From an uncultured Clostridia bacterium (GTDB taxonomy: Bacteria > Bacillota_I > Bacilli_A > RF39 > UBA660), in the NCBI GenBank assembly GCA_947304495.1, contig CAMZBG010000001.1, positions 1-56,765 on the forward strand: DNA of 56,765 nt, given 5' to 3'. Shown one piece after another: positions 1-56,765 of the stretch. How positions within the stretch are numbered: the first letter of the stretch is position 1; every line of letters starts with the position of its first letter. Under the pieces are notes generated by a model that saw only the letters and a list, made by a program, of their open reading frames with translations, had not been told where the DNA came from and did no database searches. A program made the position numbers and the translations under genes.

Positions 1-36
1 AATAATTATATAGAATTAAGAGGAGTGTGATACTAA

Positions 37-357
37 ATGAATAGTGGATTGGTTCCTGCAAATACGAAGAGATCAACTTTGATATTGGGAATGTATAGAC
101 CAGTTCCGGATTTAGTTATATTGGTAAGTGGAACAGCAATAACTATTGCTATGCTTATGATATTCAATAATGCTGGAACACTTATTATGGTCTTATCGAG
201 CATTCCGATGTTACTTGGGGCATTTCTAACAATGCCGTTACCAAATTATCATAATGTTTTATGTGCATTACAAAGTATATTAAGGTTTTTTCAATCAAGA
301 AGAAATTTTATATGGAGAGGTTGGTGTTTGAGAAATGAGTTCAAAGACAGGAAGTAA
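37..357 (+). CDS. PrgI-family type IV secretion membrane protein
   Basis: A 106-residue protein with two closely spaced hydrophobic segments (about residues 26-44 and 47-68) after a short polar amino end that contains the MYRPVPDL stretch. Small two-helix proteins of this kind directly upstream of a VirB4 ATPase are the PrgI/VirB3-like components of Gram-positive type IV secretion machines, where they sit in the cytoplasmic membrane and contact VirB4. A good ribosome site (GAGGAG near 20) precedes the ATG. It overlaps the next gene by 23 bases, so the two are co-translated. Upstream parts of the cluster, such as a VirB6-like channel protein, would lie left of the window. The family call rests on size, topology and context rather than a diagnostic motif. 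Confidence 0.75.
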   Translation: MNSGLVPANTKRSTLILGMYRPVPDLVILVSGTAITIAMLMIFNNAGTLIMVLSSIPMLLGAFLTMPLPNYHNVLCALQSILRFFQSRRNFIWRGWCLRNEFKDRK

Positions 358-880
358 ATATACTGAAGATTGGTTACCAGTTAAAAATATTGTCAATGGT
401 ATGATTGAATTAGATAATAAGATGAAAGTTACTGGTGTAAAGATTAGGCCTAGAAATATCTTTATTTTGGATGATAATTCTAGAAATAATATTATAGCTA
501 TGTTAAGAACATTTTATGATTCAATCGATTTTGAATTTTGGTTAGTGTCAGCTGATAGACCGGTAGATATAGATAATTATCTAGCTACTTTACAGATTCA
601 GTATAATCAAGAAGGAGATCCGCGTATTAAGAAATTAATTAGTCAAGATATAGAGAAAGCTAATAATTTTGTGAGAAATGTTAGTGATACGGAATTCTAT
701 ATATTGTTTAAGGAAAAGAATGTCGATCTTATTCAGAAAAGATTAAGAACATTGATGATGGGATTATCTAATGCTGGGCTTGATTCTGTTCAGACATCAA
801 ATACTGATTTGAGAGTTTTGTTGGATAGTTTTCTAAATGGGGGAATGACTACTGAAAATAAGGTGGTGTTGCCACAATGA
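335..880 (+). CDS. VirB4/TraC amino-terminal-type protein of the T4SS
   Basis: A 181-residue soluble protein with no signal peptide or membrane segment. Its beginning (LPVKNIVNGMIEL followed by GVKIRPRNIFIL) resembles the amino-terminal domain of TraC/VirB4-type conjugation ATPases, and the middle looks like the helix-rich part of that domain, but no nucleotide-binding motif is present. The next gene starts inside its stop codon (ATGA, 877-880) and encodes the ATPase proper. It is therefore either a stand-alone amino-terminal module of a split VirB4 or a separate partner protein. The reading frame is open and well preceded by a ribosome site, so it does not look like a degraded fragment. Confidence 0.65.
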   Translation: MSSKTGSKYTEDWLPVKNIVNGMIELDNKMKVTGVKIRPRNIFILDDNSRNNIIAMLRTFYDSIDFEFWLVSADRPVDIDNYLATLQIQYNQEGDPRIKKLISQDIEKANNFVRNVSDTEFYILFKEKNVDLIQKRLRTLMMGLSNAGLDSVQTSNTDLRVLLDSFLNGGMTTENKVVLPQ

Positions 881-2664
881 ATTTTAAATCACAAATAGCT
901 CCTAAGGGGTTACAATTTAATAAATCAGATTTTATGATTAGTGGTAAGTATGCAACTGTTTTGACAGTTATATCTTATCCTAGAATTGTTGGATCTGGAT
1001 ATTTATCTGATTTGACTAATATACCTGGTGTAAAGGTAGTTATTAAGCATATTCCAGTACCTTCTACAATACTTACAAAGATGCTTAATAAGGAATTAAC
1101 GGAGTTAAGACAGCAATATCAGACTGAAAGAGATAATACGATTATGGAAAGAATCAGACAGGATATTGATTCTTTGGAAACTTTTATTCAACAATATACA
1201 CAATCACAATCTAGAAGTTTTGATTTTCAGATGCATATTATGCTTTTAGCTGATAGTAAAGAAGAGTTAGATAATAAGAAGGCTAATTTAAAAACATATT
1301 TGGACTCATTAGAGATGAGCGCTATTCCTTTGATGTTTGAGCAGGAAAGAGTACTTAAATCTATGTTACCAATATTTGATAAGCAAATAATCGAAGATAG
1401 AATTGGTTCTATTATGCCATCGCCAACGATGGCTACGATGTATCCATTTATTTTTGATAGTTTAAAGGATGATGGATTATCAACATTACTTGGTGTTGAT
1501 TTCTCTGGTGGAGTAGTTTTATTTAATCAATTCTTATATCAAATTAAGAAAGAAAATAATCGTAATAATGCTAATATGATTATTTTGGGTGCATCTGGTA
1601 GTGGTAAATCTACGGCTGCTAAATTATTACTTCGTGCTCATATAAGAAATGGATATCAAATGGTATGTGTCGATCCTGAAGGTGAACTTACGGAAATGAC
1701 CAATAATTATGGTGGTGAAGTAGTTGATTTAGGTAAGGGTGGACAATATGGAATGATTAATCCATTAGAAATAGTTATGGATAGTGATGATGAATTAATC
1801 CATGAAAAGGGTTTAGGATATACGGTACTTACAACAACTATTCAAACTTTAAAGGCATTTATGAAGTATTATTCTCCAAATATTGAAGAAGATGTATTAA
1901 CATTATTTGGTGAATTAGTACTTGAGACATATGCTAGATTTGGTATTGCTTATAATACTGATTTTTCAAATTATAAATCTAAAGATTTTCCAATTATGCA
2001 AGATGTTTATGTTACGGTAACAAGTAAGCTTACTTCAATAACGGAAAAAACACATGAAAGAGATGTATTAGAAAGATTAGAATTAAAATTAAGACCATTG
2101 GTTAAGGAATTACAATATTATTTTAATGGTCATACGACAATAGATGTTACTAATGATTATTTAGTATTCAATATTAAAGATGTAATGAATTCTGATGTAA
2201 ATGTTAGAAATGCATTATTATTTAATGTATTAAAATATGCTTGGAGTTTATGTTTAAATCCAAATAAGAATACAGTTATGTCAGTTGATGAAGCTCACGT
2301 ATTATTAGGTTCTGGAAATGAACTTGGGGCTGAATTCTTAGCTCAAGTTCAAAGAAGAGCAAGAAAATATAATACGGGAACTATTATCATAACACAACAA
2401 CCATCTGATTTCGTTGCTAGTAATATGATTATGCATGGTAAAGCAATATTTGATAATGCTTCATATTATTTAGTAATGGGATTAAGAAAACAAGCTGCTG
2501 AAGATTTGGCTTTGTTGGTTGATTTAAATGATAATGAAAAGGAAAATATTAAGAGATATAGTCAAGGAGAGGCATTGTTTGTGTGCGGTAATAGACGTAT
2601 GCAGATAGATGTAACTTTATCAGATGATGAATTAGAATCATTTGGTTCTGGAGGAGGACTATAG
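877..2664 (+). CDS. VirB4-family type IV secretion ATPase
   Basis: A 595-residue cytoplasmic ATPase that would power substrate transfer or pilus-like assembly. The Walker A motif GASGSGKST lies near residue 238 and a Walker B-like stretch MSVDEAHVLLG near residue 468, followed by the RRARKYNTG and IIITQQPSDF segments typical of VirB4/TraE proteins. The first 200 residues (IAPKGLQFNKSDFMISGKYA) match the usual VirB4 region before the ATPase core. It is ATGA-coupled to the preceding gene and followed after a short gap by a wall hydrolase, which is the standard neighbourhood in Gram-positive conjugative systems. No frameshift is visible. Whether the system moves DNA or protein cannot be told from here. 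Confidence 0.92.
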   Translation: MNFKSQIAPKGLQFNKSDFMISGKYATVLTVISYPRIVGSGYLSDLTNIPGVKVVIKHIPVPSTILTKMLNKELTELRQQYQTERDNTIMERIRQDIDSLETFIQQYTQSQSRSFDFQMHIMLLADSKEELDNKKANLKTYLDSLEMSAIPLMFEQERVLKSMLPIFDKQIIEDRIGSIMPSPTMATMYPFIFDSLKDDGLSTLLGVDFSGGVVLFNQFLYQIKKENNRNNANMIILGASGSGKSTAAKLLLRAHIRNGYQMVCVDPEGELTEMTNNYGGEVVDLGKGGQYGMINPLEIVMDSDDELIHEKGLGYTVLTTTIQTLKAFMKYYSPNIEEDVLTLFGELVLETYARFGIAYNTDFSNYKSKDFPIMQDVYVTVTSKLTSITEKTHERDVLERLELKLRPLVKELQYYFNGHTTIDVTNDYLVFNIKDVMNSDVNVRNALLFNVLKYAWSLCLNPNKNTVMSVDEAHVLLGSGNELGAEFLAQVQRRARKYNTGTIIITQQPSDFVASNMIMHGKAIFDNASYYLVMGLRKQAAEDLALLVDLNDNEKENIKRYSQGEALFVCGNRRMQIDVTLSDDELESFGSGGGL

Positions 2665-2692
2665 ACCAGAAGTAAGTTAGGTGGTGGTATAT

Positions 2693-4477
2693 ATGGATTA
2701 CAATGAGGATTATGAAAATGAAGAACCACAATTGCCAGAAGAGGAATCTGACAACGGGAATAAACCAAAAAGTGCTATGAATAGAGCTGCTGATGCAGCA
2801 ATTGCTTCAAGAAATCCATATGCTATGGCCGCTGGTGCTGCTGCCAAGACGGTAGATAGGGTACGTGAAGGTGTTAGAAATAAAAATAAACGCCCATTAC
2901 CAGGAAATTCAGGTGCTTCTAATCAAAATGAAACTGATGGTAATGGTGGTGAAGCACCTAAACAAAATGGTGGTGGCATAACTTCTGTTATGGCACTTAA
3001 TAACGATGATTCTAAGGAATCTGTAGCAATAAAAATAATGAAGAATCCAATGACAATTAAGATTGCTTTAGTGTTAATTCCAGTTGTTATTGGACTTCTT
3101 TTCATAGTGTATATTATTATGGTTATAACGGGATATGAAGGTATGGATGGAATGGCTATTGATGGCTATTATAATATACAATGTAAAGAAATGACCGTAA
3201 TTTTTACGGATAAAGATAATGGTTATGCAATAACGGGTACTGGTACTTATGATCTAGAGACATATGTGGCAGGGGTTATTGCTGGTGAGGTTGGTTTTTT
3301 TGGAAATCTCGAAGTTGATAAGGCTTTTGCAATAGCGGCTAGAAGTTATGCTTTGTCTAGGGAAAGCAATTGTACAATTGAATCTAGTGATAGATATCAG
3401 GTATTTAGAGAACCTACAGCTGGGGGAACTGATGATTTGGCAATTCAAGCAGCAAATGAAACTAAGGGACAAGTGTTGCTTCGTAATAATCAACTTTTTA
3501 GTACACAGTATGATGCTTTTGCGTGCATTGATAAGGATGAAAATTATTATACAGTTGCTCAAGGAGAACAAAAGATTCCAATTTCATGGGTAGAATCTAA
3601 GATTAATCCACAAAGTGTACCCCATTGGTTTATATGTAATGGAAGAGAAAATTTACAAAATCATCATGGTAATGGTATGAGTCAATATGGTTCATTATAT
3701 TTAGCTGAAGAATTAGAGTATGATTTTAAACAAATATTAAATTCTTATTTGGGTGATGAGGTAACTATTAGTCGTAAGGGATTTATTGGGAATATTGATA
3801 ACTTAGAGATAAAAACGACATTAGATTCTAAACCATTATCGGGCACAGGTATAAGACTAGATCAATTCTTAAGTAGTAATGGTAGTTCTATGGAAGAGTT
3901 AAATGATTATGTTCGTTCAAGTGTTGAATATCAAGGTGTTGGTACTAGAGCTGGAGTAGTTGCAGCTGGGGTATCATTAATTAACTTTTTATATGATGGT
4001 TATAAAGTAAGAATACCATATTGGTATGGTGGAAAATATCAAAAGATTGGAGTAGATCCAACCATTGGTGCCTATGATCCAAGTATGATGACACCTAATG
4101 GAAACGTATATTATTACAGGGGATTTGATTGTAGTGGCTTTGTTAGTTGGGCGCTTAGAAATGGTGGATATATGGTAGAGTATAGAACTACTAACAGGAT
4201 ATTTAATAAATATGGTACTGATTATTGTAATGTAAATGATTCTTCTTGTATAGGACAACCAGGGGATTTGATAGATTCACCAAGATGCCACGTTCAGTTA
4301 ATTGTTCATACGGATGAAGCAAGAGGTAAATATATTATTGCAGAATCTACAGGTAAGTATGGAGTAATAATGCGAGAATGGGGTATGCATCAGGGACACT
4401 GTGGCGGAGCAGAAACTTATATATTACATATGGATGATTTTTATGAAAATAGTGCTAATGTAGATCCGAATTATTAA
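2693..4477 (+). CDS. Membrane-anchored SpoIID plus NlpC/P60 cell-wall hydrolase
   Basis: A bifunctional wall enzyme. Residue numbers here count from the upstream GTG at 2681; the ATG at 2693 fits the ribosome site (AGGTGGTGG) better. A polar, Asn/Gly-rich cytoplasmic region is followed by one membrane segment (about 125-150), a SpoIID-type lytic transglycosylase domain (about 190-360, with YVAGVIAGEVG and HGNGMSQYG), and an NlpC/P60 peptidase domain (about 430-590) with the catalytic cysteine in DCSGFVSW (C484) and a histidine in CHVQLIVH (H537). T4SS clusters normally carry a VirB1-like hydrolase that opens the wall. Use of a SpoIID domain, best known from sporulation, is less usual than the SLT domain plus CHAP or NlpC/P60 pairing. 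Confidence 0.88.
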   Translation: MDYNEDYENEEPQLPEEESDNGNKPKSAMNRAADAAIASRNPYAMAAGAAAKTVDRVREGVRNKNKRPLPGNSGASNQNETDGNGGEAPKQNGGGITSVMALNNDDSKESVAIKIMKNPMTIKIALVLIPVVIGLLFIVYIIMVITGYEGMDGMAIDGYYNIQCKEMTVIFTDKDNGYAITGTGTYDLETYVAGVIAGEVGFFGNLEVDKAFAIAARSYALSRESNCTIESSDRYQVFREPTAGGTDDLAIQAANETKGQVLLRNNQLFSTQYDAFACIDKDENYYTVAQGEQKIPISWVESKINPQSVPHWFICNGRENLQNHHGNGMSQYGSLYLAEELEYDFKQILNSYLGDEVTISRKGFIGNIDNLEIKTTLDSKPLSGTGIRLDQFLSSNGSSMEELNDYVRSSVEYQGVGTRAGVVAAGVSLINFLYDGYKVRIPYWYGGKYQKIGVDPTIGAYDPSMMTPNGNVYYYRGFDCSGFVSWALRNGGYMVEYRTTNRIFNKYGTDYCNVNDSSCIGQPGDLIDSPRCHVQLIVHTDEARGKYIIAESTGKYGVIMREWGMHQGHCGGAETYILHMDDFYENSANVDPNY

Positions 4478-4488
4478 AGGGGTAAAAT

Positions 4489-5214
4489 ATGAAGAAAAGA
4501 TTATTAATTACGATTGTTTTGATATTATTTTTAACTGGATGTAGTTGTGAATATGATTTGACGATTGAAAATGATATATTTAAGGAAGTAGTTAAATTTG
4601 GTAGTAACGATACGAGTGAAGTGTCAAATTTTTCTATGAATTGGAAAATCCCTACTAATAAGGAAGAATATGAATTTGGTTTAGACGAAGAAGCAAATCC
4701 AGAATATAGTAGTAAATTATATGATTATAATTTAAATGGAAATGTTTTGACATTTAATCATGATTTTACGATGAATGCATATATTGATTCATCAGCTGTT
4801 TCTTTATGTTATGATATGTTAAGCGTTACTGAAAGAGGCGATGATTTAATTATATCTACAGGTAAAGAAAATATGTGTTTTACTAATTATCCTACTTTAG
4901 ATAGTTTAAGAGTAAAGATTAAAGTTGATGGGCAAGTAGTTAGTAATAATGCTGATAGTGTAAATGGAAATACATATATATGGAATTTTAGAAAAAATAA
5001 TGCTCTAGATAAAGGAATTAATTTAGTTGTTAGAGAAGTTAATAATGCAAATGAAGGTAGTAGTAGTAATAATTCTAATAACAATAATAATTCAGTTACT
5101 AGAAAAGATGATTATTCATTTTATATCTTTTTTGGTATATTGTTAATTGTAATGCTATCTGTGTATTTTATAGTAAATAAATTTAAGAAAAATAAAGATG
5201 TAATGGATGATTAA
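4489..5214 (+). CDS. Predicted lipoprotein with a carboxy-terminal membrane helix
   Basis: A 241-residue envelope protein. The amino end is a lipoprotein signal with lipobox LTGC (cysteine at residue 18), so it should be lipidated and cut by LspA. The body is an uncharacterised polar domain of about 170 residues. An Asn/Ser-rich linker (near 190-202) leads to a second hydrophobic segment (about 211-230) and a basic tail, so the protein would be held in the membrane at both ends. It starts 11 bases after the wall hydrolase and precedes the coupling-protein gene, so it is probably an accessory part of the secretion system. I do not recognise a family. Confidence 0.7.
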   Translation: MKKRLLITIVLILFLTGCSCEYDLTIENDIFKEVVKFGSNDTSEVSNFSMNWKIPTNKEEYEFGLDEEANPEYSSKLYDYNLNGNVLTFNHDFTMNAYIDSSAVSLCYDMLSVTERGDDLIISTGKENMCFTNYPTLDSLRVKIKVDGQVVSNNADSVNGNTYIWNFRKNNALDKGINLVVREVNNANEGSSSNNSNNNNNSVTRKDDYSFYIFFGILLIVMLSVYFIVNKFKKNKDVMDD

Positions 5215-5227
5215 TCATTCATTTTTC

Positions 5228-5256
5228 TTGCTTGTTTTTTTCATACGTGATATAAT
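5228..5256 (+). promoter_or_regulatory. Sigma-A-type promoter for the coupling-protein gene
   Basis: TTGCTT (5228-5233), 17-base spacer, TATAAT (5251-5256), with an extended -10 TGA just before it. It lies 27 bases upstream of the coupling-protein ATG, so this gene can be transcribed separately from the genes to its left. Confidence 0.7.
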
Positions 5257-5282
5257 CTTATTTATGAGCGAGGTGTATAAAA

Positions 5283-7562
5283 ATGAAATTTAAAGCAGAA
5301 CCTAGAGATGCCTTAATATTTGGAATTTTTTGTATATTTTTGTTATATGTTTGTGCTATTGCGGTGTTGAATGCATCATCACTTGCTAATGAAGGAGTGT
5401 TTTATGGAATTGTTCCTTTTAAAGCGTTTACACCAAAATATATTAGTTCAACATTCGTGTTATTCTTTTTAAGTTTATTAGGTATATTTACAGCCGTTAG
5501 TTCATACTTTTTTGAACGTGAATCTGGTTTTGGATTTAGTTTAGGGGCAAAGAAGAATGATGGATATGCTAGATGGGCTAAAAAGAATGAAATAAAGAAG
5601 CAGTTAAAAGAAGTAGATCCTAAGGCATATACTGCTAACGCTGCTGGAATGGTTGTTATAAATGATGGTAAAACGTTATGGGTAGATGATGGAGAGGCTC
5701 ATAATATTGTAATTGGTGCTACTGGTAGTGGTAAGACACAAGCAGTTGTATTTCCAATGGTTCAAAGTTTGGCTAAAAAAGGTGAGTCAATGATTATTAC
5801 TGACCCTAAAGGTGAAATTTATGAAAATACCGGTACAATGTTAAGAGAACGTGGTTATAATATTATTTTGCTTAATTTCCGTAGTCCACAAAATGGTAAT
5901 GGATGGAATCCAATGGCATTACCATATCAATTGTATAAAGAAGGAAATAATGATAAAGCAATAGAGTTATTGGATGACTTAGCACTTAATGTTTTGTATG
6001 AAGAAAAAAGTGGTAATGCCGATCCATTCTGGGAAAAATCAGCTGCTGATTATTTTACAGGATTAGCTTTAGGTTTGTTTGAAGATGCTACAGAATCACA
6101 AATTAACTTAAATAGTATGAATTTGATGTCTAGTTTAGGTGAAGAAAGATTTGGTGGACCAAATAATAATTATATTAAGGAATACTTTAATATGAAGGAT
6201 CCATCACGTCCTGCGTACGTAAATGCTTCAGGTACTGTTTATTCAGCTGAAGATACTAAACAAGGCGTTTTATCAACATTTAAACAGAAAATTAAATTAT
6301 TTTCATCACGTGATAATCTATCAGAAATGCTATGTCATAGTGATTTTGATATGAAAGAAATTGGTAGACAAAAAACAGCAGTATTTATGATTGTGCAGGA
6401 TGAAAAGAAAACATTACATCCTTTGGCAACAATATTTATTAAACAAGTATATGAAACACTTATCGATGTTGCTCAAGAATCTGGAGGTAAATTACCATAT
6501 AGAACAAACTTTATTTTGGATGAGTTTGCTAATATGCCCCCACTTAAGGATGTAACGACAATGGTTACGGCTGCACGTTCTAGACTTATTAGATTTACTT
6601 TCATTATCCAGAACTATGCTCAGTTGACACAAGTATATGGTAAGGAAAATGCTGAAACAATTAAGGGTAACTGTAATATTACTTATCTTATAAGTAGTGA
6701 ATTACAAGCACTTGAAGAGCTTAGTAAATTATGTGGTGAAAAGAAATCAAAAGATAAAGATAAAACAGCATCTACACCATTAGTAACGGTTAGTGATTTA
6801 CAAAGATTACAACAATATGAAACTATTTCTTTGAGATTGAGAACAATGCCATTTAAGACAAAACTTGTTCCTAATTATCTAATGGATTGGGGTAGAAAAT
6901 ATGAAAAAGCTACTTATCCAAATAGACCTAAACAACAATTAGAATTATTTGATATTAGGGAATATGTTAAGGAACAAAAAAAGAAAAAAATGGAAGAAAT
7001 GATGAAGAATTCAGCTAATAATCCTGCTGGTAGTTCAACTGGAATGGGTTCTATGGGTGGAATGGGAATGGGCCCTATGGGACCAGGACTATCTAGTTCA
7101 ATGTTTGGTTCAAATCCATTTGCTATGGGTAATCCATTTATGAATAGTTCTATGGGTAGTCCAATTGGTGGTCCTACGCCTACACAACCTAAGGGTGGTA
7201 ATTTTAATGTCGATGATTTGGTTAAGAGAATAGATGCTAAAATTGCTGAATTAGAAGAAGAAGAAAGAAAAGAAAAGGAATTAGAGGAAGCAAAAGAGAA
7301 AGAATTAGCGGAGAAGAAGGATGATGTTGTCGATGTTGAAGTAACTCCACATGTGGATGAACCTCAAAAATCGGTAGTAGTTAATATTAATAATCAACCA
7401 AAAGCTCCTGAAAGTCCAGTGATAGAAGAAGATAACGAAAATGAAAAAAGTGATGTAAATGTAACAGTTAATGTTAATACACCACAGGTAGATAATAAAA
7501 CATTGTATAGCGATAACACTGATGATGATAATTTCTTTGATGATTTCTTTAGTGATGAATAG
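5283..7562 (+). CDS. VirD4/TraG-type coupling ATPase
   Basis: A 759-residue type IV coupling protein that recruits substrate to the secretion channel. Two membrane helices lie near residues 9-31 and 58-78. The ATPase domain has Walker A GATGSGKT (near 148) and Walker B FILDEFANMP (near 415), then the TAARSRLIRFTFIIQNYAQL segment characteristic of TraG/VirD4. After about residue 565 comes a non-ATPase tail: a Met/Gly-rich stretch (about 577-645), a charged coiled coil (about 655-690) and an acidic end. The tail is longer than in typical family members and may bind substrate. The gene has its own promoter and a terminator right after the stop. No relaxase is visible in the window. Confidence 0.93.
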   Translation: MKFKAEPRDALIFGIFCIFLLYVCAIAVLNASSLANEGVFYGIVPFKAFTPKYISSTFVLFFLSLLGIFTAVSSYFFERESGFGFSLGAKKNDGYARWAKKNEIKKQLKEVDPKAYTANAAGMVVINDGKTLWVDDGEAHNIVIGATGSGKTQAVVFPMVQSLAKKGESMIITDPKGEIYENTGTMLRERGYNIILLNFRSPQNGNGWNPMALPYQLYKEGNNDKAIELLDDLALNVLYEEKSGNADPFWEKSAADYFTGLALGLFEDATESQINLNSMNLMSSLGEERFGGPNNNYIKEYFNMKDPSRPAYVNASGTVYSAEDTKQGVLSTFKQKIKLFSSRDNLSEMLCHSDFDMKEIGRQKTAVFMIVQDEKKTLHPLATIFIKQVYETLIDVAQESGGKLPYRTNFILDEFANMPPLKDVTTMVTAARSRLIRFTFIIQNYAQLTQVYGKENAETIKGNCNITYLISSELQALEELSKLCGEKKSKDKDKTASTPLVTVSDLQRLQQYETISLRLRTMPFKTKLVPNYLMDWGRKYEKATYPNRPKQQLELFDIREYVKEQKKKKMEEMMKNSANNPAGSSTGMGSMGGMGMGPMGPGLSSSMFGSNPFAMGNPFMNSSMGSPIGGPTPTQPKGGNFNVDDLVKRIDAKIAELEEEERKEKELEEAKEKELAEKKDDVVDVEVTPHVDEPQKSVVVNINNQPKAPESPVIEEDNENEKSDVNVTVNVNTPQVDNKTLYSDNTDDDNFFDDFFSDE

Positions 7563-7588
7563 AGAAGATTTATTAATCTTCTTTTTTT
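7563..7588 (+). terminator. Rho-independent terminator after the coupling-protein gene
   Basis: Eight-base-pair stem AGAAGATT/AATCTTCT with loop TATT, followed by a run of T. It begins at the stop codon of the coupling-protein gene. Confidence 0.85.
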
Positions 7589-7592
7589 ATGT

Positions 7593-7628
7593 AAAAAAAT
7601 ATCCTTAAAATAAGTTATAAGGATATTT
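7593..7628 (-). terminator. Rho-independent terminator of the rluA-like/methyltransferase pair
   Basis: On the minus strand, stem AAATATCCTTA/TAAGGATATTT (7597-7607 with 7618-7628) and a T-run (plus-strand A-run 7593-7599). The stop codon of the pseudouridine synthase gene falls inside the stem. Confidence 0.8.
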
Positions 7629-8279
7629 ATTTGGTAGGGGTATTTCAAAGTGGAGTAACTCTTTGGTAGTAGGGTGATAAAATGATAATTCTTTGGCAAT
7701 TAGGGCAATATCTTCTTTATTATCATTTATGAAATTTTTATTATATTTATGATCACCATATAATGGATAACCTCTACTTGAGAATTGTACTCTTATTTGA
7801 TGATGACGTCCGGTTTGAAGATTAATTTTTACTAGTGATAAATTATCTTTAGATGAAATAAGATCATACGCTAATGTAGATAGTTTTCCATCTTTTGAAT
7901 TACTAATATACGAAGTATTAGTTTTTTCATCTTTTTTTAAATAATCTTCAAATATATCATGCTTTTTAGGAATTCCTTCGACAATAGCGTAGTATGTTTT
8001 ATGAAATTCTTTATTTATAATTTGTTTATTTAATCTTTCGGCAGCTTTGCTGGTTTTAGCAAAGACCATGATACCAGATACAGGTCTATCTAATCTATGG
8101 ACTAGTCCTAAGTAGACATTTCCTGGTTTTTGGTATTTATTTTTTAAATATTCTTTCAACATAGTTAATAAATCTAGATCATTAGATGAATCTTTGCATA
8201 CTGGAGTATTGTTTGGTTTTATGACAACTAGAAGATGATTATCTTCATATAAAATATTATTTTTGGGAAATTCTGCCAT
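7605..8279 (-). CDS. RluA-family RNA pseudouridine synthase
   Basis: About 224 residues; isomerises specific uridines in rRNA or tRNA to pseudouridine. The signature LVHRLDRPVSGIMVFAKTS carries the catalytic aspartate (HRLDR), followed by LQTGRHHQIRVQFSSRGYPLYGDHKY, the conserved core of the RluA/RluC/RluD group. No S4 domain is present, so it belongs to the short single-domain subgroup. ATG at 8279 is chosen over the in-frame GTG at 8288, although neither has a strong ribosome site. It overlaps the end of the upstream methyltransferase gene by 23 bases and probably depends on its translation. The target uridine cannot be predicted. Confidence 0.9.
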   Translation of the reverse strand: MAEFPKNNILYEDNHLLVVIKPNNTPVCKDSSNDLDLLTMLKEYLKNKYQKPGNVYLGLVHRLDRPVSGIMVFAKTSKAAERLNKQIINKEFHKTYYAIVEGIPKKHDIFEDYLKKDEKTNTSYISNSKDGKLSTLAYDLISSKDNLSLVKINLQTGRHHQIRVQFSSRGYPLYGDHKYNKNFINDNKEDIALIAKELSFYHPTTKELLHFEIPLPNKYPYNLF

Positions 8280-9117
8280 ATATACCACAAGGAAGAGTAA
8301 GATTGTTTTCGGTAATAGGTAAACCTATTTCTCCAGTTTCAATATTACTATTTTCGAATGTTAGGGAAAGAATATTTTTTAATGATGTTGGAGATAAGCT
8401 AGTTGTATAAGAGTTTATTAATAGAAAAGAATAATCTTTGTCTAATAATTGTTTGGTTTTATTTAGTAATTCAGCAATATCATCGGCATAATGCCATACT
8501 TCTTTATTTGGGCCTCTACCATAACTTGGTGGATCCATGATAATTGCGTGATAGGTTCGGCCTCTTCTGATTTCACGGTCTAAGAATTTCATAACATCTT
8601 CTTGAATAAATCTAATGGTATTGTGTTCTAAGTGGCATAGTTGCATATTTTCTTTAGCCCAGTCGATAATACTTTTAGAGGAATCAACATGGACAACTTC
8701 TTTGGCGCCAGCACTAGATGCTGCCATGGTAGCACATCCAGTATAAGCAAATAGATTTAGAACACGAAAATCTTTAATGTTAGATGATGATATTTTATCG
8801 ATAATGTAATCCCAATTTGTTGCTTGTTCTGGGAAAATACCTGTATGTTTAAAATTAGTTGGGCTTACTTTAAAGGTTAAATTTTTATATTTTACAGTCC
8901 AAAATGGTGGTAATTTTTTCTTAAATTCCCAATAACCACCACCGGTATTAGAACGGTGATAATAGCCATCCCATTTTTTCCATATAGGATTATCTGTTTT
9001 ATTCCATACGATGGTTGGATCTGGGCGATTTAGAATAAAATTACCCCAACGTTCTAGTTTTTCTTTATTACCTGTTGCAAGGCATTCATAATCTTGCCAA
9101 TTATTACTAATATTCAT
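8257..9117 (-). CDS. Class I SAM-dependent methyltransferase (RlmI/RlmK-like)
   Basis: A 286-residue methyltransferase with a Rossmann core. Motif I is LNLFAYTGCATMAASSAGA (near residues 120-138), followed by VHVDSSK for the adenosyl ribose. The catalytic loop DPPSYGRG (near 196-203) is characteristic of the rRNA methyltransferase group that includes RlmI and RlmK. The PUA domain at the amino end of classical RlmI is not recognisable. A strong ribosome site (AGGAG on the minus strand near 9122-9128) sets the start. It is transcribed with an RNA pseudouridine synthase, which supports an RNA-modification role, but substrate and position are unknown. Confidence 0.85.
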   Translation of the reverse strand: MNISNNWQDYECLATGNKEKLERWGNFILNRPDPTIVWNKTDNPIWKKWDGYYHRSNTGGGYWEFKKKLPPFWTVKYKNLTFKVSPTNFKHTGIFPEQATNWDYIIDKISSSNIKDFRVLNLFAYTGCATMAASSAGAKEVVHVDSSKSIIDWAKENMQLCHLEHNTIRFIQEDVMKFLDREIRRGRTYHAIIMDPPSYGRGPNKEVWHYADDIAELLNKTKQLLDKDYSFLLINSYTTSLSPTSLKNILSLTFENSNIETGEIGLPITENNLTLPCGIYGRISQK

Positions 9118-9182
9118 ATAGTTCTCCTTTACAAAGATAATTTTAACGTAAAAAATAATAAATGTCTAGTATTATTATTTTA

Positions 9183-9211
9183 TTGAAAATAAATATAATA
9201 AATGGTATAAT
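9183..9211 (+). promoter_or_regulatory. Promoter of the pseudopilin-lspA-rluD-rhomboid operon
   Basis: TTGAAA (9183-9188), 17-base spacer, TATAAT (9206-9211). It lies about 29 bases upstream of the pseudopilin ATG in a divergent intergenic region. Confidence 0.75.
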
Positions 9212-9239
9212 TTTATTAGTTTTATGTGGAGGTTATCTT

Positions 9240-9728
9240 ATGAATAAACGTGGTTTTACTTTAGTTGAACTTTTGGCTACTTTAATTATTTTAGGATTAA
9301 TAGTATCTTTGACAATTGTTGGTATTAATACAAGTGTTAATAAAGCTAAGGAGAAAACTGAAAATGTATTTGTAGGTGTTGTTCGTGATGCACTTAGGAT
9401 GTATATTGACTCTGATGCCAAACGACTTTCTTTTGATACTAGCAGTTTTTGTACAATAAGTAAGACACATGGAAATGTAAATGTTTATAAGGCAACAGAT
9501 GAGTTAACATTTACGGCTGTTTTAGATTCTAAATATGTTCCATTAACAAAAAATGAATTTTTAAATCCAGCAAATAAGGATACTGATAGGTATGAATGTA
9601 GTGATAATGGAACACTTGAAATATATCGTGATGAAGATTATGTATATTACTATAAGATATCTAAATCTAGTTTGGGATGCTTAAATGATGAGGATGGATA
9701 TATTACTAATTTACCAGATTGCAATTAA
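9240..9728 (+). CDS. Type IV pilin-like (pseudopilin) protein
   Basis: A 162-residue prepilin. The start at 9240 (ribosome site GGAGGT at 9228-9233) gives MNKRGFTLVELLATLIILGLI, a textbook class III signal: a short basic leader, cleavage after glycine, methylatable phenylalanine, glutamate at +5 and a long hydrophobic helix. The rest is a small globular domain with several cysteines (one near residue 57, further ones near the carboxy end), perhaps disulphide-bonded. It would be processed by a prepilin peptidase not present in this window. There are no type II secretion or competence pilus genes next to it. Co-transcription with lspA, rluD and a rhomboid protease suggests a general envelope operon. 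Confidence 0.85.
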   Translation: MNKRGFTLVELLATLIILGLIVSLTIVGINTSVNKAKEKTENVFVGVVRDALRMYIDSDAKRLSFDTSSFCTISKTHGNVNVYKATDELTFTAVLDSKYVPLTKNEFLNPANKDTDRYECSDNGTLEIYRDEDYVYYYKISKSSLGCLNDEDGYITNLPDCN

Positions 9729-9754
9729 TTAAATCTGTGATAGGGGTGGATGTG

Positions 9755-10237
9755 ATGATAATACTTTTAGTTATATTGTTTTGGGGAATAGATTTTGTAA
9801 GTAAACTTATTTTAGTAAAGAAATTATTTCCTAATCAAAGTATTGTGGTTATCAATAATTTTTTAAATATAACTTATGTTAAAAATACTGGAGCAGCATG
9901 GAATATATTTGATAATCATGGATTTTTGGTATTAGTTGTATCAGGTATTATCATTGCTGGTGTTATAACTTATATAAGTAAAAATAAGCTAAATACATTA
10001 ATAGAAAAGATTAGTTATGCAATGATATTAGGTGGAGCAATAGGTAATTTTTTTGATAGAATTTATTATGGATATGTAATCGATTTTATCGATGTGAATA
10101 TTTTTGGTTATGACTATCCAATATTCAATTTAGCTGATTCATTTATTGTAATCGGAGTTATTTTACTTTTATTGTATACTTGGAGGTGCGGTGATGGAAA
10201 TAGTAGTAGAAGAAGCACAAAAAATAAGAATAGATAA
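9755..10237 (+). CDS. lspA: Lipoprotein signal peptidase (signal peptidase II)
   Basis: About 160 residues; removes signal peptides from diacylglyceryl-prolipoproteins within the cytoplasmic membrane. Four hydrophobic helices are visible. The conserved boxes are YVKNTGAAWNIFD, GAIGNFFDRIYYGYVIDFID (first catalytic aspartate, in FFDR) and FNLADSFIVIG (second catalytic aspartate, in ADS). The ATG at 9755, or the GTG at 9752, is preferred because AGGGGTGG lies at 9742-9749; the upstream extension would overlap the pilin gene and lacks a ribosome site. Likely substrates in this window are the lipoproteins at 4489 and 49644. The 3' end overlaps the next gene by 44 bases. Confidence 0.95.
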   Translation: MIILLVILFWGIDFVSKLILVKKLFPNQSIVVINNFLNITYVKNTGAAWNIFDNHGFLVLVVSGIIIAGVITYISKNKLNTLIEKISYAMILGGAIGNFFDRIYYGYVIDFIDVNIFGYDYPIFNLADSFIVIGVILLLLYTWRCGDGNSSRRSTKNKNR

Positions 10238-11096
10238 ATATCTGATGAATAATACTGAGATGAGTCGCAGTAAAATACAGAAATTAATAGATAATAATAG
10301 TATTTTAGTTAATGATAAATGTGTTAAGGCAAGTTATAGTTTAAAAGATGGAGATGTAATTAAAATATTAGAAGATACGAATGAAGATATTGATATTTTA
10401 CCAGAAAATATTCCTTTGGATATTGTATATGAAGATGAATATTTATTAGTTATAAATAAGCCATCAGGAATGGTTGTTCATCCAGCTCCTGGTAATTATC
10501 ATGGGACTTTGGTCAATGCACTTATGTATCATTGTAATAATAATTTGTCACAGGTAAATGGCAGTGTTAGACCAGGAATAGTTCATCGTATAGATGCTGA
10601 TACATCGGGACTTTTATTAGTGGCTAAAAATGATATGGTGCATAATGAATTAGCTAAACAGATTAGTGAAAAGAGTGTTGTTAGGAAATATGTGGCTTTA
10701 GTTCATGGGGTAATTTTTGAGGATAGTGCAACGATTGATGCTCCGATTGGAAGAGATATTCATGATCGAAAGAAGATGTGTGTTACAGGAGATAATTCTA
10801 AAGAAGCTATTACACATATTAGAGTACTTGAAAGATATAGGAATAGTACGCTTATAGAGTGTGTTTTGGAAACTGGAAGAACACATCAGATAAGAGTACA
10901 TATGAATTATATTAATCATCCAGTGGTAAATGATCCAGTATATGGATATAAGAAATTAGATGATAAAGATTTTGGACAAATGTTACACGCTAAAGAAATT
11001 GGCTTTGTCCATCCAATTACGAAAGAATTTTTAGATTTTAAGGTGGATCCACCTAAAAGATTTTACGAGATATTAGAAATTTATAAAAATGAATAG
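10194..11096 (+). CDS. rluD: RluD-type 23S rRNA pseudouridine synthase
   Basis: A 300-residue enzyme with an amino-terminal S4 RNA-binding domain (IRIDKYLMNNTEMSRSKIQ, about residues 11-60) and an RluA-type catalytic domain with GIVHRIDADTSGLLLVAKN (catalytic aspartate in HRIDADTSG) and LETGRTHQIRVHM. Placement immediately after lspA is the widespread Firmicutes arrangement (B. subtilis lspA-ylyB). The GGAGGT at 10182-10187 fits the ATG at 10194 better than the GTG at 10191. The symbol is used for the family; exact sites (RluD sites in helix 69) are inferred. Confidence 0.9.
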   Translation: MEIVVEEAQKIRIDKYLMNNTEMSRSKIQKLIDNNSILVNDKCVKASYSLKDGDVIKILEDTNEDIDILPENIPLDIVYEDEYLLVINKPSGMVVHPAPGNYHGTLVNALMYHCNNNLSQVNGSVRPGIVHRIDADTSGLLLVAKNDMVHNELAKQISEKSVVRKYVALVHGVIFEDSATIDAPIGRDIHDRKKMCVTGDNSKEAITHIRVLERYRNSTLIECVLETGRTHQIRVHMNYINHPVVNDPVYGYKKLDDKDFGQMLHAKEIGFVHPITKEFLDFKVDPPKRFYEILEIYKNE

Positions 11097-11105
11097 GTGA
11101 AAAAT

Positions 11106-12242
11106 ATGGATAATATTAAAATAGATGATAAAGAAGCTATTGTTATGAATCTAGTACATTATTTTGTTACTGAAAAGAATTATAATCCAGTTGTTGTCCA
11201 TGGGATAAATGATGAGATATGGTTAGAGAATATGGATAATGAATATAAGATTGTTAGAATAGTTTCTAGGTATATTCATAATGATGAGCAGTTAGGATTT
11301 AATCGATTTAGATCAAAACAAATTACGAAGAAACTTAGACTTAAAACATTATCATTTAAGATGCATGTACTAAGTATATATGTTAATTTGGGTGAGAATG
11401 TTAAATCATTAAATGAAGATGATGCGGGTAATTTATCATTATTTGTCAATAGTTTACAGGATTTTAAGGATAATTTAGCTTTGTTAGAAGTATTTCCAGA
11501 TATTGTTGAGAAAACTCATCATGATGAAAAGGGAATAGAATTATTGTTTAAGATAACTGAAGATATTAATACTACCAATGAAAAAAAGAATAAGAAAATG
11601 GATAAGATATTTTCAGCTAAGAAACCAATTGTTACATATGTGTTAATAGCGTTATGTGTCATAATGTTTATTATATCTGGATTTGGTTATGATACGGAGA
11701 CTTTGGTATTATTTGGTGCTAATTATGGACCACTTGTTAGAAGTGGAGAAATATATAGGTTAGTTACATGTATGTTTTTACATGCGGGATTTTTACATAT
11801 ATTTCTCAATATGTATTCACTATTTATAATTGGACCAAGAGTAGAGGATTTCTTTGGAAAATGGAAATTTTTACTAATATATTTGGCTAGTGGAATAAGT
11901 GGTAGCTTATTATCAATTGGTTTTAATGGAAATGTAGTATCAATTGGTGCTAGTGGAGCAATTTTTGGCTTGTTTGGAGCACTTATATATTTTGGATATA
12001 CTTATCGTGGATATATTGGTGCTATGGTAAAAAGTCAAATTGTACCTATTGTAGTTTATAATTTGTTTATGACTTTTATTATTCCTGGAATAGATATGTG
12101 GGGACATATTGGGGGACTAATAGGGGGACTTATTATGGCTAATCTATTGGGAACTATTGAGAATAAAAAATATAGTTTTAGTAATATATTTTTGTTTATA
12201 ATTTATTTTGGTTTTTTGATATATTTAGGTTTATATCGATAA
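11106..12242 (+). CDS. Rhomboid-family intramembrane serine protease
   Basis: About 378 residues. The first 175 or so form a soluble, charged cytoplasmic domain. The rest has six to seven membrane helices with the rhomboid signature: HAGFLHIFLNMYSLF (HxxxN oxyanion region), GASGAIFGLFGAL (nucleophilic serine in GASG) and WGHIGGLIGG (catalytic histidine). It should cleave transmembrane segments within the lipid bilayer. The architecture resembles B. subtilis GluP, which also has an extra domain before the protease core, but the carboxy-terminal TPR repeats of GluP are absent. ATG at 11106 is preferred over GTG at 11097 because AGGTGA lies five bases upstream. It is the last gene before a terminator. 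Confidence 0.9.
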   Translation: MDNIKIDDKEAIVMNLVHYFVTEKNYNPVVVHGINDEIWLENMDNEYKIVRIVSRYIHNDEQLGFNRFRSKQITKKLRLKTLSFKMHVLSIYVNLGENVKSLNEDDAGNLSLFVNSLQDFKDNLALLEVFPDIVEKTHHDEKGIELLFKITEDINTTNEKKNKKMDKIFSAKKPIVTYVLIALCVIMFIISGFGYDTETLVLFGANYGPLVRSGEIYRLVTCMFLHAGFLHIFLNMYSLFIIGPRVEDFFGKWKFLLIYLASGISGSLLSIGFNGNVVSIGASGAIFGLFGALIYFGYTYRGYIGAMVKSQIVPIVVYNLFMTFIIPGIDMWGHIGGLIGGLIMANLLGTIENKKYSFSNIFLFIIYFGFLIYLGLYR

Positions 12243-12268
12243 AAAGGATGATTTAATTCATCTTTTTT
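12241..12268 (+). terminator. Terminator after the rhomboid gene
   Basis: AAAAAGGATGA pairs with TCATCTTTTTT across a TTTAAT loop, followed by the T-run. It ends the operon that began at 9240. Confidence 0.85.
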
Positions 12269-12279
12269 AAATTTATTTA

Positions 12280-12288
12280 TGGTATAAT
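12280..12288 (+). promoter_or_regulatory. Extended -10 promoter of the 264-residue gene
   Basis: TGG followed by TATAAT (12283-12288). No convincing -35 box is visible, which is normal for an extended -10 promoter. It lies 15 bases upstream of the ATG. Confidence 0.55.
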
Positions 12289-12303
12289 GTAATAGGTGAT
12301 AGT

Positions 12304-13098
12304 ATGAATGAGAAAATTGAAAAAGTTATTTTTGGCTTTAAAGAAAGAACTGTTGAAAAGGCAATTGCTGGATTTACAATAGAGACAGATAATGAACTTA
12401 CAGATAAGGTACGTGCATATTTGGATACGCTTAATGATGATGATATTAAGGCAGTTCAAGCGTTTTTGAATAAGCTATTAAATTTATGTTATAATGGTCA
12501 ATTATATGAAATGGATATGGTTCCTAATGAAGTAGAAATGATTAATAGTCTATCAGAGGAGGAATTATTTCTATTTAAAGAAACTATAATATATTTTAGT
12601 GGTAGATTATCTATTCCAGCTAATATTGATTTATTAAAGAAAGCATATTATTTAGAAGATAATAAATATATTAAATTAAATATTACTTTTGCAACTTTAG
12701 GCAGTTTTGATGAAGAAATAGAACTTGATTTTGTCAGAAGAATTATTCCTGATAATGAATATGATGTTATGATTCGTTCATGGACAATGGCATTTTTTAT
12801 GAATGCTGCTAATCCGTATGAGTATAGGGATAATGCTGGTGATTGGACTGCTGCAAAGATGCCTAGAATTAAACGTTTAGCTATAAATGATGAAGGCAAT
12901 CCTAAATTTAAGAAAGCTATGTCTTTTAGGCTATTTGATTTGGTTGTAATATATTTATTTTTAGAAAGCCGCAAAGGGGATACGTTAACTGAAGAGGAAA
13001 AAGGGATTGTTAGAGATGCACTAATAGATTATCAGCTATATTCTCAAGAAAAGAAACAATTAATGAGTGATTATAAACAAAAGATATTAATGAGATAA
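12304..13098 (+). CDS. Conserved-looking protein of unknown function (264 residues)
   Basis: A soluble, acidic, helix-rich protein with no signal peptide, no membrane segment and no motif I recognise. It begins MNEKIEKVIFGFKERTVEKA and contains a WTMAFFMNAANPYEY stretch in the middle. It is monocistronic, with its own extended -10 promoter and a strong terminator, so it is probably not part of the ATPase operon that follows even though it is adjacent. The leader is very short and the ribosome site is a weak AGGTGAT. The reading frame is clean and the codon use matches its neighbours. No function is proposed. Confidence 0.7.
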   Translation: MNEKIEKVIFGFKERTVEKAIAGFTIETDNELTDKVRAYLDTLNDDDIKAVQAFLNKLLNLCYNGQLYEMDMVPNEVEMINSLSEEELFLFKETIIYFSGRLSIPANIDLLKKAYYLEDNKYIKLNITFATLGSFDEEIELDFVRRIIPDNEYDVMIRSWTMAFFMNAANPYEYRDNAGDWTAAKMPRIKRLAINDEGNPKFKKAMSFRLFDLVVIYLFLESRKGDTLTEEEKGIVRDALIDYQLYSQEKKQLMSDYKQKILMR

Positions 13099-13110
13099 TT
13101 TGATAAATAG

Positions 13111-13140
13111 AAATAATAGAGTTTAAATTCTATTATTTTT
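13111..13140 (+). terminator. Terminator upstream of the rotary-ATPase operon
   Basis: Nine-base-pair stem AATAATAGA/TCTATTATT with loop GTTTAAAT, followed by T residues. It isolates the ATPase operon from upstream transcription. Confidence 0.85.
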
Positions 13141-13199
13141 TTATTTAAAAAATACTGAATTTAAACGTTTATTTTCTTTCAAAAATGCTACTTTTTTCG

Positions 13200-13228
13200 T
13201 TGACATATATGGTGTAAAATGATATAAT
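13200..13228 (+). promoter_or_regulatory. Perfect consensus promoter of the rotary-ATPase operon
   Basis: TTGACA (13200-13205), exactly 17 bases, TATAAT (13223-13228). It is a full sigma-A consensus and the best promoter in the window. The untranslated leader is about 35 bases and ends in AGAGGTG before the ATG at 13269. Confidence 0.92.
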
Positions 13229-13268
13229 TTTATATAGTATGGTATGGTAGCTTAATAGAGGTGAAAAA

Positions 13269-16200
13269 ATGAAAAAATTATTAGATAGTAAATTTTTATT
13301 TATCGTAGCACTTAGCTTGGTAATGCTTATAATTCTTGGTATTGGGGCATACTACTTGTTTGATAACAATGATGCTACTTTTGTTAAAAGCGGATATGTT
13401 TTAAATCCAATGAGTGCAAAGAGTGAAAAATACTTTTTTGATGCGAATACTGGTTATAGAGAAGATTTATCTTCAATGATTGTTTTTAAAGATGTGGATA
13501 ATAATAAGGCCTCTATTTTAAAAGATAGTTTTCTTCATTATAATGATGGCTCTATATCATTTTTGAGTAACGGAGCTATTCTTGATTTAGATTCAATTAG
13601 TAAGAATAGTGAAGCTGTTAATTTTTATAATATAACCAACAAGTCAATATTGACTAGTGAAGGAAAAGGTTATTATGTTAAAACAGCGGCTGGAGATGTT
13701 GCTTTTGTTAATTTTATTGGAAGAATAAATGATGATAAATATATTGTTGCTGGTGACTTGGAAGCTAAGATCCCTGGCAATGAAAAGAATATCAAAGGAG
13801 ATTATTTTGAAATTGTATATTCTGAAGAAGGAATAGTTAATATTGAGAATAAGGATGTTAAATTTCAAGTTACGGCACAGGGAACAGTTATTTATGCCGA
13901 TACGATAGCTATTGATTTAGGAACAAAAAGAATTAGCAAAAATGGTGAAAACATTATGTCAATGACAGCAATTACAATTAATGGCGATGAGAATATTGAA
14001 ATAATACCAAATGAAGAAGAAGCAGAGCCTAGTTCAAGTAGCTCTGATAATGGAGATGGAAATGGTACTGGTACTACTGAAGATGGCAATGGCAATGGTA
14101 ATGGCGAAGGTGGTACTGGAAACGCAAATATCGATGTTGAACGTGAAGAAGGAATAATTATTTCACTAAAAGATGCAAGTGTTGGTAGTACTAATGTAAA
14201 TGTTACGTTTGATATATTTAATAAAAAAGACGATGATAGATTTACTTTAAAAGTAACAAACTTAGAAACAGGCAGAACTGCTGATGTTGTTGAATCAGTT
14301 CTATCTGATGAAGAAATTCGTGTCAATTTGTTATCACCTAATACAAAATATTTATTTACGGTAGTAAATGAAACTGATGGCAATAAATATTTCCAAAAAA
14401 TATTTGAGACAAAGGATTTTGGAATTAAATTAGAAAAGAGTTATACGACTGATAGTGAAATTGGATACAAAGTTACAATAGATAAAGGTACAGATATTAC
14501 TAATGCTAAATTATCACTTTATAAATACAATGAAGTTACTAAGAAAAATGAAATAGTAACTACTACTTATAAGCAAAGTGATTCTGATGAGGAAAAATCT
14601 GTTGATAAGGTTGTTGAACTATCTAGCTTAAATGGTAATATTGAAGGTGCCCATGAAATAGTATTCGATGGATTGGATAGCAATACGATATATACAGCTG
14701 TTTTAGATGAGTTTTCAATTGTTTCTTCTAATTTTAAAGATATATATAATATTTCATTAACTTCAATGACATTAAAGCAGACACCAACATTTAATGATAT
14801 GGTTGTCAATAAAGATGTTGGAAGTGGAACATTTAAATTATCTTTAGAAAATATTAGCGATCCAGATAATGCTATTTTGACTTATAAATATTTAATTTAT
14901 GAAGCAAATAATCCTAATACGGTAGTTATACCTGAAATAACTAATACTAGTGCTGCACCAATCGAAGTTAAGGTTGGTAATGGTGAAGGACAATTAAAGA
15001 GTGATACTAATTATTTTTATAAAGTTGTTATTGAATACTACGACAATGAAAAATATATTGAGTATATAACTAAAGATAAGATTACTTTTGTAATGGGTAG
15101 TGATCCACATATTATTGTAGTTCCTAATGAGGAATTAATTAGTTATGATCGTATTGGAGCAACAATATCTTTAGTTGATAATAGTTGCTTAGTTCCAATG
15201 CCAGGAAGAGAAAATTGTAATTTTGAAACAGATAACGCAGTGGTTGAGGTATATAAAATAAATTCAGTACTTGGTGGCGATAATGAAAATAAAAAGACAT
15301 TGGTATATTCTGAACTAGCAACTTTTGAAATAACTGATGATGATATTAAATATGATTTATTTGTCGATAAATTACAGGCTGGCCAAACTTATGAGATTGT
15401 AGTAAGAGCTTTTAGAACTGATATGCCTGGAGAAAATAGAATGGTGATTGAACATTATGAGGGGAGATCACAAAAAACAATTACTACTAAATCATTGGCA
15501 TCATTTGTAAATGAATGGAAAGATCAGACTAGTAACGCTAACCATGTTATTAATTTAAAGACCAAATTTATTCCAAAACCAGGAGTTGGAACAATGACTG
15601 CTGAGGAAACAATCAATTCTATTAGCAGAGTTGTTGTTAAGGTATATGAAGGAAATTATGAAGAAAACATTCAAAGTGTTCAGCCATTAGCAGTAGCTGA
15701 ATATAAGAATACTGATGAATTCAGTATAAAAGAGAATTTCTATGATAATGGATATATTATTACATCGGATGGCGATTTTGGATTAACACTTGAAGGCTTA
15801 AAAGCTGATGGAAAACTAAATGAATGTTATACGGTTGCAATATATGCATATTATGATGAAAGCGATAGTAGTGAAATAACAATCGATGGAAATATAATTG
15901 CATATAAGATATCTCCAATATTATTGCTTGAAGATATTGTCGAGCCCAAAATCTTAGTTGATCCAATTAATAAAGTGGATTCTGATATCGAGACTAATCT
16001 AAATAATGATTCAACTGTGGTTGGATATAGTGTAAAGGCTACTTTTGATAAAGATGGTTTAGTCGCTAATGGTATGATTCCTAAAGAAATAAATTTCTAT
16101 GTTTATACGGCAAATGGACATAGAATAGATTTTTATGTCAAAGATAATAATGGTAAGTTACATCAAGTTAGCAGAATAAATGAGATACTTGGAGATGAAG

Positions 16201-18965
16201 GCTATAAAAATACAGAAATATATATGGCCGATGGTAGTGAGTATCAAAATCCTGATGATGACGTTATGCATAGAGGTAATAAATATTTCATAGGTTATGA
16301 AGTAATTATTGATAGTAGTGGAACAAGGCTATCATATCCAAGTAGTGCTAATGTTGAAGACATTTCTGATCCAGGATTTTATCAATATGTGGAACCATTC
16401 AAGGAAGTTCCAACAGTTAAAATGTATATTGCTAAATCTACAAATGATACGATAACTTATAGATATGATATAAAAGATCCAGATAATTCATTATATCGTG
16501 AGAGTCTTAATGGCGACTATGGAATGTATTATAAGATTAATGATGGTAGTGAACATAAGATAAACATTACTAAAGTAGATGGCGATTATGTAATGTTCGC
16601 AGGTGATATAACACTTGTAAATCTTAAAAATGGTGATGAATATGCACTATATCATAAGGATAATATATTTAAAAGCGGCGATTTTGAAAAAGATGTTTTG
16701 AATTATTTCGGCGATGCTGATGATGGTAAAAGAGTATTTGATGGTTATTATGATTTAAAGGATGAACGTTATGCAATAACATATAAAGTTATTAACAATC
16801 CTTTAGTAGATAACAGAGTATACGTTAGGTTATTCGGCGATGAAAAAATTCTAGATAGAGTTATTAGTTATCAAATAACATTTAATGATACTGCTGGCCA
16901 CGATGCAATAGTTGTCGAAAAATGGCAATTAGAGTCATGCCCTAATGAAAGCACTAATACCCGTAGATGTTTTTCAGTTGATTATTCAGACCTTAAGACG
17001 ATGAAGTCTAGTGTTGATAATGATAATACAATTACTGTTAGTGTCAAAGCTATATATGATAATGGACTTAGTGGTTATGATTTTACCGTAGGTGATGACA
17101 AAGAATATAAGTATATGATTCTTCAAAATGATTTAATTCCTGATAAGGCAGTAACTTATGTTTCACTATCAGAGGCTGGAGAACCTGATTATTGGACTGA
17201 AGGATTTGGAATATCAAAAGGTTATTATACTTATTCGATGTTAAATGATAGAATTTCATATCGTAGACGTGATAAGAATGAAAATTCAAAGCCTTTAAGA
17301 TTTGAACTTGGTACAGCTGGATATGTGACTAATAAGGGCGTTGTAACTCCTAAAATGATATCAATCGATACGATTAGTGGTAGTGACAATACATTCTTAT
17401 TCTATAGTTATACACCAAAGGTTAAGATTGTAAAAACAACAAACTTAATTAATGGAGCAGTTATTGATTTGAACTTAGTTAGTGCCGATGCTTCTGATTT
17501 TTGTGAAGAGGGAAATGGCCATACATGTGTCAATAATAGTCATAGTGATTTCTACTTATACATAGAAGTATGGGATACATTGGATGATGTTGGAGATTTA
17601 AGTAAGACAGTATTACCAACATCAAAGGTTAAGATTAATCGTAATGATGTATCTTCTGTATTACAGGCTGTTGTTAAAAATTTAACGCATGGTACAAAAT
17701 ATTATTATCAAGTATATGCTGATTTGAATAAGAATGGTCAAAAAGAGCGTACACAATTATTCGATGCAGGTAATAAAACTGAATATAAAACTGAAATTTA
17801 TGATTTTACAACATTAGCTTCTGGTAGTATATATCATGACTTTAATGTTAGATATTTACCAGATACATCTGGAGAATATAATGATAAATTAATGACTACA
17901 AATTTCACTTTAATAGCTTATAAAAATAATATTGCCTTTAATTTTGATTTGGCATATGCATTTTGTGAACTTAACGATGAAACTTGTGGTATCCAAGATG
18001 GAGATACGAACATATTTAAAAGAACAATTTTAGAAGATAATATGTCAACTAATGTATCAGATACGGTTAATATTACCGATAAAAATTTAGAATATGATAA
18101 AAATTATACATTGCTTGCTTATATCATATATGATCACTATAATAAAGAAAATGGAGAAATTGAAAAAAATTATCTATTAGTTAATAGAATAGATAGTACA
18201 GTTAATTTGAAAAAGTTAGAAACTCCAAGCTTTGTTGTTAATAGAAAAGCAATGTATGCTGATGGTGATTACTTTATCGAATTTAATATTAACGTTAATG
18301 ATCCTGATAGAGTAATTACTGATGGTAAATACTATGTAAAATTAGTTCATGAAGGTGAGACAGTAGGTGACTTGCAGGTTAAAGTAAACGGAAATTATAC
18401 TACTGTTGGTACAAATGGTAATTATGCGGATTATGCTTTTAGAGCGGCAGATACTAATAAGACTATTCGTATAAAAGGATTAGAGAAGGATACTAAATAT
18501 ACAATATATGTTAATGGTGTAGCATATATGAACAATTCAAAGCTAGAAGAGGAAGAGAAAGAATATCATGCTGAAACATACCATTTAGTATTCTCTACTA
18601 ATGACTATGGTGTAGCAATAGGTAATGAATTACTTCCAGCAGCTACTGCTAATAGTATTATCATAACTTTCTTGGGTGGCTCTAACTTTGATAATATTAG
18701 TGAAGTATCATATACAAGAGGGCTTTGGGAAAATGAAACAAGCAGTTCAACAATTTCTGGTTCTTATACGATTGGTACAGATAAACGATTTGAACCGGCT
18801 AAAGATACTGGAAACTGGCAGTTTGTTATAGATCCACCTGGACTAGTTAACGAAATAGACCAGCCATATAAATTGGTATTGTTATTTGAAATTACTGATC
18901 CAGATACGGGAGATGTAGTTGATAATATAAGAGTTTCTACTCAGGTAATCTACAGTATAAAATAA
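13269..18965 (+). CDS. Giant single-pass surface protein with FN3-like repeats, motor-operon component
   Basis: A 1898-residue protein, first gene of the rotary-ATPase operon. A short basic cytoplasmic end is followed by one membrane helix (about residues 10-31) with no cleavage site, so the rest should lie outside the cell. Residues about 35-250 form a beta-rich membrane-proximal domain also found in the next two proteins. A Gly/Asn/Asp linker follows (about 255-292). Then comes a long series of beta-sandwich modules with the FN3-type signature L-x-x-x-T-x-Y, seen near residues 355, 468, 576, 702, 842, 1117, 1471, 1607 and 1738. There is no LPXTG signal or enzyme motif. It may be a fibre, adhesin or load coupled to the motor; this role is inference from the operon. 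Confidence 0.85.
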   Translation: MKKLLDSKFLFIVALSLVMLIILGIGAYYLFDNNDATFVKSGYVLNPMSAKSEKYFFDANTGYREDLSSMIVFKDVDNNKASILKDSFLHYNDGSISFLSNGAILDLDSISKNSEAVNFYNITNKSILTSEGKGYYVKTAAGDVAFVNFIGRINDDKYIVAGDLEAKIPGNEKNIKGDYFEIVYSEEGIVNIENKDVKFQVTAQGTVIYADTIAIDLGTKRISKNGENIMSMTAITINGDENIEIIPNEEEAEPSSSSSDNGDGNGTGTTEDGNGNGNGEGGTGNANIDVEREEGIIISLKDASVGSTNVNVTFDIFNKKDDDRFTLKVTNLETGRTADVVESVLSDEEIRVNLLSPNTKYLFTVVNETDGNKYFQKIFETKDFGIKLEKSYTTDSEIGYKVTIDKGTDITNAKLSLYKYNEVTKKNEIVTTTYKQSDSDEEKSVDKVVELSSLNGNIEGAHEIVFDGLDSNTIYTAVLDEFSIVSSNFKDIYNISLTSMTLKQTPTFNDMVVNKDVGSGTFKLSLENISDPDNAILTYKYLIYEANNPNTVVIPEITNTSAAPIEVKVGNGEGQLKSDTNYFYKVVIEYYDNEKYIEYITKDKITFVMGSDPHIIVVPNEELISYDRIGATISLVDNSCLVPMPGRENCNFETDNAVVEVYKINSVLGGDNENKKTLVYSELATFEITDDDIKYDLFVDKLQAGQTYEIVVRAFRTDMPGENRMVIEHYEGRSQKTITTKSLASFVNEWKDQTSNANHVINLKTKFIPKPGVGTMTAEETINSISRVVVKVYEGNYEENIQSVQPLAVAEYKNTDEFSIKENFYDNGYIITSDGDFGLTLEGLKADGKLNECYTVAIYAYYDESDSSEITIDGNIIAYKISPILLLEDIVEPKILVDPINKVDSDIETNLNNDSTVVGYSVKATFDKDGLVANGMIPKEINFYVYTANGHRIDFYVKDNNGKLHQVSRINEILGDEGYKNTEIYMADGSEYQNPDDDVMHRGNKYFIGYEVIIDSSGTRLSYPSSANVEDISDPGFYQYVEPFKEVPTVKMYIAKSTNDTITYRYDIKDPDNSLYRESLNGDYGMYYKINDGSEHKINITKVDGDYVMFAGDITLVNLKNGDEYALYHKDNIFKSGDFEKDVLNYFGDADDGKRVFDGYYDLKDERYAITYKVINNPLVDNRVYVRLFGDEKILDRVISYQITFNDTAGHDAIVVEKWQLESCPNESTNTRRCFSVDYSDLKTMKSSVDNDNTITVSVKAIYDNGLSGYDFTVGDDKEYKYMILQNDLIPDKAVTYVSLSEAGEPDYWTEGFGISKGYYTYSMLNDRISYRRRDKNENSKPLRFELGTAGYVTNKGVVTPKMISIDTISGSDNTFLFYSYTPKVKIVKTTNLINGAVIDLNLVSADASDFCEEGNGHTCVNNSHSDFYLYIEVWDTLDDVGDLSKTVLPTSKVKINRNDVSSVLQAVVKNLTHGTKYYYQVYADLNKNGQKERTQLFDAGNKTEYKTEIYDFTTLASGSIYHDFNVRYLPDTSGEYNDKLMTTNFTLIAYKNNIAFNFDLAYAFCELNDETCGIQDGDTNIFKRTILEDNMSTNVSDTVNITDKNLEYDKNYTLLAYIIYDHYNKENGEIEKNYLLVNRIDSTVNLKKLETPSFVVNRKAMYADGDYFIEFNINVNDPDRVITDGKYYVKLVHEGETVGDLQVKVNGNYTTVGTNGNYADYAFRAADTNKTIRIKGLEKDTKYTIYVNGVAYMNNSKLEEEEKEYHAETYHLVFSTNDYGVAIGNELLPAATANSIIITFLGGSNFDNISEVSYTRGLWENETSSSTISGSYTIGTDKRFEPAKDTGNWQFVIDPPGLVNEIDQPYKLVLLFEITDPDTGDVVDNIRVSTQVIYSIK

Positions 18966-18988
18966 ATAAGAATACGGAGGTATAAAAT

Positions 18989-20425
18989 ATGAAAAGGAGA
19001 AAATATGATATAAGGAATAAGAGAAATTTTGTGATAATTTCAATTTTAGCGATTTTAGTTATTGTTATTTTCTCCTTATTCATATACAGATATAAGCATG
19101 CTTCAAGAATAGAGTATGAGATACCAACTGGTAGTATAATTCATGATGATAGTAAGAATTATATTAGTGTTGAAGAAGATGCAATTCTAAAAGTAAGATG
19201 GAATGGTAACTATTATTTAATTTATCAAGATAATAAAATCAATTTAGGAAAGAAAGTTATCGTTTATAATACGGTTACTGGCAGTTTGAAATTATATGGT
19301 AAATTTTATGAAATTGATGATAAAGGTAAGATAATAGTTAATAATGATGAGACTGTTCTATCCAATACAACAAATACTAAGTTTTATAAATTGGATGATA
19401 GAAAGTATTTACTTGTAGATAAACAGATTGTCAGTGATGACAGAAGTATCGAAGCTAATAATTATTTATTGGTTGAACTCGATAAAATGGGTAATGCAAA
19501 ACTATCTAATAATAAATTAAATTTAAAGACAATAAATCCGGCTACCTTAGTTACTTCAGAGTATACTTTTGATATCAATAACGAAGTTTTAAAATATGGC
19601 AGTTTATCTGTTGATTTGAAGAAAATTATTGGTAGTACTAATGAATATAAGGAAAAAGAAGAAGATAAAGAAAAAGATGTAGATAATACTCAGAATGCAA
19701 ATAATAATACTACGTGGAATTCAAATGCTGGGGCTGGAAATGTTGTCAATAATAATGATACTGGTAATGTTAGTGATATTGGCGAAATAAAGGATAAAAA
19801 CAAGATGACAGCTATTGTTAGAATACAGGAAGGACTTTCACAAATAGATGTCGATTATGTCGTATATGATCCATATAATGAATATAATTCTGTTTATGCG
19901 GAAGTTATCAAACCTGGTAAAGTAGATGTTGTATATTTATCTAAAACCGATACCCATGTGGTATTTAATGGACTTGCTGCCAATACCGAATATAAAATTA
20001 ATTTTGTTTATACAACAAGCGATAGTGCGACTGGTAAAACAATTCTTAATACTTTTGAAAGTGTTACATTGAAGACAAAGATGCCTACTTATAGTATTCT
20101 TCCGTATAGAGTATCTAATGTAAGTAATACGCTTAGCTATCGAGTAAATCTTCAAGAAGGATATGCCGTAACAAAAGTAAATGTAAGTTTGTCATTTAAG
20201 TATGATGAAATTGATCCTGAAACAAGAGAAGTTAATTCAAGAGATGTTAAATTATATAGTCATGTAGATGTTCCTAGTGGAAGTAAATCAGTAATCGGAT
20301 CTTTCGATATATCTGAATATAATATTGATAAGGGAACACTTATGACATTAAATATCGATAGTGTCGATGTGGCATCAGGTAATTTAAAAATTAATAGTGA
20401 CTATCCTTTTGTAATGGGGAGGTAA
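18989..20425 (+). CDS. Short paralogue of the giant surface protein (478 residues)
   Basis: A single-pass membrane protein with a basic start, a membrane helix at about residues 15-33 and a large outside part. The layout mirrors the first 510 residues or so of the preceding giant protein: a beta-rich membrane-proximal domain (about 40-215), a charged and then Asn/Gly-rich linker (about 220-265), one FN3-like module (FNGLAANTEYKINFVYTT near 324) and a following beta domain. Similar landmarks appear in the same order in both proteins, for example DDRKYLLVDKQI here and NDDKYIVAGDLE there. It looks like a shorter duplicate rather than a fragment, with its own ribosome site (GGAGG near 18976). Confidence 0.85.
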   Translation: MKRRKYDIRNKRNFVIISILAILVIVIFSLFIYRYKHASRIEYEIPTGSIIHDDSKNYISVEEDAILKVRWNGNYYLIYQDNKINLGKKVIVYNTVTGSLKLYGKFYEIDDKGKIIVNNDETVLSNTTNTKFYKLDDRKYLLVDKQIVSDDRSIEANNYLLVELDKMGNAKLSNNKLNLKTINPATLVTSEYTFDINNEVLKYGSLSVDLKKIIGSTNEYKEKEEDKEKDVDNTQNANNNTTWNSNAGAGNVVNNNDTGNVSDIGEIKDKNKMTAIVRIQEGLSQIDVDYVVYDPYNEYNSVYAEVIKPGKVDVVYLSKTDTHVVFNGLAANTEYKINFVYTTSDSATGKTILNTFESVTLKTKMPTYSILPYRVSNVSNTLSYRVNLQEGYAVTKVNVSLSFKYDEIDPETREVNSRDVKLYSHVDVPSGSKSVIGSFDISEYNIDKGTLMTLNIDSVDVASGNLKINSDYPFVMGR

Positions 20426-20431
20426 TATAGT

Positions 20432-21154
20432 GTGAGTAATGTAATTGATTTTTTGAAAAAGAAATATAAAATCTTGATTCCAGTTATGGTGGTTTTAGTA
20501 TTACTTATTGCGGTATATTTCCTATATCGTGAATATCGATATGATACTTATCGTAACAAAAAAGAAGTAGAAGTTGTTCAATATTTTGGTGGTATAAAAA
20601 CAGAGTATACAGCGGTAGTTACATATAATTTAAAAAATGTAATTATCGATGTATATGGATTGGATAGAAATGTTGAGTACGATTCAACGCCAATATATTA
20701 TAAGGAAGAAGATAAGGTAATATTTCCAAATATGATGGGAATAGTATTTCCACTTGATGATGTTAGTCAATTCAAGTTGTATAAATATGCTTTATATGAA
20801 AATAAAGATGGTACTCATGAAATAACTAATGGAAACGTTACTAAAAGTTATAATCATTTCTTCTTATATGATGGTGATGGATTATATTTCTTTCCTGAAG
20901 AAGTTACTATTAAAATAGATGGAAAAGATTATACAAAATTGGGGGCTGGTTCATACATATCTTTATATGGTGGATATACAGCAACATATTATGATAAAGC
21001 AAACGATGAAGTTAAAAGGTTGGAGATTGAGGGAAAAACATTGACAGCTGTTTCTGACAAAATGGAAATTAATTTGAATTTAGGATATTGTGTGCTATTT
21101 GGAAAGAAAGTTTTATTAGCAAATCCATACGATTTAAATAGTATTACTAATTGA
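20432..21154 (+). CDS. Minimal paralogue: membrane helix plus membrane-proximal domain (240 residues)
   Basis: The start is GTG at 20432, well placed after GGGGAGG (20416-20422). A basic amino end, a membrane helix (about residues 14-32) and an outside domain of about 200 residues form the whole protein. The domain has the same run of beta-type segments as the membrane-proximal domain of the two preceding proteins (for example GSYISLYGGYTATYYD here and GDYFEIVYSEEGIVNI in the giant protein), but there is no FN3-like module. The three proteins thus form a graded family. It ends just before a second promoter. The relationship was judged by eye and is weaker than that between the first two. Confidence 0.75.
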   Translation: MSNVIDFLKKKYKILIPVMVVLVLLIAVYFLYREYRYDTYRNKKEVEVVQYFGGIKTEYTAVVTYNLKNVIIDVYGLDRNVEYDSTPIYYKEEDKVIFPNMMGIVFPLDDVSQFKLYKYALYENKDGTHEITNGNVTKSYNHFFLYDGDGLYFFPEEVTIKIDGKDYTKLGAGSYISLYGGYTATYYDKANDEVKRLEIEGKTLTAVSDKMEINLNLGYCVLFGKKVLLANPYDLNSITN

Positions 21155-21180
21155 CAGAAATTGACGTTCAATGATATAAT
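21151..21180 (+). promoter_or_regulatory. Internal promoter for the motor subunits
   Basis: TTGACA (21151-21156), 18-base spacer, TATAAT (21175-21180). It overlaps the stop codon of the 240-residue gene and lies 37 bases upstream of the c-like subunit gene. It would let the cell make motor subunits in excess over the surface proteins. Confidence 0.85.
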
Positions 21181-21205
21181 AAATTTTAGAATAGAGAAAC
21201 TATAA

Positions 21206-21466
<261 letters not shown>

Positions 21467-21467
21467 G

Positions 21468-22235
21468 ATGATTGTAATATTTATAATTGTTTGTTTGATT
21501 ATTGCTTTTCTTGTATTCTTAATGTTCCTTATACTTAAAAAAACTGTTGGAATTGTCAATGCTCAAACAAAATCATATTTTGTAAACAAATTACAGGGCT
21601 ACGATGATTTAATACAGGATAAGGAAGCTAGACTTCAAGAAATTGATGAAGCCATTAAGGATAGAGAAAAGGGATTAAAAGAACAAGAAACACAAGTAGA
21701 TAGAAGCAATGGGTATGCATTTGATGAAAATGTATTGGATTTACTTAATTCAACGAAGTATCAAGATCAGAATATCTTTGAGTTGAATAAGAAAATAGAT
21801 GAAAATTTTGTAGTTAATTATGAAGAATTAATTAAAGACTTTTTAACGCTATGTGATGATGCAAGCGATTATGAATTTTGTGTTAATTTAAGGGGTAAGT
21901 TTAATAGTGATACAATCTATAAGCTAGAAAGTATGTTGCCAGAAGTCGCTGATAAAGAGATTAAAAACATGCTTAACAATAAAGAATGTAAGGTATATGA
22001 TACATTTAAGTTAGTAACTAGTGAAATTAATGTATCTAACTTTATCGATTATTTAGATCAATTGGTTATTTTAAATGATCCTAAAGTTAAAATATTGGTT
22101 GGTAATAAGAGTGAAAATTATGATCATCTAAGTGAATATATTGAAACAGTATTCAACGATAAGATATACAGAGGTATTAAAATTATATATAAAAATAAGG
22201 TATATGATTTTAGTCTAAGTGAAAGGAATGTATAG
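21468..22235 (+). CDS. Peripheral-stalk-like protein, b-type helix fused to delta-type domain
   Basis: A 255-residue protein. A membrane helix at residues 2-24 leads into a charged coiled coil (about 45-78), as in F-type subunit b. The remainder looks like subunit delta: a helical region, then a carboxy-terminal section with KVKILVGNKSENYDHLSEYIE and finally YRGIKIIYKNKVYDFSLSERN, which resembles the family ending in which GG-x-x-x-x-x-GD-x-x-x-D-x-S is conserved. Its place between the c-like and alpha-like genes matches b and delta in standard atp operons. It would fix the alpha/beta head to the membrane. Only one base separates it from the c gene. The ribosome site is not obvious, so translation is probably coupled. 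Fold assignment is by pattern and position. Confidence 0.7.
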   Translation: MIVIFIIVCLIIAFLVFLMFLILKKTVGIVNAQTKSYFVNKLQGYDDLIQDKEARLQEIDEAIKDREKGLKEQETQVDRSNGYAFDENVLDLLNSTKYQDQNIFELNKKIDENFVVNYEELIKDFLTLCDDASDYEFCVNLRGKFNSDTIYKLESMLPEVADKEIKNMLNNKECKVYDTFKLVTSEINVSNFIDYLDQLVILNDPKVKILVGNKSENYDHLSEYIETVFNDKIYRGIKIIYKNKVYDFSLSERNV

Positions 22236-22237
22236 AT

Positions 22238-23563
22238 ATGGATGACATTTGGACTAGCAATTTAAATGAAACAATCGATAGTATTAAAAACAATGATAAC
22301 GTTTATACAGCTGGTAAGGTTTTACGTGTAAATGATTATAATATTGAAGTTACTGGACTAGATGATGTTTCATTTTATGAAGAAGTTAATGTTGCGGATA
22401 AAGCGTCTGGGTATGTATTTGGAATATATCCGGATAGAGTTATTGTGGCTTTAGTTAAGATTAATGGAGAAATTAAACCAGGTGATATGGTATTTGGTTT
22501 AAAGAAAGAATTTAAGTGTTTATTTAGTTTGGATTCAATTGGTAAAGTAATTGATGTTTTTGGCAATGATTTAATAGCTGGGAAAAAATTTGATAATTTA
22601 ATCGAACTTAGCGTTGAAAATAAGCCCTTACCACTTATGGATAGAGGTAGTGTTAAACGTGAAATGTTAACTGGTATTACTGGTATCGATTTAGTTTATC
22701 CAATTGGTAAGGGACAAAGACAATTAATTATCGGTGATAAAAAAACTGGTAAAACACAAATTTGTTTGGATACTATTGTCAATCAAAAGAATAAAAATGT
22801 TTTATGTATATATGTAGCTATTGGTAAAACTAAGAAGGAAGTAAAGGATATTTATTACGAACTTACTAAAAGGGGTGCAGCATCTTATACGATTGTAATT
22901 GCATCATTTCACGATGAACTTCCTACAAGGACTTATTTAACTCCATATGTGGCATTATCAATAGCAGAATCTTTCATGTTACAGACATATGATGTACTTG
23001 TATGCTTAGATGATTTAAAGAAACATGCAGATATATATCGACAGATAAGCTTAGCTAGTAAAAAAACACCAGGACGTGATGCTTATCCATCTGATATTTT
23101 CTATACACATAGTAGATTGCTTGAAAAAGGTTGTCAGCATAAAAATGGTGGATCAATAACGATTTTACCAATTGTTGAGACAAAAGCTGGGGATATAACA
23201 GATTATATATCTACAAATATAATATCTATTTGTGATGGACAGATAGTGCTTTCTGAAAAGAATTTTGCAAAGGGTGAAAAACCGGCTATCGATTATGGTT
23301 TATCAGTAAGTCGTCTTGGTGGTAATGTCCAAGATGATGCAATGAAAAAACTTGGTAGTAAGGTTAGAATAGATTTACTTTCTTATTTGGATGTACGACA
23401 AATATATGAACTTGCCAATACAGATGAAATGAGCGAGGAATTAAGAAATAGACTTAGTGAAGGTAAAATGATGATTGATAAATTGAAGCAATATAAATTT
23501 TCACCAAAAACAAAGAAAGAAATGATAGATAGTTTTGAATTTTTAACAAATCAAAATAAATAG
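22238..23563 (+). CDS. F1 ATPase alpha-like subunit
   Basis: A 441-residue nucleotide-binding subunit, about 60-70 shorter than standard AtpA, with the loss in both the beta-barrel start and the helical end. Landmarks are Walker A GDKKTGKT (166-173), DDLKKHADIYRQISL (258-272), PGRDAYPSDIFYTHSRLLEK, the SICDGQIVLSEKNF region and GLSVSRLGG with the arginine finger R359. The absence of a catalytic glutamate after Walker A is as expected for the regulatory alpha type. The finger is retained, so the beta sites should hydrolyse ATP. It lies in the middle of the operon between b/delta-like and beta. Sequence divergence is much greater than in housekeeping atpA, which suggests this is a specialised copy; a normal ATP synthase, if any, is elsewhere. 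Confidence 0.95.
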   Translation: MDDIWTSNLNETIDSIKNNDNVYTAGKVLRVNDYNIEVTGLDDVSFYEEVNVADKASGYVFGIYPDRVIVALVKINGEIKPGDMVFGLKKEFKCLFSLDSIGKVIDVFGNDLIAGKKFDNLIELSVENKPLPLMDRGSVKREMLTGITGIDLVYPIGKGQRQLIIGDKKTGKTQICLDTIVNQKNKNVLCIYVAIGKTKKEVKDIYYELTKRGAASYTIVIASFHDELPTRTYLTPYVALSIAESFMLQTYDVLVCLDDLKKHADIYRQISLASKKTPGRDAYPSDIFYTHSRLLEKGCQHKNGGSITILPIVETKAGDITDYISTNIISICDGQIVLSEKNFAKGEKPAIDYGLSVSRLGGNVQDDAMKKLGSKVRIDLLSYLDVRQIYELANTDEMSEELRNRLSEGKMMIDKLKQYKFSPKTKKEMIDSFEFLTNQNK

Positions 23564-23575
23564 AAAGGGTAATGA

Positions 23576-25181
<1,606 letters not shown>

Positions 25182-25182
25182 T

Positions 25183-25722
25183 ATGAATAAAGATATTGAT
25201 ATACTTGGAAATATTGTTAATTTTTTTGTAGTATCGCTAGTATTTTTATTAGTATTATGGATTACTTTTAAGATAACACTTAAAAATTATGATGTTAAAA
25301 CTAGTAAGATAAAGTTTTATGGATTATTTTTAGGAATGGATAATGGATCTATATTAGCTTTTAGTATGATTACATTAAATTATATCTTTTTGATATGGTG
25401 TACAGCTACTTTTACGGGACTTAATATATATTATATATTTATTACAGTATTCTTTATGTTAACTGCTGATGTAGCGATAAAAGATTTTAAAAGAATACCA
25501 ATTGATTTGATATATACGATGATCAATATGTTATGTATATTTGTTACAAGTATGTTATATAAGTATTTAACTACGACATACACGACGATATACTTATTAA
25601 TAGTATTAGGTCTTGTTACCGTATTTGTCTTTTTATACTTTACGTATATGACATTTAAATTATTAAATAATATAGTATTAAAGGAAAAGAATTTACAGAA
25701 AAAAGATTATAAGAAAATATAG
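25183..25722 (+). CDS. Five-helix membrane protein of the motor operon
   Basis: A 179-residue integral membrane protein with predicted helices at about residues 8-30, 57-76, 80-97, 107-126 and 134-158 and a basic carboxy end. I do not recognise a family. Its place and size make it the only candidate in the operon for a stator partner of the c-like ring, but it lacks the hallmark of subunit a: the sole arginine is R104, in a loop, and no membrane helix holds an arginine. That fits a ring without carboxylates. It could anchor the stalk or link the motor to the surface proteins. It is translated from an ATG after AGAGGG and followed by the gamma gene. Confidence 0.75.
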   Translation: MNKDIDILGNIVNFFVVSLVFLLVLWITFKITLKNYDVKTSKIKFYGLFLGMDNGSILAFSMITLNYIFLIWCTATFTGLNIYYIFITVFFMLTADVAIKDFKRIPIDLIYTMINMLCIFVTSMLYKYLTTTYTTIYLLIVLGLVTVFVFLYFTYMTFKLLNNIVLKEKNLQKKDYKKI

Positions 25723-25741
25723 AATATAAAGGAGGAGAATC

Positions 25742-26506
25742 ATGAAGATAAAGAACGTTGTTAAAGTTATGAACTTTCAGTCACTGCTTAGAATGGATAA
25801 AGCTTTGAAACAAGCTGAAAAATATCATGATGTTGGTAAAGAAATAACAGCTATTCTTGGAAGAATTATGTATAACAAGAATTTGGTTCTCGATAAGAAG
25901 ATTCTTACTCCAGATTCCACAAAGCCAAAATTAAATATTTATATAGCAAACGATTATGGATTTTGTGGTAATTTCAATGCCGAAATTAGTAGGCAAATTA
26001 GAAAAGATAAAGATTGTTATAAAATTATTATCGGTAAGAAGATAATATATAACGATGATAAAACATTATTAAAAATTGAAAAAGAAGATTTCCTTAAAAG
26101 ATTTATTGAAATCGAAAAATGTATTGAAGAAGCAATTGATAGTATGAATTATAGTTCTGTCAATGTTTATTATAATCACTATCACTCATTAACATCTTTT
26201 GAATTTATGAAAATTCAATTATTTCCAGTAGAGTTTAGTGGTGAATATTACGAAGGAGAGGACTTTGTAATAGAAAGTGATATTAATAAGATTATCGGTA
26301 GTTTGATGACTTTCTATATATGTTATGAACTTAGAATGTGTGAGAGTATTTCTTATGCAGCAGAAAATGTTCTTAGAAGTCAGATAACTTCATCGGCATT
26401 AGATAAGATTAAGGTAAGAGAAGAAGAAATTAGAAATGAAGAAATAAAACGAAGAAAGGAAATAAGTATTCTTAAGAGTGTTGAAAACTTTAAGAAGATT
26501 ATGTAA
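25742..26506 (+). CDS. F1 ATPase gamma-like central-stalk subunit
   Basis: A 254-residue protein. The amino end (KIKNVVKVMNFQSLLRMDKALKQ) is a long helix of the type that enters the alpha3-beta3 head. ANDYGFCGNFN (69-79) corresponds to the conserved SDKGLCGSFN strand of AtpG. The carboxy end is a second long, highly charged helix (about 205-252, CESISYAAENVLRSQITSSALDKI and onwards), the partner in the coiled-coil shaft. The middle Rossmann-like part is shorter than usual, about 30 residues below typical AtpG. The gene is displaced to after epsilon and the membrane protein. The ribosome site GGAGGAG is among the strongest of the operon. Confidence 0.9.
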   Translation: MKIKNVVKVMNFQSLLRMDKALKQAEKYHDVGKEITAILGRIMYNKNLVLDKKILTPDSTKPKLNIYIANDYGFCGNFNAEISRQIRKDKDCYKIIIGKKIIYNDDKTLLKIEKEDFLKRFIEIEKCIEEAIDSMNYSSVNVYYNHYHSLTSFEFMKIQLFPVEFSGEYYEGEDFVIESDINKIIGSLMTFYICYELRMCESISYAAENVLRSQITSSALDKIKVREEEIRNEEIKRRKEISILKSVENFKKIM

Positions 26507-26521
26507 TTTTGGAGGGATAAA

Positions 26522-28342
26522 ATGATAAAACAAGGGAAAGTTAACGATAGCATATTAGAGAAAAAGTTTAAAATACTTAGAACTAGTATAATGTTAGGTA
26601 ACATTACTAATCGTGAAGAGGTAATGGAAAACTATAGAGAAACAGCAAAAGATGTAGATAGATTAAGAAGAGAAGTTTATGAAGAATTACTTGCTGGTAA
26701 AATGTATACGACAAAGACACTTGAGGAAGAACGCGATAGATTAAAAGACTTAATAGCTTTTACCGAAAATAGAGTTGATGAGAGAAATGCTTTTATCGAT
26801 GATTATATCAAAATTACAAATAGTTTCTTAGATGACTTACCAAAAGTATCAAATGAAGATGAACTTGTTTCTTATAAAATTAGATTAGATAATATAGATG
26901 AATACTTGAGAAATTGTGATGAAATAAATGAATTAAATGCTAAATTAAAAGAAAAAAGAAAAGAATTAGAAGAGAAGTATGAAAATAAGGCTAGTAGTGA
27001 AATAATCAACAATAAGTTGGAAGACGAACTTATTGATGAATTTAACAAGATAATGCTTAAAGATGAATATTATGCTGGCTTAAATTATACGGATATTGAT
27101 AATGAATTGCTTAAAATTGATAGTCACTTAGAAGATAAGAAAGAAGTTATGAATACTTTTATATCTTCATATGAAGCACTTAAAAATGCTGGTATAAGTG
27201 GAGCTGAAAGAGAAGAATATCTATCTTATGTTTCTGATAGTAAAAAGGATTATTATAGTGAATTAGAAAAGAAATATATGCTTAATATATATAAGATTGT
27301 TTTGGATAAAGAAACTGATTATGATTTGCTTTATCAGAAGAGGGAACATCTTAATAATGTATTAAATGATAGATTAAACAATAGACGTGAATTAGATATT
27401 ACAAGTAGAGATGAGTTAGAATACTTTGAAAGTATTTGTGAAGAACAATTTAGTATAATTAAATCACAAAAGATTAATATGGAAAATATTGATAGGTTAA
27501 TAGCTCAAATTGCTGAATATGAAAGTAGATTAGAGGAATTAGATTTAGCTAATAACAGAGATGAAATAGCTGACATTTTACGTGAATATTCGGTAAGCAA
27601 ACCTGATGTTTACAAGACAGAGTTGCCTAATCAAGAAGAAGTTCGAGAAGAAGTAATAAAGAAAGAAATTGAAAACAGCGGTGGTCCTAAACCAAGCAAT
27701 ATGGTTGTTAAAGTTAGTGAACCTGTTAAAATAGATGTTAAGAATGCCAAAGATACTGCAAAACTTGTTATGAAGAAAGTAGTTATTGTCTTAGAACCTA
27801 AGAGATTTAATACTAAAAGGGATAAGCTAAAGGAAGCTGAAAGTGAATTAGCTATCGAAAAAGCTCTAGAAAGTATGAATGATCTTGAAGATGAGACTAA
27901 GAGTGATGATACATTTGTAACATTGGATCTTAATAGTGATACGGATGATAAAAGTGACGATGTATTTGTTAGCACTTCAGATAATAATATAGATGTTTCA
28001 CTAAATGCGGATGATAAAAATGATGAGTTTATATCTATTCCTACGGAGATTTTTGTCGAAGAAGCTGATACTTCAAGAGAAAAACCACTTGATTTATTCA
28101 GTCAAACTGATCCGTTCTTAGATGATAATCAATTTGAAATAAGTGATAATGTATTAAGAGAAGATAGTGTTGCTGGTATGCCTAAGACATTCAATATAGG
28201 AACAGTTAAACCTACGAGTATGTTATCGCAAATAGAAGAAAAAGTAGAAGAAAACGATGATATAATATTACCTACTATGGGTCTAACTGGTAGTGAAAAG
28301 GTAGATGTACCAATCGTTTCTGAAAATTATTTAAATGAATAA
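26522..28342 (+). CDS. Large cytoplasmic coiled-coil protein, last gene of the motor operon
   Basis: A 606-residue acidic protein without signal peptide or membrane helix. Residues 1 to about 365 are almost entirely charged helices with coiled-coil character (NELNAKLKEKRKELEEKYEN and similar). A mixed region follows (about 366-445, with KVSEPVKIDVKNAKDTAKLV), and then a low-complexity acidic tail rich in Asp, Ser and Asn (about 450-606). It begins 16 bases after gamma, with GGAGGG upstream, and ends at the operon terminator, so it was retained as part of the set. It may tether, dimerise or regulate the motor from the cytoplasmic side, as accessory proteins do in mycoplasmal F1-like machines. 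No family is recognised and the role is inference. Confidence 0.75.
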   Translation: MIKQGKVNDSILEKKFKILRTSIMLGNITNREEVMENYRETAKDVDRLRREVYEELLAGKMYTTKTLEEERDRLKDLIAFTENRVDERNAFIDDYIKITNSFLDDLPKVSNEDELVSYKIRLDNIDEYLRNCDEINELNAKLKEKRKELEEKYENKASSEIINNKLEDELIDEFNKIMLKDEYYAGLNYTDIDNELLKIDSHLEDKKEVMNTFISSYEALKNAGISGAEREEYLSYVSDSKKDYYSELEKKYMLNIYKIVLDKETDYDLLYQKREHLNNVLNDRLNNRRELDITSRDELEYFESICEEQFSIIKSQKINMENIDRLIAQIAEYESRLEELDLANNRDEIADILREYSVSKPDVYKTELPNQEEVREEVIKKEIENSGGPKPSNMVVKVSEPVKIDVKNAKDTAKLVMKKVVIVLEPKRFNTKRDKLKEAESELAIEKALESMNDLEDETKSDDTFVTLDLNSDTDDKSDDVFVSTSDNNIDVSLNADDKNDEFISIPTEIFVEEADTSREKPLDLFSQTDPFLDDNQFEISDNVLREDSVAGMPKTFNIGTVKPTSMLSQIEEKVEENDDIILPTMGLTGSEKVDVPIVSENYLNE

Positions 28343-28370
28343 AATAGGTATCAAATACCTATTTTTTTTA
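28341..28370 (+). terminator. Terminator of the rotary-ATPase operon
   Basis: Nine-base-pair stem AATAGGTAT/ATACCTATT with loop CAA, then a T-run; it starts at the stop codon of the coiled-coil gene. The next 100 bases before radC show no other structure I recognise. Confidence 0.88.
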
Positions 28371-28476
28371 CTTCTTGTTAATTAATGCTTTATTTTTAAT
28401 AATTTTAGTATTCTTTTGTAGCATAAGAAGTAAAAATAATATTTTTTCTTGAATATTATTTATGAAGGGATAGATT

Positions 28477-29154
28477 ATGATAAAATTTAAAAACTTACCA
28501 GATACAGATAAACCTAGGGAAAGATTATTTAACTATGGAGTAGATAGTTTATCGAACGAAGAACTTATTTCAATAATATTAAAAACTGGAAGCAAGAATG
28601 TTAGTGTTAAAGAAGTTTCTTTATCGCTACTTGAAGAAATAGGTGATGTTGGCAAGCTAAGGGATATTGGTATTTCTTCTTTGACTAAGATATGTGGTAT
28701 TGGAAGAGTGAAGGCAGCTGAATTAAAAGCGGCAATAGAATTAGGAAGAAGAGTTTATATAGGCAGTAATGTAGATCAGATAAAGATTAACAATTCGGTA
28801 TCAGTATATGATTATTTTAAAGACATTATCGGTGATAAGAAGCAAGAATACTTTTATTGTTTGTATTTGGATACCAAAGGTAATTATCTAGATAAGAAAT
28901 GTCTATTCATTGGGACAATTAATAGTTCAGTTATTCACCCTAGAGAAATATTTAAAGAGGCATATTTAGTATCTGCAAGTAGTTTTATATGTATTCATAA
29001 TCACCCTTCTGGTGATGTTTATCCAAGTAAAGAGGATGTCTTAATGACCAAAAAATTATCAGAATTAGGAATTATTCATGGAATTAAGTTAATAGATCAT
29101 ATAATAATAGGTAAAAATACTTATTACAGTTTTAGTGATGAAGGAAAAATATAA
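28477..29154 (+). CDS. radC: RadC-family JAB/MPN domain protein
   Basis: A 225-residue protein. An amino-terminal helix-hairpin-helix region (DIGISSLTKICGIGRVKAAELKAAIELGRR, about residues 63-92) is followed by the JAB/MPN metallo-domain with the zinc signature HNHPSGDVYPSKED (about 175-188), where H, H and D are the metal ligands. Length and order match bacterial RadC. Despite the name, a role in DNA repair is doubtful for the family and the biochemical activity is not established. The ribosome site is GAAGGGAT. It has a short operon of its own between the ATPase terminator and deoD. The upstream promoter is not clear. Confidence 0.92.
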   Translation: MIKFKNLPDTDKPRERLFNYGVDSLSNEELISIILKTGSKNVSVKEVSLSLLEEIGDVGKLRDIGISSLTKICGIGRVKAAELKAAIELGRRVYIGSNVDQIKINNSVSVYDYFKDIIGDKKQEYFYCLYLDTKGNYLDKKCLFIGTINSSVIHPREIFKEAYLVSASSFICIHNHPSGDVYPSKEDVLMTKKLSELGIIHGIKLIDHIIIGKNTYYSFSDEGKI

Positions 29155-29165
29155 CGATATATAAA

Positions 29166-29194
29166 TAGACATAAATCGGAAATTTAGGTATAAT
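29166..29194 (+). promoter_or_regulatory. Promoter of deoD and the M16 pair
   Basis: TAGACA (29166-29171), 17-base spacer, TATAAT (29189-29194), 20 bases upstream of the deoD ATG. Confidence 0.7.
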
Positions 29195-29214
29195 AAATAT
29201 GGAGGTAGATAATT

Positions 29215-29925
29215 ATGGCAACAATTCATATTGAAAGTAAAGCAGATGAAATTGCACCAATAGTTTTAATGCCTGGTGATCCCAAGAGAAGTGAATATAT
29301 AGCTAAAAAATTTTTAAAAGATTATAAACTTGTAAATAGTATTAGAGGTATGACTGCATACACAGGGTATTATAAGGATACTTTAGTAACAATATTTCCA
29401 TCTGGTATGGGATGTCCAAGTATAGGAATATACTCTTATGAATTATTTAAGGAGTATGATGTACAGAGTATTATTAGAATTGGTTCTTGTGGTGGTTATG
29501 ATCGAAGACTTAAATTAAATGATATTATATTAGTAACAGGTAGTTATAGTGAATCAAATTATGCCAATCAATTAGATGGTGAAAAAAGTAAAATGATTAA
29601 GGCTAGCTATAATTTAAACAATGTTATAGAAAGCACGGCATATGATAATAATATTGATATTATGAAAGGTAATATATATTGTGGCGATGCTTTTTATGAA
29701 AAAGAATATGATTATAAGGAACGTAGTAGGAATAAAGAAGTTTTGGGAATTGAAATGGAGACATTTGCATTATTCAACAATGCACGACATTTTCATAAAG
29801 AAGCAACAGCATTACTTACAGTATCTGATTTGTTCTTTGATGATAATAAACTAAGTAGTGAAGAGCGTGAAAAAAATTTAAACAAGATGATAGAATTGGC
29901 ATTAGAAAGCTGTTTAAAACTTTAA
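29215..29925 (+). CDS. deoD: Purine nucleoside phosphorylase, DeoD type
   Basis: A 236-residue cytoplasmic enzyme that splits purine (deoxy)nucleosides with phosphate to give base and ribose-1-phosphate. Landmarks are PGDPKRSEYIAKKF (phosphate site), FPSGMGCPSIGIYSYEL, IRIGSCGGYD and GIEMETFALF with the ribose-binding EME motif, then LTVSDLF with the catalytic aspartate. Length matches hexameric trimeric-type DeoD proteins (233-239 residues). The ribosome site GGAGGT sits 10 bases before the ATG. The M16-family pair follows after about 44 bases and may share the transcript. Confidence 0.95.
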   Translation: MATIHIESKADEIAPIVLMPGDPKRSEYIAKKFLKDYKLVNSIRGMTAYTGYYKDTLVTIFPSGMGCPSIGIYSYELFKEYDVQSIIRIGSCGGYDRRLKLNDIILVTGSYSESNYANQLDGEKSKMIKASYNLNNVIESTAYDNNIDIMKGNIYCGDAFYEKEYDYKERSRNKEVLGIEMETFALFNNARHFHKEATALLTVSDLFFDDNKLSSEEREKNLNKMIELALESCLKL

Positions 29926-29968
29926 TTATTGTTAATAATAGTTATTGATAGAAAGTAAGGTGAGTATA

Positions 29969-31225
29969 ATGAAATATATAGAATATGATATGAATGCTTA
30001 TAAACTACATATAATTAAGACCAGCAAGTTTAAGACAATAACTGCAGGAATAGCATTTAGAAGAGAAATAAAAAAAGAAGAAATTACGATTCGTAATTTA
30101 ATTAAAGAGCTTATGATAAATGCTAGTTATGATTATCCAACCGAAAGAAACTTGACCATCATGATGGAAAATTTATATGATTTAAAAATACTTGCCTCAA
30201 ATTATCGTATAGGAAATGATACTATCCTCAATTTTAAAATAAGATTTTTAAATGAAAAATATACTGAAAAAGGCATGAATGCTGAATCAATTAAGTTTTT
30301 CTTAGATTTGATATTTAGGCCTAAATTAGATGTCGATGTTGAAAAATGTAAAAATAAAATTGAGAAAAGTATTATTTCTTTAAATGATAATAAAGTAAAA
30401 TATTCGTTATTTAAATTACTAGAGACAACTGGAAATATGCCATATGCTTATAATAGTTATGGATATGTTGATGATTTAGATAAAATAAGCATTAATGATT
30501 TGGAAAATTATTATAAAAGCATTATCAATAATGATATTGTCGATATCTATGTTGTCGGTGATGTCGATGAACTAGCGGTAAAGAATATATTTAAAGAGTA
30601 TGTTAAATTAAAAATGTTTCATAAACAAAAATTATCAATTTTAGCACCTGAATTAGATAAATTAAAGAAAGCTAAAGAATTTAGAGAAAAACAGGAAGTA
30701 AATCAAACTCAATTGGCCATATTATGTGATTTACACAATTTGTCAGAAGATGATAGAAAATATAATTTACTTGTATTTAGTGAAATGTTAGGTGGTTCAT
30801 CTAATTCAATTTTATTTGATAATGTAAGAGAAAAAAATTCTTATGCATACTATGTCAATTCGATAGTAAAATCATATGATAATGTTTTAATGATATATTC
30901 TGGTATTGGTTCTGGAAATGAGAAGAATGTATTAAAATTAATCGAAAAAACATTGAATGATATTAAAAAAGGAAATATTCCAGATGATAAATTTTTAAGT
31001 GCTAAAGAGACGATTATTTCAGGCATTGAAGCAAGCTTAGATAATCCAGTGGGAATAATTAATAATTATTATGCTAAAGAATTAGTTGGTTCATTAGATG
31101 CCGATATGCGTATAGAAAAAATTAAAGGTGTTAGCCATGAAGATATGGTAAATGTCAGTAAAAAAGTAAATATTCATACAGTATTTATTTTGGAGGGTGA
31201 AGATGAAGAAAATAGCAATAGGTAG
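29969..31225 (+). CDS. yfmF: YfmF-like inactive M16 peptidase homologue
   Basis: About 418 residues with the two-domain M16 fold but without the zinc-binding HxxEH motif in the first domain: the expected place reads FRREIKKEEITIRNLIKEL. It retains the FSEMLGGSSNSILFDNVREKNSYAYYVNS segment of the second domain. Together with the next gene it forms the YfmF-YfmH pair, in which a non-catalytic and a catalytic M16 protein work as a heterodimer. The B. subtilis pair is linked to EF-P 5-aminopentanol modification (reported for the wider operon), so that role is possible. The ATG at 29969 is chosen because AAGGTGAG lies just upstream. Confidence 0.85.
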   Translation: MKYIEYDMNAYKLHIIKTSKFKTITAGIAFRREIKKEEITIRNLIKELMINASYDYPTERNLTIMMENLYDLKILASNYRIGNDTILNFKIRFLNEKYTEKGMNAESIKFFLDLIFRPKLDVDVEKCKNKIEKSIISLNDNKVKYSLFKLLETTGNMPYAYNSYGYVDDLDKISINDLENYYKSIINNDIVDIYVVGDVDELAVKNIFKEYVKLKMFHKQKLSILAPELDKLKKAKEFREKQEVNQTQLAILCDLHNLSEDDRKYNLLVFSEMLGGSSNSILFDNVREKNSYAYYVNSIVKSYDNVLMIYSGIGSGNEKNVLKLIEKTLNDIKKGNIPDDKFLSAKETIISGIEASLDNPVGIINNYYAKELVGSLDADMRIEKIKGVSHEDMVNVSKKVNIHTVFILEGEDEENSNR

Positions 31226-32471
31226 AATAAATGAAGACATTTACTATGATAAACTAGATAATGGTTTGGAAATATATTTCTATATTAATGAAAATATTCA
31301 TAGTAATTATGTAACGTTTACAACTAAATATGGATCAATATATAATGAATTTAGCGATTCGGATGGTAAGATGATGAAGGTTCCTAATGGAATAGCTCAT
31401 TTTTTAGAACATAAAGTATTTGTCCAAAAAGAAGGTTTGCAACCAGAGGAATATTATGGAAGCGTAGGAGCTCTTTCTAATGCGTATACAACTTTTAAGA
31501 ATACATCTTATTTGTTTTCGGGTACAAAAAATATATATGATAATGTCAGTTATCTTTTAGATTTCGTTCAAGATTTGTATTTAACTAAAGATAATGTTGA
31601 GAGTGAAAAAGAAATTATTATTCAAGAAATAAATATGTGTAATGATCGTCCAAGCGATATCTTATATGATAAAATTAGGCTTAATACGCTTAAAGTTAAT
31701 CCATTTAGAAATAGTATTATTGGAACCTCAAAAGATGTTAGAAGTATAACTAAGGAATTGCTAGAAAAATGTTATTATACATTTTATCATCCAAGTAATA
31801 TGTTTTTAGTTGTAACTGGCAATTTTGATAAAGATAGAATGATGAAAGTAATTAGTGATAATCAAAGCAAAAAATCTTTTTCTAAGAGAAAAGATGTAAA
31901 AATCAAAGAGTACAATGAACCTAATAGGGTAGTTAAAGCTAAAGAAATAATTAAATGCAATACAAATGTCCCAAAGGTCGCATATTCAATTAAAATACCA
32001 ACTAATATTCTTGATATTGATAAACGAAAACTAAGTATCTATATGTATATATTATTTAATATGTTGTTTGGTGATACATCTAAATTCGACGAACGTGTAA
32101 AAAAAGATGATATAGTTACTGATTCAATATATATAAATATTTTAAATGTCGATACACATTTTATAGTTTCATTAATTAATACTGGTGAAAAATACGAAGA
32201 ATTAATGGCTGAAATAGATAAAGAATTAGCTAATATTTCACTCGATGAAAATGAATTTTCGAGAAAATTAAAAGTACTTATCAGTAATGAAATATTTAGT
32301 TATGAAAATAATGAAATGGTAAACGATATGATTGTAGATAATATAATATTCGATGGCAAAATAGAAAATAATATTATCGAATTAATCGAATCATTAAGTG
32401 TTGATGAACTTAAAACAATTATTAAAAAAATTGATTTTAGTAATAAAAGTATAGTTATTTTAAAAAAGTAA
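31203..32471 (+). CDS. yfmH: YfmH-like M16 zinc metallopeptidase
   Basis: A 422-residue zinc peptidase. NGIAHFLEHKVFV (near residue 67-79) gives the inverted zinc motif HxxEH (HFLEH), with the distal glutamate in EKEIIIQEINMC about 75 residues later. The second, inactive M16 domain follows. The start ATG at 31203 has GGAGGG five bases upstream and overlaps the preceding gene by 23 bases, as expected for subunits made together. It may process peptides or a small protein precursor in the cytoplasm; the substrate is unknown. A terminator follows. Confidence 0.9.
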   Translation: MKKIAIGRINEDIYYDKLDNGLEIYFYINENIHSNYVTFTTKYGSIYNEFSDSDGKMMKVPNGIAHFLEHKVFVQKEGLQPEEYYGSVGALSNAYTTFKNTSYLFSGTKNIYDNVSYLLDFVQDLYLTKDNVESEKEIIIQEINMCNDRPSDILYDKIRLNTLKVNPFRNSIIGTSKDVRSITKELLEKCYYTFYHPSNMFLVVTGNFDKDRMMKVISDNQSKKSFSKRKDVKIKEYNEPNRVVKAKEIIKCNTNVPKVAYSIKIPTNILDIDKRKLSIYMYILFNMLFGDTSKFDERVKKDDIVTDSIYINILNVDTHFIVSLINTGEKYEELMAEIDKELANISLDENEFSRKLKVLISNEIFSYENNEMVNDMIVDNIIFDGKIENNIIELIESLSVDELKTIIKKIDFSNKSIVILKK

Positions 32472-32481
32472 TATAATATAA

Positions 32482-32505
32482 AGACTACCTGATGGTAGTT
32501 TTTTT
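32482..32505 (+). terminator. Terminator after the M16 pair
   Basis: ACTACC/GGTAGT stem with loop TGAT and a run of T. Confidence 0.8.
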
Positions 32506-32524
32506 AAAAGTATCGATATTTTTG

Positions 32525-32553
32525 TTGAAATAATTTGCTTTTTATGGTAATAT
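32525..32553 (+). promoter_or_regulatory. Promoter of rpsB-tsf
   Basis: TTGAAA (32525-32530), 17-base spacer, TAATAT (32548-32553) preceded by an extended -10 TGG. Confidence 0.75.
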
Positions 32554-32559
32554 ATTTTT

Positions 32560-32667
32560 GGCTTTTCAGAAAAAATAGCACAAATACTGATTTGGGTGTC
32601 TAGTGCCATAAATGGTGATATCCAAAGAAGAGGTATTTGGAAGATTAAACAAAAGGAGGAAAAAAAT
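32560..32667 (+). promoter_or_regulatory. Untranslated leader of rpsB, possible autoregulatory structure
   Basis: About 108 bases separate the predicted transcription start from the rpsB ATG. The leader contains short complementary pairs, for example CCAAA and TTTGG around 32622-32640 and CCAT with ATGG near 32606-32615. Bacterial rpsB transcripts are commonly controlled by S2 binding their leaders, so this may be such a site. An in-frame extension upstream of the ATG exists but has no good ribosome site, and it lies in leader sequence. Confidence 0.4.
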
Positions 32668-33657
32668 ATGGCAGTAGTAGCGATGAGTTACTTATTAGAA
32701 GCAGGAGTTCATTTCGGTCATCAAACAAAGAGATGGAATCCTAAAATGAAAGAATATATTTATTCTACAAGAGATGATATTTATATCATGGATTTACAAA
32801 AGACTGTCGAAAATTTAGAGACAGCTTACAATGCACTTTCTAAAATTGTAGCAGATGGTGGAAAGGTATTATTTGTTGGTACTAAGAAACAAGCTCAAGA
32901 AGTTTGCCGTGAAGAAGCTCAAAGAACTGGCATGTATTACATGACAGAGAGATGGTTAGGTGGAACTTTAACTAATTTTAAAACAATTAGAAATAGAGTT
33001 TATTATCTAGAAAAAATTGAAAAAATGGAACAAGATGGCACATTCGATAAATTACCAAAGAAAGAAGTCGTTGGACTTAAGAAGGAATACGAAAAACTAA
33101 ATAAAAATCTATGTGGTATTAGAGAAATGGATAAACTACCTGGAGCAATTATTATTGTTGATTCAACCAAGGAATATAATGCAATAAGAGAAGCTAATAG
33201 ATTAGGTATTCCTGTATTTGGGTTAATAGATACTAACTGTGATCCAGATAATATCGATTATGTTATTCCTGGTAATGACGATGCTGTAAAATCAATAAAA
33301 GTTATTCTTGGAGTATTAAACAACGCATGTGCTGAAGCTTTAAATCTTCCACTTGTAGATTATATTACAGAGGATGAAACTAAGAAGCAAGTTAGAAATG
33401 TAGAAAAACCAGCAAAGAAAGAGACTAAGAAAGTTGAAGAAACTGAAAAAGTCAGCAAAGTAGAAAAGACTGTAGAAGAGCCTAAAGAAGAAGCTACAGA
33501 AAAGCCAGTAAAAGTTAAAGAAGCTAAAGAAGAAAAAGCACCAAAGATAGATTTAACAATACTTACAGTAGCAGAACTTAGAGAATTAGCTAAGAAAAAA
33601 GAAATTAAAGGCTATTCAAAAATGAAAAAAGATGAATTAATTGAAGCATTAAGATAA
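32668..33657 (+). CDS. rpsB: 30S ribosomal protein S2 with an extra carboxy-terminal domain
   Basis: A 329-residue S2. The core (about residues 1-228) is standard, with [39 protein letters not shown], and [19 protein letters not shown] landmarks. Most S2 proteins end near residue 230-260. Here a Lys/Glu-rich stretch (about 240-295) leads to a compact helical end with [19 protein letters not shown] and [11 protein letters not shown] (299-328), the pattern of a Rho_N/SAP-like nucleic-acid-binding domain. The start at ATG 32668 is fixed by AAAGGAGGA. tsf follows 20 bases later, the universal rpsB-tsf order. Confidence 0.95.
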
Positions 33658-33677
33658 AGAAGAAAAGGAGCGATAAA

Positions 33678-34547
33678 ATGATTAGTGCAAGCATGGTAAA
33701 AGAGCTTAGAGAAACAACTGGAGCTGGAATGCTAGATTGTAAGAAAGCTTTGGAAGCTACTAACGGAAATATGGAAGAAGCTATTACATGGCTTAGGGAA
33801 AAAGGTATTTCTAAGGCTGCTAAAAAAGCATCTAGAATCGCGGCTGAAGGTTTAGCTGTAGCAAAAGTAGTTGGCAATAAAGCAGTTATCGTCGAAGTAA
33901 ATTCAGAAACTGATTTCGTTGCTAAAAATCAAGAATTTGTTAATTTAGTTAATGTTATTGCTGATACAGTAATTGAAAGCAATGTTAAAACTGTTGAAGA
34001 AGCAAATAAATTAGTTCATGATGGTAAAACAATTGAAGAGTTAATCGTAGAAAAGACATCAACTATTGGAGAAAAATTATCATTTAGAAGATTTGAAATA
34101 TTAGAAAAAGAAGATAATCAAGTATTTGGAACATACTCTCATATGGGTGGAAAAATTGTTGCCTTAACACTATTAGATAGTGATGAAGAAGTAGCAAAAG
34201 ATGTTGCAATGCAAGTTGCAGCTATGAGACCACTTTATTTAACAAGAGAAGATGTACCTAGTGATGTATTAGATAAAGAAAGAGCTATTTTGAAAGAACA
34301 AGCTGAAAACGAAGGATTAGACCCAAGTAAGATTGATATGATTGTCAATGGTAGAATCAATAAATATTACGAAGAAGTTTGTTTAGTTGATCAAGGTTTT
34401 ATCAAGGAAAATAAGATGAAAGTTGATAAATATGTTGCATCTAAAAATAGTAAAATTGTTAGTTTTGTAAGATATGAAGTTGGCGAAGGTATGGAAAAAA
34501 GAGAAGAAAACTTTGCTGATGAAGTTATGAAACAAATTAATGGATAA
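33678..34547 (+). CDS. tsf: Elongation factor Ts
   Basis: A 289-residue factor that exchanges GDP for GTP on EF-Tu. The amino-terminal UBA-like domain contains [37 protein letters not shown] (split here for length: the family signature is [16 protein letters not shown]), and the core has [16 protein letters not shown], the EF-Tu contact region. Length is normal. The ribosome site is AAAGGAG. It is cotranscribed with rpsB and ends at a strong terminator. Confidence 0.97.
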
Positions 34548-34548
34548 T

Positions 34549-34572
34549 TGTGCTAGATTTCTAGCACTTTTT
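34549..34572 (+). terminator. Terminator of rpsB-tsf
   Basis: GTGCTAG/CTAGCAC stem with loop ATTT, followed by TTTTTC. Confidence 0.9.
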
Positions 34573-34573
34573 C

Positions 34574-34602
34574 TTTACTTAAATATTAATATTTGGTAGA
34601 AT
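34574..34602 (+). promoter_or_regulatory. Promoter of the 130-residue gene
   Basis: TTTACT (34574-34579), 17-base spacer, TAGAAT (34597-34602) with an extended -10 TGG. Confidence 0.6.
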
Positions 34603-34622
34603 GTTATAAGAGGTAGTAAAGA

Positions 34623-35015
34623 ATGACAAACATTAGAGAAGAACATAATAAAGAATTAAATAGCGGTGCAAGTGAGTTATTGGCAGCAATAGACAATTAT
34701 AGGAGAATTATTGAAAAAGGTGATGCCTTTGGAAAACCTGGTATATTACGAGGAATAACAATATTTGAAGGAGTAATTAGAGATGTAAATCCTAACGTAA
34801 TTGATGAGAAAGTAGAAACAACAATACAACAAAGTGTTGAAACATATTTGGTTCGGAAAGAAGATAATATGCAACATGTTGATACTGTGGCGCGCCGTGG
34901 TATTAGTACCTGTCTTATAATATTAAGCAATCATACTAAAAGATCAAGTGAATCAAAAGAAACCAAAGGTCAAAAAAGAACACGAAAAAGTGATAAAAGT
35001 TATTTACTTTTATAA
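34623..35015 (+). CDS. Small protein of unknown function with a basic tail (130 residues)
   Basis: A soluble protein: a helical first half (ELLAAIDNYRRIIEKGDAFGKPG), a middle section with RGISTCLIILSNH, and a strongly basic, Ser/Lys-rich tail (about residues 105-125). Nothing in it is familiar. It has its own promoter and a ribosome site (AGAGGT, spaced 9), and its end overlaps the promoter for the T-box. The basic tail suggests nucleic-acid or acidic-partner binding, which is only a guess. No terminator of its own is visible before the T-box, so some transcripts may read through into the T-box region. Confidence 0.55.
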   Translation: MTNIREEHNKELNSGASELLAAIDNYRRIIEKGDAFGKPGILRGITIFEGVIRDVNPNVIDEKVETTIQQSVETYLVRKEDNMQHVDTVARRGISTCLIILSNHTKRSSESKETKGQKRTRKSDKSYLLL

Positions 35016-35031
35016 AAAAGAGGTATATAAT
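35003..35031 (+). promoter_or_regulatory. Promoter of the T-box-rnr-thrS transcript
   Basis: TTTACT (35003-35008), 17-base spacer, TATAAT (35026-35031). It overlaps the end of the upstream coding region. Confidence 0.7.
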
Positions 35032-35037
35032 ATAGCT

Positions 35038-35255
35038 ACAAATTGTTAAAAACTGTGATGAGGACACGATTATATAATAGAATTTAAAGAGAATTAGTGG
35101 TTGGTGTGAACTGATAAGGATATTATATAATTACTACCTTTGAGTTGCACTCGAAAGAGATAGCCGGCATAGCCGTTAAATAAATTAAGGTATAAATTAG
35201 GATGGTACCGCGTACAACATTTCACGCTCCTTTAGGGTGTAGAAATGTTTTTTTC
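35038..35255 (+). promoter_or_regulatory. T-box riboswitch, probably threonine-specific
   Basis: A T-box leader: Stem I elements (TGATGAGGACA near 35056), the conserved TTTGAGTTG after the specifier region (near 35140), and the T-box core AGGATGGTACCGCG (35199-35212), which pairs with the end of uncharged tRNA. The attenuator is the hairpin AACATTTC/GAAATGTT (35216-35223 with 35242-35249) followed by T residues to 35254. The likely specifier is ACC (Thr) just before TTTGAG; TAC one base earlier is the alternative reading. thrS downstream favours threonine. Uncharged tRNA-Thr would prevent termination and raise expression of the RNase R-like gene and thrS. Confidence 0.92.
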
Positions 35256-35270
35256 ATGGTGGGGATCAAT

Positions 35271-37601
35271 ATGGATTTAAAAGGAAAGGTATTACAGTTC
35301 TTAAAAGCTTCTAATAAAGAAGTATCAATATCAGAAATGATTAAGAAGTTTAAATTAAATTATGAAGAAACTTTGTTATTATTGGATATTATCTATGAAC
35401 TTGAACTTGATGGTAAAATATACTGTAGTGGCAACAATTCTTATCTTTATGTGCCTGCTGAATTTTATCCTAAAATAGGAATAGTTAAAATGTCTAATAA
35501 GAAGAAGCTATATATACAATGTGGTAAAAAGGTAGTAAATTTTCCTGAAGACAAAGATAACAAAGAAAAAGATGACGATGAAAATATAAAGGTATCTGAA
35601 GGCGATATAGTATTTGTTGAGATAAGTAAAAGTACTGAACATAAAATGAAGCTTGTAGGTAAGGTTACTAGAATAATAAAAAAACCGGAGTTAACAGGAA
35701 TCAATACTTTTTATAAAGGAATACTTAAGAAGAAATATGATAAAAATACTTATTATGTTACGATTGATGGCGTTGATATCATTATTCCTGATGATAATTT
35801 AAAAGGAGCATATCCCGGCGATACTGTTAGCATTCAGGTAGTTGATAATAAGTATGCAAGAGTTGTAGAAGTCGTTGATAGAAGTCCAGCAATGCATGTT
35901 TTAGAGTATAAAAACGTTAATGGCAATCTTCGCTGGACACCAGTAGATAGTCTTAATAATAGTTTCTTAGTTTCTTTTGAAGAAAAAATGCCGGAATTTA
36001 AAGAAAACGATCACATACTTATTCAATTTCTAGATGGAAAACCAACATATGTTAAGACAATAGAATTAGGTAATGATTTAAAGGATAGAATAATAACTAT
36101 GCTTTATGATGCTGGATTTCCAGTTGAATCTTCTTTGGCGGCTAAGGCGGAAATACAAGAAATAATGTCTAGACCACTCGATAGTGAAATGGCTTCAAGG
36201 ACAGATTTGAGAAATCTAGTAACAATTAGTTGTGATCCAGACAATGCCAAAGATTTGGATGATGCTTTTTCGGTAGTTTATGAAGATGGTGTATATACAT
36301 TGTATTATTCTATTGCTGATGCATCTTATTTTGTTAAACCGGGAATGGCATTATTTGATGAAGCATATCAAAGAGGAAGTACGGCATATATTGCCAACTA
36401 TGCATTTCCAATGTTAGGTGAGGAATTGGCTCAAGGCGTATGTTCTTTAAATCCTAATGGTGATAAATTAGCGATTACCTTTATGCACAAGTTTGATACT
36501 GAAGGTAATATAATAGATTTCTCAATTTTTAGAAGTGTTATTAGAAGTAATTACCAGATGGCTTATGGTAAAGTAAATAAAGCGCTCGAAGAAGGAATTG
36601 TCGATTCAGAATATCTTCCATATATGGATATGCTTGTGGTATCTAAAAATCTATCTGATTTATTAGAAAAACGAAAGCTCGAAAGAGGTGCTGTTTGCTT
36701 AAATGTTTTTGAGTATGAATTTTCTTATGATGAAGATGGTAATGTAAGTAGCATGGACTATAGACATAGGGGACCGGCCGAGAAAATGATTGAAAATTTT
36801 GCTTTAGTAACAAATGCAACAACAATTGCGACATTGTATTATCTTGGAGTTCTGGTTATGTTTAGAAATCATGAAGGACCAGATGCTGATAGTATAGCAA
36901 AATTAAAACACAATGCTCCATGGATTAATAATTATATGAAATATTGTAAAAAAATAAGTGATCCATCAATTTTACAAAAAATTTTGTTGTCTGTTTATGG
37001 AAAAACCTCAGAGTTAGAATCAATGCATTATGCTAAAGATATATTGTGTGCTTTTCCTAGAGCTTACTATTCATCTGAAAATAAGGGACATTTTGGTTTA
37101 GCTTATATTGTATATGGAACATTCACTTCGGATGGAAGAAGATTTGCTGATCTTTTCAATCATACTGGAATAGGGGCTTTACTAGATGGTAAAGTAGAGG
37201 AATTTGCTCAACAATTTCCTAATATAGAGTCGATGTGTGAACATATAACTGAGATGGAAATTAGAATTGAAAGTATCGATAGGCAAGTTAAAAATATGCA
37301 ATTAAAAAAATATCTTGCAGCGTACATGGATCAGGTATTAGAGGCCGAGATTGTATTTATTAATCGCGATTTTGTGTATGTACGGACAAAAAATGGTCTT
37401 TATGGTATTGTACCAATAGACAGAAGTTCTTATAGAGGTAAAATGGTTAATATCTATGGACAATGGTGTGGACAAGGTGATGTAATAAAGATTATGTTAG
37501 AGGGAGTAGATGAGGTAAATAATGGAATAATTTTTAAAACTGTTGGTGTAAAAACAGTAGCATTAAAAAAAGAAAGGAAGAAAAAAAATGATAAACATTA
37601 A
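35271..37601 (+). CDS. rnr: RNase R/RNase II-family exoribonuclease
   Basis: A 776-residue 3'-to-5' exoribonuclease. A winged-helix start (about residues 1-60) and cold-shock-type OB domains (about 70-250) precede the RNB catalytic domain, whose metal-binding aspartates sit in ISCDPDNAKDLDDAFSV. Further landmarks are the RSNYQMAYGKVN and KMIENFALVTNA segments. One family motif deviates: the usual TSPIRRYPDL reads TSDGRRFADL. A carboxy-terminal S1-like domain is not obvious, and the end is basic. The ATG at 35271 follows GGTGGGGA; the upstream in-frame extension runs through the T-box terminator and is not coding. Its place inside a threonine T-box operon, overlapping thrS by 14 bases, is unusual. 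Confidence 0.88.
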   Translation: MDLKGKVLQFLKASNKEVSISEMIKKFKLNYEETLLLLDIIYELELDGKIYCSGNNSYLYVPAEFYPKIGIVKMSNKKKLYIQCGKKVVNFPEDKDNKEKDDDENIKVSEGDIVFVEISKSTEHKMKLVGKVTRIIKKPELTGINTFYKGILKKKYDKNTYYVTIDGVDIIIPDDNLKGAYPGDTVSIQVVDNKYARVVEVVDRSPAMHVLEYKNVNGNLRWTPVDSLNNSFLVSFEEKMPEFKENDHILIQFLDGKPTYVKTIELGNDLKDRIITMLYDAGFPVESSLAAKAEIQEIMSRPLDSEMASRTDLRNLVTISCDPDNAKDLDDAFSVVYEDGVYTLYYSIADASYFVKPGMALFDEAYQRGSTAYIANYAFPMLGEELAQGVCSLNPNGDKLAITFMHKFDTEGNIIDFSIFRSVIRSNYQMAYGKVNKALEEGIVDSEYLPYMDMLVVSKNLSDLLEKRKLERGAVCLNVFEYEFSYDEDGNVSSMDYRHRGPAEKMIENFALVTNATTIATLYYLGVLVMFRNHEGPDADSIAKLKHNAPWINNYMKYCKKISDPSILQKILLSVYGKTSELESMHYAKDILCAFPRAYYSSENKGHFGLAYIVYGTFTSDGRRFADLFNHTGIGALLDGKVEEFAQQFPNIESMCEHITEMEIRIESIDRQVKNMQLKKYLAAYMDQVLEAEIVFINRDFVYVRTKNGLYGIVPIDRSSYRGKMVNIYGQWCGQGDVIKIMLEGVDEVNNGIIFKTVGVKTVALKKERKKKNDKH

Positions 37602-39348
37602 AGAAGATGAAAAATTAAGTGTAAAAAATCATAGCTGTGCTCATTTGTTAGCACAAGCAATTAAACATTTATATCCAAATGCAATGTTTTGGGTAGGACC
37701 AGTTATTGAATCTGGATTTTATTACGATGTCGATTTAGGAGATGAAGTAATAAAAGAAGAAGATTTAGAAAAAATCGAAAAAGAAATGAAGAAAATCAGT
37801 AAGGATGGTAAGAAGATTATTAGACATGAACTAAGCAAAGAAGAGGCTTTGGAAATGTTTAAAAATGATCCATATAAGATAGATTTGATTTCTAGAATGG
37901 ATGAGGAAAGCGAAGTAATAAGTTGTTATTCGCAAGGTGACTTTACTGATTTATGCCGTGGACCACATGTGGATACAGTAAAAGAATTGAAGTATTTTAA
38001 GTTGCTTAAGGTAAGTGGTGCTTATTTCAAAGGCGATTCTAAAAATAAAATGCTTCAAAGAATTTATGGCGTATGCTTTGATAATGAAGAGGATCTTAAC
38101 AATTATTTAGCTGAATTAGAAGATGCTAAAGAAAGAGATCATCGTAAAATTGGTAAAGATTTAGATATCTTTATGTCAGATGACCTAGTTGGTAAAGGTA
38201 TGCCTTTGTGGTTGCCAAATGGTGCACTAATCAGAAAACAATTAGAAAATTATATATATGAAAAAGAACAAAAATTAGGATATAAACATGTATATACTCC
38301 TTGTGTAGGAACTGTTGATTTATATAAAACTAGTGGACACTGGGATCACTATAAAGAAAATATGTTTCCATCTATGAAGGTAGATGAAGAAGAATTTGTT
38401 TTAAGACCAATGAACTGTCCACATCATATGTTGATATATAGAAATGATTTACATTCATATCGTGAATTACCAATTAGAATTGGTGAATTTGCAACAGATT
38501 TTAGATACGAAGCAAGTGGGGCTGTTAAAGGACTAGAAAGAGTAAGATGCATGTGTCAAAATGATGCACATTTATTTGTTACTCCAGAACAAATTGGTGA
38601 CGAGTTTAAACGTGTTGTCGAATTAATATTGGATGTTTATCGTGACTTTGGCTTAAATGATTATAAATTTAGATTATCATTGCGTGATCCAGAGGATAAA
38701 GAAAAATATTTTGATGATGATGAAATGTGGAATAATGCTGAAAATAAACTTCGTGAAGTACTTAATTCTTTCGGAATTGAATATTACGAAGCAATTGGCG
38801 AAGCTGCATTTTATGGTCCAAAACTAGATGTTGAAGTAAAACCTGCTGTAGGGCCTGAAGTAACATTATCTACTTGTCAATTAGATTTCTTATTACCAAG
38901 AAGATTTGAATTATCTTATATTGATAATGAAGGTAATAAACAGACTCCAGTTGTAATTCATAGAGCAATTTTTGGGACATTCGATAGATTTACGGCATTT
39001 ATCCTTGAAGAAACTAAAGGCGTTTTACCATTGTGGCTTGCTCCAGTTGGTGTTAACATTATTCCAGTAAATAATGAATATCATTTAGAATATGCTAATA
39101 AAGTACTTAATAAGTTACGTGATGAAAATATTAGATGTGAGTTAGATGAAAGCGATGAAAAATTAAGCTATCGTATGCGCTTAAGTCAAACAAGAAAAAT
39201 TCCTTATACATTAGTAATTGGCGATAAGGAAAGAGATAATGATATGGTAACTTATAGAAGGTTTGGTAGTCAGGAATCATTTAGTGTTTCAATGGCAGAA
39301 TTTTTGAAACTAGTAAAAGAAGAAATTAAAAACAAAGGAAATAAATAG
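37588..39348 (+). CDS. thrS: Threonyl-tRNA synthetase without the TGS domain
   Basis: A 586-residue class II synthetase. The protein starts almost directly at the editing domain: HSCAHLLAQAIKHLYPNA is at residue 16-33, whereas in E. coli about 60 residues of TGS domain come first. The editing site, the zinc ligands (cysteine in MNCPHH, histidine in NDAHLF and in VVIHRAIFG), motif 2 (FRYEASGAVKGLERVR) and the anticodon-binding domain (about 480-580) are present. AGGAAGG gives a good ribosome site, and no in-frame TGS coding precedes it because rnr occupies the overlapping frame. It is controlled by the T-box at 35038. Confidence 0.95.
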   Translation: MINIKEDEKLSVKNHSCAHLLAQAIKHLYPNAMFWVGPVIESGFYYDVDLGDEVIKEEDLEKIEKEMKKISKDGKKIIRHELSKEEALEMFKNDPYKIDLISRMDEESEVISCYSQGDFTDLCRGPHVDTVKELKYFKLLKVSGAYFKGDSKNKMLQRIYGVCFDNEEDLNNYLAELEDAKERDHRKIGKDLDIFMSDDLVGKGMPLWLPNGALIRKQLENYIYEKEQKLGYKHVYTPCVGTVDLYKTSGHWDHYKENMFPSMKVDEEEFVLRPMNCPHHMLIYRNDLHSYRELPIRIGEFATDFRYEASGAVKGLERVRCMCQNDAHLFVTPEQIGDEFKRVVELILDVYRDFGLNDYKFRLSLRDPEDKEKYFDDDEMWNNAENKLREVLNSFGIEYYEAIGEAAFYGPKLDVEVKPAVGPEVTLSTCQLDFLLPRRFELSYIDNEGNKQTPVVIHRAIFGTFDRFTAFILEETKGVLPLWLAPVGVNIIPVNNEYHLEYANKVLNKLRDENIRCELDESDEKLSYRMRLSQTRKIPYTLVIGDKERDNDMVTYRRFGSQESFSVSMAEFLKLVKEEIKNKGNK

Positions 39349-39371
39349 AGAACGATAAGTTCTCTATTTTG
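39346..39371 (+). terminator. Terminator after thrS
   Basis: TAGAGAAC/GTTCTCTA stem with loop GATAA; the T-run that follows is short (ATTTTG), so efficiency is uncertain. Confidence 0.7.
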
Positions 39372-39418
39372 TTATTGTGTAAAATTTGTGTCAAATGCCT
39401 ATTAATGTCGAAATATTG

Positions 39419-39427
39419 TGCTATAAT
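39419..39427 (+). promoter_or_regulatory. Extended -10 promoter of the surface-protein gene
   Basis: TGC followed by TATAAT (39422-39427); the -35 region is poor. The leader to the ATG is about 100 bases and holds AGGAGGTGTTGATT near 39471, which looks like a ribosome site but has no lasting reading frame of its own. Confidence 0.6.
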
Positions 39428-39535
39428 TAATTTAAATGATAGTTGATGATGAAGATGAGATTATCATATACAGGAGGTGTTGATTCAGGGGAACACAAAC
39501 TTAAAATACATAAAAACAAAAAAGGAAGGAAAAAT

Positions 39536-41476
39536 ATGAAAAAATTAGGAAAGAAAATAAACTATTTTGTAAAAGTATTTTTAGCAGTTGGTTTATTGTT
39601 TACTAATGTTTCTTCAATTTCAGTTGTTTTTGCTTATGAAGGCGATGAAACAAATAATGATACTACTGAAACTGTTTTAACTGATAATCCTTCGGAGGGT
39701 GAAGAGAATAAAGAAGAAAACTTAGAAGAATTAGAAGAAGAAAAAAATAGTGAAGAAAACTTAGAAGACGAAAATACAAATGAAGAGAATACTTCAGAAG
39801 AAAATGAAGATTTAAACGAAGAAAATACTGAAGAAGAAAATAAAGAAGAAAACGAAAATTTAAATGAAAATGAAACTTTAGAAGAAAATGAAAATCAAGA
39901 AGAAGAAAAAACGGATGAAAATATACCTGGAGAGGAACTAGGCACTGGAGAACAAACAGATGAAGAATCTAATACAACTACTGAATATGATTATACAGCT
40001 ATGTTAAATCAAAGTGCTGCTGATCTAGGTTTAAGTTCAGCATACTCTTTTAAAGAAGTCGATGGTGAAAAAAGGTTGTATGTTATAAATGGCGTTAATG
40101 ATGGAGAAGTTGGACAAATCATAGATAATGCATTTTCTGATGTGAGTGGAGAAATTGTAGAGGACGATGTAATTCTTACTCACGGAGATAAGGAAATAAC
40201 ATATCATGTATATATTTACAATAATGATTATTTGCTAGAATTGGTTAAAGCAGCTGTTGGTAACGAAGATGCTACAATCGAGGAAGGCGATATGAATGGT
40301 GATGGTAAAGTAGATGCTGAAGATGCAGTAATTCTAAATAGAATATTGAATGATGGATTTGCTGATTACGAACCTGAAGAATCAGATACCAAAATCAATT
40401 CTAGATTAGATGCTTATGTTAATGAAGAGGCAATAAGTGGAGAAGTAAATGTTTCTACTGGTGATACATTCACAGTTGAGTATGTACTTACATTAACAAA
40501 AGATGCAATCGATACAGTTACAGGTTCTATAAATTATAACAAAGATTTGTTAAGTTTAGAAAATGTTGAAGCAAGAAATCTAACTACTGGTGAAGTATAT
40601 GAAGGTAAATATTTATATTTAGGTGACTTCATTATGGGTTCTGAAAAAGAAAACGAGGATGGCACTATTGAATATGAAGCAGTTGATTATGTAATTATTG
40701 TTATGACATTTAAAGCATTAACATCTGGTAGCGATACGATTAGTATTGATAATTTAGGATACTATTACGAAATGACATATTATGAAGGTGAAAACGGTAA
40801 TGATGTGATGGTAGTAGTTCTATCTAGTGATACTTCACTTGAATCATTATCAATTGCTGGCCAAAGTGTAGAGTTAAAAGATGGTGTATACGAATACGAA
40901 ATCACTGTTGATGAAGATGTAACTGATGCTTCAGTTCAAGTTAGTGTAGCTGATGGTAATGCTGAAATCACTTCAATAGTTGCCCCTGAAGAACTAGCTG
41001 AAGGCGAAAATGAAATTAAGATCACAGTTACTGCTGAAGATGGAAAAGAACAAGTATATACAGTGAAAGTCATTAGAGGCAAAGTACAAGAAGAAGCACA
41101 ACAAGAAGCCAATGAAGCAACTGTTAGTCCAATAAGTTACCAAGAAGATACATATGATAATAATAATGATGACGAACCAATTATCGATGATGGTGGTAAT
41201 AAACAAGATGATGATAAGAAAAATGATGATAATAAAGAAGATGACAACAATAAAGAAGAAAATAAGGATAATGGTAAATTATCTAGAATTATAATTATTT
41301 CATTAATCTTATTGGCATTAGCTGGACTTATCTATTTAATATTCAAAGATGAAGATGAAGAAACTAAGAAGTCTAATAAAGATATTAATAGATTCAAAAA
41401 TGATGATATAACCAATGAAAAAAAGGTTAATAATAAAAATAAAAAAGTAGATAAAAATCATAAAAAAGGAAGATAA
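39536..41476 (+). CDS. Surface protein with cohesin-like, dockerin-like and cadherin-like modules
   Basis: A 646-residue envelope protein. A signal peptide (about residues 1-32, cut near VFA-YEG) is followed by a Glu/Asn-rich low-complexity spacer (about 35-145), a beta domain, a dockerin-type calcium motif (GDMNGDGKVDAEDAVILNRIL, near 252-272), a cohesin-like domain (VSTGDTFTVEYVLTLT onward, about 305-440), and a cadherin-like beta sandwich (LESLSIAGQSVELKDG onward). After an Asp/Asn/Lys spacer comes one membrane helix (about 582-600) and a basic tail. It is anchored by the helix, not by a sortase signal. It immediately precedes the Tad operon but has its own promoter and terminator. Binding partners are unknown. 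Confidence 0.85.
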   Translation: MKKLGKKINYFVKVFLAVGLLFTNVSSISVVFAYEGDETNNDTTETVLTDNPSEGEENKEENLEELEEEKNSEENLEDENTNEENTSEENEDLNEENTEEENKEENENLNENETLEENENQEEEKTDENIPGEELGTGEQTDEESNTTTEYDYTAMLNQSAADLGLSSAYSFKEVDGEKRLYVINGVNDGEVGQIIDNAFSDVSGEIVEDDVILTHGDKEITYHVYIYNNDYLLELVKAAVGNEDATIEEGDMNGDGKVDAEDAVILNRILNDGFADYEPEESDTKINSRLDAYVNEEAISGEVNVSTGDTFTVEYVLTLTKDAIDTVTGSINYNKDLLSLENVEARNLTTGEVYEGKYLYLGDFIMGSEKENEDGTIEYEAVDYVIIVMTFKALTSGSDTISIDNLGYYYEMTYYEGENGNDVMVVVLSSDTSLESLSIAGQSVELKDGVYEYEITVDEDVTDASVQVSVADGNAEITSIVAPEELAEGENEIKITVTAEDGKEQVYTVKVIRGKVQEEAQQEANEATVSPISYQEDTYDNNNDDEPIIDDGGNKQDDDKKNDDNKEDDNNKEENKDNGKLSRIIIISLILLALAGLIYLIFKDEDEETKKSNKDINRFKNDDITNEKKVNNKNKKVDKNHKKGR

Positions 41477-41493
41477 AAATCTTTCTTTTTTTT
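41468..41493 (+). terminator. Terminator of the surface-protein gene
   Basis: GGAAGAT/ATCTTTC stem (one G-T pair) with loop AAAA, then eight T. It contains the stop codon. Confidence 0.8.
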
Positions 41494-41501
41494 GTTTATG
41501 A

Positions 41502-41510
41502 TGATATAAT
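41502..41510 (+). promoter_or_regulatory. Extended -10 promoter of the Tad operon
   Basis: TGA followed by TATAAT (41505-41510). No clear -35 box. Confidence 0.6.
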
Positions 41511-41539
41511 TGTTATGATAGAGGTATTAGGAGGTAATT

Positions 41540-41875
41540 ATGAATAGAAAGGGTCAAGCTTTAGTTGAATTTGTATTTATATTACCAGTATTTCTATTTA
41601 TATTATTCGTAATATATGATTTTGGTATGGTTTTTAACAGAAAGAATATACTAATTAGCGATAGTAGTGATATTGTCGAGTTGTATAGAAATGGAAAAAC
41701 AATTGAGGAAATAAATGGAATGTATTCAGATGTTCTTGTAGAAGTGGATAGTACTAGTGACTATAACAAACTAACCTTAACTAGTAATGTTAAATTAATT
41801 ACTCCTGGATTGAATCGAGTATTTGGTAATCCATATAAAATAAAAGTAGAGAGGTATATACCTAATGAGGAATAA
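41540..41875 (+). CDS. TadE-like minor pilin
   Basis: A 111-residue protein beginning MNRKGQALVEFVFILPVFLF: a basic start, the GQALVEF motif and one hydrophobic helix (about residues 8-28), the hallmark of TadE family pseudopilins. The rest is a short extracytoplasmic domain. It is likely to be a minor component of a Tad/Flp-type pilus. The ribosome site is AGGAGG. It overlaps the next gene by 11 bases. Confidence 0.85.
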   Translation: MNRKGQALVEFVFILPVFLFILFVIYDFGMVFNRKNILISDSSDIVELYRNGKTIEEINGMYSDVLVEVDSTSDYNKLTLTSNVKLITPGLNRVFGNPYKIKVERYIPNEE

Positions 41876-42245
41876 TAGAGGACAAAGTTTAGTTTTGTTT
41901 GTACTAACATTACCAATATTATTCTTAATATTTTTGGGAATATATACTATTGGAAGAATGTCTTTATTGAAACAAGAATTAGATAGTATTGCTAATATGG
42001 CAATTAGTTATGGCGTAGATAATATTGATGAAGATAATATCGTTAGTAAAGTTGAAAACATAATTAGAAAAAATAAAAATGATATTGATAAAGTAGAAGT
42101 TAGCTTTGAAGATAGTAAGTTAAGAGTAATGCTTGTTGAAGATTTAAATATGAAATTATCATTACTTAGTGGCAAACTTAAGGTAAAATCTAGCTATATT
42201 GGATATCTTCAAGAAGATAAAAAGATAATTGAAAGGGATAAATAG
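41865..42245 (+). CDS. Second TadE/TadF-like minor pilin
   Basis: A 126-residue protein with start MRNNRGQSLVLFVLTLPILFL, a TadE-type amino end in which the usual glutamate is replaced by leucine, so processing by a TadV-type peptidase may differ. It has one membrane helix and a small outside domain (about residues 30-126). Position between TadE and the ATPase genes fits TadF/TadG-type roles. Confidence 0.8.
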   Translation: MRNNRGQSLVLFVLTLPILFLIFLGIYTIGRMSLLKQELDSIANMAISYGVDNIDEDNIVSKVENIIRKNKNDIDKVEVSFEDSKLRVMLVEDLNMKLSLLSGKLKVKSSYIGYLQEDKKIIERDK

Positions 42246-42255
42246 GTGGTGTAAT

Positions 42256-43026
42256 ATGAATAATCAAAATGGTAAGATTATTACAATTTCATCAGTTAAG
42301 GGTGGTGTTGGCAAAACAACACTAACCATTAATTTAGCAGGAATATATTTTCTTCAGAAGAAAAAAGTTTTAATTATCGATTTAGATTTATTTGCTGGTG
42401 GCGTTGCAACGCTTACTAATGTTAGTAATAAAAAAGATATATATATGTTGGTTGATGCACTTAGTAATAATAAGCAGATTGAACTTTCAGATTATGTAGC
42501 AAAATATAATAGTGGAATAGATGTTTTAGCTAGTCCAAAAGATCCAAGAGATGTTTCAAAAATTGAAAGTAAATATATAAACAAAATATTCGATATTGCA
42601 AAACATGATTATGATGTAATTCTTGTTGATACGACTCATTCTTTAGATGAAATTTCTTTGGTTGCTATCGATGCTTCTTATTGTAGCGCTTTTGTTATCA
42701 CAAATGATTTGGTTGATATAAAAAACATGAAAAGTTTAGTCAATATTTTTAATGAAATGGGTAAGGATAATTATAAAATTGTCTTAAATAATTCTAGAGA
42801 TACGGGTAAAGATTATATCAGTTTATTCGATATTAGAAATATGATTAAAAGAAATATCGATTATACAATATCTAAAAATTTCTATGTCAAAAATATTGAT
42901 AAATATGTATTGAACGGAGAGATTCTTACACTTAATAAGACAGTACGTAGATTTTATAGTAACGATATGGCTAATATGGAAAAGCTTGCGTTATCATTAA
43001 TACAGGATGGTGATAGTCATGAATAA
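42256..43026 (+). CDS. TadZ/CpaE-like MinD-family ATPase
   Basis: A 256-residue cytoplasmic ATPase of the ParA/MinD group: deviant Walker A SSVKGGVGKTTLTINLAG (near 11-28), DLDLFAGGVATL for the switch region and VILVDTTHSLDE for Walker B. TadZ/CpaE proteins place the pilus machine in the cell. A separate receiver-like amino-terminal domain, found in some TadZ proteins, is absent. The ATG at 42256 follows TAGGTGGTG. It overlaps the end of the next gene's leader and runs 8 bases into cpaF. Confidence 0.88.
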   Translation: MNNQNGKIITISSVKGGVGKTTLTINLAGIYFLQKKKVLIIDLDLFAGGVATLTNVSNKKDIYMLVDALSNNKQIELSDYVAKYNSGIDVLASPKDPRDVSKIESKYINKIFDIAKHDYDVILVDTTHSLDEISLVAIDASYCSAFVITNDLVDIKNMKSLVNIFNEMGKDNYKIVLNNSRDTGKDYISLFDIRNMIKRNIDYTISKNFYVKNIDKYVLNGEILTLNKTVRRFYSNDMANMEKLALSLIQDGDSHE

Positions 43027-44344
43027 TAAGTCATTACTTGATGAATTTAATGTTCATAAAAGAGAGATTAAGTTAGAAGATGTAAGCGATTATGAGGTGT
43101 TTCCTGATAAATCAAAGTTGGATGTTCTAAGGTCAAAGATTGTTCAAAATTTAATTAATAATCAAATTCCAGAAAATGTTTCTTTGGAACAATATATTAA
43201 TGATCAAATAGATGAAACATTAGAAGATTATGATTTGGATACAAATCAAAGAAATCATATATTTAATTTAATTCAAAATGAAATAAATGGATATGGACCA
43301 CTTACTGATTTGCTTAATAATGATTCAGTTACTGAAATAATGGTAAATGGAACAAATGATATATATGTTGAAGTAGATGGTAAACTCGTTAAAGATGAGT
43401 CAGTATCTTTCATCAATGAGGATCATATAATTAGAACAATTCAAAGAATAGTTCAACCATTAGGTAGAACTATCGATGCAGTAAATCCAATGGTTGATGC
43501 AAGACTTAGAGATGGCTCTAGACTTAATGCTATTATTCCACCATTATCATTGACAGGACCAGTTGTAACAATAAGAAAATTTTCTAAAAGAATGGATAGT
43601 ATTGATGATTTACTTCGTATGGGCACCATGACTACATACATGGCAGAATTTTTACAAGCATGTGTTGAAGCAAAACTTAATATAATAATTTCTGGTGGTA
43701 CTGGTACTGGTAAAACAACATTACTTAATATTCTTAGTGGTTTTATTTCAGACGAAGAAAGAATTATTACGATTGAAGATGCAGCAGAATTGAAACTTCA
43801 TCAATCACATGTAATTTCTTTAGAGACAAGAATGGTTAATTATGAGGGTGAAGGGGAAATTACAGTAAGAGATTTGGTCCGAAATTCACTTCGTATGAGA
43901 CCTGATAGAATAATTGTTGGTGAAGTAAGAGGTAAAGAAGCATTTGATATGCTTCAAGCAATGAATACTGGTCATGAAGGTTCTATTACTACATTGCACT
44001 CAAATTCACCAGAGGATGCCATTAATAGATTAGAGACAATGATGTTAATGAACGATATGGAATTGCCAGTAAGTGCTATTCGAAATTATATAGAGAAAGC
44101 AATTAATATTGTTATTCAAATAGATAGATTATCTGATGGTAAGAGAAAAATAAGTTCTATTTCAGAAGTCGTAGGCATTAAAGATGATAAAGTTAGCCTA
44201 AAAGAAATATTTGCTTTTAAAGAAAATGGACTTTCTGAGCAAGGTGAAGTAAGAGGAGAATTTGTTTTATATAAATACATACCAAAGGTATATGAAAGAA
44301 TGAAGAGAAAGGGTATTATTCTTAAAGATATTTTTGGTGAATAG
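43019..44344 (+). CDS. CpaF/TadA secretion ATPase
   Basis: A 441-residue hexameric traffic ATPase that powers pilus assembly. Features are an amino-terminal helical domain, GYGPLTDLL and TEIMVNGTNDIYVE, Walker A ISGGTGTGKTTLLN (about residues 225-238), ITIEDAAELKL (Asp box), MRPDRIIVGEVRGKEAFDML (Walker B with arginine contacts) and NTGHEGSITTLHSNSPEDA (His box). All nucleotide-handling motifs are intact. A single such ATPase is typical of Tad systems, which use it for both extension and retraction. Confidence 0.95.
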   Translation: MNNKSLLDEFNVHKREIKLEDVSDYEVFPDKSKLDVLRSKIVQNLINNQIPENVSLEQYINDQIDETLEDYDLDTNQRNHIFNLIQNEINGYGPLTDLLNNDSVTEIMVNGTNDIYVEVDGKLVKDESVSFINEDHIIRTIQRIVQPLGRTIDAVNPMVDARLRDGSRLNAIIPPLSLTGPVVTIRKFSKRMDSIDDLLRMGTMTTYMAEFLQACVEAKLNIIISGGTGTGKTTLLNILSGFISDEERIITIEDAAELKLHQSHVISLETRMVNYEGEGEITVRDLVRNSLRMRPDRIIVGEVRGKEAFDMLQAMNTGHEGSITTLHSNSPEDAINRLETMMLMNDMELPVSAIRNYIEKAINIVIQIDRLSDGKRKISSISEVVGIKDDKVSLKEIFAFKENGLSEQGEVRGEFVLYKYIPKVYERMKRKGIILKDIFGE

Positions 44345-44345
44345 A

Positions 44346-44489
44346 ATGAAGCGAATACACGGAAAGGAAATTAGCTATATTGCAATATTATTAATAATAT
44401 GTATATTATCTTTTCTAATCGCTAAATTTATTGTAAGAAGTAATATTGGCGGTGAAGAAATACCAATAGATACAAGTACAAGAATGTAA
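44346..44489 (+). CDS. 47-residue single-helix membrane peptide in the Tad operon
   Basis: A small reading frame that starts 2 bases after cpaF ends: MKRIHGKEISYIAILLIICI, then LSFLIAKFIVRSNIGGEEIP and a short polar end. One membrane helix (about 10-28) follows a basic start. It is tightly packed between cpaF and tadB with no spare intergenic bases. There is no obvious strong ribosome site, but it is close enough for coupled translation. It could be a small Tad accessory protein. It does not carry a Flp pilin signal (no G/XXXXEY motif). Confidence 0.6.
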   Translation: MKRIHGKEISYIAILLIICILSFLIAKFIVRSNIGGEEIPIDTSTRM

Positions 44490-44508
44490 TAAGGTGGTGG
44501 TGATAATT

Positions 44509-45501
44509 GTGGATAAAAGATTATTTATTATATCGATACAAATAGTATTAGTGTTAGTTTTGGTTGCAATTATCACTATGTTTATTAGATTAAATAACGC
44601 TGTTAAACTTGAAAAAAGAATAGCTAGATATAGTATTAGAGGAAATCCTAATAACGAAAACTCTTCGGTGTTTGATAGAGTATGGAATAGGTATTTATTA
44701 TTTGTTAAAAATCAAAGAAAAAAAATAAGAAAATTATTTCCTACGCTTACAAGAATCTATGATAAATATTCGGTAGGTAGCGAATATAAAACTGAAGATT
44801 TAATTACTCATAAATTAATTATTAGTTTTATATTTGTAATTTTAACAATAATTGCAATGAGTATTCAGGGAAGATTAGTAACAATGGCTCAGTTATTATT
44901 TAGTTTAATTATAGGATTTTATACATTGGATATTTATTTGGTTATCGTTATGAAAGTAAATAGAAAAAGAATTGAAAATGATATGCTAAGGGCGATAATC
45001 ATTATGAACAATGCTTTTAAATCTGGCAAATCAACAATTCAAGCAGTCGAAATAGTTAGTAAAAAATTGAATACTCCGATTGGTGTTGAATTTAAAAGAA
45101 TATATGAAGAAATGAAATATGGATTAGCTATAGATACTGTTTTTGATCGTTTTAGTAAGAGGGTTAATATTGAAGAAGCTGAATATTTATCTTCTTCTTT
45201 GACAATCTTAAATCGAACTGGTGGTAATATCGTAGCGGTTTTCGATTCGATTGAAAAAACACTTTTTGATAAGAAAAAACTAAAAGAAGAACTAAAAAAT
45301 TCTACCATAGTATCAAAATTAGTCGTAAGAATTTTATTGGTAGTTCCAGTGCTCTTTGTTTTAATTATCTACTTTTTAAATCCAACTTATTTTTCTCCGT
45401 TTTTTGCTAGTCCACTTGGATATATGCTTGTAGGAATTATTCTTGTTATGTTCATAATATATGCTTATTTATTGGCTAGAATAGTGAAGGTGGATTACTA
45501 A
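44509..45501 (+). CDS. TadB-like pilus membrane protein
   Basis: About 330 residues: one membrane helix at the start, a cytoplasmic section, two helices near residues 105-145 and two at the end (about 270-325), with the T2SS-F cytoplasmic domain between them (AIIIMNNAFKSGKSTIQAVE, RTGGNIVAVFDSIEKTL). GTG at 44509 is preferred because AAGGTGGTGG (44491-44500) is well spaced for it. Together with TadC it would form the inner-membrane platform for CpaF. The stop codon overlaps the tadC start. Confidence 0.88.
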   Translation: MDKRLFIISIQIVLVLVLVAIITMFIRLNNAVKLEKRIARYSIRGNPNNENSSVFDRVWNRYLLFVKNQRKKIRKLFPTLTRIYDKYSVGSEYKTEDLITHKLIISFIFVILTIIAMSIQGRLVTMAQLLFSLIIGFYTLDIYLVIVMKVNRKRIENDMLRAIIIMNNAFKSGKSTIQAVEIVSKKLNTPIGVEFKRIYEEMKYGLAIDTVFDRFSKRVNIEEAEYLSSSLTILNRTGGNIVAVFDSIEKTLFDKKKLKEELKNSTIVSKLVVRILLVVPVLFVLIIYFLNPTYFSPFFASPLGYMLVGIILVMFIIYAYLLARIVKVDY

Positions 45502-46205
45502 TGAATAAAGAAGAGTTAATAAATAGAATATATAGTGATAGATATATTAAAAAGCAGATAAATAAAATTAAATTATTAGGTACAGGTAATCAGATAAATA
45601 TTTATGATTTGATATTGGCCCGTTTTGTATCGTCTGTTACCGTATTTGTAATAAGTTTATGTTCATTTAATTATGGATATATTATAGCTCCTATAGTAAC
45701 ACTTACTTATTATTATATGTTTAATAAAGTGATTATCGATAATAAACTCCATAAGAGAATGATAAAATTAGAAAGTGAAGCTATGCACTTCTTTGAAGTA
45801 TTAACATTATCGTTGGAAACTGGGCGAAATTTGATTGAAGCAATTCAAGTTACAACTGCAAATGTTTCAGGTGTTTTATCAGGTGAATTCAAAGAAACTA
45901 TAAGAGAAGTAGATTTTGGTAAAAGTTTGAATGAAGCGTTATCTGATATGCAAAAAAGAATTCCTAGTGATACGATTAATAATATTATATTATCACTTAC
46001 AGAATCTAATCTATATGGTAATAGTATAATTCAAAACTTATATAATCAAATTGATTTTTTAAGAGAAAAAAGAAAGATGGAGGTTAAAGGAAGAATAAGT
46101 AAAGTTCCAGTATTAATTAGCGTGATTTCTGTTTTCTTCTTTATTCCACTTTTACTTTTATTAATATTAGGACCAGTATTTTTGGAATATATAGGTTTAG
46201 GATAA
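45501..46205 (+). CDS. TadC-like pilus membrane protein
   Basis: A 234-residue T2SS-F-domain protein with helices near residues 35-75 and at the end (about 205-230). The cytoplasmic domain has the family pattern LSLETGRNLIEAIQVTT, EVDFGKSLNEALSDMQKRIPSDTINNIILSL. It is slightly shorter than most TadC proteins. It is the last gene of the operon; no Flp pilin, TadV prepilin peptidase or TadG is present here. Confidence 0.88.
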   Translation: MNKEELINRIYSDRYIKKQINKIKLLGTGNQINIYDLILARFVSSVTVFVISLCSFNYGYIIAPIVTLTYYYMFNKVIIDNKLHKRMIKLESEAMHFFEVLTLSLETGRNLIEAIQVTTANVSGVLSGEFKETIREVDFGKSLNEALSDMQKRIPSDTINNIILSLTESNLYGNSIIQNLYNQIDFLREKRKMEVKGRISKVPVLISVISVFFFIPLLLLLILGPVFLEYIGLG

Positions 46206-46237
46206 AAATCAGTAATATATAATTACTGATTTTTTTA
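46206..46237 (+). terminator. Terminator of the Tad operon
   Basis: Eleven-base-pair stem AAATCAGTAAT/ATTACTGATTT with loop ATATA and a T-run. Confidence 0.92.
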
Positions 46238-46247
46238 AATAAAATAC

Positions 46248-46276
46248 TTTAAAAAATAAATAAATTATGTTAAGAT
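46248..46276 (+). promoter_or_regulatory. Promoter of the yebC-like gene
   Basis: TTTAAA (46248-46253), 17-base spacer, TAAGAT (46271-46276) with an extended -10 TGT. Confidence 0.55.
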
Positions 46277-46298
46277 ATTGGATGTATGGAGGTGGATT

Positions 46299-47018
46299 AT
46301 GTCAGGACATAGTAAGTGGTCAACAATTAAGAGAAAAAAAGGCGCTATCGATGCTGCTAGAAGTAAAGTGTTTCAAAAGTTAGCTAAAGAATTATATGTA
46401 GCTGCTAAATCAGGTGATTTAGATCCAGCTAATAATGCTAGTTTGAGAATGGTAGTTGAAAAAGCAAAAGCTGAAAATATGCCAAAAGCTAATATTGAAT
46501 CTGCTATTCAAAAAGCAGCTAATAAAGGTGCTCAAGAAAATTATGAGTCTGTTAGGTATGAAGGATATGGGCCTAATGGTATAGCCATAATGATCGATTG
46601 CTTGACTGATAATAAAAATAGAACTGCTGGTTTTGTAAGAAGCACTTTATCAAAGCGTAATGGTAACTTAGGAACTGATGGCTCTGTAAGTTACATGTTT
46701 AAAAGAAAAGGACTTATAGTATTAGAAAATGTTTATGATGAAAATAAAGTTATGGAAGATGTATTAGCTTTAGATATATTAGATATGGAAATCGAGGATG
46801 AAGAAATTACTATTTATACAGAATCAGATAAATTCTTGGAGGTAAAAGATCAACTTTTACAACTCGGATATGATAAGTTTATTATATCTGAAGTTACATT
46901 TATACCAGATAATTATATTACGTTAGATGAAGAAGGTACTGAAAAAGTAATGACATTAATTGAAGCATTAGAGGATTTAGATGATGTACAGAACGTATAT
47001 CATAATTTAGATATTTAG
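46299..47018 (+). CDS. yebC: YebC/PmpR-family protein
   Basis: A 239-residue protein with the family start SGHSKWSTIKRKKGAIDAAR and later ENMPKANIESAIQKA, YEGYGPNGIAIMIDCLTDN and GSVSYMFKRKG. Length matches the family (235-250). Members are described as DNA-binding transcription regulators and, more recently, as translation factors that relieve ribosome stalling at proline stretches; which applies here cannot be told. The ATG at 46299 follows GGAGGTGG. A small gene follows after 8 bases. Confidence 0.95.
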   Translation: MSGHSKWSTIKRKKGAIDAARSKVFQKLAKELYVAAKSGDLDPANNASLRMVVEKAKAENMPKANIESAIQKAANKGAQENYESVRYEGYGPNGIAIMIDCLTDNKNRTAGFVRSTLSKRNGNLGTDGSVSYMFKRKGLIVLENVYDENKVMEDVLALDILDMEIEDEEITIYTESDKFLEVKDQLLQLGYDKFIISEVTFIPDNYITLDEEGTEKVMTLIEALEDLDDVQNVYHNLDI

Positions 47019-47026
47019 GAGTATTT

Positions 47027-47221
47027 ATGGATAAAAGTTTAGAAGAATTTAGAAAAGAGAGAGATTTAATCGTTGGGGAAATTGGTGAATTCGATGAAGA
47101 GGACTTTGTTAAGTCAGGTATTTCTTTAGAAGAATATACAAATCCAAACGAGGAAACAATAAAAAAACTAGTAGAATATGTAGCTAGAGAATACGATCAA
47201 ACATCAGTATATAGTGAATAA
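47027..47221 (+). CDS. Small acidic protein of unknown function (64 residues)
   Basis: A short acidic, probably helical protein, beginning MDKSLEEFRKERDLIVGEIG. It is linked to the yebC-like gene by an 8-base gap with a GGAG ribosome site that overlaps the yebC stop, and ends at a terminator. There is no known motif. The tight spacing and site support that it is translated. Confidence 0.6.
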   Translation: MDKSLEEFRKERDLIVGEIGEFDEEDFVKSGISLEEYTNPNEETIKKLVEYVAREYDQTSVYSE

Positions 47222-47250
47222 GAATCAGATATAAATTTGATTCTTTTTTC
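47221..47250 (+). terminator. Terminator after the yebC pair
   Basis: AGAATCA/TGATTCT stem and a run of T. Confidence 0.8.
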
Positions 47251-47262
47251 ATATGTTTTAGT

Positions 47263-47901
47263 ATGAAACTAAAACAATATAAAAAGAAGACTCTTGGGAG
47301 TCACTTAGTAAGAGAGTTAACAATAGTTTTGATATCGATTGCTGCAGCACTTATGGTCATCAATTACTTTTATAAACAATTTAATAGGGTAATGTTACCA
47401 ATGGCTGAATCAATGTCTAGAAAATATGTAATGGAGGTTATTAGTAGTGCTACAAAAGATGTAAATATTAAAAACAATTTATTTTCTATTCAAAGAAATA
47501 CTGATAATGAAATTAAAATGATTGATTACGATGCCTATGAAGCAACACAATTAATTAATAGAATTACTACAAATATCGAAAATCGATTTAACAATGATGA
47601 ATATATTGTCTCAGAAATACCATTTGGAATAATTTTCAAGAATAGTATATTGAGAAATCTAGGACCAATGATTAAAATAAAAATTAAAATGATCGATAGT
47701 ATTATTAGTGAAATTGAAAGCCTAGTAAAACCATATGGAATAAATAATGCTTTGATTGAAGTTAGAATTAAATTAAAGGCTAATGTAAGAGTTATATTGC
47801 CAATTGTTAGTAAAGAAATTACAGTTACTAATGTCATACCTTTATCAATTAATATTATAAACGGAAGTATTCCTGAGGCATATATTGCTACCTATAAATA
47901 A
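47263..47901 (+). CDS. YunB-like membrane-anchored protein
   Basis: A 212-residue protein: basic start, one membrane helix (about residues 17-36), then an extracytoplasmic domain. The sections VSEIPFGIIFKNSILRNLGP, YGINNALIEVRIKLKANVRVILPIV and VTNVIPLSINIINGSIPEAYI match the arrangement of B. subtilis YunB, a sporulation protein. The lineage may use it outside sporulation or descend from spore formers. No strong promoter is visible; the gene starts 13 bases after the previous terminator and the ribosome site is poor, so expression may depend on read-through. Confidence 0.75.
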   Translation: MKLKQYKKKTLGSHLVRELTIVLISIAAALMVINYFYKQFNRVMLPMAESMSRKYVMEVISSATKDVNIKNNLFSIQRNTDNEIKMIDYDAYEATQLINRITTNIENRFNNDEYIVSEIPFGIIFKNSILRNLGPMIKIKIKMIDSIISEIESLVKPYGINNALIEVRIKLKANVRVILPIVSKEITVTNVIPLSINIINGSIPEAYIATYK

Positions 47902-48681
47902 CTATCCTAAGGCAATATCCAATATCATCATAACGGAAAAACCAATTATAGTAAAAAGAGCCATTAAGTCTTTCTTTTCATTACTTTGGCTTTCTGGAAT
48001 TAATTCTGATACGACGACATAAATCATGGCTCCAGCCGCAAATGATAGAAAAAAAGGTAAAAGACTTCTTACTTTAAGAACTAAAATAGCTCCAATTACT
48101 CCAGCTATTGGTTCAACAATTGCTGATAATTGTCCGTAGAAGAAGGCATGACTTCTACTCATTCCCTCACGTAGTAATGGAATAGAGACAGCAGAACCTT
48201 CTGGAAAATTCTGAAGACCAATGCCAAAGGCTAGCATAATAGCAGATATAATTGTCGCTCCATTTATACCATAAAAGATTGAACCAAAGGCAATACCAAC
48301 AGCTAATCCTTCAGGTATATTATGGATAGTAATTGATGAGATTAACATTAGAATTCTTTTGTTTTTTTTAGTAAATATTTTATTAAATATCTTATCGGTT
48401 ACGTATAAGAGAATACCACCAGAAAAGAAACCACTAAAAGTAATTATCCATGGAGTAATATTGAGTTCATTACTTGAAGAAATAGCGGGGGCTAAAAGTG
48501 AAAAATACGAAGCTGAAGTCATAACTCCAGCGGCAAATCCTAACATAGCATCCATAATGTTCCTACTTATATTTTTAAAAAAGAAAACTATGGCAGCGCC
48601 TAAGGCTGTAATTAGATATGTAAATGTTGTAGCAATTAATGCTTGATATATATAATTTAGATTCATAAACCAGTTAAACAT
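47902..48681 (-). CDS. ZIP-family divalent metal transporter
   Basis: A 259-residue transporter with about eight membrane helices. The metal-binding helix pair shows TIHNIPEGLAVGIAF (near residues 118-132) and GLQNFPEGSAVSIPL (near 154-168), the HNxPEG and QNxPEG motifs of ZIP/ZupT proteins. It would take up zinc or related metals such as iron and manganese. The ribosome site AGAGGTG (minus strand) fixes the ATG at 48681. Its stop abuts the end of the convergent yunB-like gene with no terminator space between them. Confidence 0.92.
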   Translation of the reverse strand: MFNWFMNLNYIYQALIATTFTYLITALGAAIVFFFKNISRNIMDAMLGFAAGVMTSASYFSLLAPAISSSNELNITPWIITFSGFFSGGILLYVTDKIFNKIFTKKNKRILMLISSITIHNIPEGLAVGIAFGSIFYGINGATIISAIMLAFGIGLQNFPEGSAVSIPLLREGMSRSHAFFYGQLSAIVEPIAGVIGAILVLKVRSLLPFFLSFAAGAMIYVVVSELIPESQSNEKKDLMALFTIIGFSVMMILDIALG

Positions 48682-48724
48682 AAAACACCTCTATATATTT
48701 TATGGATAAGAATAAATTGTGTTA

Positions 48725-48753
48725 TTGTTTATTGCTATTTTATATGATATGAT
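48725..48753 (+). promoter_or_regulatory. Promoter of the nucleoside phosphorylase gene
   Basis: TTGTTT (48725-48730), 17-base spacer, TATGAT (48748-48753). Confidence 0.5.
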
Positions 48754-48769
48754 TAATTTGGGTGATGTT

Positions 48770-49537
48770 ATGATACTATTGGAAGAGTTTGATAGTAATA
48801 AGAAAGCAGTTATTAATCCATCTGATATTCATAAAAAAATAGCAAGTATGCCAAAAGTAGCCATTGCATGTTTTTCTAGTATATTATTTGAAAAAATAGT
48901 AGCTGGAGGTAAATGTGTAAAAATAGCTGAAATGCAAAATACTTGTGGATGTCAAGATGTATATGCAATCGATTATAATGACCATAAATTTGCTCTGTTT
49001 CAAATCGGTGTAGGTTCACCAATGGCAGTTGTAAATATTGAAGATATGCATGAATTGGGAATAGAAAAGTTTATTATATTTGGTAACTGTGGAGTATTAG
49101 ATGCTTCAATTGAAGATTGTTCAGTTATTATTCCTAATAGAGCGTTACGTGATGAAGGAACTAGCTTTCACTATATGTTACCGTCTAAAAGCATTGAATT
49201 GAATAGGAAATATATTTCGGAATTTAAAGAAATATTGAATAGATTAGGTTATAGTTATGTTGAAGGAACTACATGGACAACTGATGCTTTTTATAGAGAA
49301 ACAAAAGAAAAAGTAGAAAGAAGAAAGAAAGAAGGAGCAATAGTAGTCGAAATGGAAGCATCAGCATTACAAGCTGTATGTGATTTTAGAGGTTGTGAAC
49401 TATTTATATTTTTCTATGCTGGCGATAATTTAGATAGCAGTGAGTGGGATAAACGTAGCTTATCTGGTGATATTAAATTAGATGAAAAATCACAGATAGC
49501 TTATTTGGCATTGGAACTGGCATGTAAGATTGATTAA
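48770..49537 (+). CDS. Uridine phosphorylase-like nucleoside phosphorylase
   Basis: A 255-residue phosphorylase of the PNP/UDP superfamily. Landmarks are QIGVGSPMAVVNIEDMHELG, IIFGNCGVLD (phosphate/base site) and VVEMEASALQAVCDF with the ribose-binding EME motif. It appears more like Udp than DeoD, and differs from the DeoD protein at 29215, so the genome encodes at least two nucleoside phosphorylases. The ATG at 48770 is preferred (GGGTGATG upstream) over an earlier start that overlaps the promoter. Confidence 0.85.
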   Translation: MILLEEFDSNKKAVINPSDIHKKIASMPKVAIACFSSILFEKIVAGGKCVKIAEMQNTCGCQDVYAIDYNDHKFALFQIGVGSPMAVVNIEDMHELGIEKFIIFGNCGVLDASIEDCSVIIPNRALRDEGTSFHYMLPSKSIELNRKYISEFKEILNRLGYSYVEGTTWTTDAFYRETKEKVERRKKEGAIVVEMEASALQAVCDFRGCELFIFFYAGDNLDSSEWDKRSLSGDIKLDEKSQIAYLALELACKID

Positions 49538-49567
49538 GATTTACCATTTTGGTAATCTTTTTTTGTT
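49534..49567 (+). terminator. Terminator after the nucleoside phosphorylase gene
   Basis: AGATTTACC/GGTAATCT stem with one bulged T and loop ATTTT, followed by T residues. Confidence 0.75.
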
Positions 49568-49643
49568 TTTTATTGGAAATATAAACAAAAAACTATTTAA
49601 ATTTTTTCAATTATTTGGTATAATTAAGAAGAGTAGGTGGAAT

Positions 49644-50291
49644 ATGTATAAAAAGAAATGGTTGTTCTTTATAGCAATTATCCTATTTTTATCTGGATGT
49701 ACTAAAATTACTAACAATTTAGATGATATTGTAAAGGCAACGATGACGAGTGATAAACTACCTGCTAATACAGTATCCACAGGATATGAATTATATATTC
49801 CTATAGGTGTTAGTCAAGTATATGATAGTGAATATAATCAACGTTTTAAAATAAATAATCGTTATGTATATCTATATGTCGATACGATTAGTTATTATTA
49901 TAAAAATCTCTTAAATTATAAGAGTAATAATGATTATAGTTATTACTATAAAGAATTAAACGTCGATGGTAAAACCGGTTATATAGGGATAAATAAAGTA
50001 GAAGAAGATCTTTATTTTTGCGAAATAATATATAATTATTCTAAGAGTGAATTTTATGCCAATATGGAAGATTTACCAGTAGTTATGGCCAACACATTGA
50101 TAATGCAAAAAAGCATTAAATATAATGACAATTTAATAAGTGTCGAACTTGAAAGTGGCGTCAGTGATGGTAAAGAAATAAAGTATGAATTAGATAGTCC
50201 AAAAGATACTGAAAGCACATTCTCAGATTACTTGCAAGAATATGTTCCTGAAGAAGAACCTGAGGTGGAATTACCAGATGATAACGGATAA
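49644..50291 (+). CDS. Predicted lipoprotein of unknown function
   Basis: A 215-residue lipoprotein. The start at 49644 (GTAGGTGG upstream) gives a basic end, a hydrophobic run and the lipobox LSGC (cysteine near residue 19). The body is a tyrosine-rich soluble domain (many YYY clusters near 70-95) ending in an acidic, proline-containing tail. The longer in-frame start upstream would bury the signal peptide and has no ribosome site. It is followed after 23 bases by an acidic cytoplasmic protein, so they may form one operon. No known family. Confidence 0.75.
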   Translation: MYKKKWLFFIAIILFLSGCTKITNNLDDIVKATMTSDKLPANTVSTGYELYIPIGVSQVYDSEYNQRFKINNRYVYLYVDTISYYYKNLLNYKSNNDYSYYYKELNVDGKTGYIGINKVEEDLYFCEIIYNYSKSEFYANMEDLPVVMANTLIMQKSIKYNDNLISVELESGVSDGKEIKYELDSPKDTESTFSDYLQEYVPEEEPEVELPDDNG

Positions 50292-50314
50292 TGTGATAGA
50301 TAAGAGGTGCAATA

Positions 50315-51463
50315 ATGAAATTATTAGATAAAATCAAAGATTTATTTATGGATGAAGTAATCGATGATGATGAAGTCGAATTGGAAGAGGAAGAACATAG
50401 TGAATACAAAGAACCTCCAAAAGAAGACACTTTACCAAAAGTAATGAGAGAAACCATAAAGAAAGAAGAAAAAAAAGAGGAAAAACAAGAAGAACACATT
50501 GAACTTAAGCTTAAACCTCAAGATTTCAATATGGAAACTGAAGAAGAGGTTATGACTAGGGAGCAATCAAAGAAATTTAATTTTCCTTTTGATTTTGAAG
50601 ATGATTTCTTAAAAAAAGAGGAAGAACCTGTAAAAAAGAAAGAGATACCTATTGATCTTGGACTTGAGGATGTACCTAGAGAAAAGAATGGCAATATTAA
50701 TGTTTTAGATTTTGAACGAGAGAAGTCTAAAAAATTAGAGGAATTATATAAGAAAAAAGATGAAGAAGAGGTTAAACCTAAATTCAAAGCTTCACCAGTA
50801 ATATCACCAGTTTATGGAGTGCTTGATAAGAATTATACAAAAGAAGAAGTGAAGGAAAAAACAGATGATGTTACAACAATGAAAAGACCATCTAAGAAAG
50901 TGGATTTTGAGACTGTTAGAAAAAAAGCATTTGGTAATTTAGCAGATGAAATAAAAGATAGTATGCTTTGTGAAAACTGTGAATTATACAAAGAAGTTAA
51001 AAAAATCAGTGCTCTATCTGAAGATGATTTACTTTATGATATGACTGTTGATGAAGATGAAGGAAAAGATGTTACAATTGAAAAGGCATATGATAATTAT
51101 GAGGAATTTGGTGTAGCTTATGAACCAAGAGTAAAACGAAAGAAAGTAACTTATGAAGAAGAAGTTGAAATGGAAATGCCAGAACCTGAAGTAGACGAAG
51201 AAAAGAAAGATACAACATCTTTAGATAATCTTATCAATGATACTAATAATGCATCTGAAGAATTTACAAAGATGGAAGATAAAATTGATGATGAACTTGA
51301 GGATAAAATTGATGAAGTGATAAAGGAACCGGAAACAGAAGTGTTAGAAGATGAAGTGAAAGAAGAAATTCCTTCAAGAGAAGAAAGTAAAAAATCAACA
51401 AAAGTTGATGCTGACTTTTTTGAACTAATAGATTCGATGTATAAAGAAAGGATAGATGAATAA
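50315..51463 (+). CDS. Highly charged cytoplasmic protein of unknown function (382 residues)
   Basis: A Glu/Lys/Asp-rich protein without membrane segments. The start MKLLDKIKDLFMDEVIDD could be an amphipathic membrane-binding helix. Most of the rest looks unstructured, with one more ordered stretch near residues 195-265 that includes CENCELYKEVKKISAL (a CxxC pair). The gene is ATG-coupled to a small membrane protein (stop and start overlap at 51463) and through it to a YtxH protein, suggesting an envelope-linked complex. The layout recalls cytoskeletal or division adaptor proteins but I see no domain to confirm that. Confidence 0.65.
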   Translation: MKLLDKIKDLFMDEVIDDDEVELEEEEHSEYKEPPKEDTLPKVMRETIKKEEKKEEKQEEHIELKLKPQDFNMETEEEVMTREQSKKFNFPFDFEDDFLKKEEEPVKKKEIPIDLGLEDVPREKNGNINVLDFEREKSKKLEELYKKKDEEEVKPKFKASPVISPVYGVLDKNYTKEEVKEKTDDVTTMKRPSKKVDFETVRKKAFGNLADEIKDSMLCENCELYKEVKKISALSEDDLLYDMTVDEDEGKDVTIEKAYDNYEEFGVAYEPRVKRKKVTYEEEVEMEMPEPEVDEEKKDTTSLDNLINDTNNASEEFTKMEDKIDDELEDKIDEVIKEPETEVLEDEVKEEIPSREESKKSTKVDADFFELIDSMYKERIDE

Positions 51464-51741
51464 TGAGTGAAGTCTTACCAATAATTTTATATATACTTGG
51501 TTCTATTTTGCTGGTAGTATTAATAATATTAGGTATAAAATTGATTATTACAATGGATAAAATTCAAAGTACAGTCGATAATATTAATACAAAGGTTAAT
51601 TCTTTGAATGGATTCTTTTCAATAATCAATTTTACAACTGATAAAATAGCAATGATTAGTGATAAAGCAGTTACGGCTGTATCAGAATTTATTAAAAAAA
51701 TATTTACAAGAAATGAGGAGGAGAGTGAAGAAGATGAGTAA
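51463..51741 (+). CDS. Small DUF948-like membrane protein
   Basis: A 92-residue protein with one amino-terminal helix (about residues 5-27) and a helical region (TMDKIQSTVDNINTKVNSLN) of the type seen in DUF948 proteins, then an acidic tail. Such proteins commonly sit next to YtxH genes in Bacillota, as here. Its start overlaps the stop of the preceding gene and its end overlaps the next start by 8 bases. Confidence 0.75.
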   Translation: MSEVLPIILYILGSILLVVLIILGIKLIITMDKIQSTVDNINTKVNSLNGFFSIINFTTDKIAMISDKAVTAVSEFIKKIFTRNEEESEEDE

Positions 51742-52180
51742 AAGAGGCGGAGGATTATTTGGATTACTTACAGGTATCGGAATAGGTGTTGGAGCAGGAA
51801 TGCTTTTAGCACCAAAAACAGGCGAAGAGTTAAGAAAAGATTTATCAAAAAAGATAAATGAACTTATCGAAAAAGCAAAAGAAATTGATGTCAAAGAAGT
51901 ATCTGAAGATATGAAGAGTAAATTAACTGATCTAAAAAAAGATATAGAAGATTTAGACAAAGAAAAAGCTTTAGATTTAGCTAAAGAAAAAGGCGAAGAT
52001 TTAAAAGTTAAAGCTAATGAATTATTAGCGTTAGCTAAAGAAAAAGGTACTCCAGTGCTTGAAAAAGCAGCTGAAGAAGTTAGAGCTAAAGCTATTCAAG
52101 TAACTAAAGAAGTTCTAAAAAGATTAGAAAAAGAAGAAGCAAAAGATACAAAGAAAACAAGTAAGAAAGAATCTGAATAG
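51734..52180 (+). CDS. YtxH-domain protein
   Basis: A 148-residue protein. The start MSKRGGGLFGLLTGIGIGVG, followed by AGMLLAPKTGEELRKDL, is the YtxH signature: a glycine-rich membrane helix then LLxAPKxGxExR. The rest is a long charged helix (about 30-140). In other Bacillota such proteins are linked to general stress or the envelope. ATG at 51734 is preferred because GAGGAGGAGAG lies just upstream. A terminator overlaps its end. Confidence 0.88.
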   Translation: MSKRGGGLFGLLTGIGIGVGAGMLLAPKTGEELRKDLSKKINELIEKAKEIDVKEVSEDMKSKLTDLKKDIEDLDKEKALDLAKEKGEDLKVKANELLALAKEKGTPVLEKAAEEVRAKAIQVTKEVLKRLEKEEAKDTKKTSKKESE

Positions 52181-52191
52181 ATTCTTTTTTA
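52166..52191 (+). terminator. Terminator after the YtxH gene
   Basis: Nine-base-pair stem AAAGAATCT/AGATTCTTT with loop GAAT and a T-run. Confidence 0.85.
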
Positions 52192-52218
52192 TTAAAATAA
52201 TACATGTAGTAAATTAAT

Positions 52219-52247
52219 TTGACATTTATTAAAAGGTATATTATTAT
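52219..52247 (+). promoter_or_regulatory. Promoter of the ABC transporter gene
   Basis: TTGACA (52219-52224), 17-base spacer, TATTAT (52242-52247). Confidence 0.75.
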
Positions 52248-52286
52248 GTGTTTGTCTAACTTTCATATTTAGGAATATGGAGGAAT

Positions 52287-54428
52287 ATGTTAAAATTAAA
52301 AAACGTATGTAAGAGTTATAAAGTTGGTAAGACAGATAAGACAATACTTGATGGGATTACTTTAGATTTTCAAAAAGGCGAACTAGTTTTTATTTTAGGA
52401 GCTAGTGGAAGTGGAAAAACGACACTTCTAAATATAATAGCTGGTAATACTACATGTGATAGGGGAGAAATATACTTAGATAATCGTTGCATTAGTGATT
52501 TTACTGATAAGGAATTAAATAACTATCGTAGTTATATCGTTGGTAATATATTTCAAGACTATAATTTAATTGAATATATGAGTGTTTATGATAATATAAC
52601 ATTAGGTTATAAAAATGGACTAAGTCGTAATGAAATTGATGAATTAATGAGACAACTTGACATATATGATAGAAGGAAGACAATAGTAAATAAATTATCT
52701 GGTGGTGAGAAACAAAGAGTAGCAATTGCTAGAGCATTAGTAAATGATCCAGATATTTTATTGGCAGATGAACCAACTGGAGCCTTGGATTCAAAGACAG
52801 GAATAGAAGTAATGGAAATACTTAAAAGAATTTCAAAGCATAAGTTAGTAATTGTCGTTAGTCATGATAGTTATTTAGCTAATAAATATGCTTCAAGAAT
52901 AATCAATATTAAAGATGGAAAATGTAATTATTTACCGATTACAAATAATGAACTTATATCTACGAAAGAAATAAATAAGAAATTTAGTAAAATTAAAACA
53001 TTAATGTTGGCAATAAAAAACTTGTGGCTAAAGAAAACAAGAACACTATTTATGGCACTTGCTATATCACTTGGAATGATATGCATTGGGATAGTTGTTA
53101 ACTTATATAGTAATTTTAACGATGAGATTAATAAATTAGAAGAGGATATCGTGTCTATTTTTCCAGTGACAGTTAGAAATGGTAATTACGATATAACAGA
53201 TAATAAGATAAGACAAGTGAATGATAGGATAGCAATTAAAAGAAAAGAAAGTTATATTCATACGAATAAAATTAAACAAAGTTATGTTGATTATTTAAAT
53301 GGTATTAATGAAATAAAGTATATGACATATGGTTATGATATATCATTACCGCTTATAAGTGATAGCTATAAAACAATTGATAATACTTATTTTAAAGCTA
53401 TTCCATCAAGAGAATATATCAATACTAATTATGATTTTTTATATGGGAAAAATATTGCAAATAAATATGAAATACTTATAAAAGTTGATAGCAACAATAA
53501 TGTCAGTAGTGAATTACTTAATTATTTTGATATAGATAGTGATATTAATTATAATGATATTGTGGGTAGAAAAATAAAAATAATATTAAATGATACATAT
53601 TATATAAAAAGTGGTAAATACTATATCATAAATAATAATGTAGAAGAATTATATAGTAAGAGTAATATTGAATTAACAATTGTTGGCGTTGTCAAAGAGA
53701 AGGAAGAAAATGATAAAAACAATTATTTATTCTATGATAGTGATTTAATCAATTATATAATCAATATTAATAGTAATAGTGAAATTGTTAAATCACAAAT
53801 TAAATGTGAAGATAATGTATTAGGATTAAATATACTAAAAAATGATATGTTAGCTTATCTAGGATATAATGCCTTGCCTAGCGAAATCAATATATATGTT
53901 GACAGTGTTAATAATAAAGATAAATTGATAAAAAAATTAGATGAATATAATAAGAATAATGATAAACTTATATATATAGATTCAATGGCTTCATCCATTG
54001 AGATTGTTAGAGAGTTTGTTACAATAATCAGTGGGATACTAATTATTTTTTCAATTATATCAATAATAGTTTCTTCACTTATGGTAGCTATTCTAACTAG
54101 TGTTAGAGTGTTGGAAAGAAAAAAAGAAATTGGCATATTGCGTAGCCTTGGAGCTAGTAAAAAAGATATTAGAAAACTATTCAACACAGAAAATATACTT
54201 ATTGGATTATTAGCTTTGTGTTTGAGCCTAATAATAATAGCTTTAATCAGTAAACCAATAAATATAATAATGAACAATTATTTAGGATTAGAAAATATCT
54301 TTTTAGTTAAATATATATTGTTAATATTGGTCTTGACTGTCAATGTTTTAATTATCAAATTTTTTGGCGGAATTCCTGCAAGAAAGGCGAGTGGAATGGA
54401 TATAGTTACTTGTATCTATAATAGATAA
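52287..54428 (+). CDS. MacB-like ABC transporter, ATPase fused to FtsX-type permease
   Basis: A 713-residue protein. Residues 1 to about 225 form an ABC ATPase of the LolD/MacB group: Walker A GASGSGKTT (near 37-45), Q-loop NIFQDYN, signature LSGGEKQRVAIARAL (near 137-151), Walker B ILLADEPTG and the H-loop VVSHDS. A membrane helix (about 253-275), a large extracytoplasmic domain (about 280-570) and three helices with the FtsX-type core (VRVLERKKEIGILRSLGASK near 605-625) follow. Proteins of this type act as mechanotransmitters that export peptides, lipoproteins or antibiotics. No two-component system is adjacent. The substrate is unknown. Confidence 0.9.
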   Translation: MLKLKNVCKSYKVGKTDKTILDGITLDFQKGELVFILGASGSGKTTLLNIIAGNTTCDRGEIYLDNRCISDFTDKELNNYRSYIVGNIFQDYNLIEYMSVYDNITLGYKNGLSRNEIDELMRQLDIYDRRKTIVNKLSGGEKQRVAIARALVNDPDILLADEPTGALDSKTGIEVMEILKRISKHKLVIVVSHDSYLANKYASRIINIKDGKCNYLPITNNELISTKEINKKFSKIKTLMLAIKNLWLKKTRTLFMALAISLGMICIGIVVNLYSNFNDEINKLEEDIVSIFPVTVRNGNYDITDNKIRQVNDRIAIKRKESYIHTNKIKQSYVDYLNGINEIKYMTYGYDISLPLISDSYKTIDNTYFKAIPSREYINTNYDFLYGKNIANKYEILIKVDSNNNVSSELLNYFDIDSDINYNDIVGRKIKIILNDTYYIKSGKYYIINNNVEELYSKSNIELTIVGVVKEKEENDKNNYLFYDSDLINYIININSNSEIVKSQIKCEDNVLGLNILKNDMLAYLGYNALPSEINIYVDSVNNKDKLIKKLDEYNKNNDKLIYIDSMASSIEIVREFVTIISGILIIFSIISIIVSSLMVAILTSVRVLERKKEIGILRSLGASKKDIRKLFNTENILIGLLALCLSLIIIALISKPINIIMNNYLGLENIFLVKYILLILVLTVNVLIIKFFGGIPARKASGMDIVTCIYNR

Positions 54429-54447
54429 TTAATAATAATTAGATATA

Positions 54448-54482
54448 GAAGAAAGTTATAAAAAGTAACTTTCTTTAATATT
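54448..54482 (+). terminator. Terminator after the ABC transporter gene
   Basis: AGAAAGTTA/TAACTTTCT stem with loop TAAAAAG and a modest T-rich tail. Confidence 0.7.
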
Positions 54483-54525
54483 TATATAATAAATGCATAA
54501 AATGTAAAGAATTATAAAAAAATTC

Positions 54526-54554
54526 TTGACTTAAATTAAATTATTTGATATTAT
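54526..54554 (+). promoter_or_regulatory. Promoter of the str operon
   Basis: TTGACT (54526-54531), 17-base spacer, TATTAT (54549-54554), with an extended -10 TGA. Confidence 0.8.
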
Positions 54555-54560
54555 TAATTC

Positions 54561-54672
54561 GTTCGTGATATTCTGGTTTTGTTTTATGACAAAACTTATA
54601 TTTAATAAGGAAAATGAAACACCAGGATATGTGCAAGATAAACACTAGAAAATATATGAGAGGAGGAATACA
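54561..54672 (+). promoter_or_regulatory. Structured untranslated leader of the str operon
   Basis: About 110 bases. ATATTCTGGT (54568-54577) can pair with ACCAGGATAT (54621-54630), ten pairs with one G-T, enclosing a hairpin TTTTG/CAAAA (54577-54581 with 54590-54594). There is no terminator shape or T-run. It ends in GAGAGGAGG, a strong ribosome site for rpsL. It may be a binding site for a ribosomal protein such as S7 or S12; that is inference. Confidence 0.45.
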
Positions 54673-55086
54673 ATGCCTACAGTTAATCAAATAATTAGAA
54701 AAGGTAGAGGTAACAAAAGAAAGAAAAGTAAATCTCCAGCTTTACAAGTTGGTATGAATACAATCGAAAGACATCAAACTAATCAAACTTCACCACAAAA
54801 GCGTGGTGTATGTACAAGGGTTGGAACAATGACACCAAAGAAACCAAACTCTGCTTTGAGAAAGTATGCGAGAGTAAGATTATCTAATGGAATGGAAGTA
54901 ACTTGTTATATTCCAGGAATTGGACATAATTTACAAGAACATAGCGTTGTTCTAATTAGAGGTGGACGTGTTAAGGACTTAATCGGTGTTCGTTACCATA
55001 TTATTCGTGGTACTATGGATACTGCTGGTGTTCAAGACAGAAAGCAAGGTAGAAGTAAATACGGTGCTAAGAGACCTAAAAACTAA
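54673..55086 (+). CDS. rpsL: 30S ribosomal protein S12
   Basis: A 137-residue S12, first gene of the str operon. [20 protein letters not shown] starts the protein. [17 protein letters not shown] and [19 protein letters not shown], the decoding-site loops altered in streptomycin-resistant mutants, have wild-type lysines. Length and order (rpsL-rpsG-fusA) are standard. Confidence 0.98.
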
Positions 55087-55117
55087 TATATAATAGAAAA
55101 TAATTGAGGAGGTTAAA

Positions 55118-55585
55118 ATGAGAAAAAGACAAGCTGTTAAAAGAGATGTACTACCAGATCCAATATATAATTCCAAAGTAGTTACTAAACTTATCAATCA
55201 AATTATGAAGAATGGTAAAAAAGGAACTGCTCAAAAGATTTTATATGGAGCTTTCGATTTAGTTAAAGAAAAAACTAAAGAAGAACCAATGGCAGTATTC
55301 GAAAGAGCTATGAATAATATAAAACCAGCTCTAGAAGTAAAATCTAGAAGAGTTGGTGGAGCTAATTATCAAGTTCCAGTTGAAGTAAAACCTGAAAGAG
55401 CACAAGCATTAGCTTTTAGATGGTTAATAAATTATGCAAGACTAAGAAGTGGTCATAGTATGGCTGAAAATTTAGCAAATGAAATAATTGATGCATCAAA
55501 TGGTATCGGTGCATCTGTTAAGAAAAAAGACGATACACATAAAATGGCAGAAGCTAATAAAGCATTTGCACATTATAGATGGTAA
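55118..55585 (+). CDS. rpsG: 30S ribosomal protein S7
   Basis: A 155-residue S7, the assembly-initiating protein of the 30S head. Signature [20 protein letters not shown] and [20 protein letters not shown] are intact. The ribosome site GAGGAGG is strong. It lies 31 bases after rpsL and 17 before fusA. Confidence 0.98.
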
Positions 55586-55602
55586 GAAAGGAATAAAACA
55601 AT

Positions 55603-56765
55603 ATGGCTCGTAAAATAAGTTTACAAAATACAAGAAATATTGGAATTATGGCACATATAGATGCTGGTAAGACTACTTGTACTGAACGTGTTTTATACCA
55701 TACCGGAAAGATTCATAAAATTGGTGAAACTCACGATGGTGAATCTCAAATGGACTGGATGGAACAAGAACAAGAAAGAGGTATTACTATAACATCAGCA
55801 GCAACAACTGCTTATTGGCGTGGTCATAGATTCAATATAATTGATACTCCAGGACACGTAGACTTTACTATTGAAGTTCAAAGAAGTTTAAGAGTTCTTG
55901 ATGGTGCTGTACTATTATTGGATTCTCAAGCTGGTGTTGAACCTCAAAGTGAAACTGTATGGAGACAAGCAAATGAATATAAAGTACCTAGAATAATTTT
56001 CTCTAATAAGATGGACAAGATGGGTGCAGATTTCTTTATGAGTTTGAATAGTGTTAAGGAAAGACTTGGAGCAAAGACTGCTGCCATTGAACTTCCTATA
56101 GGGGCTGAAAGTGATTTTAGAGGCGTTATTAACTTAGTTACAATGACTGCTTTAGAATTTGATGGTGGCCAAGATGAAAACGCTAAAGAAATAGAAATTC
56201 CAGAAGAATTAAAAGCACAAGCAGAAGAATATAGAAATATCCTTATCGAAGCTGTTGCTGATTATGATGAAGAATTAATGATGACATATTTAGATGGTGG
56301 AGAAGTATCTGTTGAAATGCTTAAAAGAGCAATTAGAACAGGTACATTACAAGCTGATTTCTTCCCATTTATGTGTGGAACAGCTCTAGGTAATATGGGT
56401 ATTAAACCATTACTAGATGCGGTAATCGATTATTTACCAAGTCCAGTAGATGTTGAAGCTATCGAATGTACTGATGATAAGGGTAATGAAATTTTACGTC
56501 ACCCAAGTGATTCAGAACCATTTACTGCTTTAGCATTTAAAGTTATGACAGATCCATTTGTTGGAAAACTTACATTCTTCAGAGTATACTCTGGTACACT
56601 TAAATCAGGAAGCTATGTAATGAATTCAACAAAAGGTGAAAAAGAAAGAATCGGACGTATTCTTTTAATGCATGCAAATCATAGAGAAGAAATAGATGAA
56701 GTATATGCTGGTGATATTGCAGCTGCTGTTGGTCTTAAAGATACAACTACTGCTGATACACTTTG
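55603..56765 (+). CDS. fusA: Elongation factor G, amino-terminal part (runs off the window)
   Basis: The first 387 codons of EF-G, which moves tRNA and mRNA through the ribosome. G domain: G1 AHIDAGKTT, switch I/G2 [13 protein letters not shown]3 [10 protein letters not shown]4 SNKMD. Domain II begins near residue 300 ([25 protein letters not shown]). No frameshift up to the edge; the rest lies to the right. The ribosome site is AAAGGAAT at 55588-55595. Confidence 0.97.

Follow-up and report, generated by a model that had tools for sequence, protein, structure and literature searches.

Among the closest described systems are two groups of mycoplasma ATPases. According to PMC12994834, the Type 2 enzyme drives gliding, and the Type 3 enzyme, an F1-like X0 ATPase encoded by seven genes adjoining those for surface proteins, is required for the function of the MIB-MIP system. 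The Type 2 G1-ATPase is presented, in PMC11864180 and PMC3369863, as comprising a 12-TM protein, a large two-TM protein and GliD, with no c subunit and with an alpha chain devoid of helix H1, and a hypothesis cited in the former source holds that GliD was derived from a b-delta fusion. In the mammalian V-ATPase, Ac45 and PRR are single-span proteins whose membrane helices reside in the Vo core, as described in PMC7979754. In the open full-text literature, no description of an ATPase of the cassette type presented here was found. This cassette of eleven genes lies at positions 13269-28342 of the window, that is, the whole 56,765-nucleotide stretch of DNA analyzed, from an uncultured Clostridia bacterium. 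We regard it, with somewhat better than even confidence, as encoding an F1Fo-derived rotary ATPase that would have had its ion path erased and its mechanics kept, and that would act on surface proteins.

All the genes claimed in the initial annotation were recovered by the ORF and sequence check, and all lie on the forward strand. Terminator-like hairpins followed by T-runs were read by eye at both ends, at about 13112..13144, where one separates the surface-protein block from an ORF upstream of it (12304-13098), and at about 28341..28369, after the last gene, and both are absent from the list of a rule-based scan whose rule demands three G-C pairs. Promoter-like sites matching at 12/12 positions, each with a TG preceding the second hexamer, are located before SP1 (13200..13228, spacer 17) and before the c gene that opens the ATPase block (21151..21180, spacer 18); although the scan that lists them does no better overall than chance, they suggest two transcription units, so that the single operon proposed earlier keeps its bounding hairpins and may be divided within. 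SP1 (13269..18965, 1898 aa) consists of an N-terminal membrane helix and a long FN3-like extracellular part, SP2 (18989..20425, 478 aa) of an N-terminal membrane helix and an extracellular part, and SP3 (20432..21154, 240 aa) of a single membrane helix and an all-beta domain of ~200 residues, predicted with a pLDDT of 91. These N-terminal helices are plain, as judged by model for SP3 and by eye for SP1 and SP2. The three proteins had been described as related and FN3-rich; the former is weakly upheld by the comparison of SP2 with SP3, which match at 47.7% by profile, and the latter is weakened in that the fn3 match of SP1, at 21.7 bits, lies below the Pfam cut-off of 25.

The Pfam matches over cut-off in the cassette correspond to alpha, beta, c and gamma. 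The catalytic residues are intact, as the initial annotation had stated: in beta (23579..24931), GGAGVGKT begins at residue 147, GERSREG at 178 and ELSEED at 380, and the arginine finger of alpha (22238..23563) is R359. Across the family, GGAGVGKT is kept in 21/21 beta rows, GER[ST]REG in 20/21 and the alpha motif SVSR[LVI]GG in 20/21, and the DELSEED-type pattern, as tried, matches 11 of the 21 beta rows. Gamma (25742..26506), the central shaft, is recognized both by Pfam (79.9 bits) and by profile (98.7%). The C-terminus of alpha is shorter than in ordinary alpha chains, and its alignment begins at residue 7-15 against the best of these, but only at residue 27 against G1-alpha, which lacks the N-terminal stretch retained here. 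In other loci, alpha may bear a long acidic tail; the separate coiled-coil/acidic protein that closes the cassette (26522..28342) belongs to the subclade of the window. Among the 25 of 35 NCBIfam families listed for each, neither alpha nor beta passes a curated cut-off, their best scores being 413.4 (cut-off 554) and 452.8 (cut-off 462.85), respectively. The alternate F1F0 N-ATPase was rejected as a candidate, with an alpha score of 348.9 against a cut-off of 750.5 and a beta score of 411.1 against 752. A V/A-type ATPase was likewise rejected, none being found among the best 60 of 219 PDB matches of beta and the best 60 of 220 of alpha; beta does match the Pfam V/A C-terminal model PF22919 over cut-off (39 vs 24.7).

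In the membrane part, the c-like proteolipid (21218..21466) is an F-type c by profile and retains the glycine-rich first helix and the GRNPE loop, but its ring carboxylate is substituted. The loss noted earlier extends across the family rows: the corresponding column is acidic in none of the 40 family c rows, as against 13/13 ordinary c rows. In one locus (L013), c has an Asp one residue ahead of the site, and in another (L026) neither BLAST nor profile comparison recovered a c within 21 kb. Alpha, beta and c are all under strong purifying selection, and among the ten genes tested the tightest constraint is that on c (omega 0.015-0.069). At the sequence level, the c membrane protein is strongly conserved, yet devoid of the ion-binding carboxylate.

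Subunit a had also been reported as missing, and by sequence-family search this is borne out, also with regard to a gene elsewhere: PF00119 is absent from 38 of the 40 holder genomes, and in the remaining two it belongs to ordinary F1Fo operons on other contigs. The five-helix protein X5 (25183..25722), formerly taken as unrelated, complicates this picture, since its predicted fold resembles subunit a, and moderate evidence indicates that it may be a subunit-a-fold protein, perhaps a disabled subunit a. Helical bundles reach such Z-scores by chance, and unrelated helical proteins rank equally high against the X5 model (4k0d, Z 10.1; 7xgg, Z 9.7). Foldseek returned subunit-a rows only at E 4.9-9.8, and the X5 profile gave no match to subunit a (0.1-0.5%). 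Along the long helix of X5, arginine occurs at none of residues 105-122 across 34 rows; residue 123 is R in five of them, and residues 103-104, near the helix start, are R or K. The essential arginine of subunit a would therefore be missing, provided that X5 is its counterpart; otherwise, no subunit a appears to be present at all.

The delta and epsilon assignments are weak. The b/delta-like protein (21468..22235) has an N-terminal membrane helix and a delta-like C-terminal motif, with G236, I239 and D247 invariant in 27 rows; by hhalign, its C-terminal part matches delta at 57%, and the protein matches b at 1.4%, and a PDB profile search for it gave nothing relevant. The epsilon-like protein (24924..25181, 85 aa) has the length of the beta domain only, matches epsilon in register at 3.6% by profile, and had no match in the PDB search.

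The cassette is no rarity in sequence data, as it recurs in 42 loci of uncultured Bacilli and Clostridia; a protein search gave at least 120 rows, that of the window included, at 89% or greater identity to alpha, and same-kind loci extend down to 55%. Within one order, the c-like protein, SP3 and the family alpha/beta occur in the same 9/117 genomes, in agreement with the co-occurrence that the initial annotation had proposed to check. SP3 is present in 15/15 holder genomes searched, and the surface proteins stay with the ATPase even where unlinked. On the basis of this linkage and co-occurrence, the ATPase appears to be tied to the single-span surface proteins and inherited together with them. 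A separate ordinary F1Fo was found in two holder genomes (G026 and G035); in 35 of the 40, strong PF00006 matches come from the family alone (its alpha/beta pair), a distribution compatible with a pump as well. In the tree, in which Type 3-like rows alone represented Types 2 and 3 and V/A rows were left out, the family alpha and beta fall into a single clade (support 100) that is separate from both ordinary F1 and mycoplasma Types 1 and 3, so that the grouping with ordinary ATP synthase that could have overturned the earlier reading is not seen. The family is joined to eight Type 3-like rows at a support of 47, with long branches, and each group shifts once the other is omitted. The earlier proposal of a new kind of rotary machine is thus partly supported, in that the family is conserved, lacks the ring carboxylate and a recognizable subunit a, lies outside ordinary F1 and retains its surface proteins; the surface tie itself has parallels in mycoplasma Types 2 and 3.

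Since the motor and the ring are kept, the ion-binding site of the ring is lost, and giant surface proteins lie alongside, the ATPase probably converts chemical energy into cell-surface movement instead of pumping ions, in uncultured gut-type bacteria that are probably walled. In such a mechanism, the b/delta-like stalk would hold alpha3beta3, ATP hydrolysis would turn gamma, epsilon and the c ring, and X5, with its subunit-a-like predicted fold and no conserved arginine, would serve as a passive bearing or stator. Torque would exit the membrane via the single membrane helices of SP1-SP3, and of SP4 in distant loci; were these helices packed on or in the ring, the long surface proteins would be rotated, pulled or reset. 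We infer that the action takes place at the surface, with adhesion, surface motility or the release of bound ligands as its likely use. A bolder version, which we hold tentatively and as somewhat short of an even prospect, is that of a purely mechanical Fo: with the ring carboxylate and the subunit-a arginine lost and the ring and bearing kept, the F-type ring would have turned into a shaft that carries torque across the membrane of walled bacteria and rotates or pulls giant surface fibers. Rotary ATPases would then have arisen as surface motors a second time, independently of mycoplasmas.

A possible, though rather unlikely, alternative is a machine of the kind proposed for the mycoplasma F1-like X0 and MIB-MIP, in which ATP releases ligands from surface binding proteins without continuous fiber rotation. 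The Type 3 ATPase is indeed encoded beside the surface proteins whose function requires it (PMC12994834), and the present ATPase likewise travels with surface proteins, but the two share no membrane part by profile, their sister relation is unsupported in the tree, and PF01732, the MIP family, was not found in G016, the one holder genome covered. It is improbable that the cassette encodes a divergent ion pump, with X5 acting as subunit a by other chemistry and the ring binding ions via polar groups. A pump could be wanted where the family supplies the only strong alpha/beta pair, and X5 may have the appropriate fold; nevertheless, the carboxylate is missing from every c row, the long helix of X5 has no conserved arginine, the family is retained beside ordinary F1Fo in two genomes, and within one order 107/117 genomes yield no PF00006 match that exceeds the cut-off, so that the kin of the holders do without. 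A machine that exports or assembles these large, membrane-anchored surface proteins rather than moving them would likewise be expected to co-occur tightly with them; we consider it quite improbable, as, among the matches listed, the cassette shows no secretion-specific family above its cut-off, and the membrane helices of the SP proteins are plain. That the locus is what is left of an ATP synthase, in decay or with no more than a regulatory role, as the lost ion site and the short alpha C-terminus and epsilon might suggest, is scarcely credible: c, alpha and beta are under strong purifying selection, each catalytic motif is kept in all 21 rows or in all but one, and the family is conserved across Bacilli and Clostridia loci.

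If the favored reading of an F1Fo-derived surface machine is correct, a ring of F-type that lacks an ion site and is held under tighter purifying selection than the catalytic subunits of the same machine would demonstrate that an Fo ring can be kept for mechanics alone. The cassette would then provide a natural system for studying torque transmission apart from ion transport, as well as a walled-bacteria parallel to the gliding and antibody-release ATPases of mycoplasmas.

Compared with known rotary ATPases, the cassette resembles the Bacillota F1Fo ATP synthase in its alpha, beta, gamma and c, as recognized by profile, possibly in the predicted fold of X5, and in the gene order of distant loci (c-b/delta-alpha-gamma-beta-epsilon), which is that of the ordinary F1Fo operons compared. 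It differs from that synthase in having neither the ring carboxylate nor a recognizable subunit a, and in possessing one b/delta-like protein, a short epsilon and linked surface proteins. The mammalian V-ATPase with Ac45 and PRR offers a precedent for the possible torque route only; it pumps ions and belongs to a different rotary type. With the Type 2 G1-ATPase, the gliding motor of M. mobile, the cassette enzyme shares an F1-like motor without an ion-pumping Fo and a tie to surface proteins, but it has a c subunit and an alpha whose alignment to ordinary alpha chains starts at residue 7. The operon contains no genes for the 12-TM protein 1 or the two-TM protein 5 of Types 2 and 3, and in profile comparisons proteins 1, 2 and 5 of Type 3 match none of c, X5, b/delta, SP2 and SP3: protein 2, which corresponds to GliD, matches the b/delta-like protein at 0.1%, and c and X5 against protein 1, like SP2 and SP3 against protein 5, reach at most 0.8%. 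The Type 3 F1-like X0 with MIB-MIP is similar in placing a rotary ATPase beside surface proteins, and the gammas match at 76% by profile, whereas in the tree the eight Type 3-like rows cluster in a separate clade. The cassette appears to parallel the Type 2 and Type 3 ATPases of mycoplasmas, but with other membrane parts.

Read in the standard code, the + strand of the window carries 11 open frames between 13269 and 28342, spaced at most ~25 bases apart within each block; they encode three surface proteins (SP1-SP3), a c-like proteolipid, a b/delta-like protein, alpha, beta, an epsilon-like protein, a five-helix protein (X5), gamma and a coiled-coil protein. Pfam matches were obtained for alpha and beta (ATP-synt_ab, 240.9 and 218.9 bits), the small proteolipid (ATP-synt_C, 35.0 bits vs a cut-off of 24) and gamma (ATP-synt, 79.9 bits); none over cut-off was found for the b/delta-like, epsilon-like, X5 and SP1-SP3 proteins, nor any match for the coiled-coil protein in NCBIfam, the sole family set tried for it. 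The initial annotation described a complete operon between two terminators, and the 11 genes and T-run hairpins on both flanks (by eye) bear this out, but two units are suggested instead of one: given these hairpins and two promoter-like sites on the + strand, each with 12/12 matches, directly 5' of SP1 (13200-13228) and of c (21151-21180), the region is read as two transcription units, SP1-SP2-SP3 and c-b/delta-alpha-beta-epsilon-X5-gamma-coiled coil. Since the promoter scan overall was at chance level, the weight of both sites lies in their perfect score and position. Directly 5' of the first terminator-like hairpin, a 264-aa protein (12304-13098) has no NCBIfam match. Elsewhere in the window, TraG-type and T4SS coupling-protein genes flank a SpoIID-domain gene (877-7562) and possibly form a conjugative element with it, and genes for an N-methylation motif protein (9162-9728) and a T2SSE ATPase (43007-44344) may serve a type IV pilus or competence.

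Profile comparison identifies the proteolipid as a c subunit (98%, E 2.7e-13), and the family keeps the GRNPE loop, the glycine-rich first helix and, in a joint alignment, the loop acids. The ring carboxylate, the ion site in known rings (PMC3692424), is missing as first noted: its column holds E in 13/13 ordinary c subunits and is non-acidic in all 40 family sequences (A in 21, T in 14, S in 4, M in 1), an Asp one residue before the site occurring solely in the c of locus L013. Pairwise omega within the window's subclade was 0.015-0.069 for c, with 14/15 pairs countable. The ranges for the other parts were alpha 0.039-0.082, beta 0.065-0.125, gamma 0.048-0.136, epsilon 0.056-0.129, X5 0.125-0.22, b/delta 0.132-0.316 and, for the coiled coil, SP2 and SP3 together, 0.215-0.514. 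By this measure the ring, which has no ion site, is more conserved than any other part tested. SP2, SP3 and the coiled coil have diverged more rapidly than c and the subunits alpha, beta, gamma and epsilon, as expected of loosely built parts or parts facing a varied outside.

A torque machine needs a stalk, which ordinary alpha contacts through an N-terminal stretch. The window's alpha keeps this stretch, whereas the alignment of G1-alpha, from the gliding (Type 2) mycoplasma ATPase, with it starts only at residue 27; loss of the alpha N-terminal helix is described for Type 2 (PMC11864180) and, by prediction, for Type 3, the F1-like X0 ATPase with MIB-MIP (PMC12994834). Gamma was identified by profile comparison (98.7%). 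The b/delta-like protein carries a single membrane helix at its N-terminus (by eye). Near its C-terminus, G236, I239, D247 and S249 are invariant or nearly so; the stretch in which they lie matches the delta C-terminus (57%, profile comparison). This match and the kept alpha N-terminus make a stalk probable here. Residue 66 of X5 (alignment A1), in its second long hydrophobic helix, is R in 14/34 rows, K in 4/34 and N in the window.

When genome contigs were scanned with alpha, 43 loci emerged, labelled as uncultured Bacilli, Bacillales, Mollicutes, Clostridia and others; 42 are of the cassette kind and one (L043, alpha identity 35%) is an ordinary-type relative. Relative to the window, best-match identity spans 52-99% (c), 55-94% (alpha) and, in loci with beta on the contig, 57-88% (beta). 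Distant loci follow the order SP1-SP2-c-b/delta-alpha-gamma-beta-epsilon-X5-SP3, which, added genes aside, is that of the ordinary ATP synthase operons fetched; gamma and SP3 are placed differently in the window's subclade. Often a further surface protein, SP4, comes next; it measures at least 1600-2100 aa, and several copies run off the end of the stretch. The SP4 of L018 (14936-21301; > 2100 aa, likewise cut and 3' of SP3) has an N-terminal membrane helix, an FN3-like part and GLUG-like repeats (labels by eye). Alpha reaches 890 to 1416 aa in L013 (8817-11486), L024 (9905-13174) and L079 (4891-9138), the extra part in the first two being a long acidic repetitive C-terminal tail; in the window's subclade alpha is short and the coiled-coil gene separate. 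In L037 (13730-14419), the epsilon-like protein appears by eye to be fused to a response-regulator receiver domain, which, if true, would link the motor to signalling.

The surface partners were initially called FN3-rich; SP1 is indeed FN3-like, but scores under the Pfam cut-off. SP3 is predicted as a single-span protein with an all-beta domain (pLDDT 91); none of the solved structures compared matches it closely. SP3 is present in 15/15 cassette-holding genomes searched, including those of L006, L007, L008 and L038, where the sequence upstream of c has no SP genes, and of L005 and L009, whose contigs start near c; in G007 and G038, the SP1-SP2-SP3 cluster lies on a different contig from the ATPase. 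In the order of genome G016, possibly RF39, an order with small genomes, strong c-like (53-98% identity) and SP3 matches (E 1e-58 or better) fall in the same 9/117 genomes, and alpha/beta over cut-off in these nine plus G131. If independent, the coincidence would be about one in 8 x 10^12, a figure too strong given the kinship of the nine, and incomplete genomes make absences soft. Among 398 genomes of the phylum of G035, only G035 itself and G593 have a strong SP3 match, and G593 carries c, b/delta, alpha, gamma, beta, epsilon, X5 and SP1-SP3 all together. Transpeptidase matches in 117/117 genomes suggest that the order of G016 is probably walled.

Subunit a (PF00119) was detected in 2/40 holder genomes (G026, G035), compared with 52/61 in a sample of one phylum, so that its absence, as first noted, holds by sequence family. 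A separate normal atp operon, an ordinary F1Fo, does exist in G026 and G035, but in 35/40 holders no strong PF00006 match lies outside the family's own genes (by reading of match rows); further ones occur in G025, G026, G030, G035 and G039, with V/A-like pairs in G030, G035 and G039. From this distribution, the machine is judged more than a renamed ATP synthase and also independent of ATP synthase absence. PF00006 over cut-off was not found in 107/117 genomes of the order of G016, which thus seems mostly free of any rotary ATPase. In G131, subunit a and the alpha/beta pair are of ordinary type; the F1Fo on its contig C15 (L073), also ordinary, has one in-frame TAG within the subunit a match and is either contamination or a genuine exception.

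In a tree built from 54 concatenated alpha+beta rows, the 21 family rows group together on a long stem (SH-aLRT 100), and this clade pairs with the eight rows of mycoplasma Type 3-like ATPases at a support of only 47. Leaving out Type 3 places the family beside mycoplasma Type 1 (support 85), and leaving out the family places Type 3 near the root.

Gene content, conservation, missing ion residues and co-inheritance are established here from sequence. In the mechanism we propose, ATP would turn gamma, epsilon and the ring against stalk-held alpha3beta3, X5 would act as a bearing or stator, and the SP membrane helices would carry torque outward; such a route through the ring has precedent, since Ac45 and PRR helices are described within the Vo core of mammalian V-ATPase (PMC7979754). 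Such torque could serve to rotate or pull fibres, or to reset binding proteins in the way suggested for MIB-MIP (PMC12994834). Search listings of open-licence full-text literature yielded no report of a carboxylate-free ring, of an F1-like ATPase with c, or of such an operon beyond mycoplasmas, and a 2026 report describes the Type 3 F1-like X0 ATPase as 'specific to mycoplasmas' (PMC12994834). The machine is placed among the non-pumping rotary ATPases tied to surface proteins, differing from the known ones in build and probably in origin.
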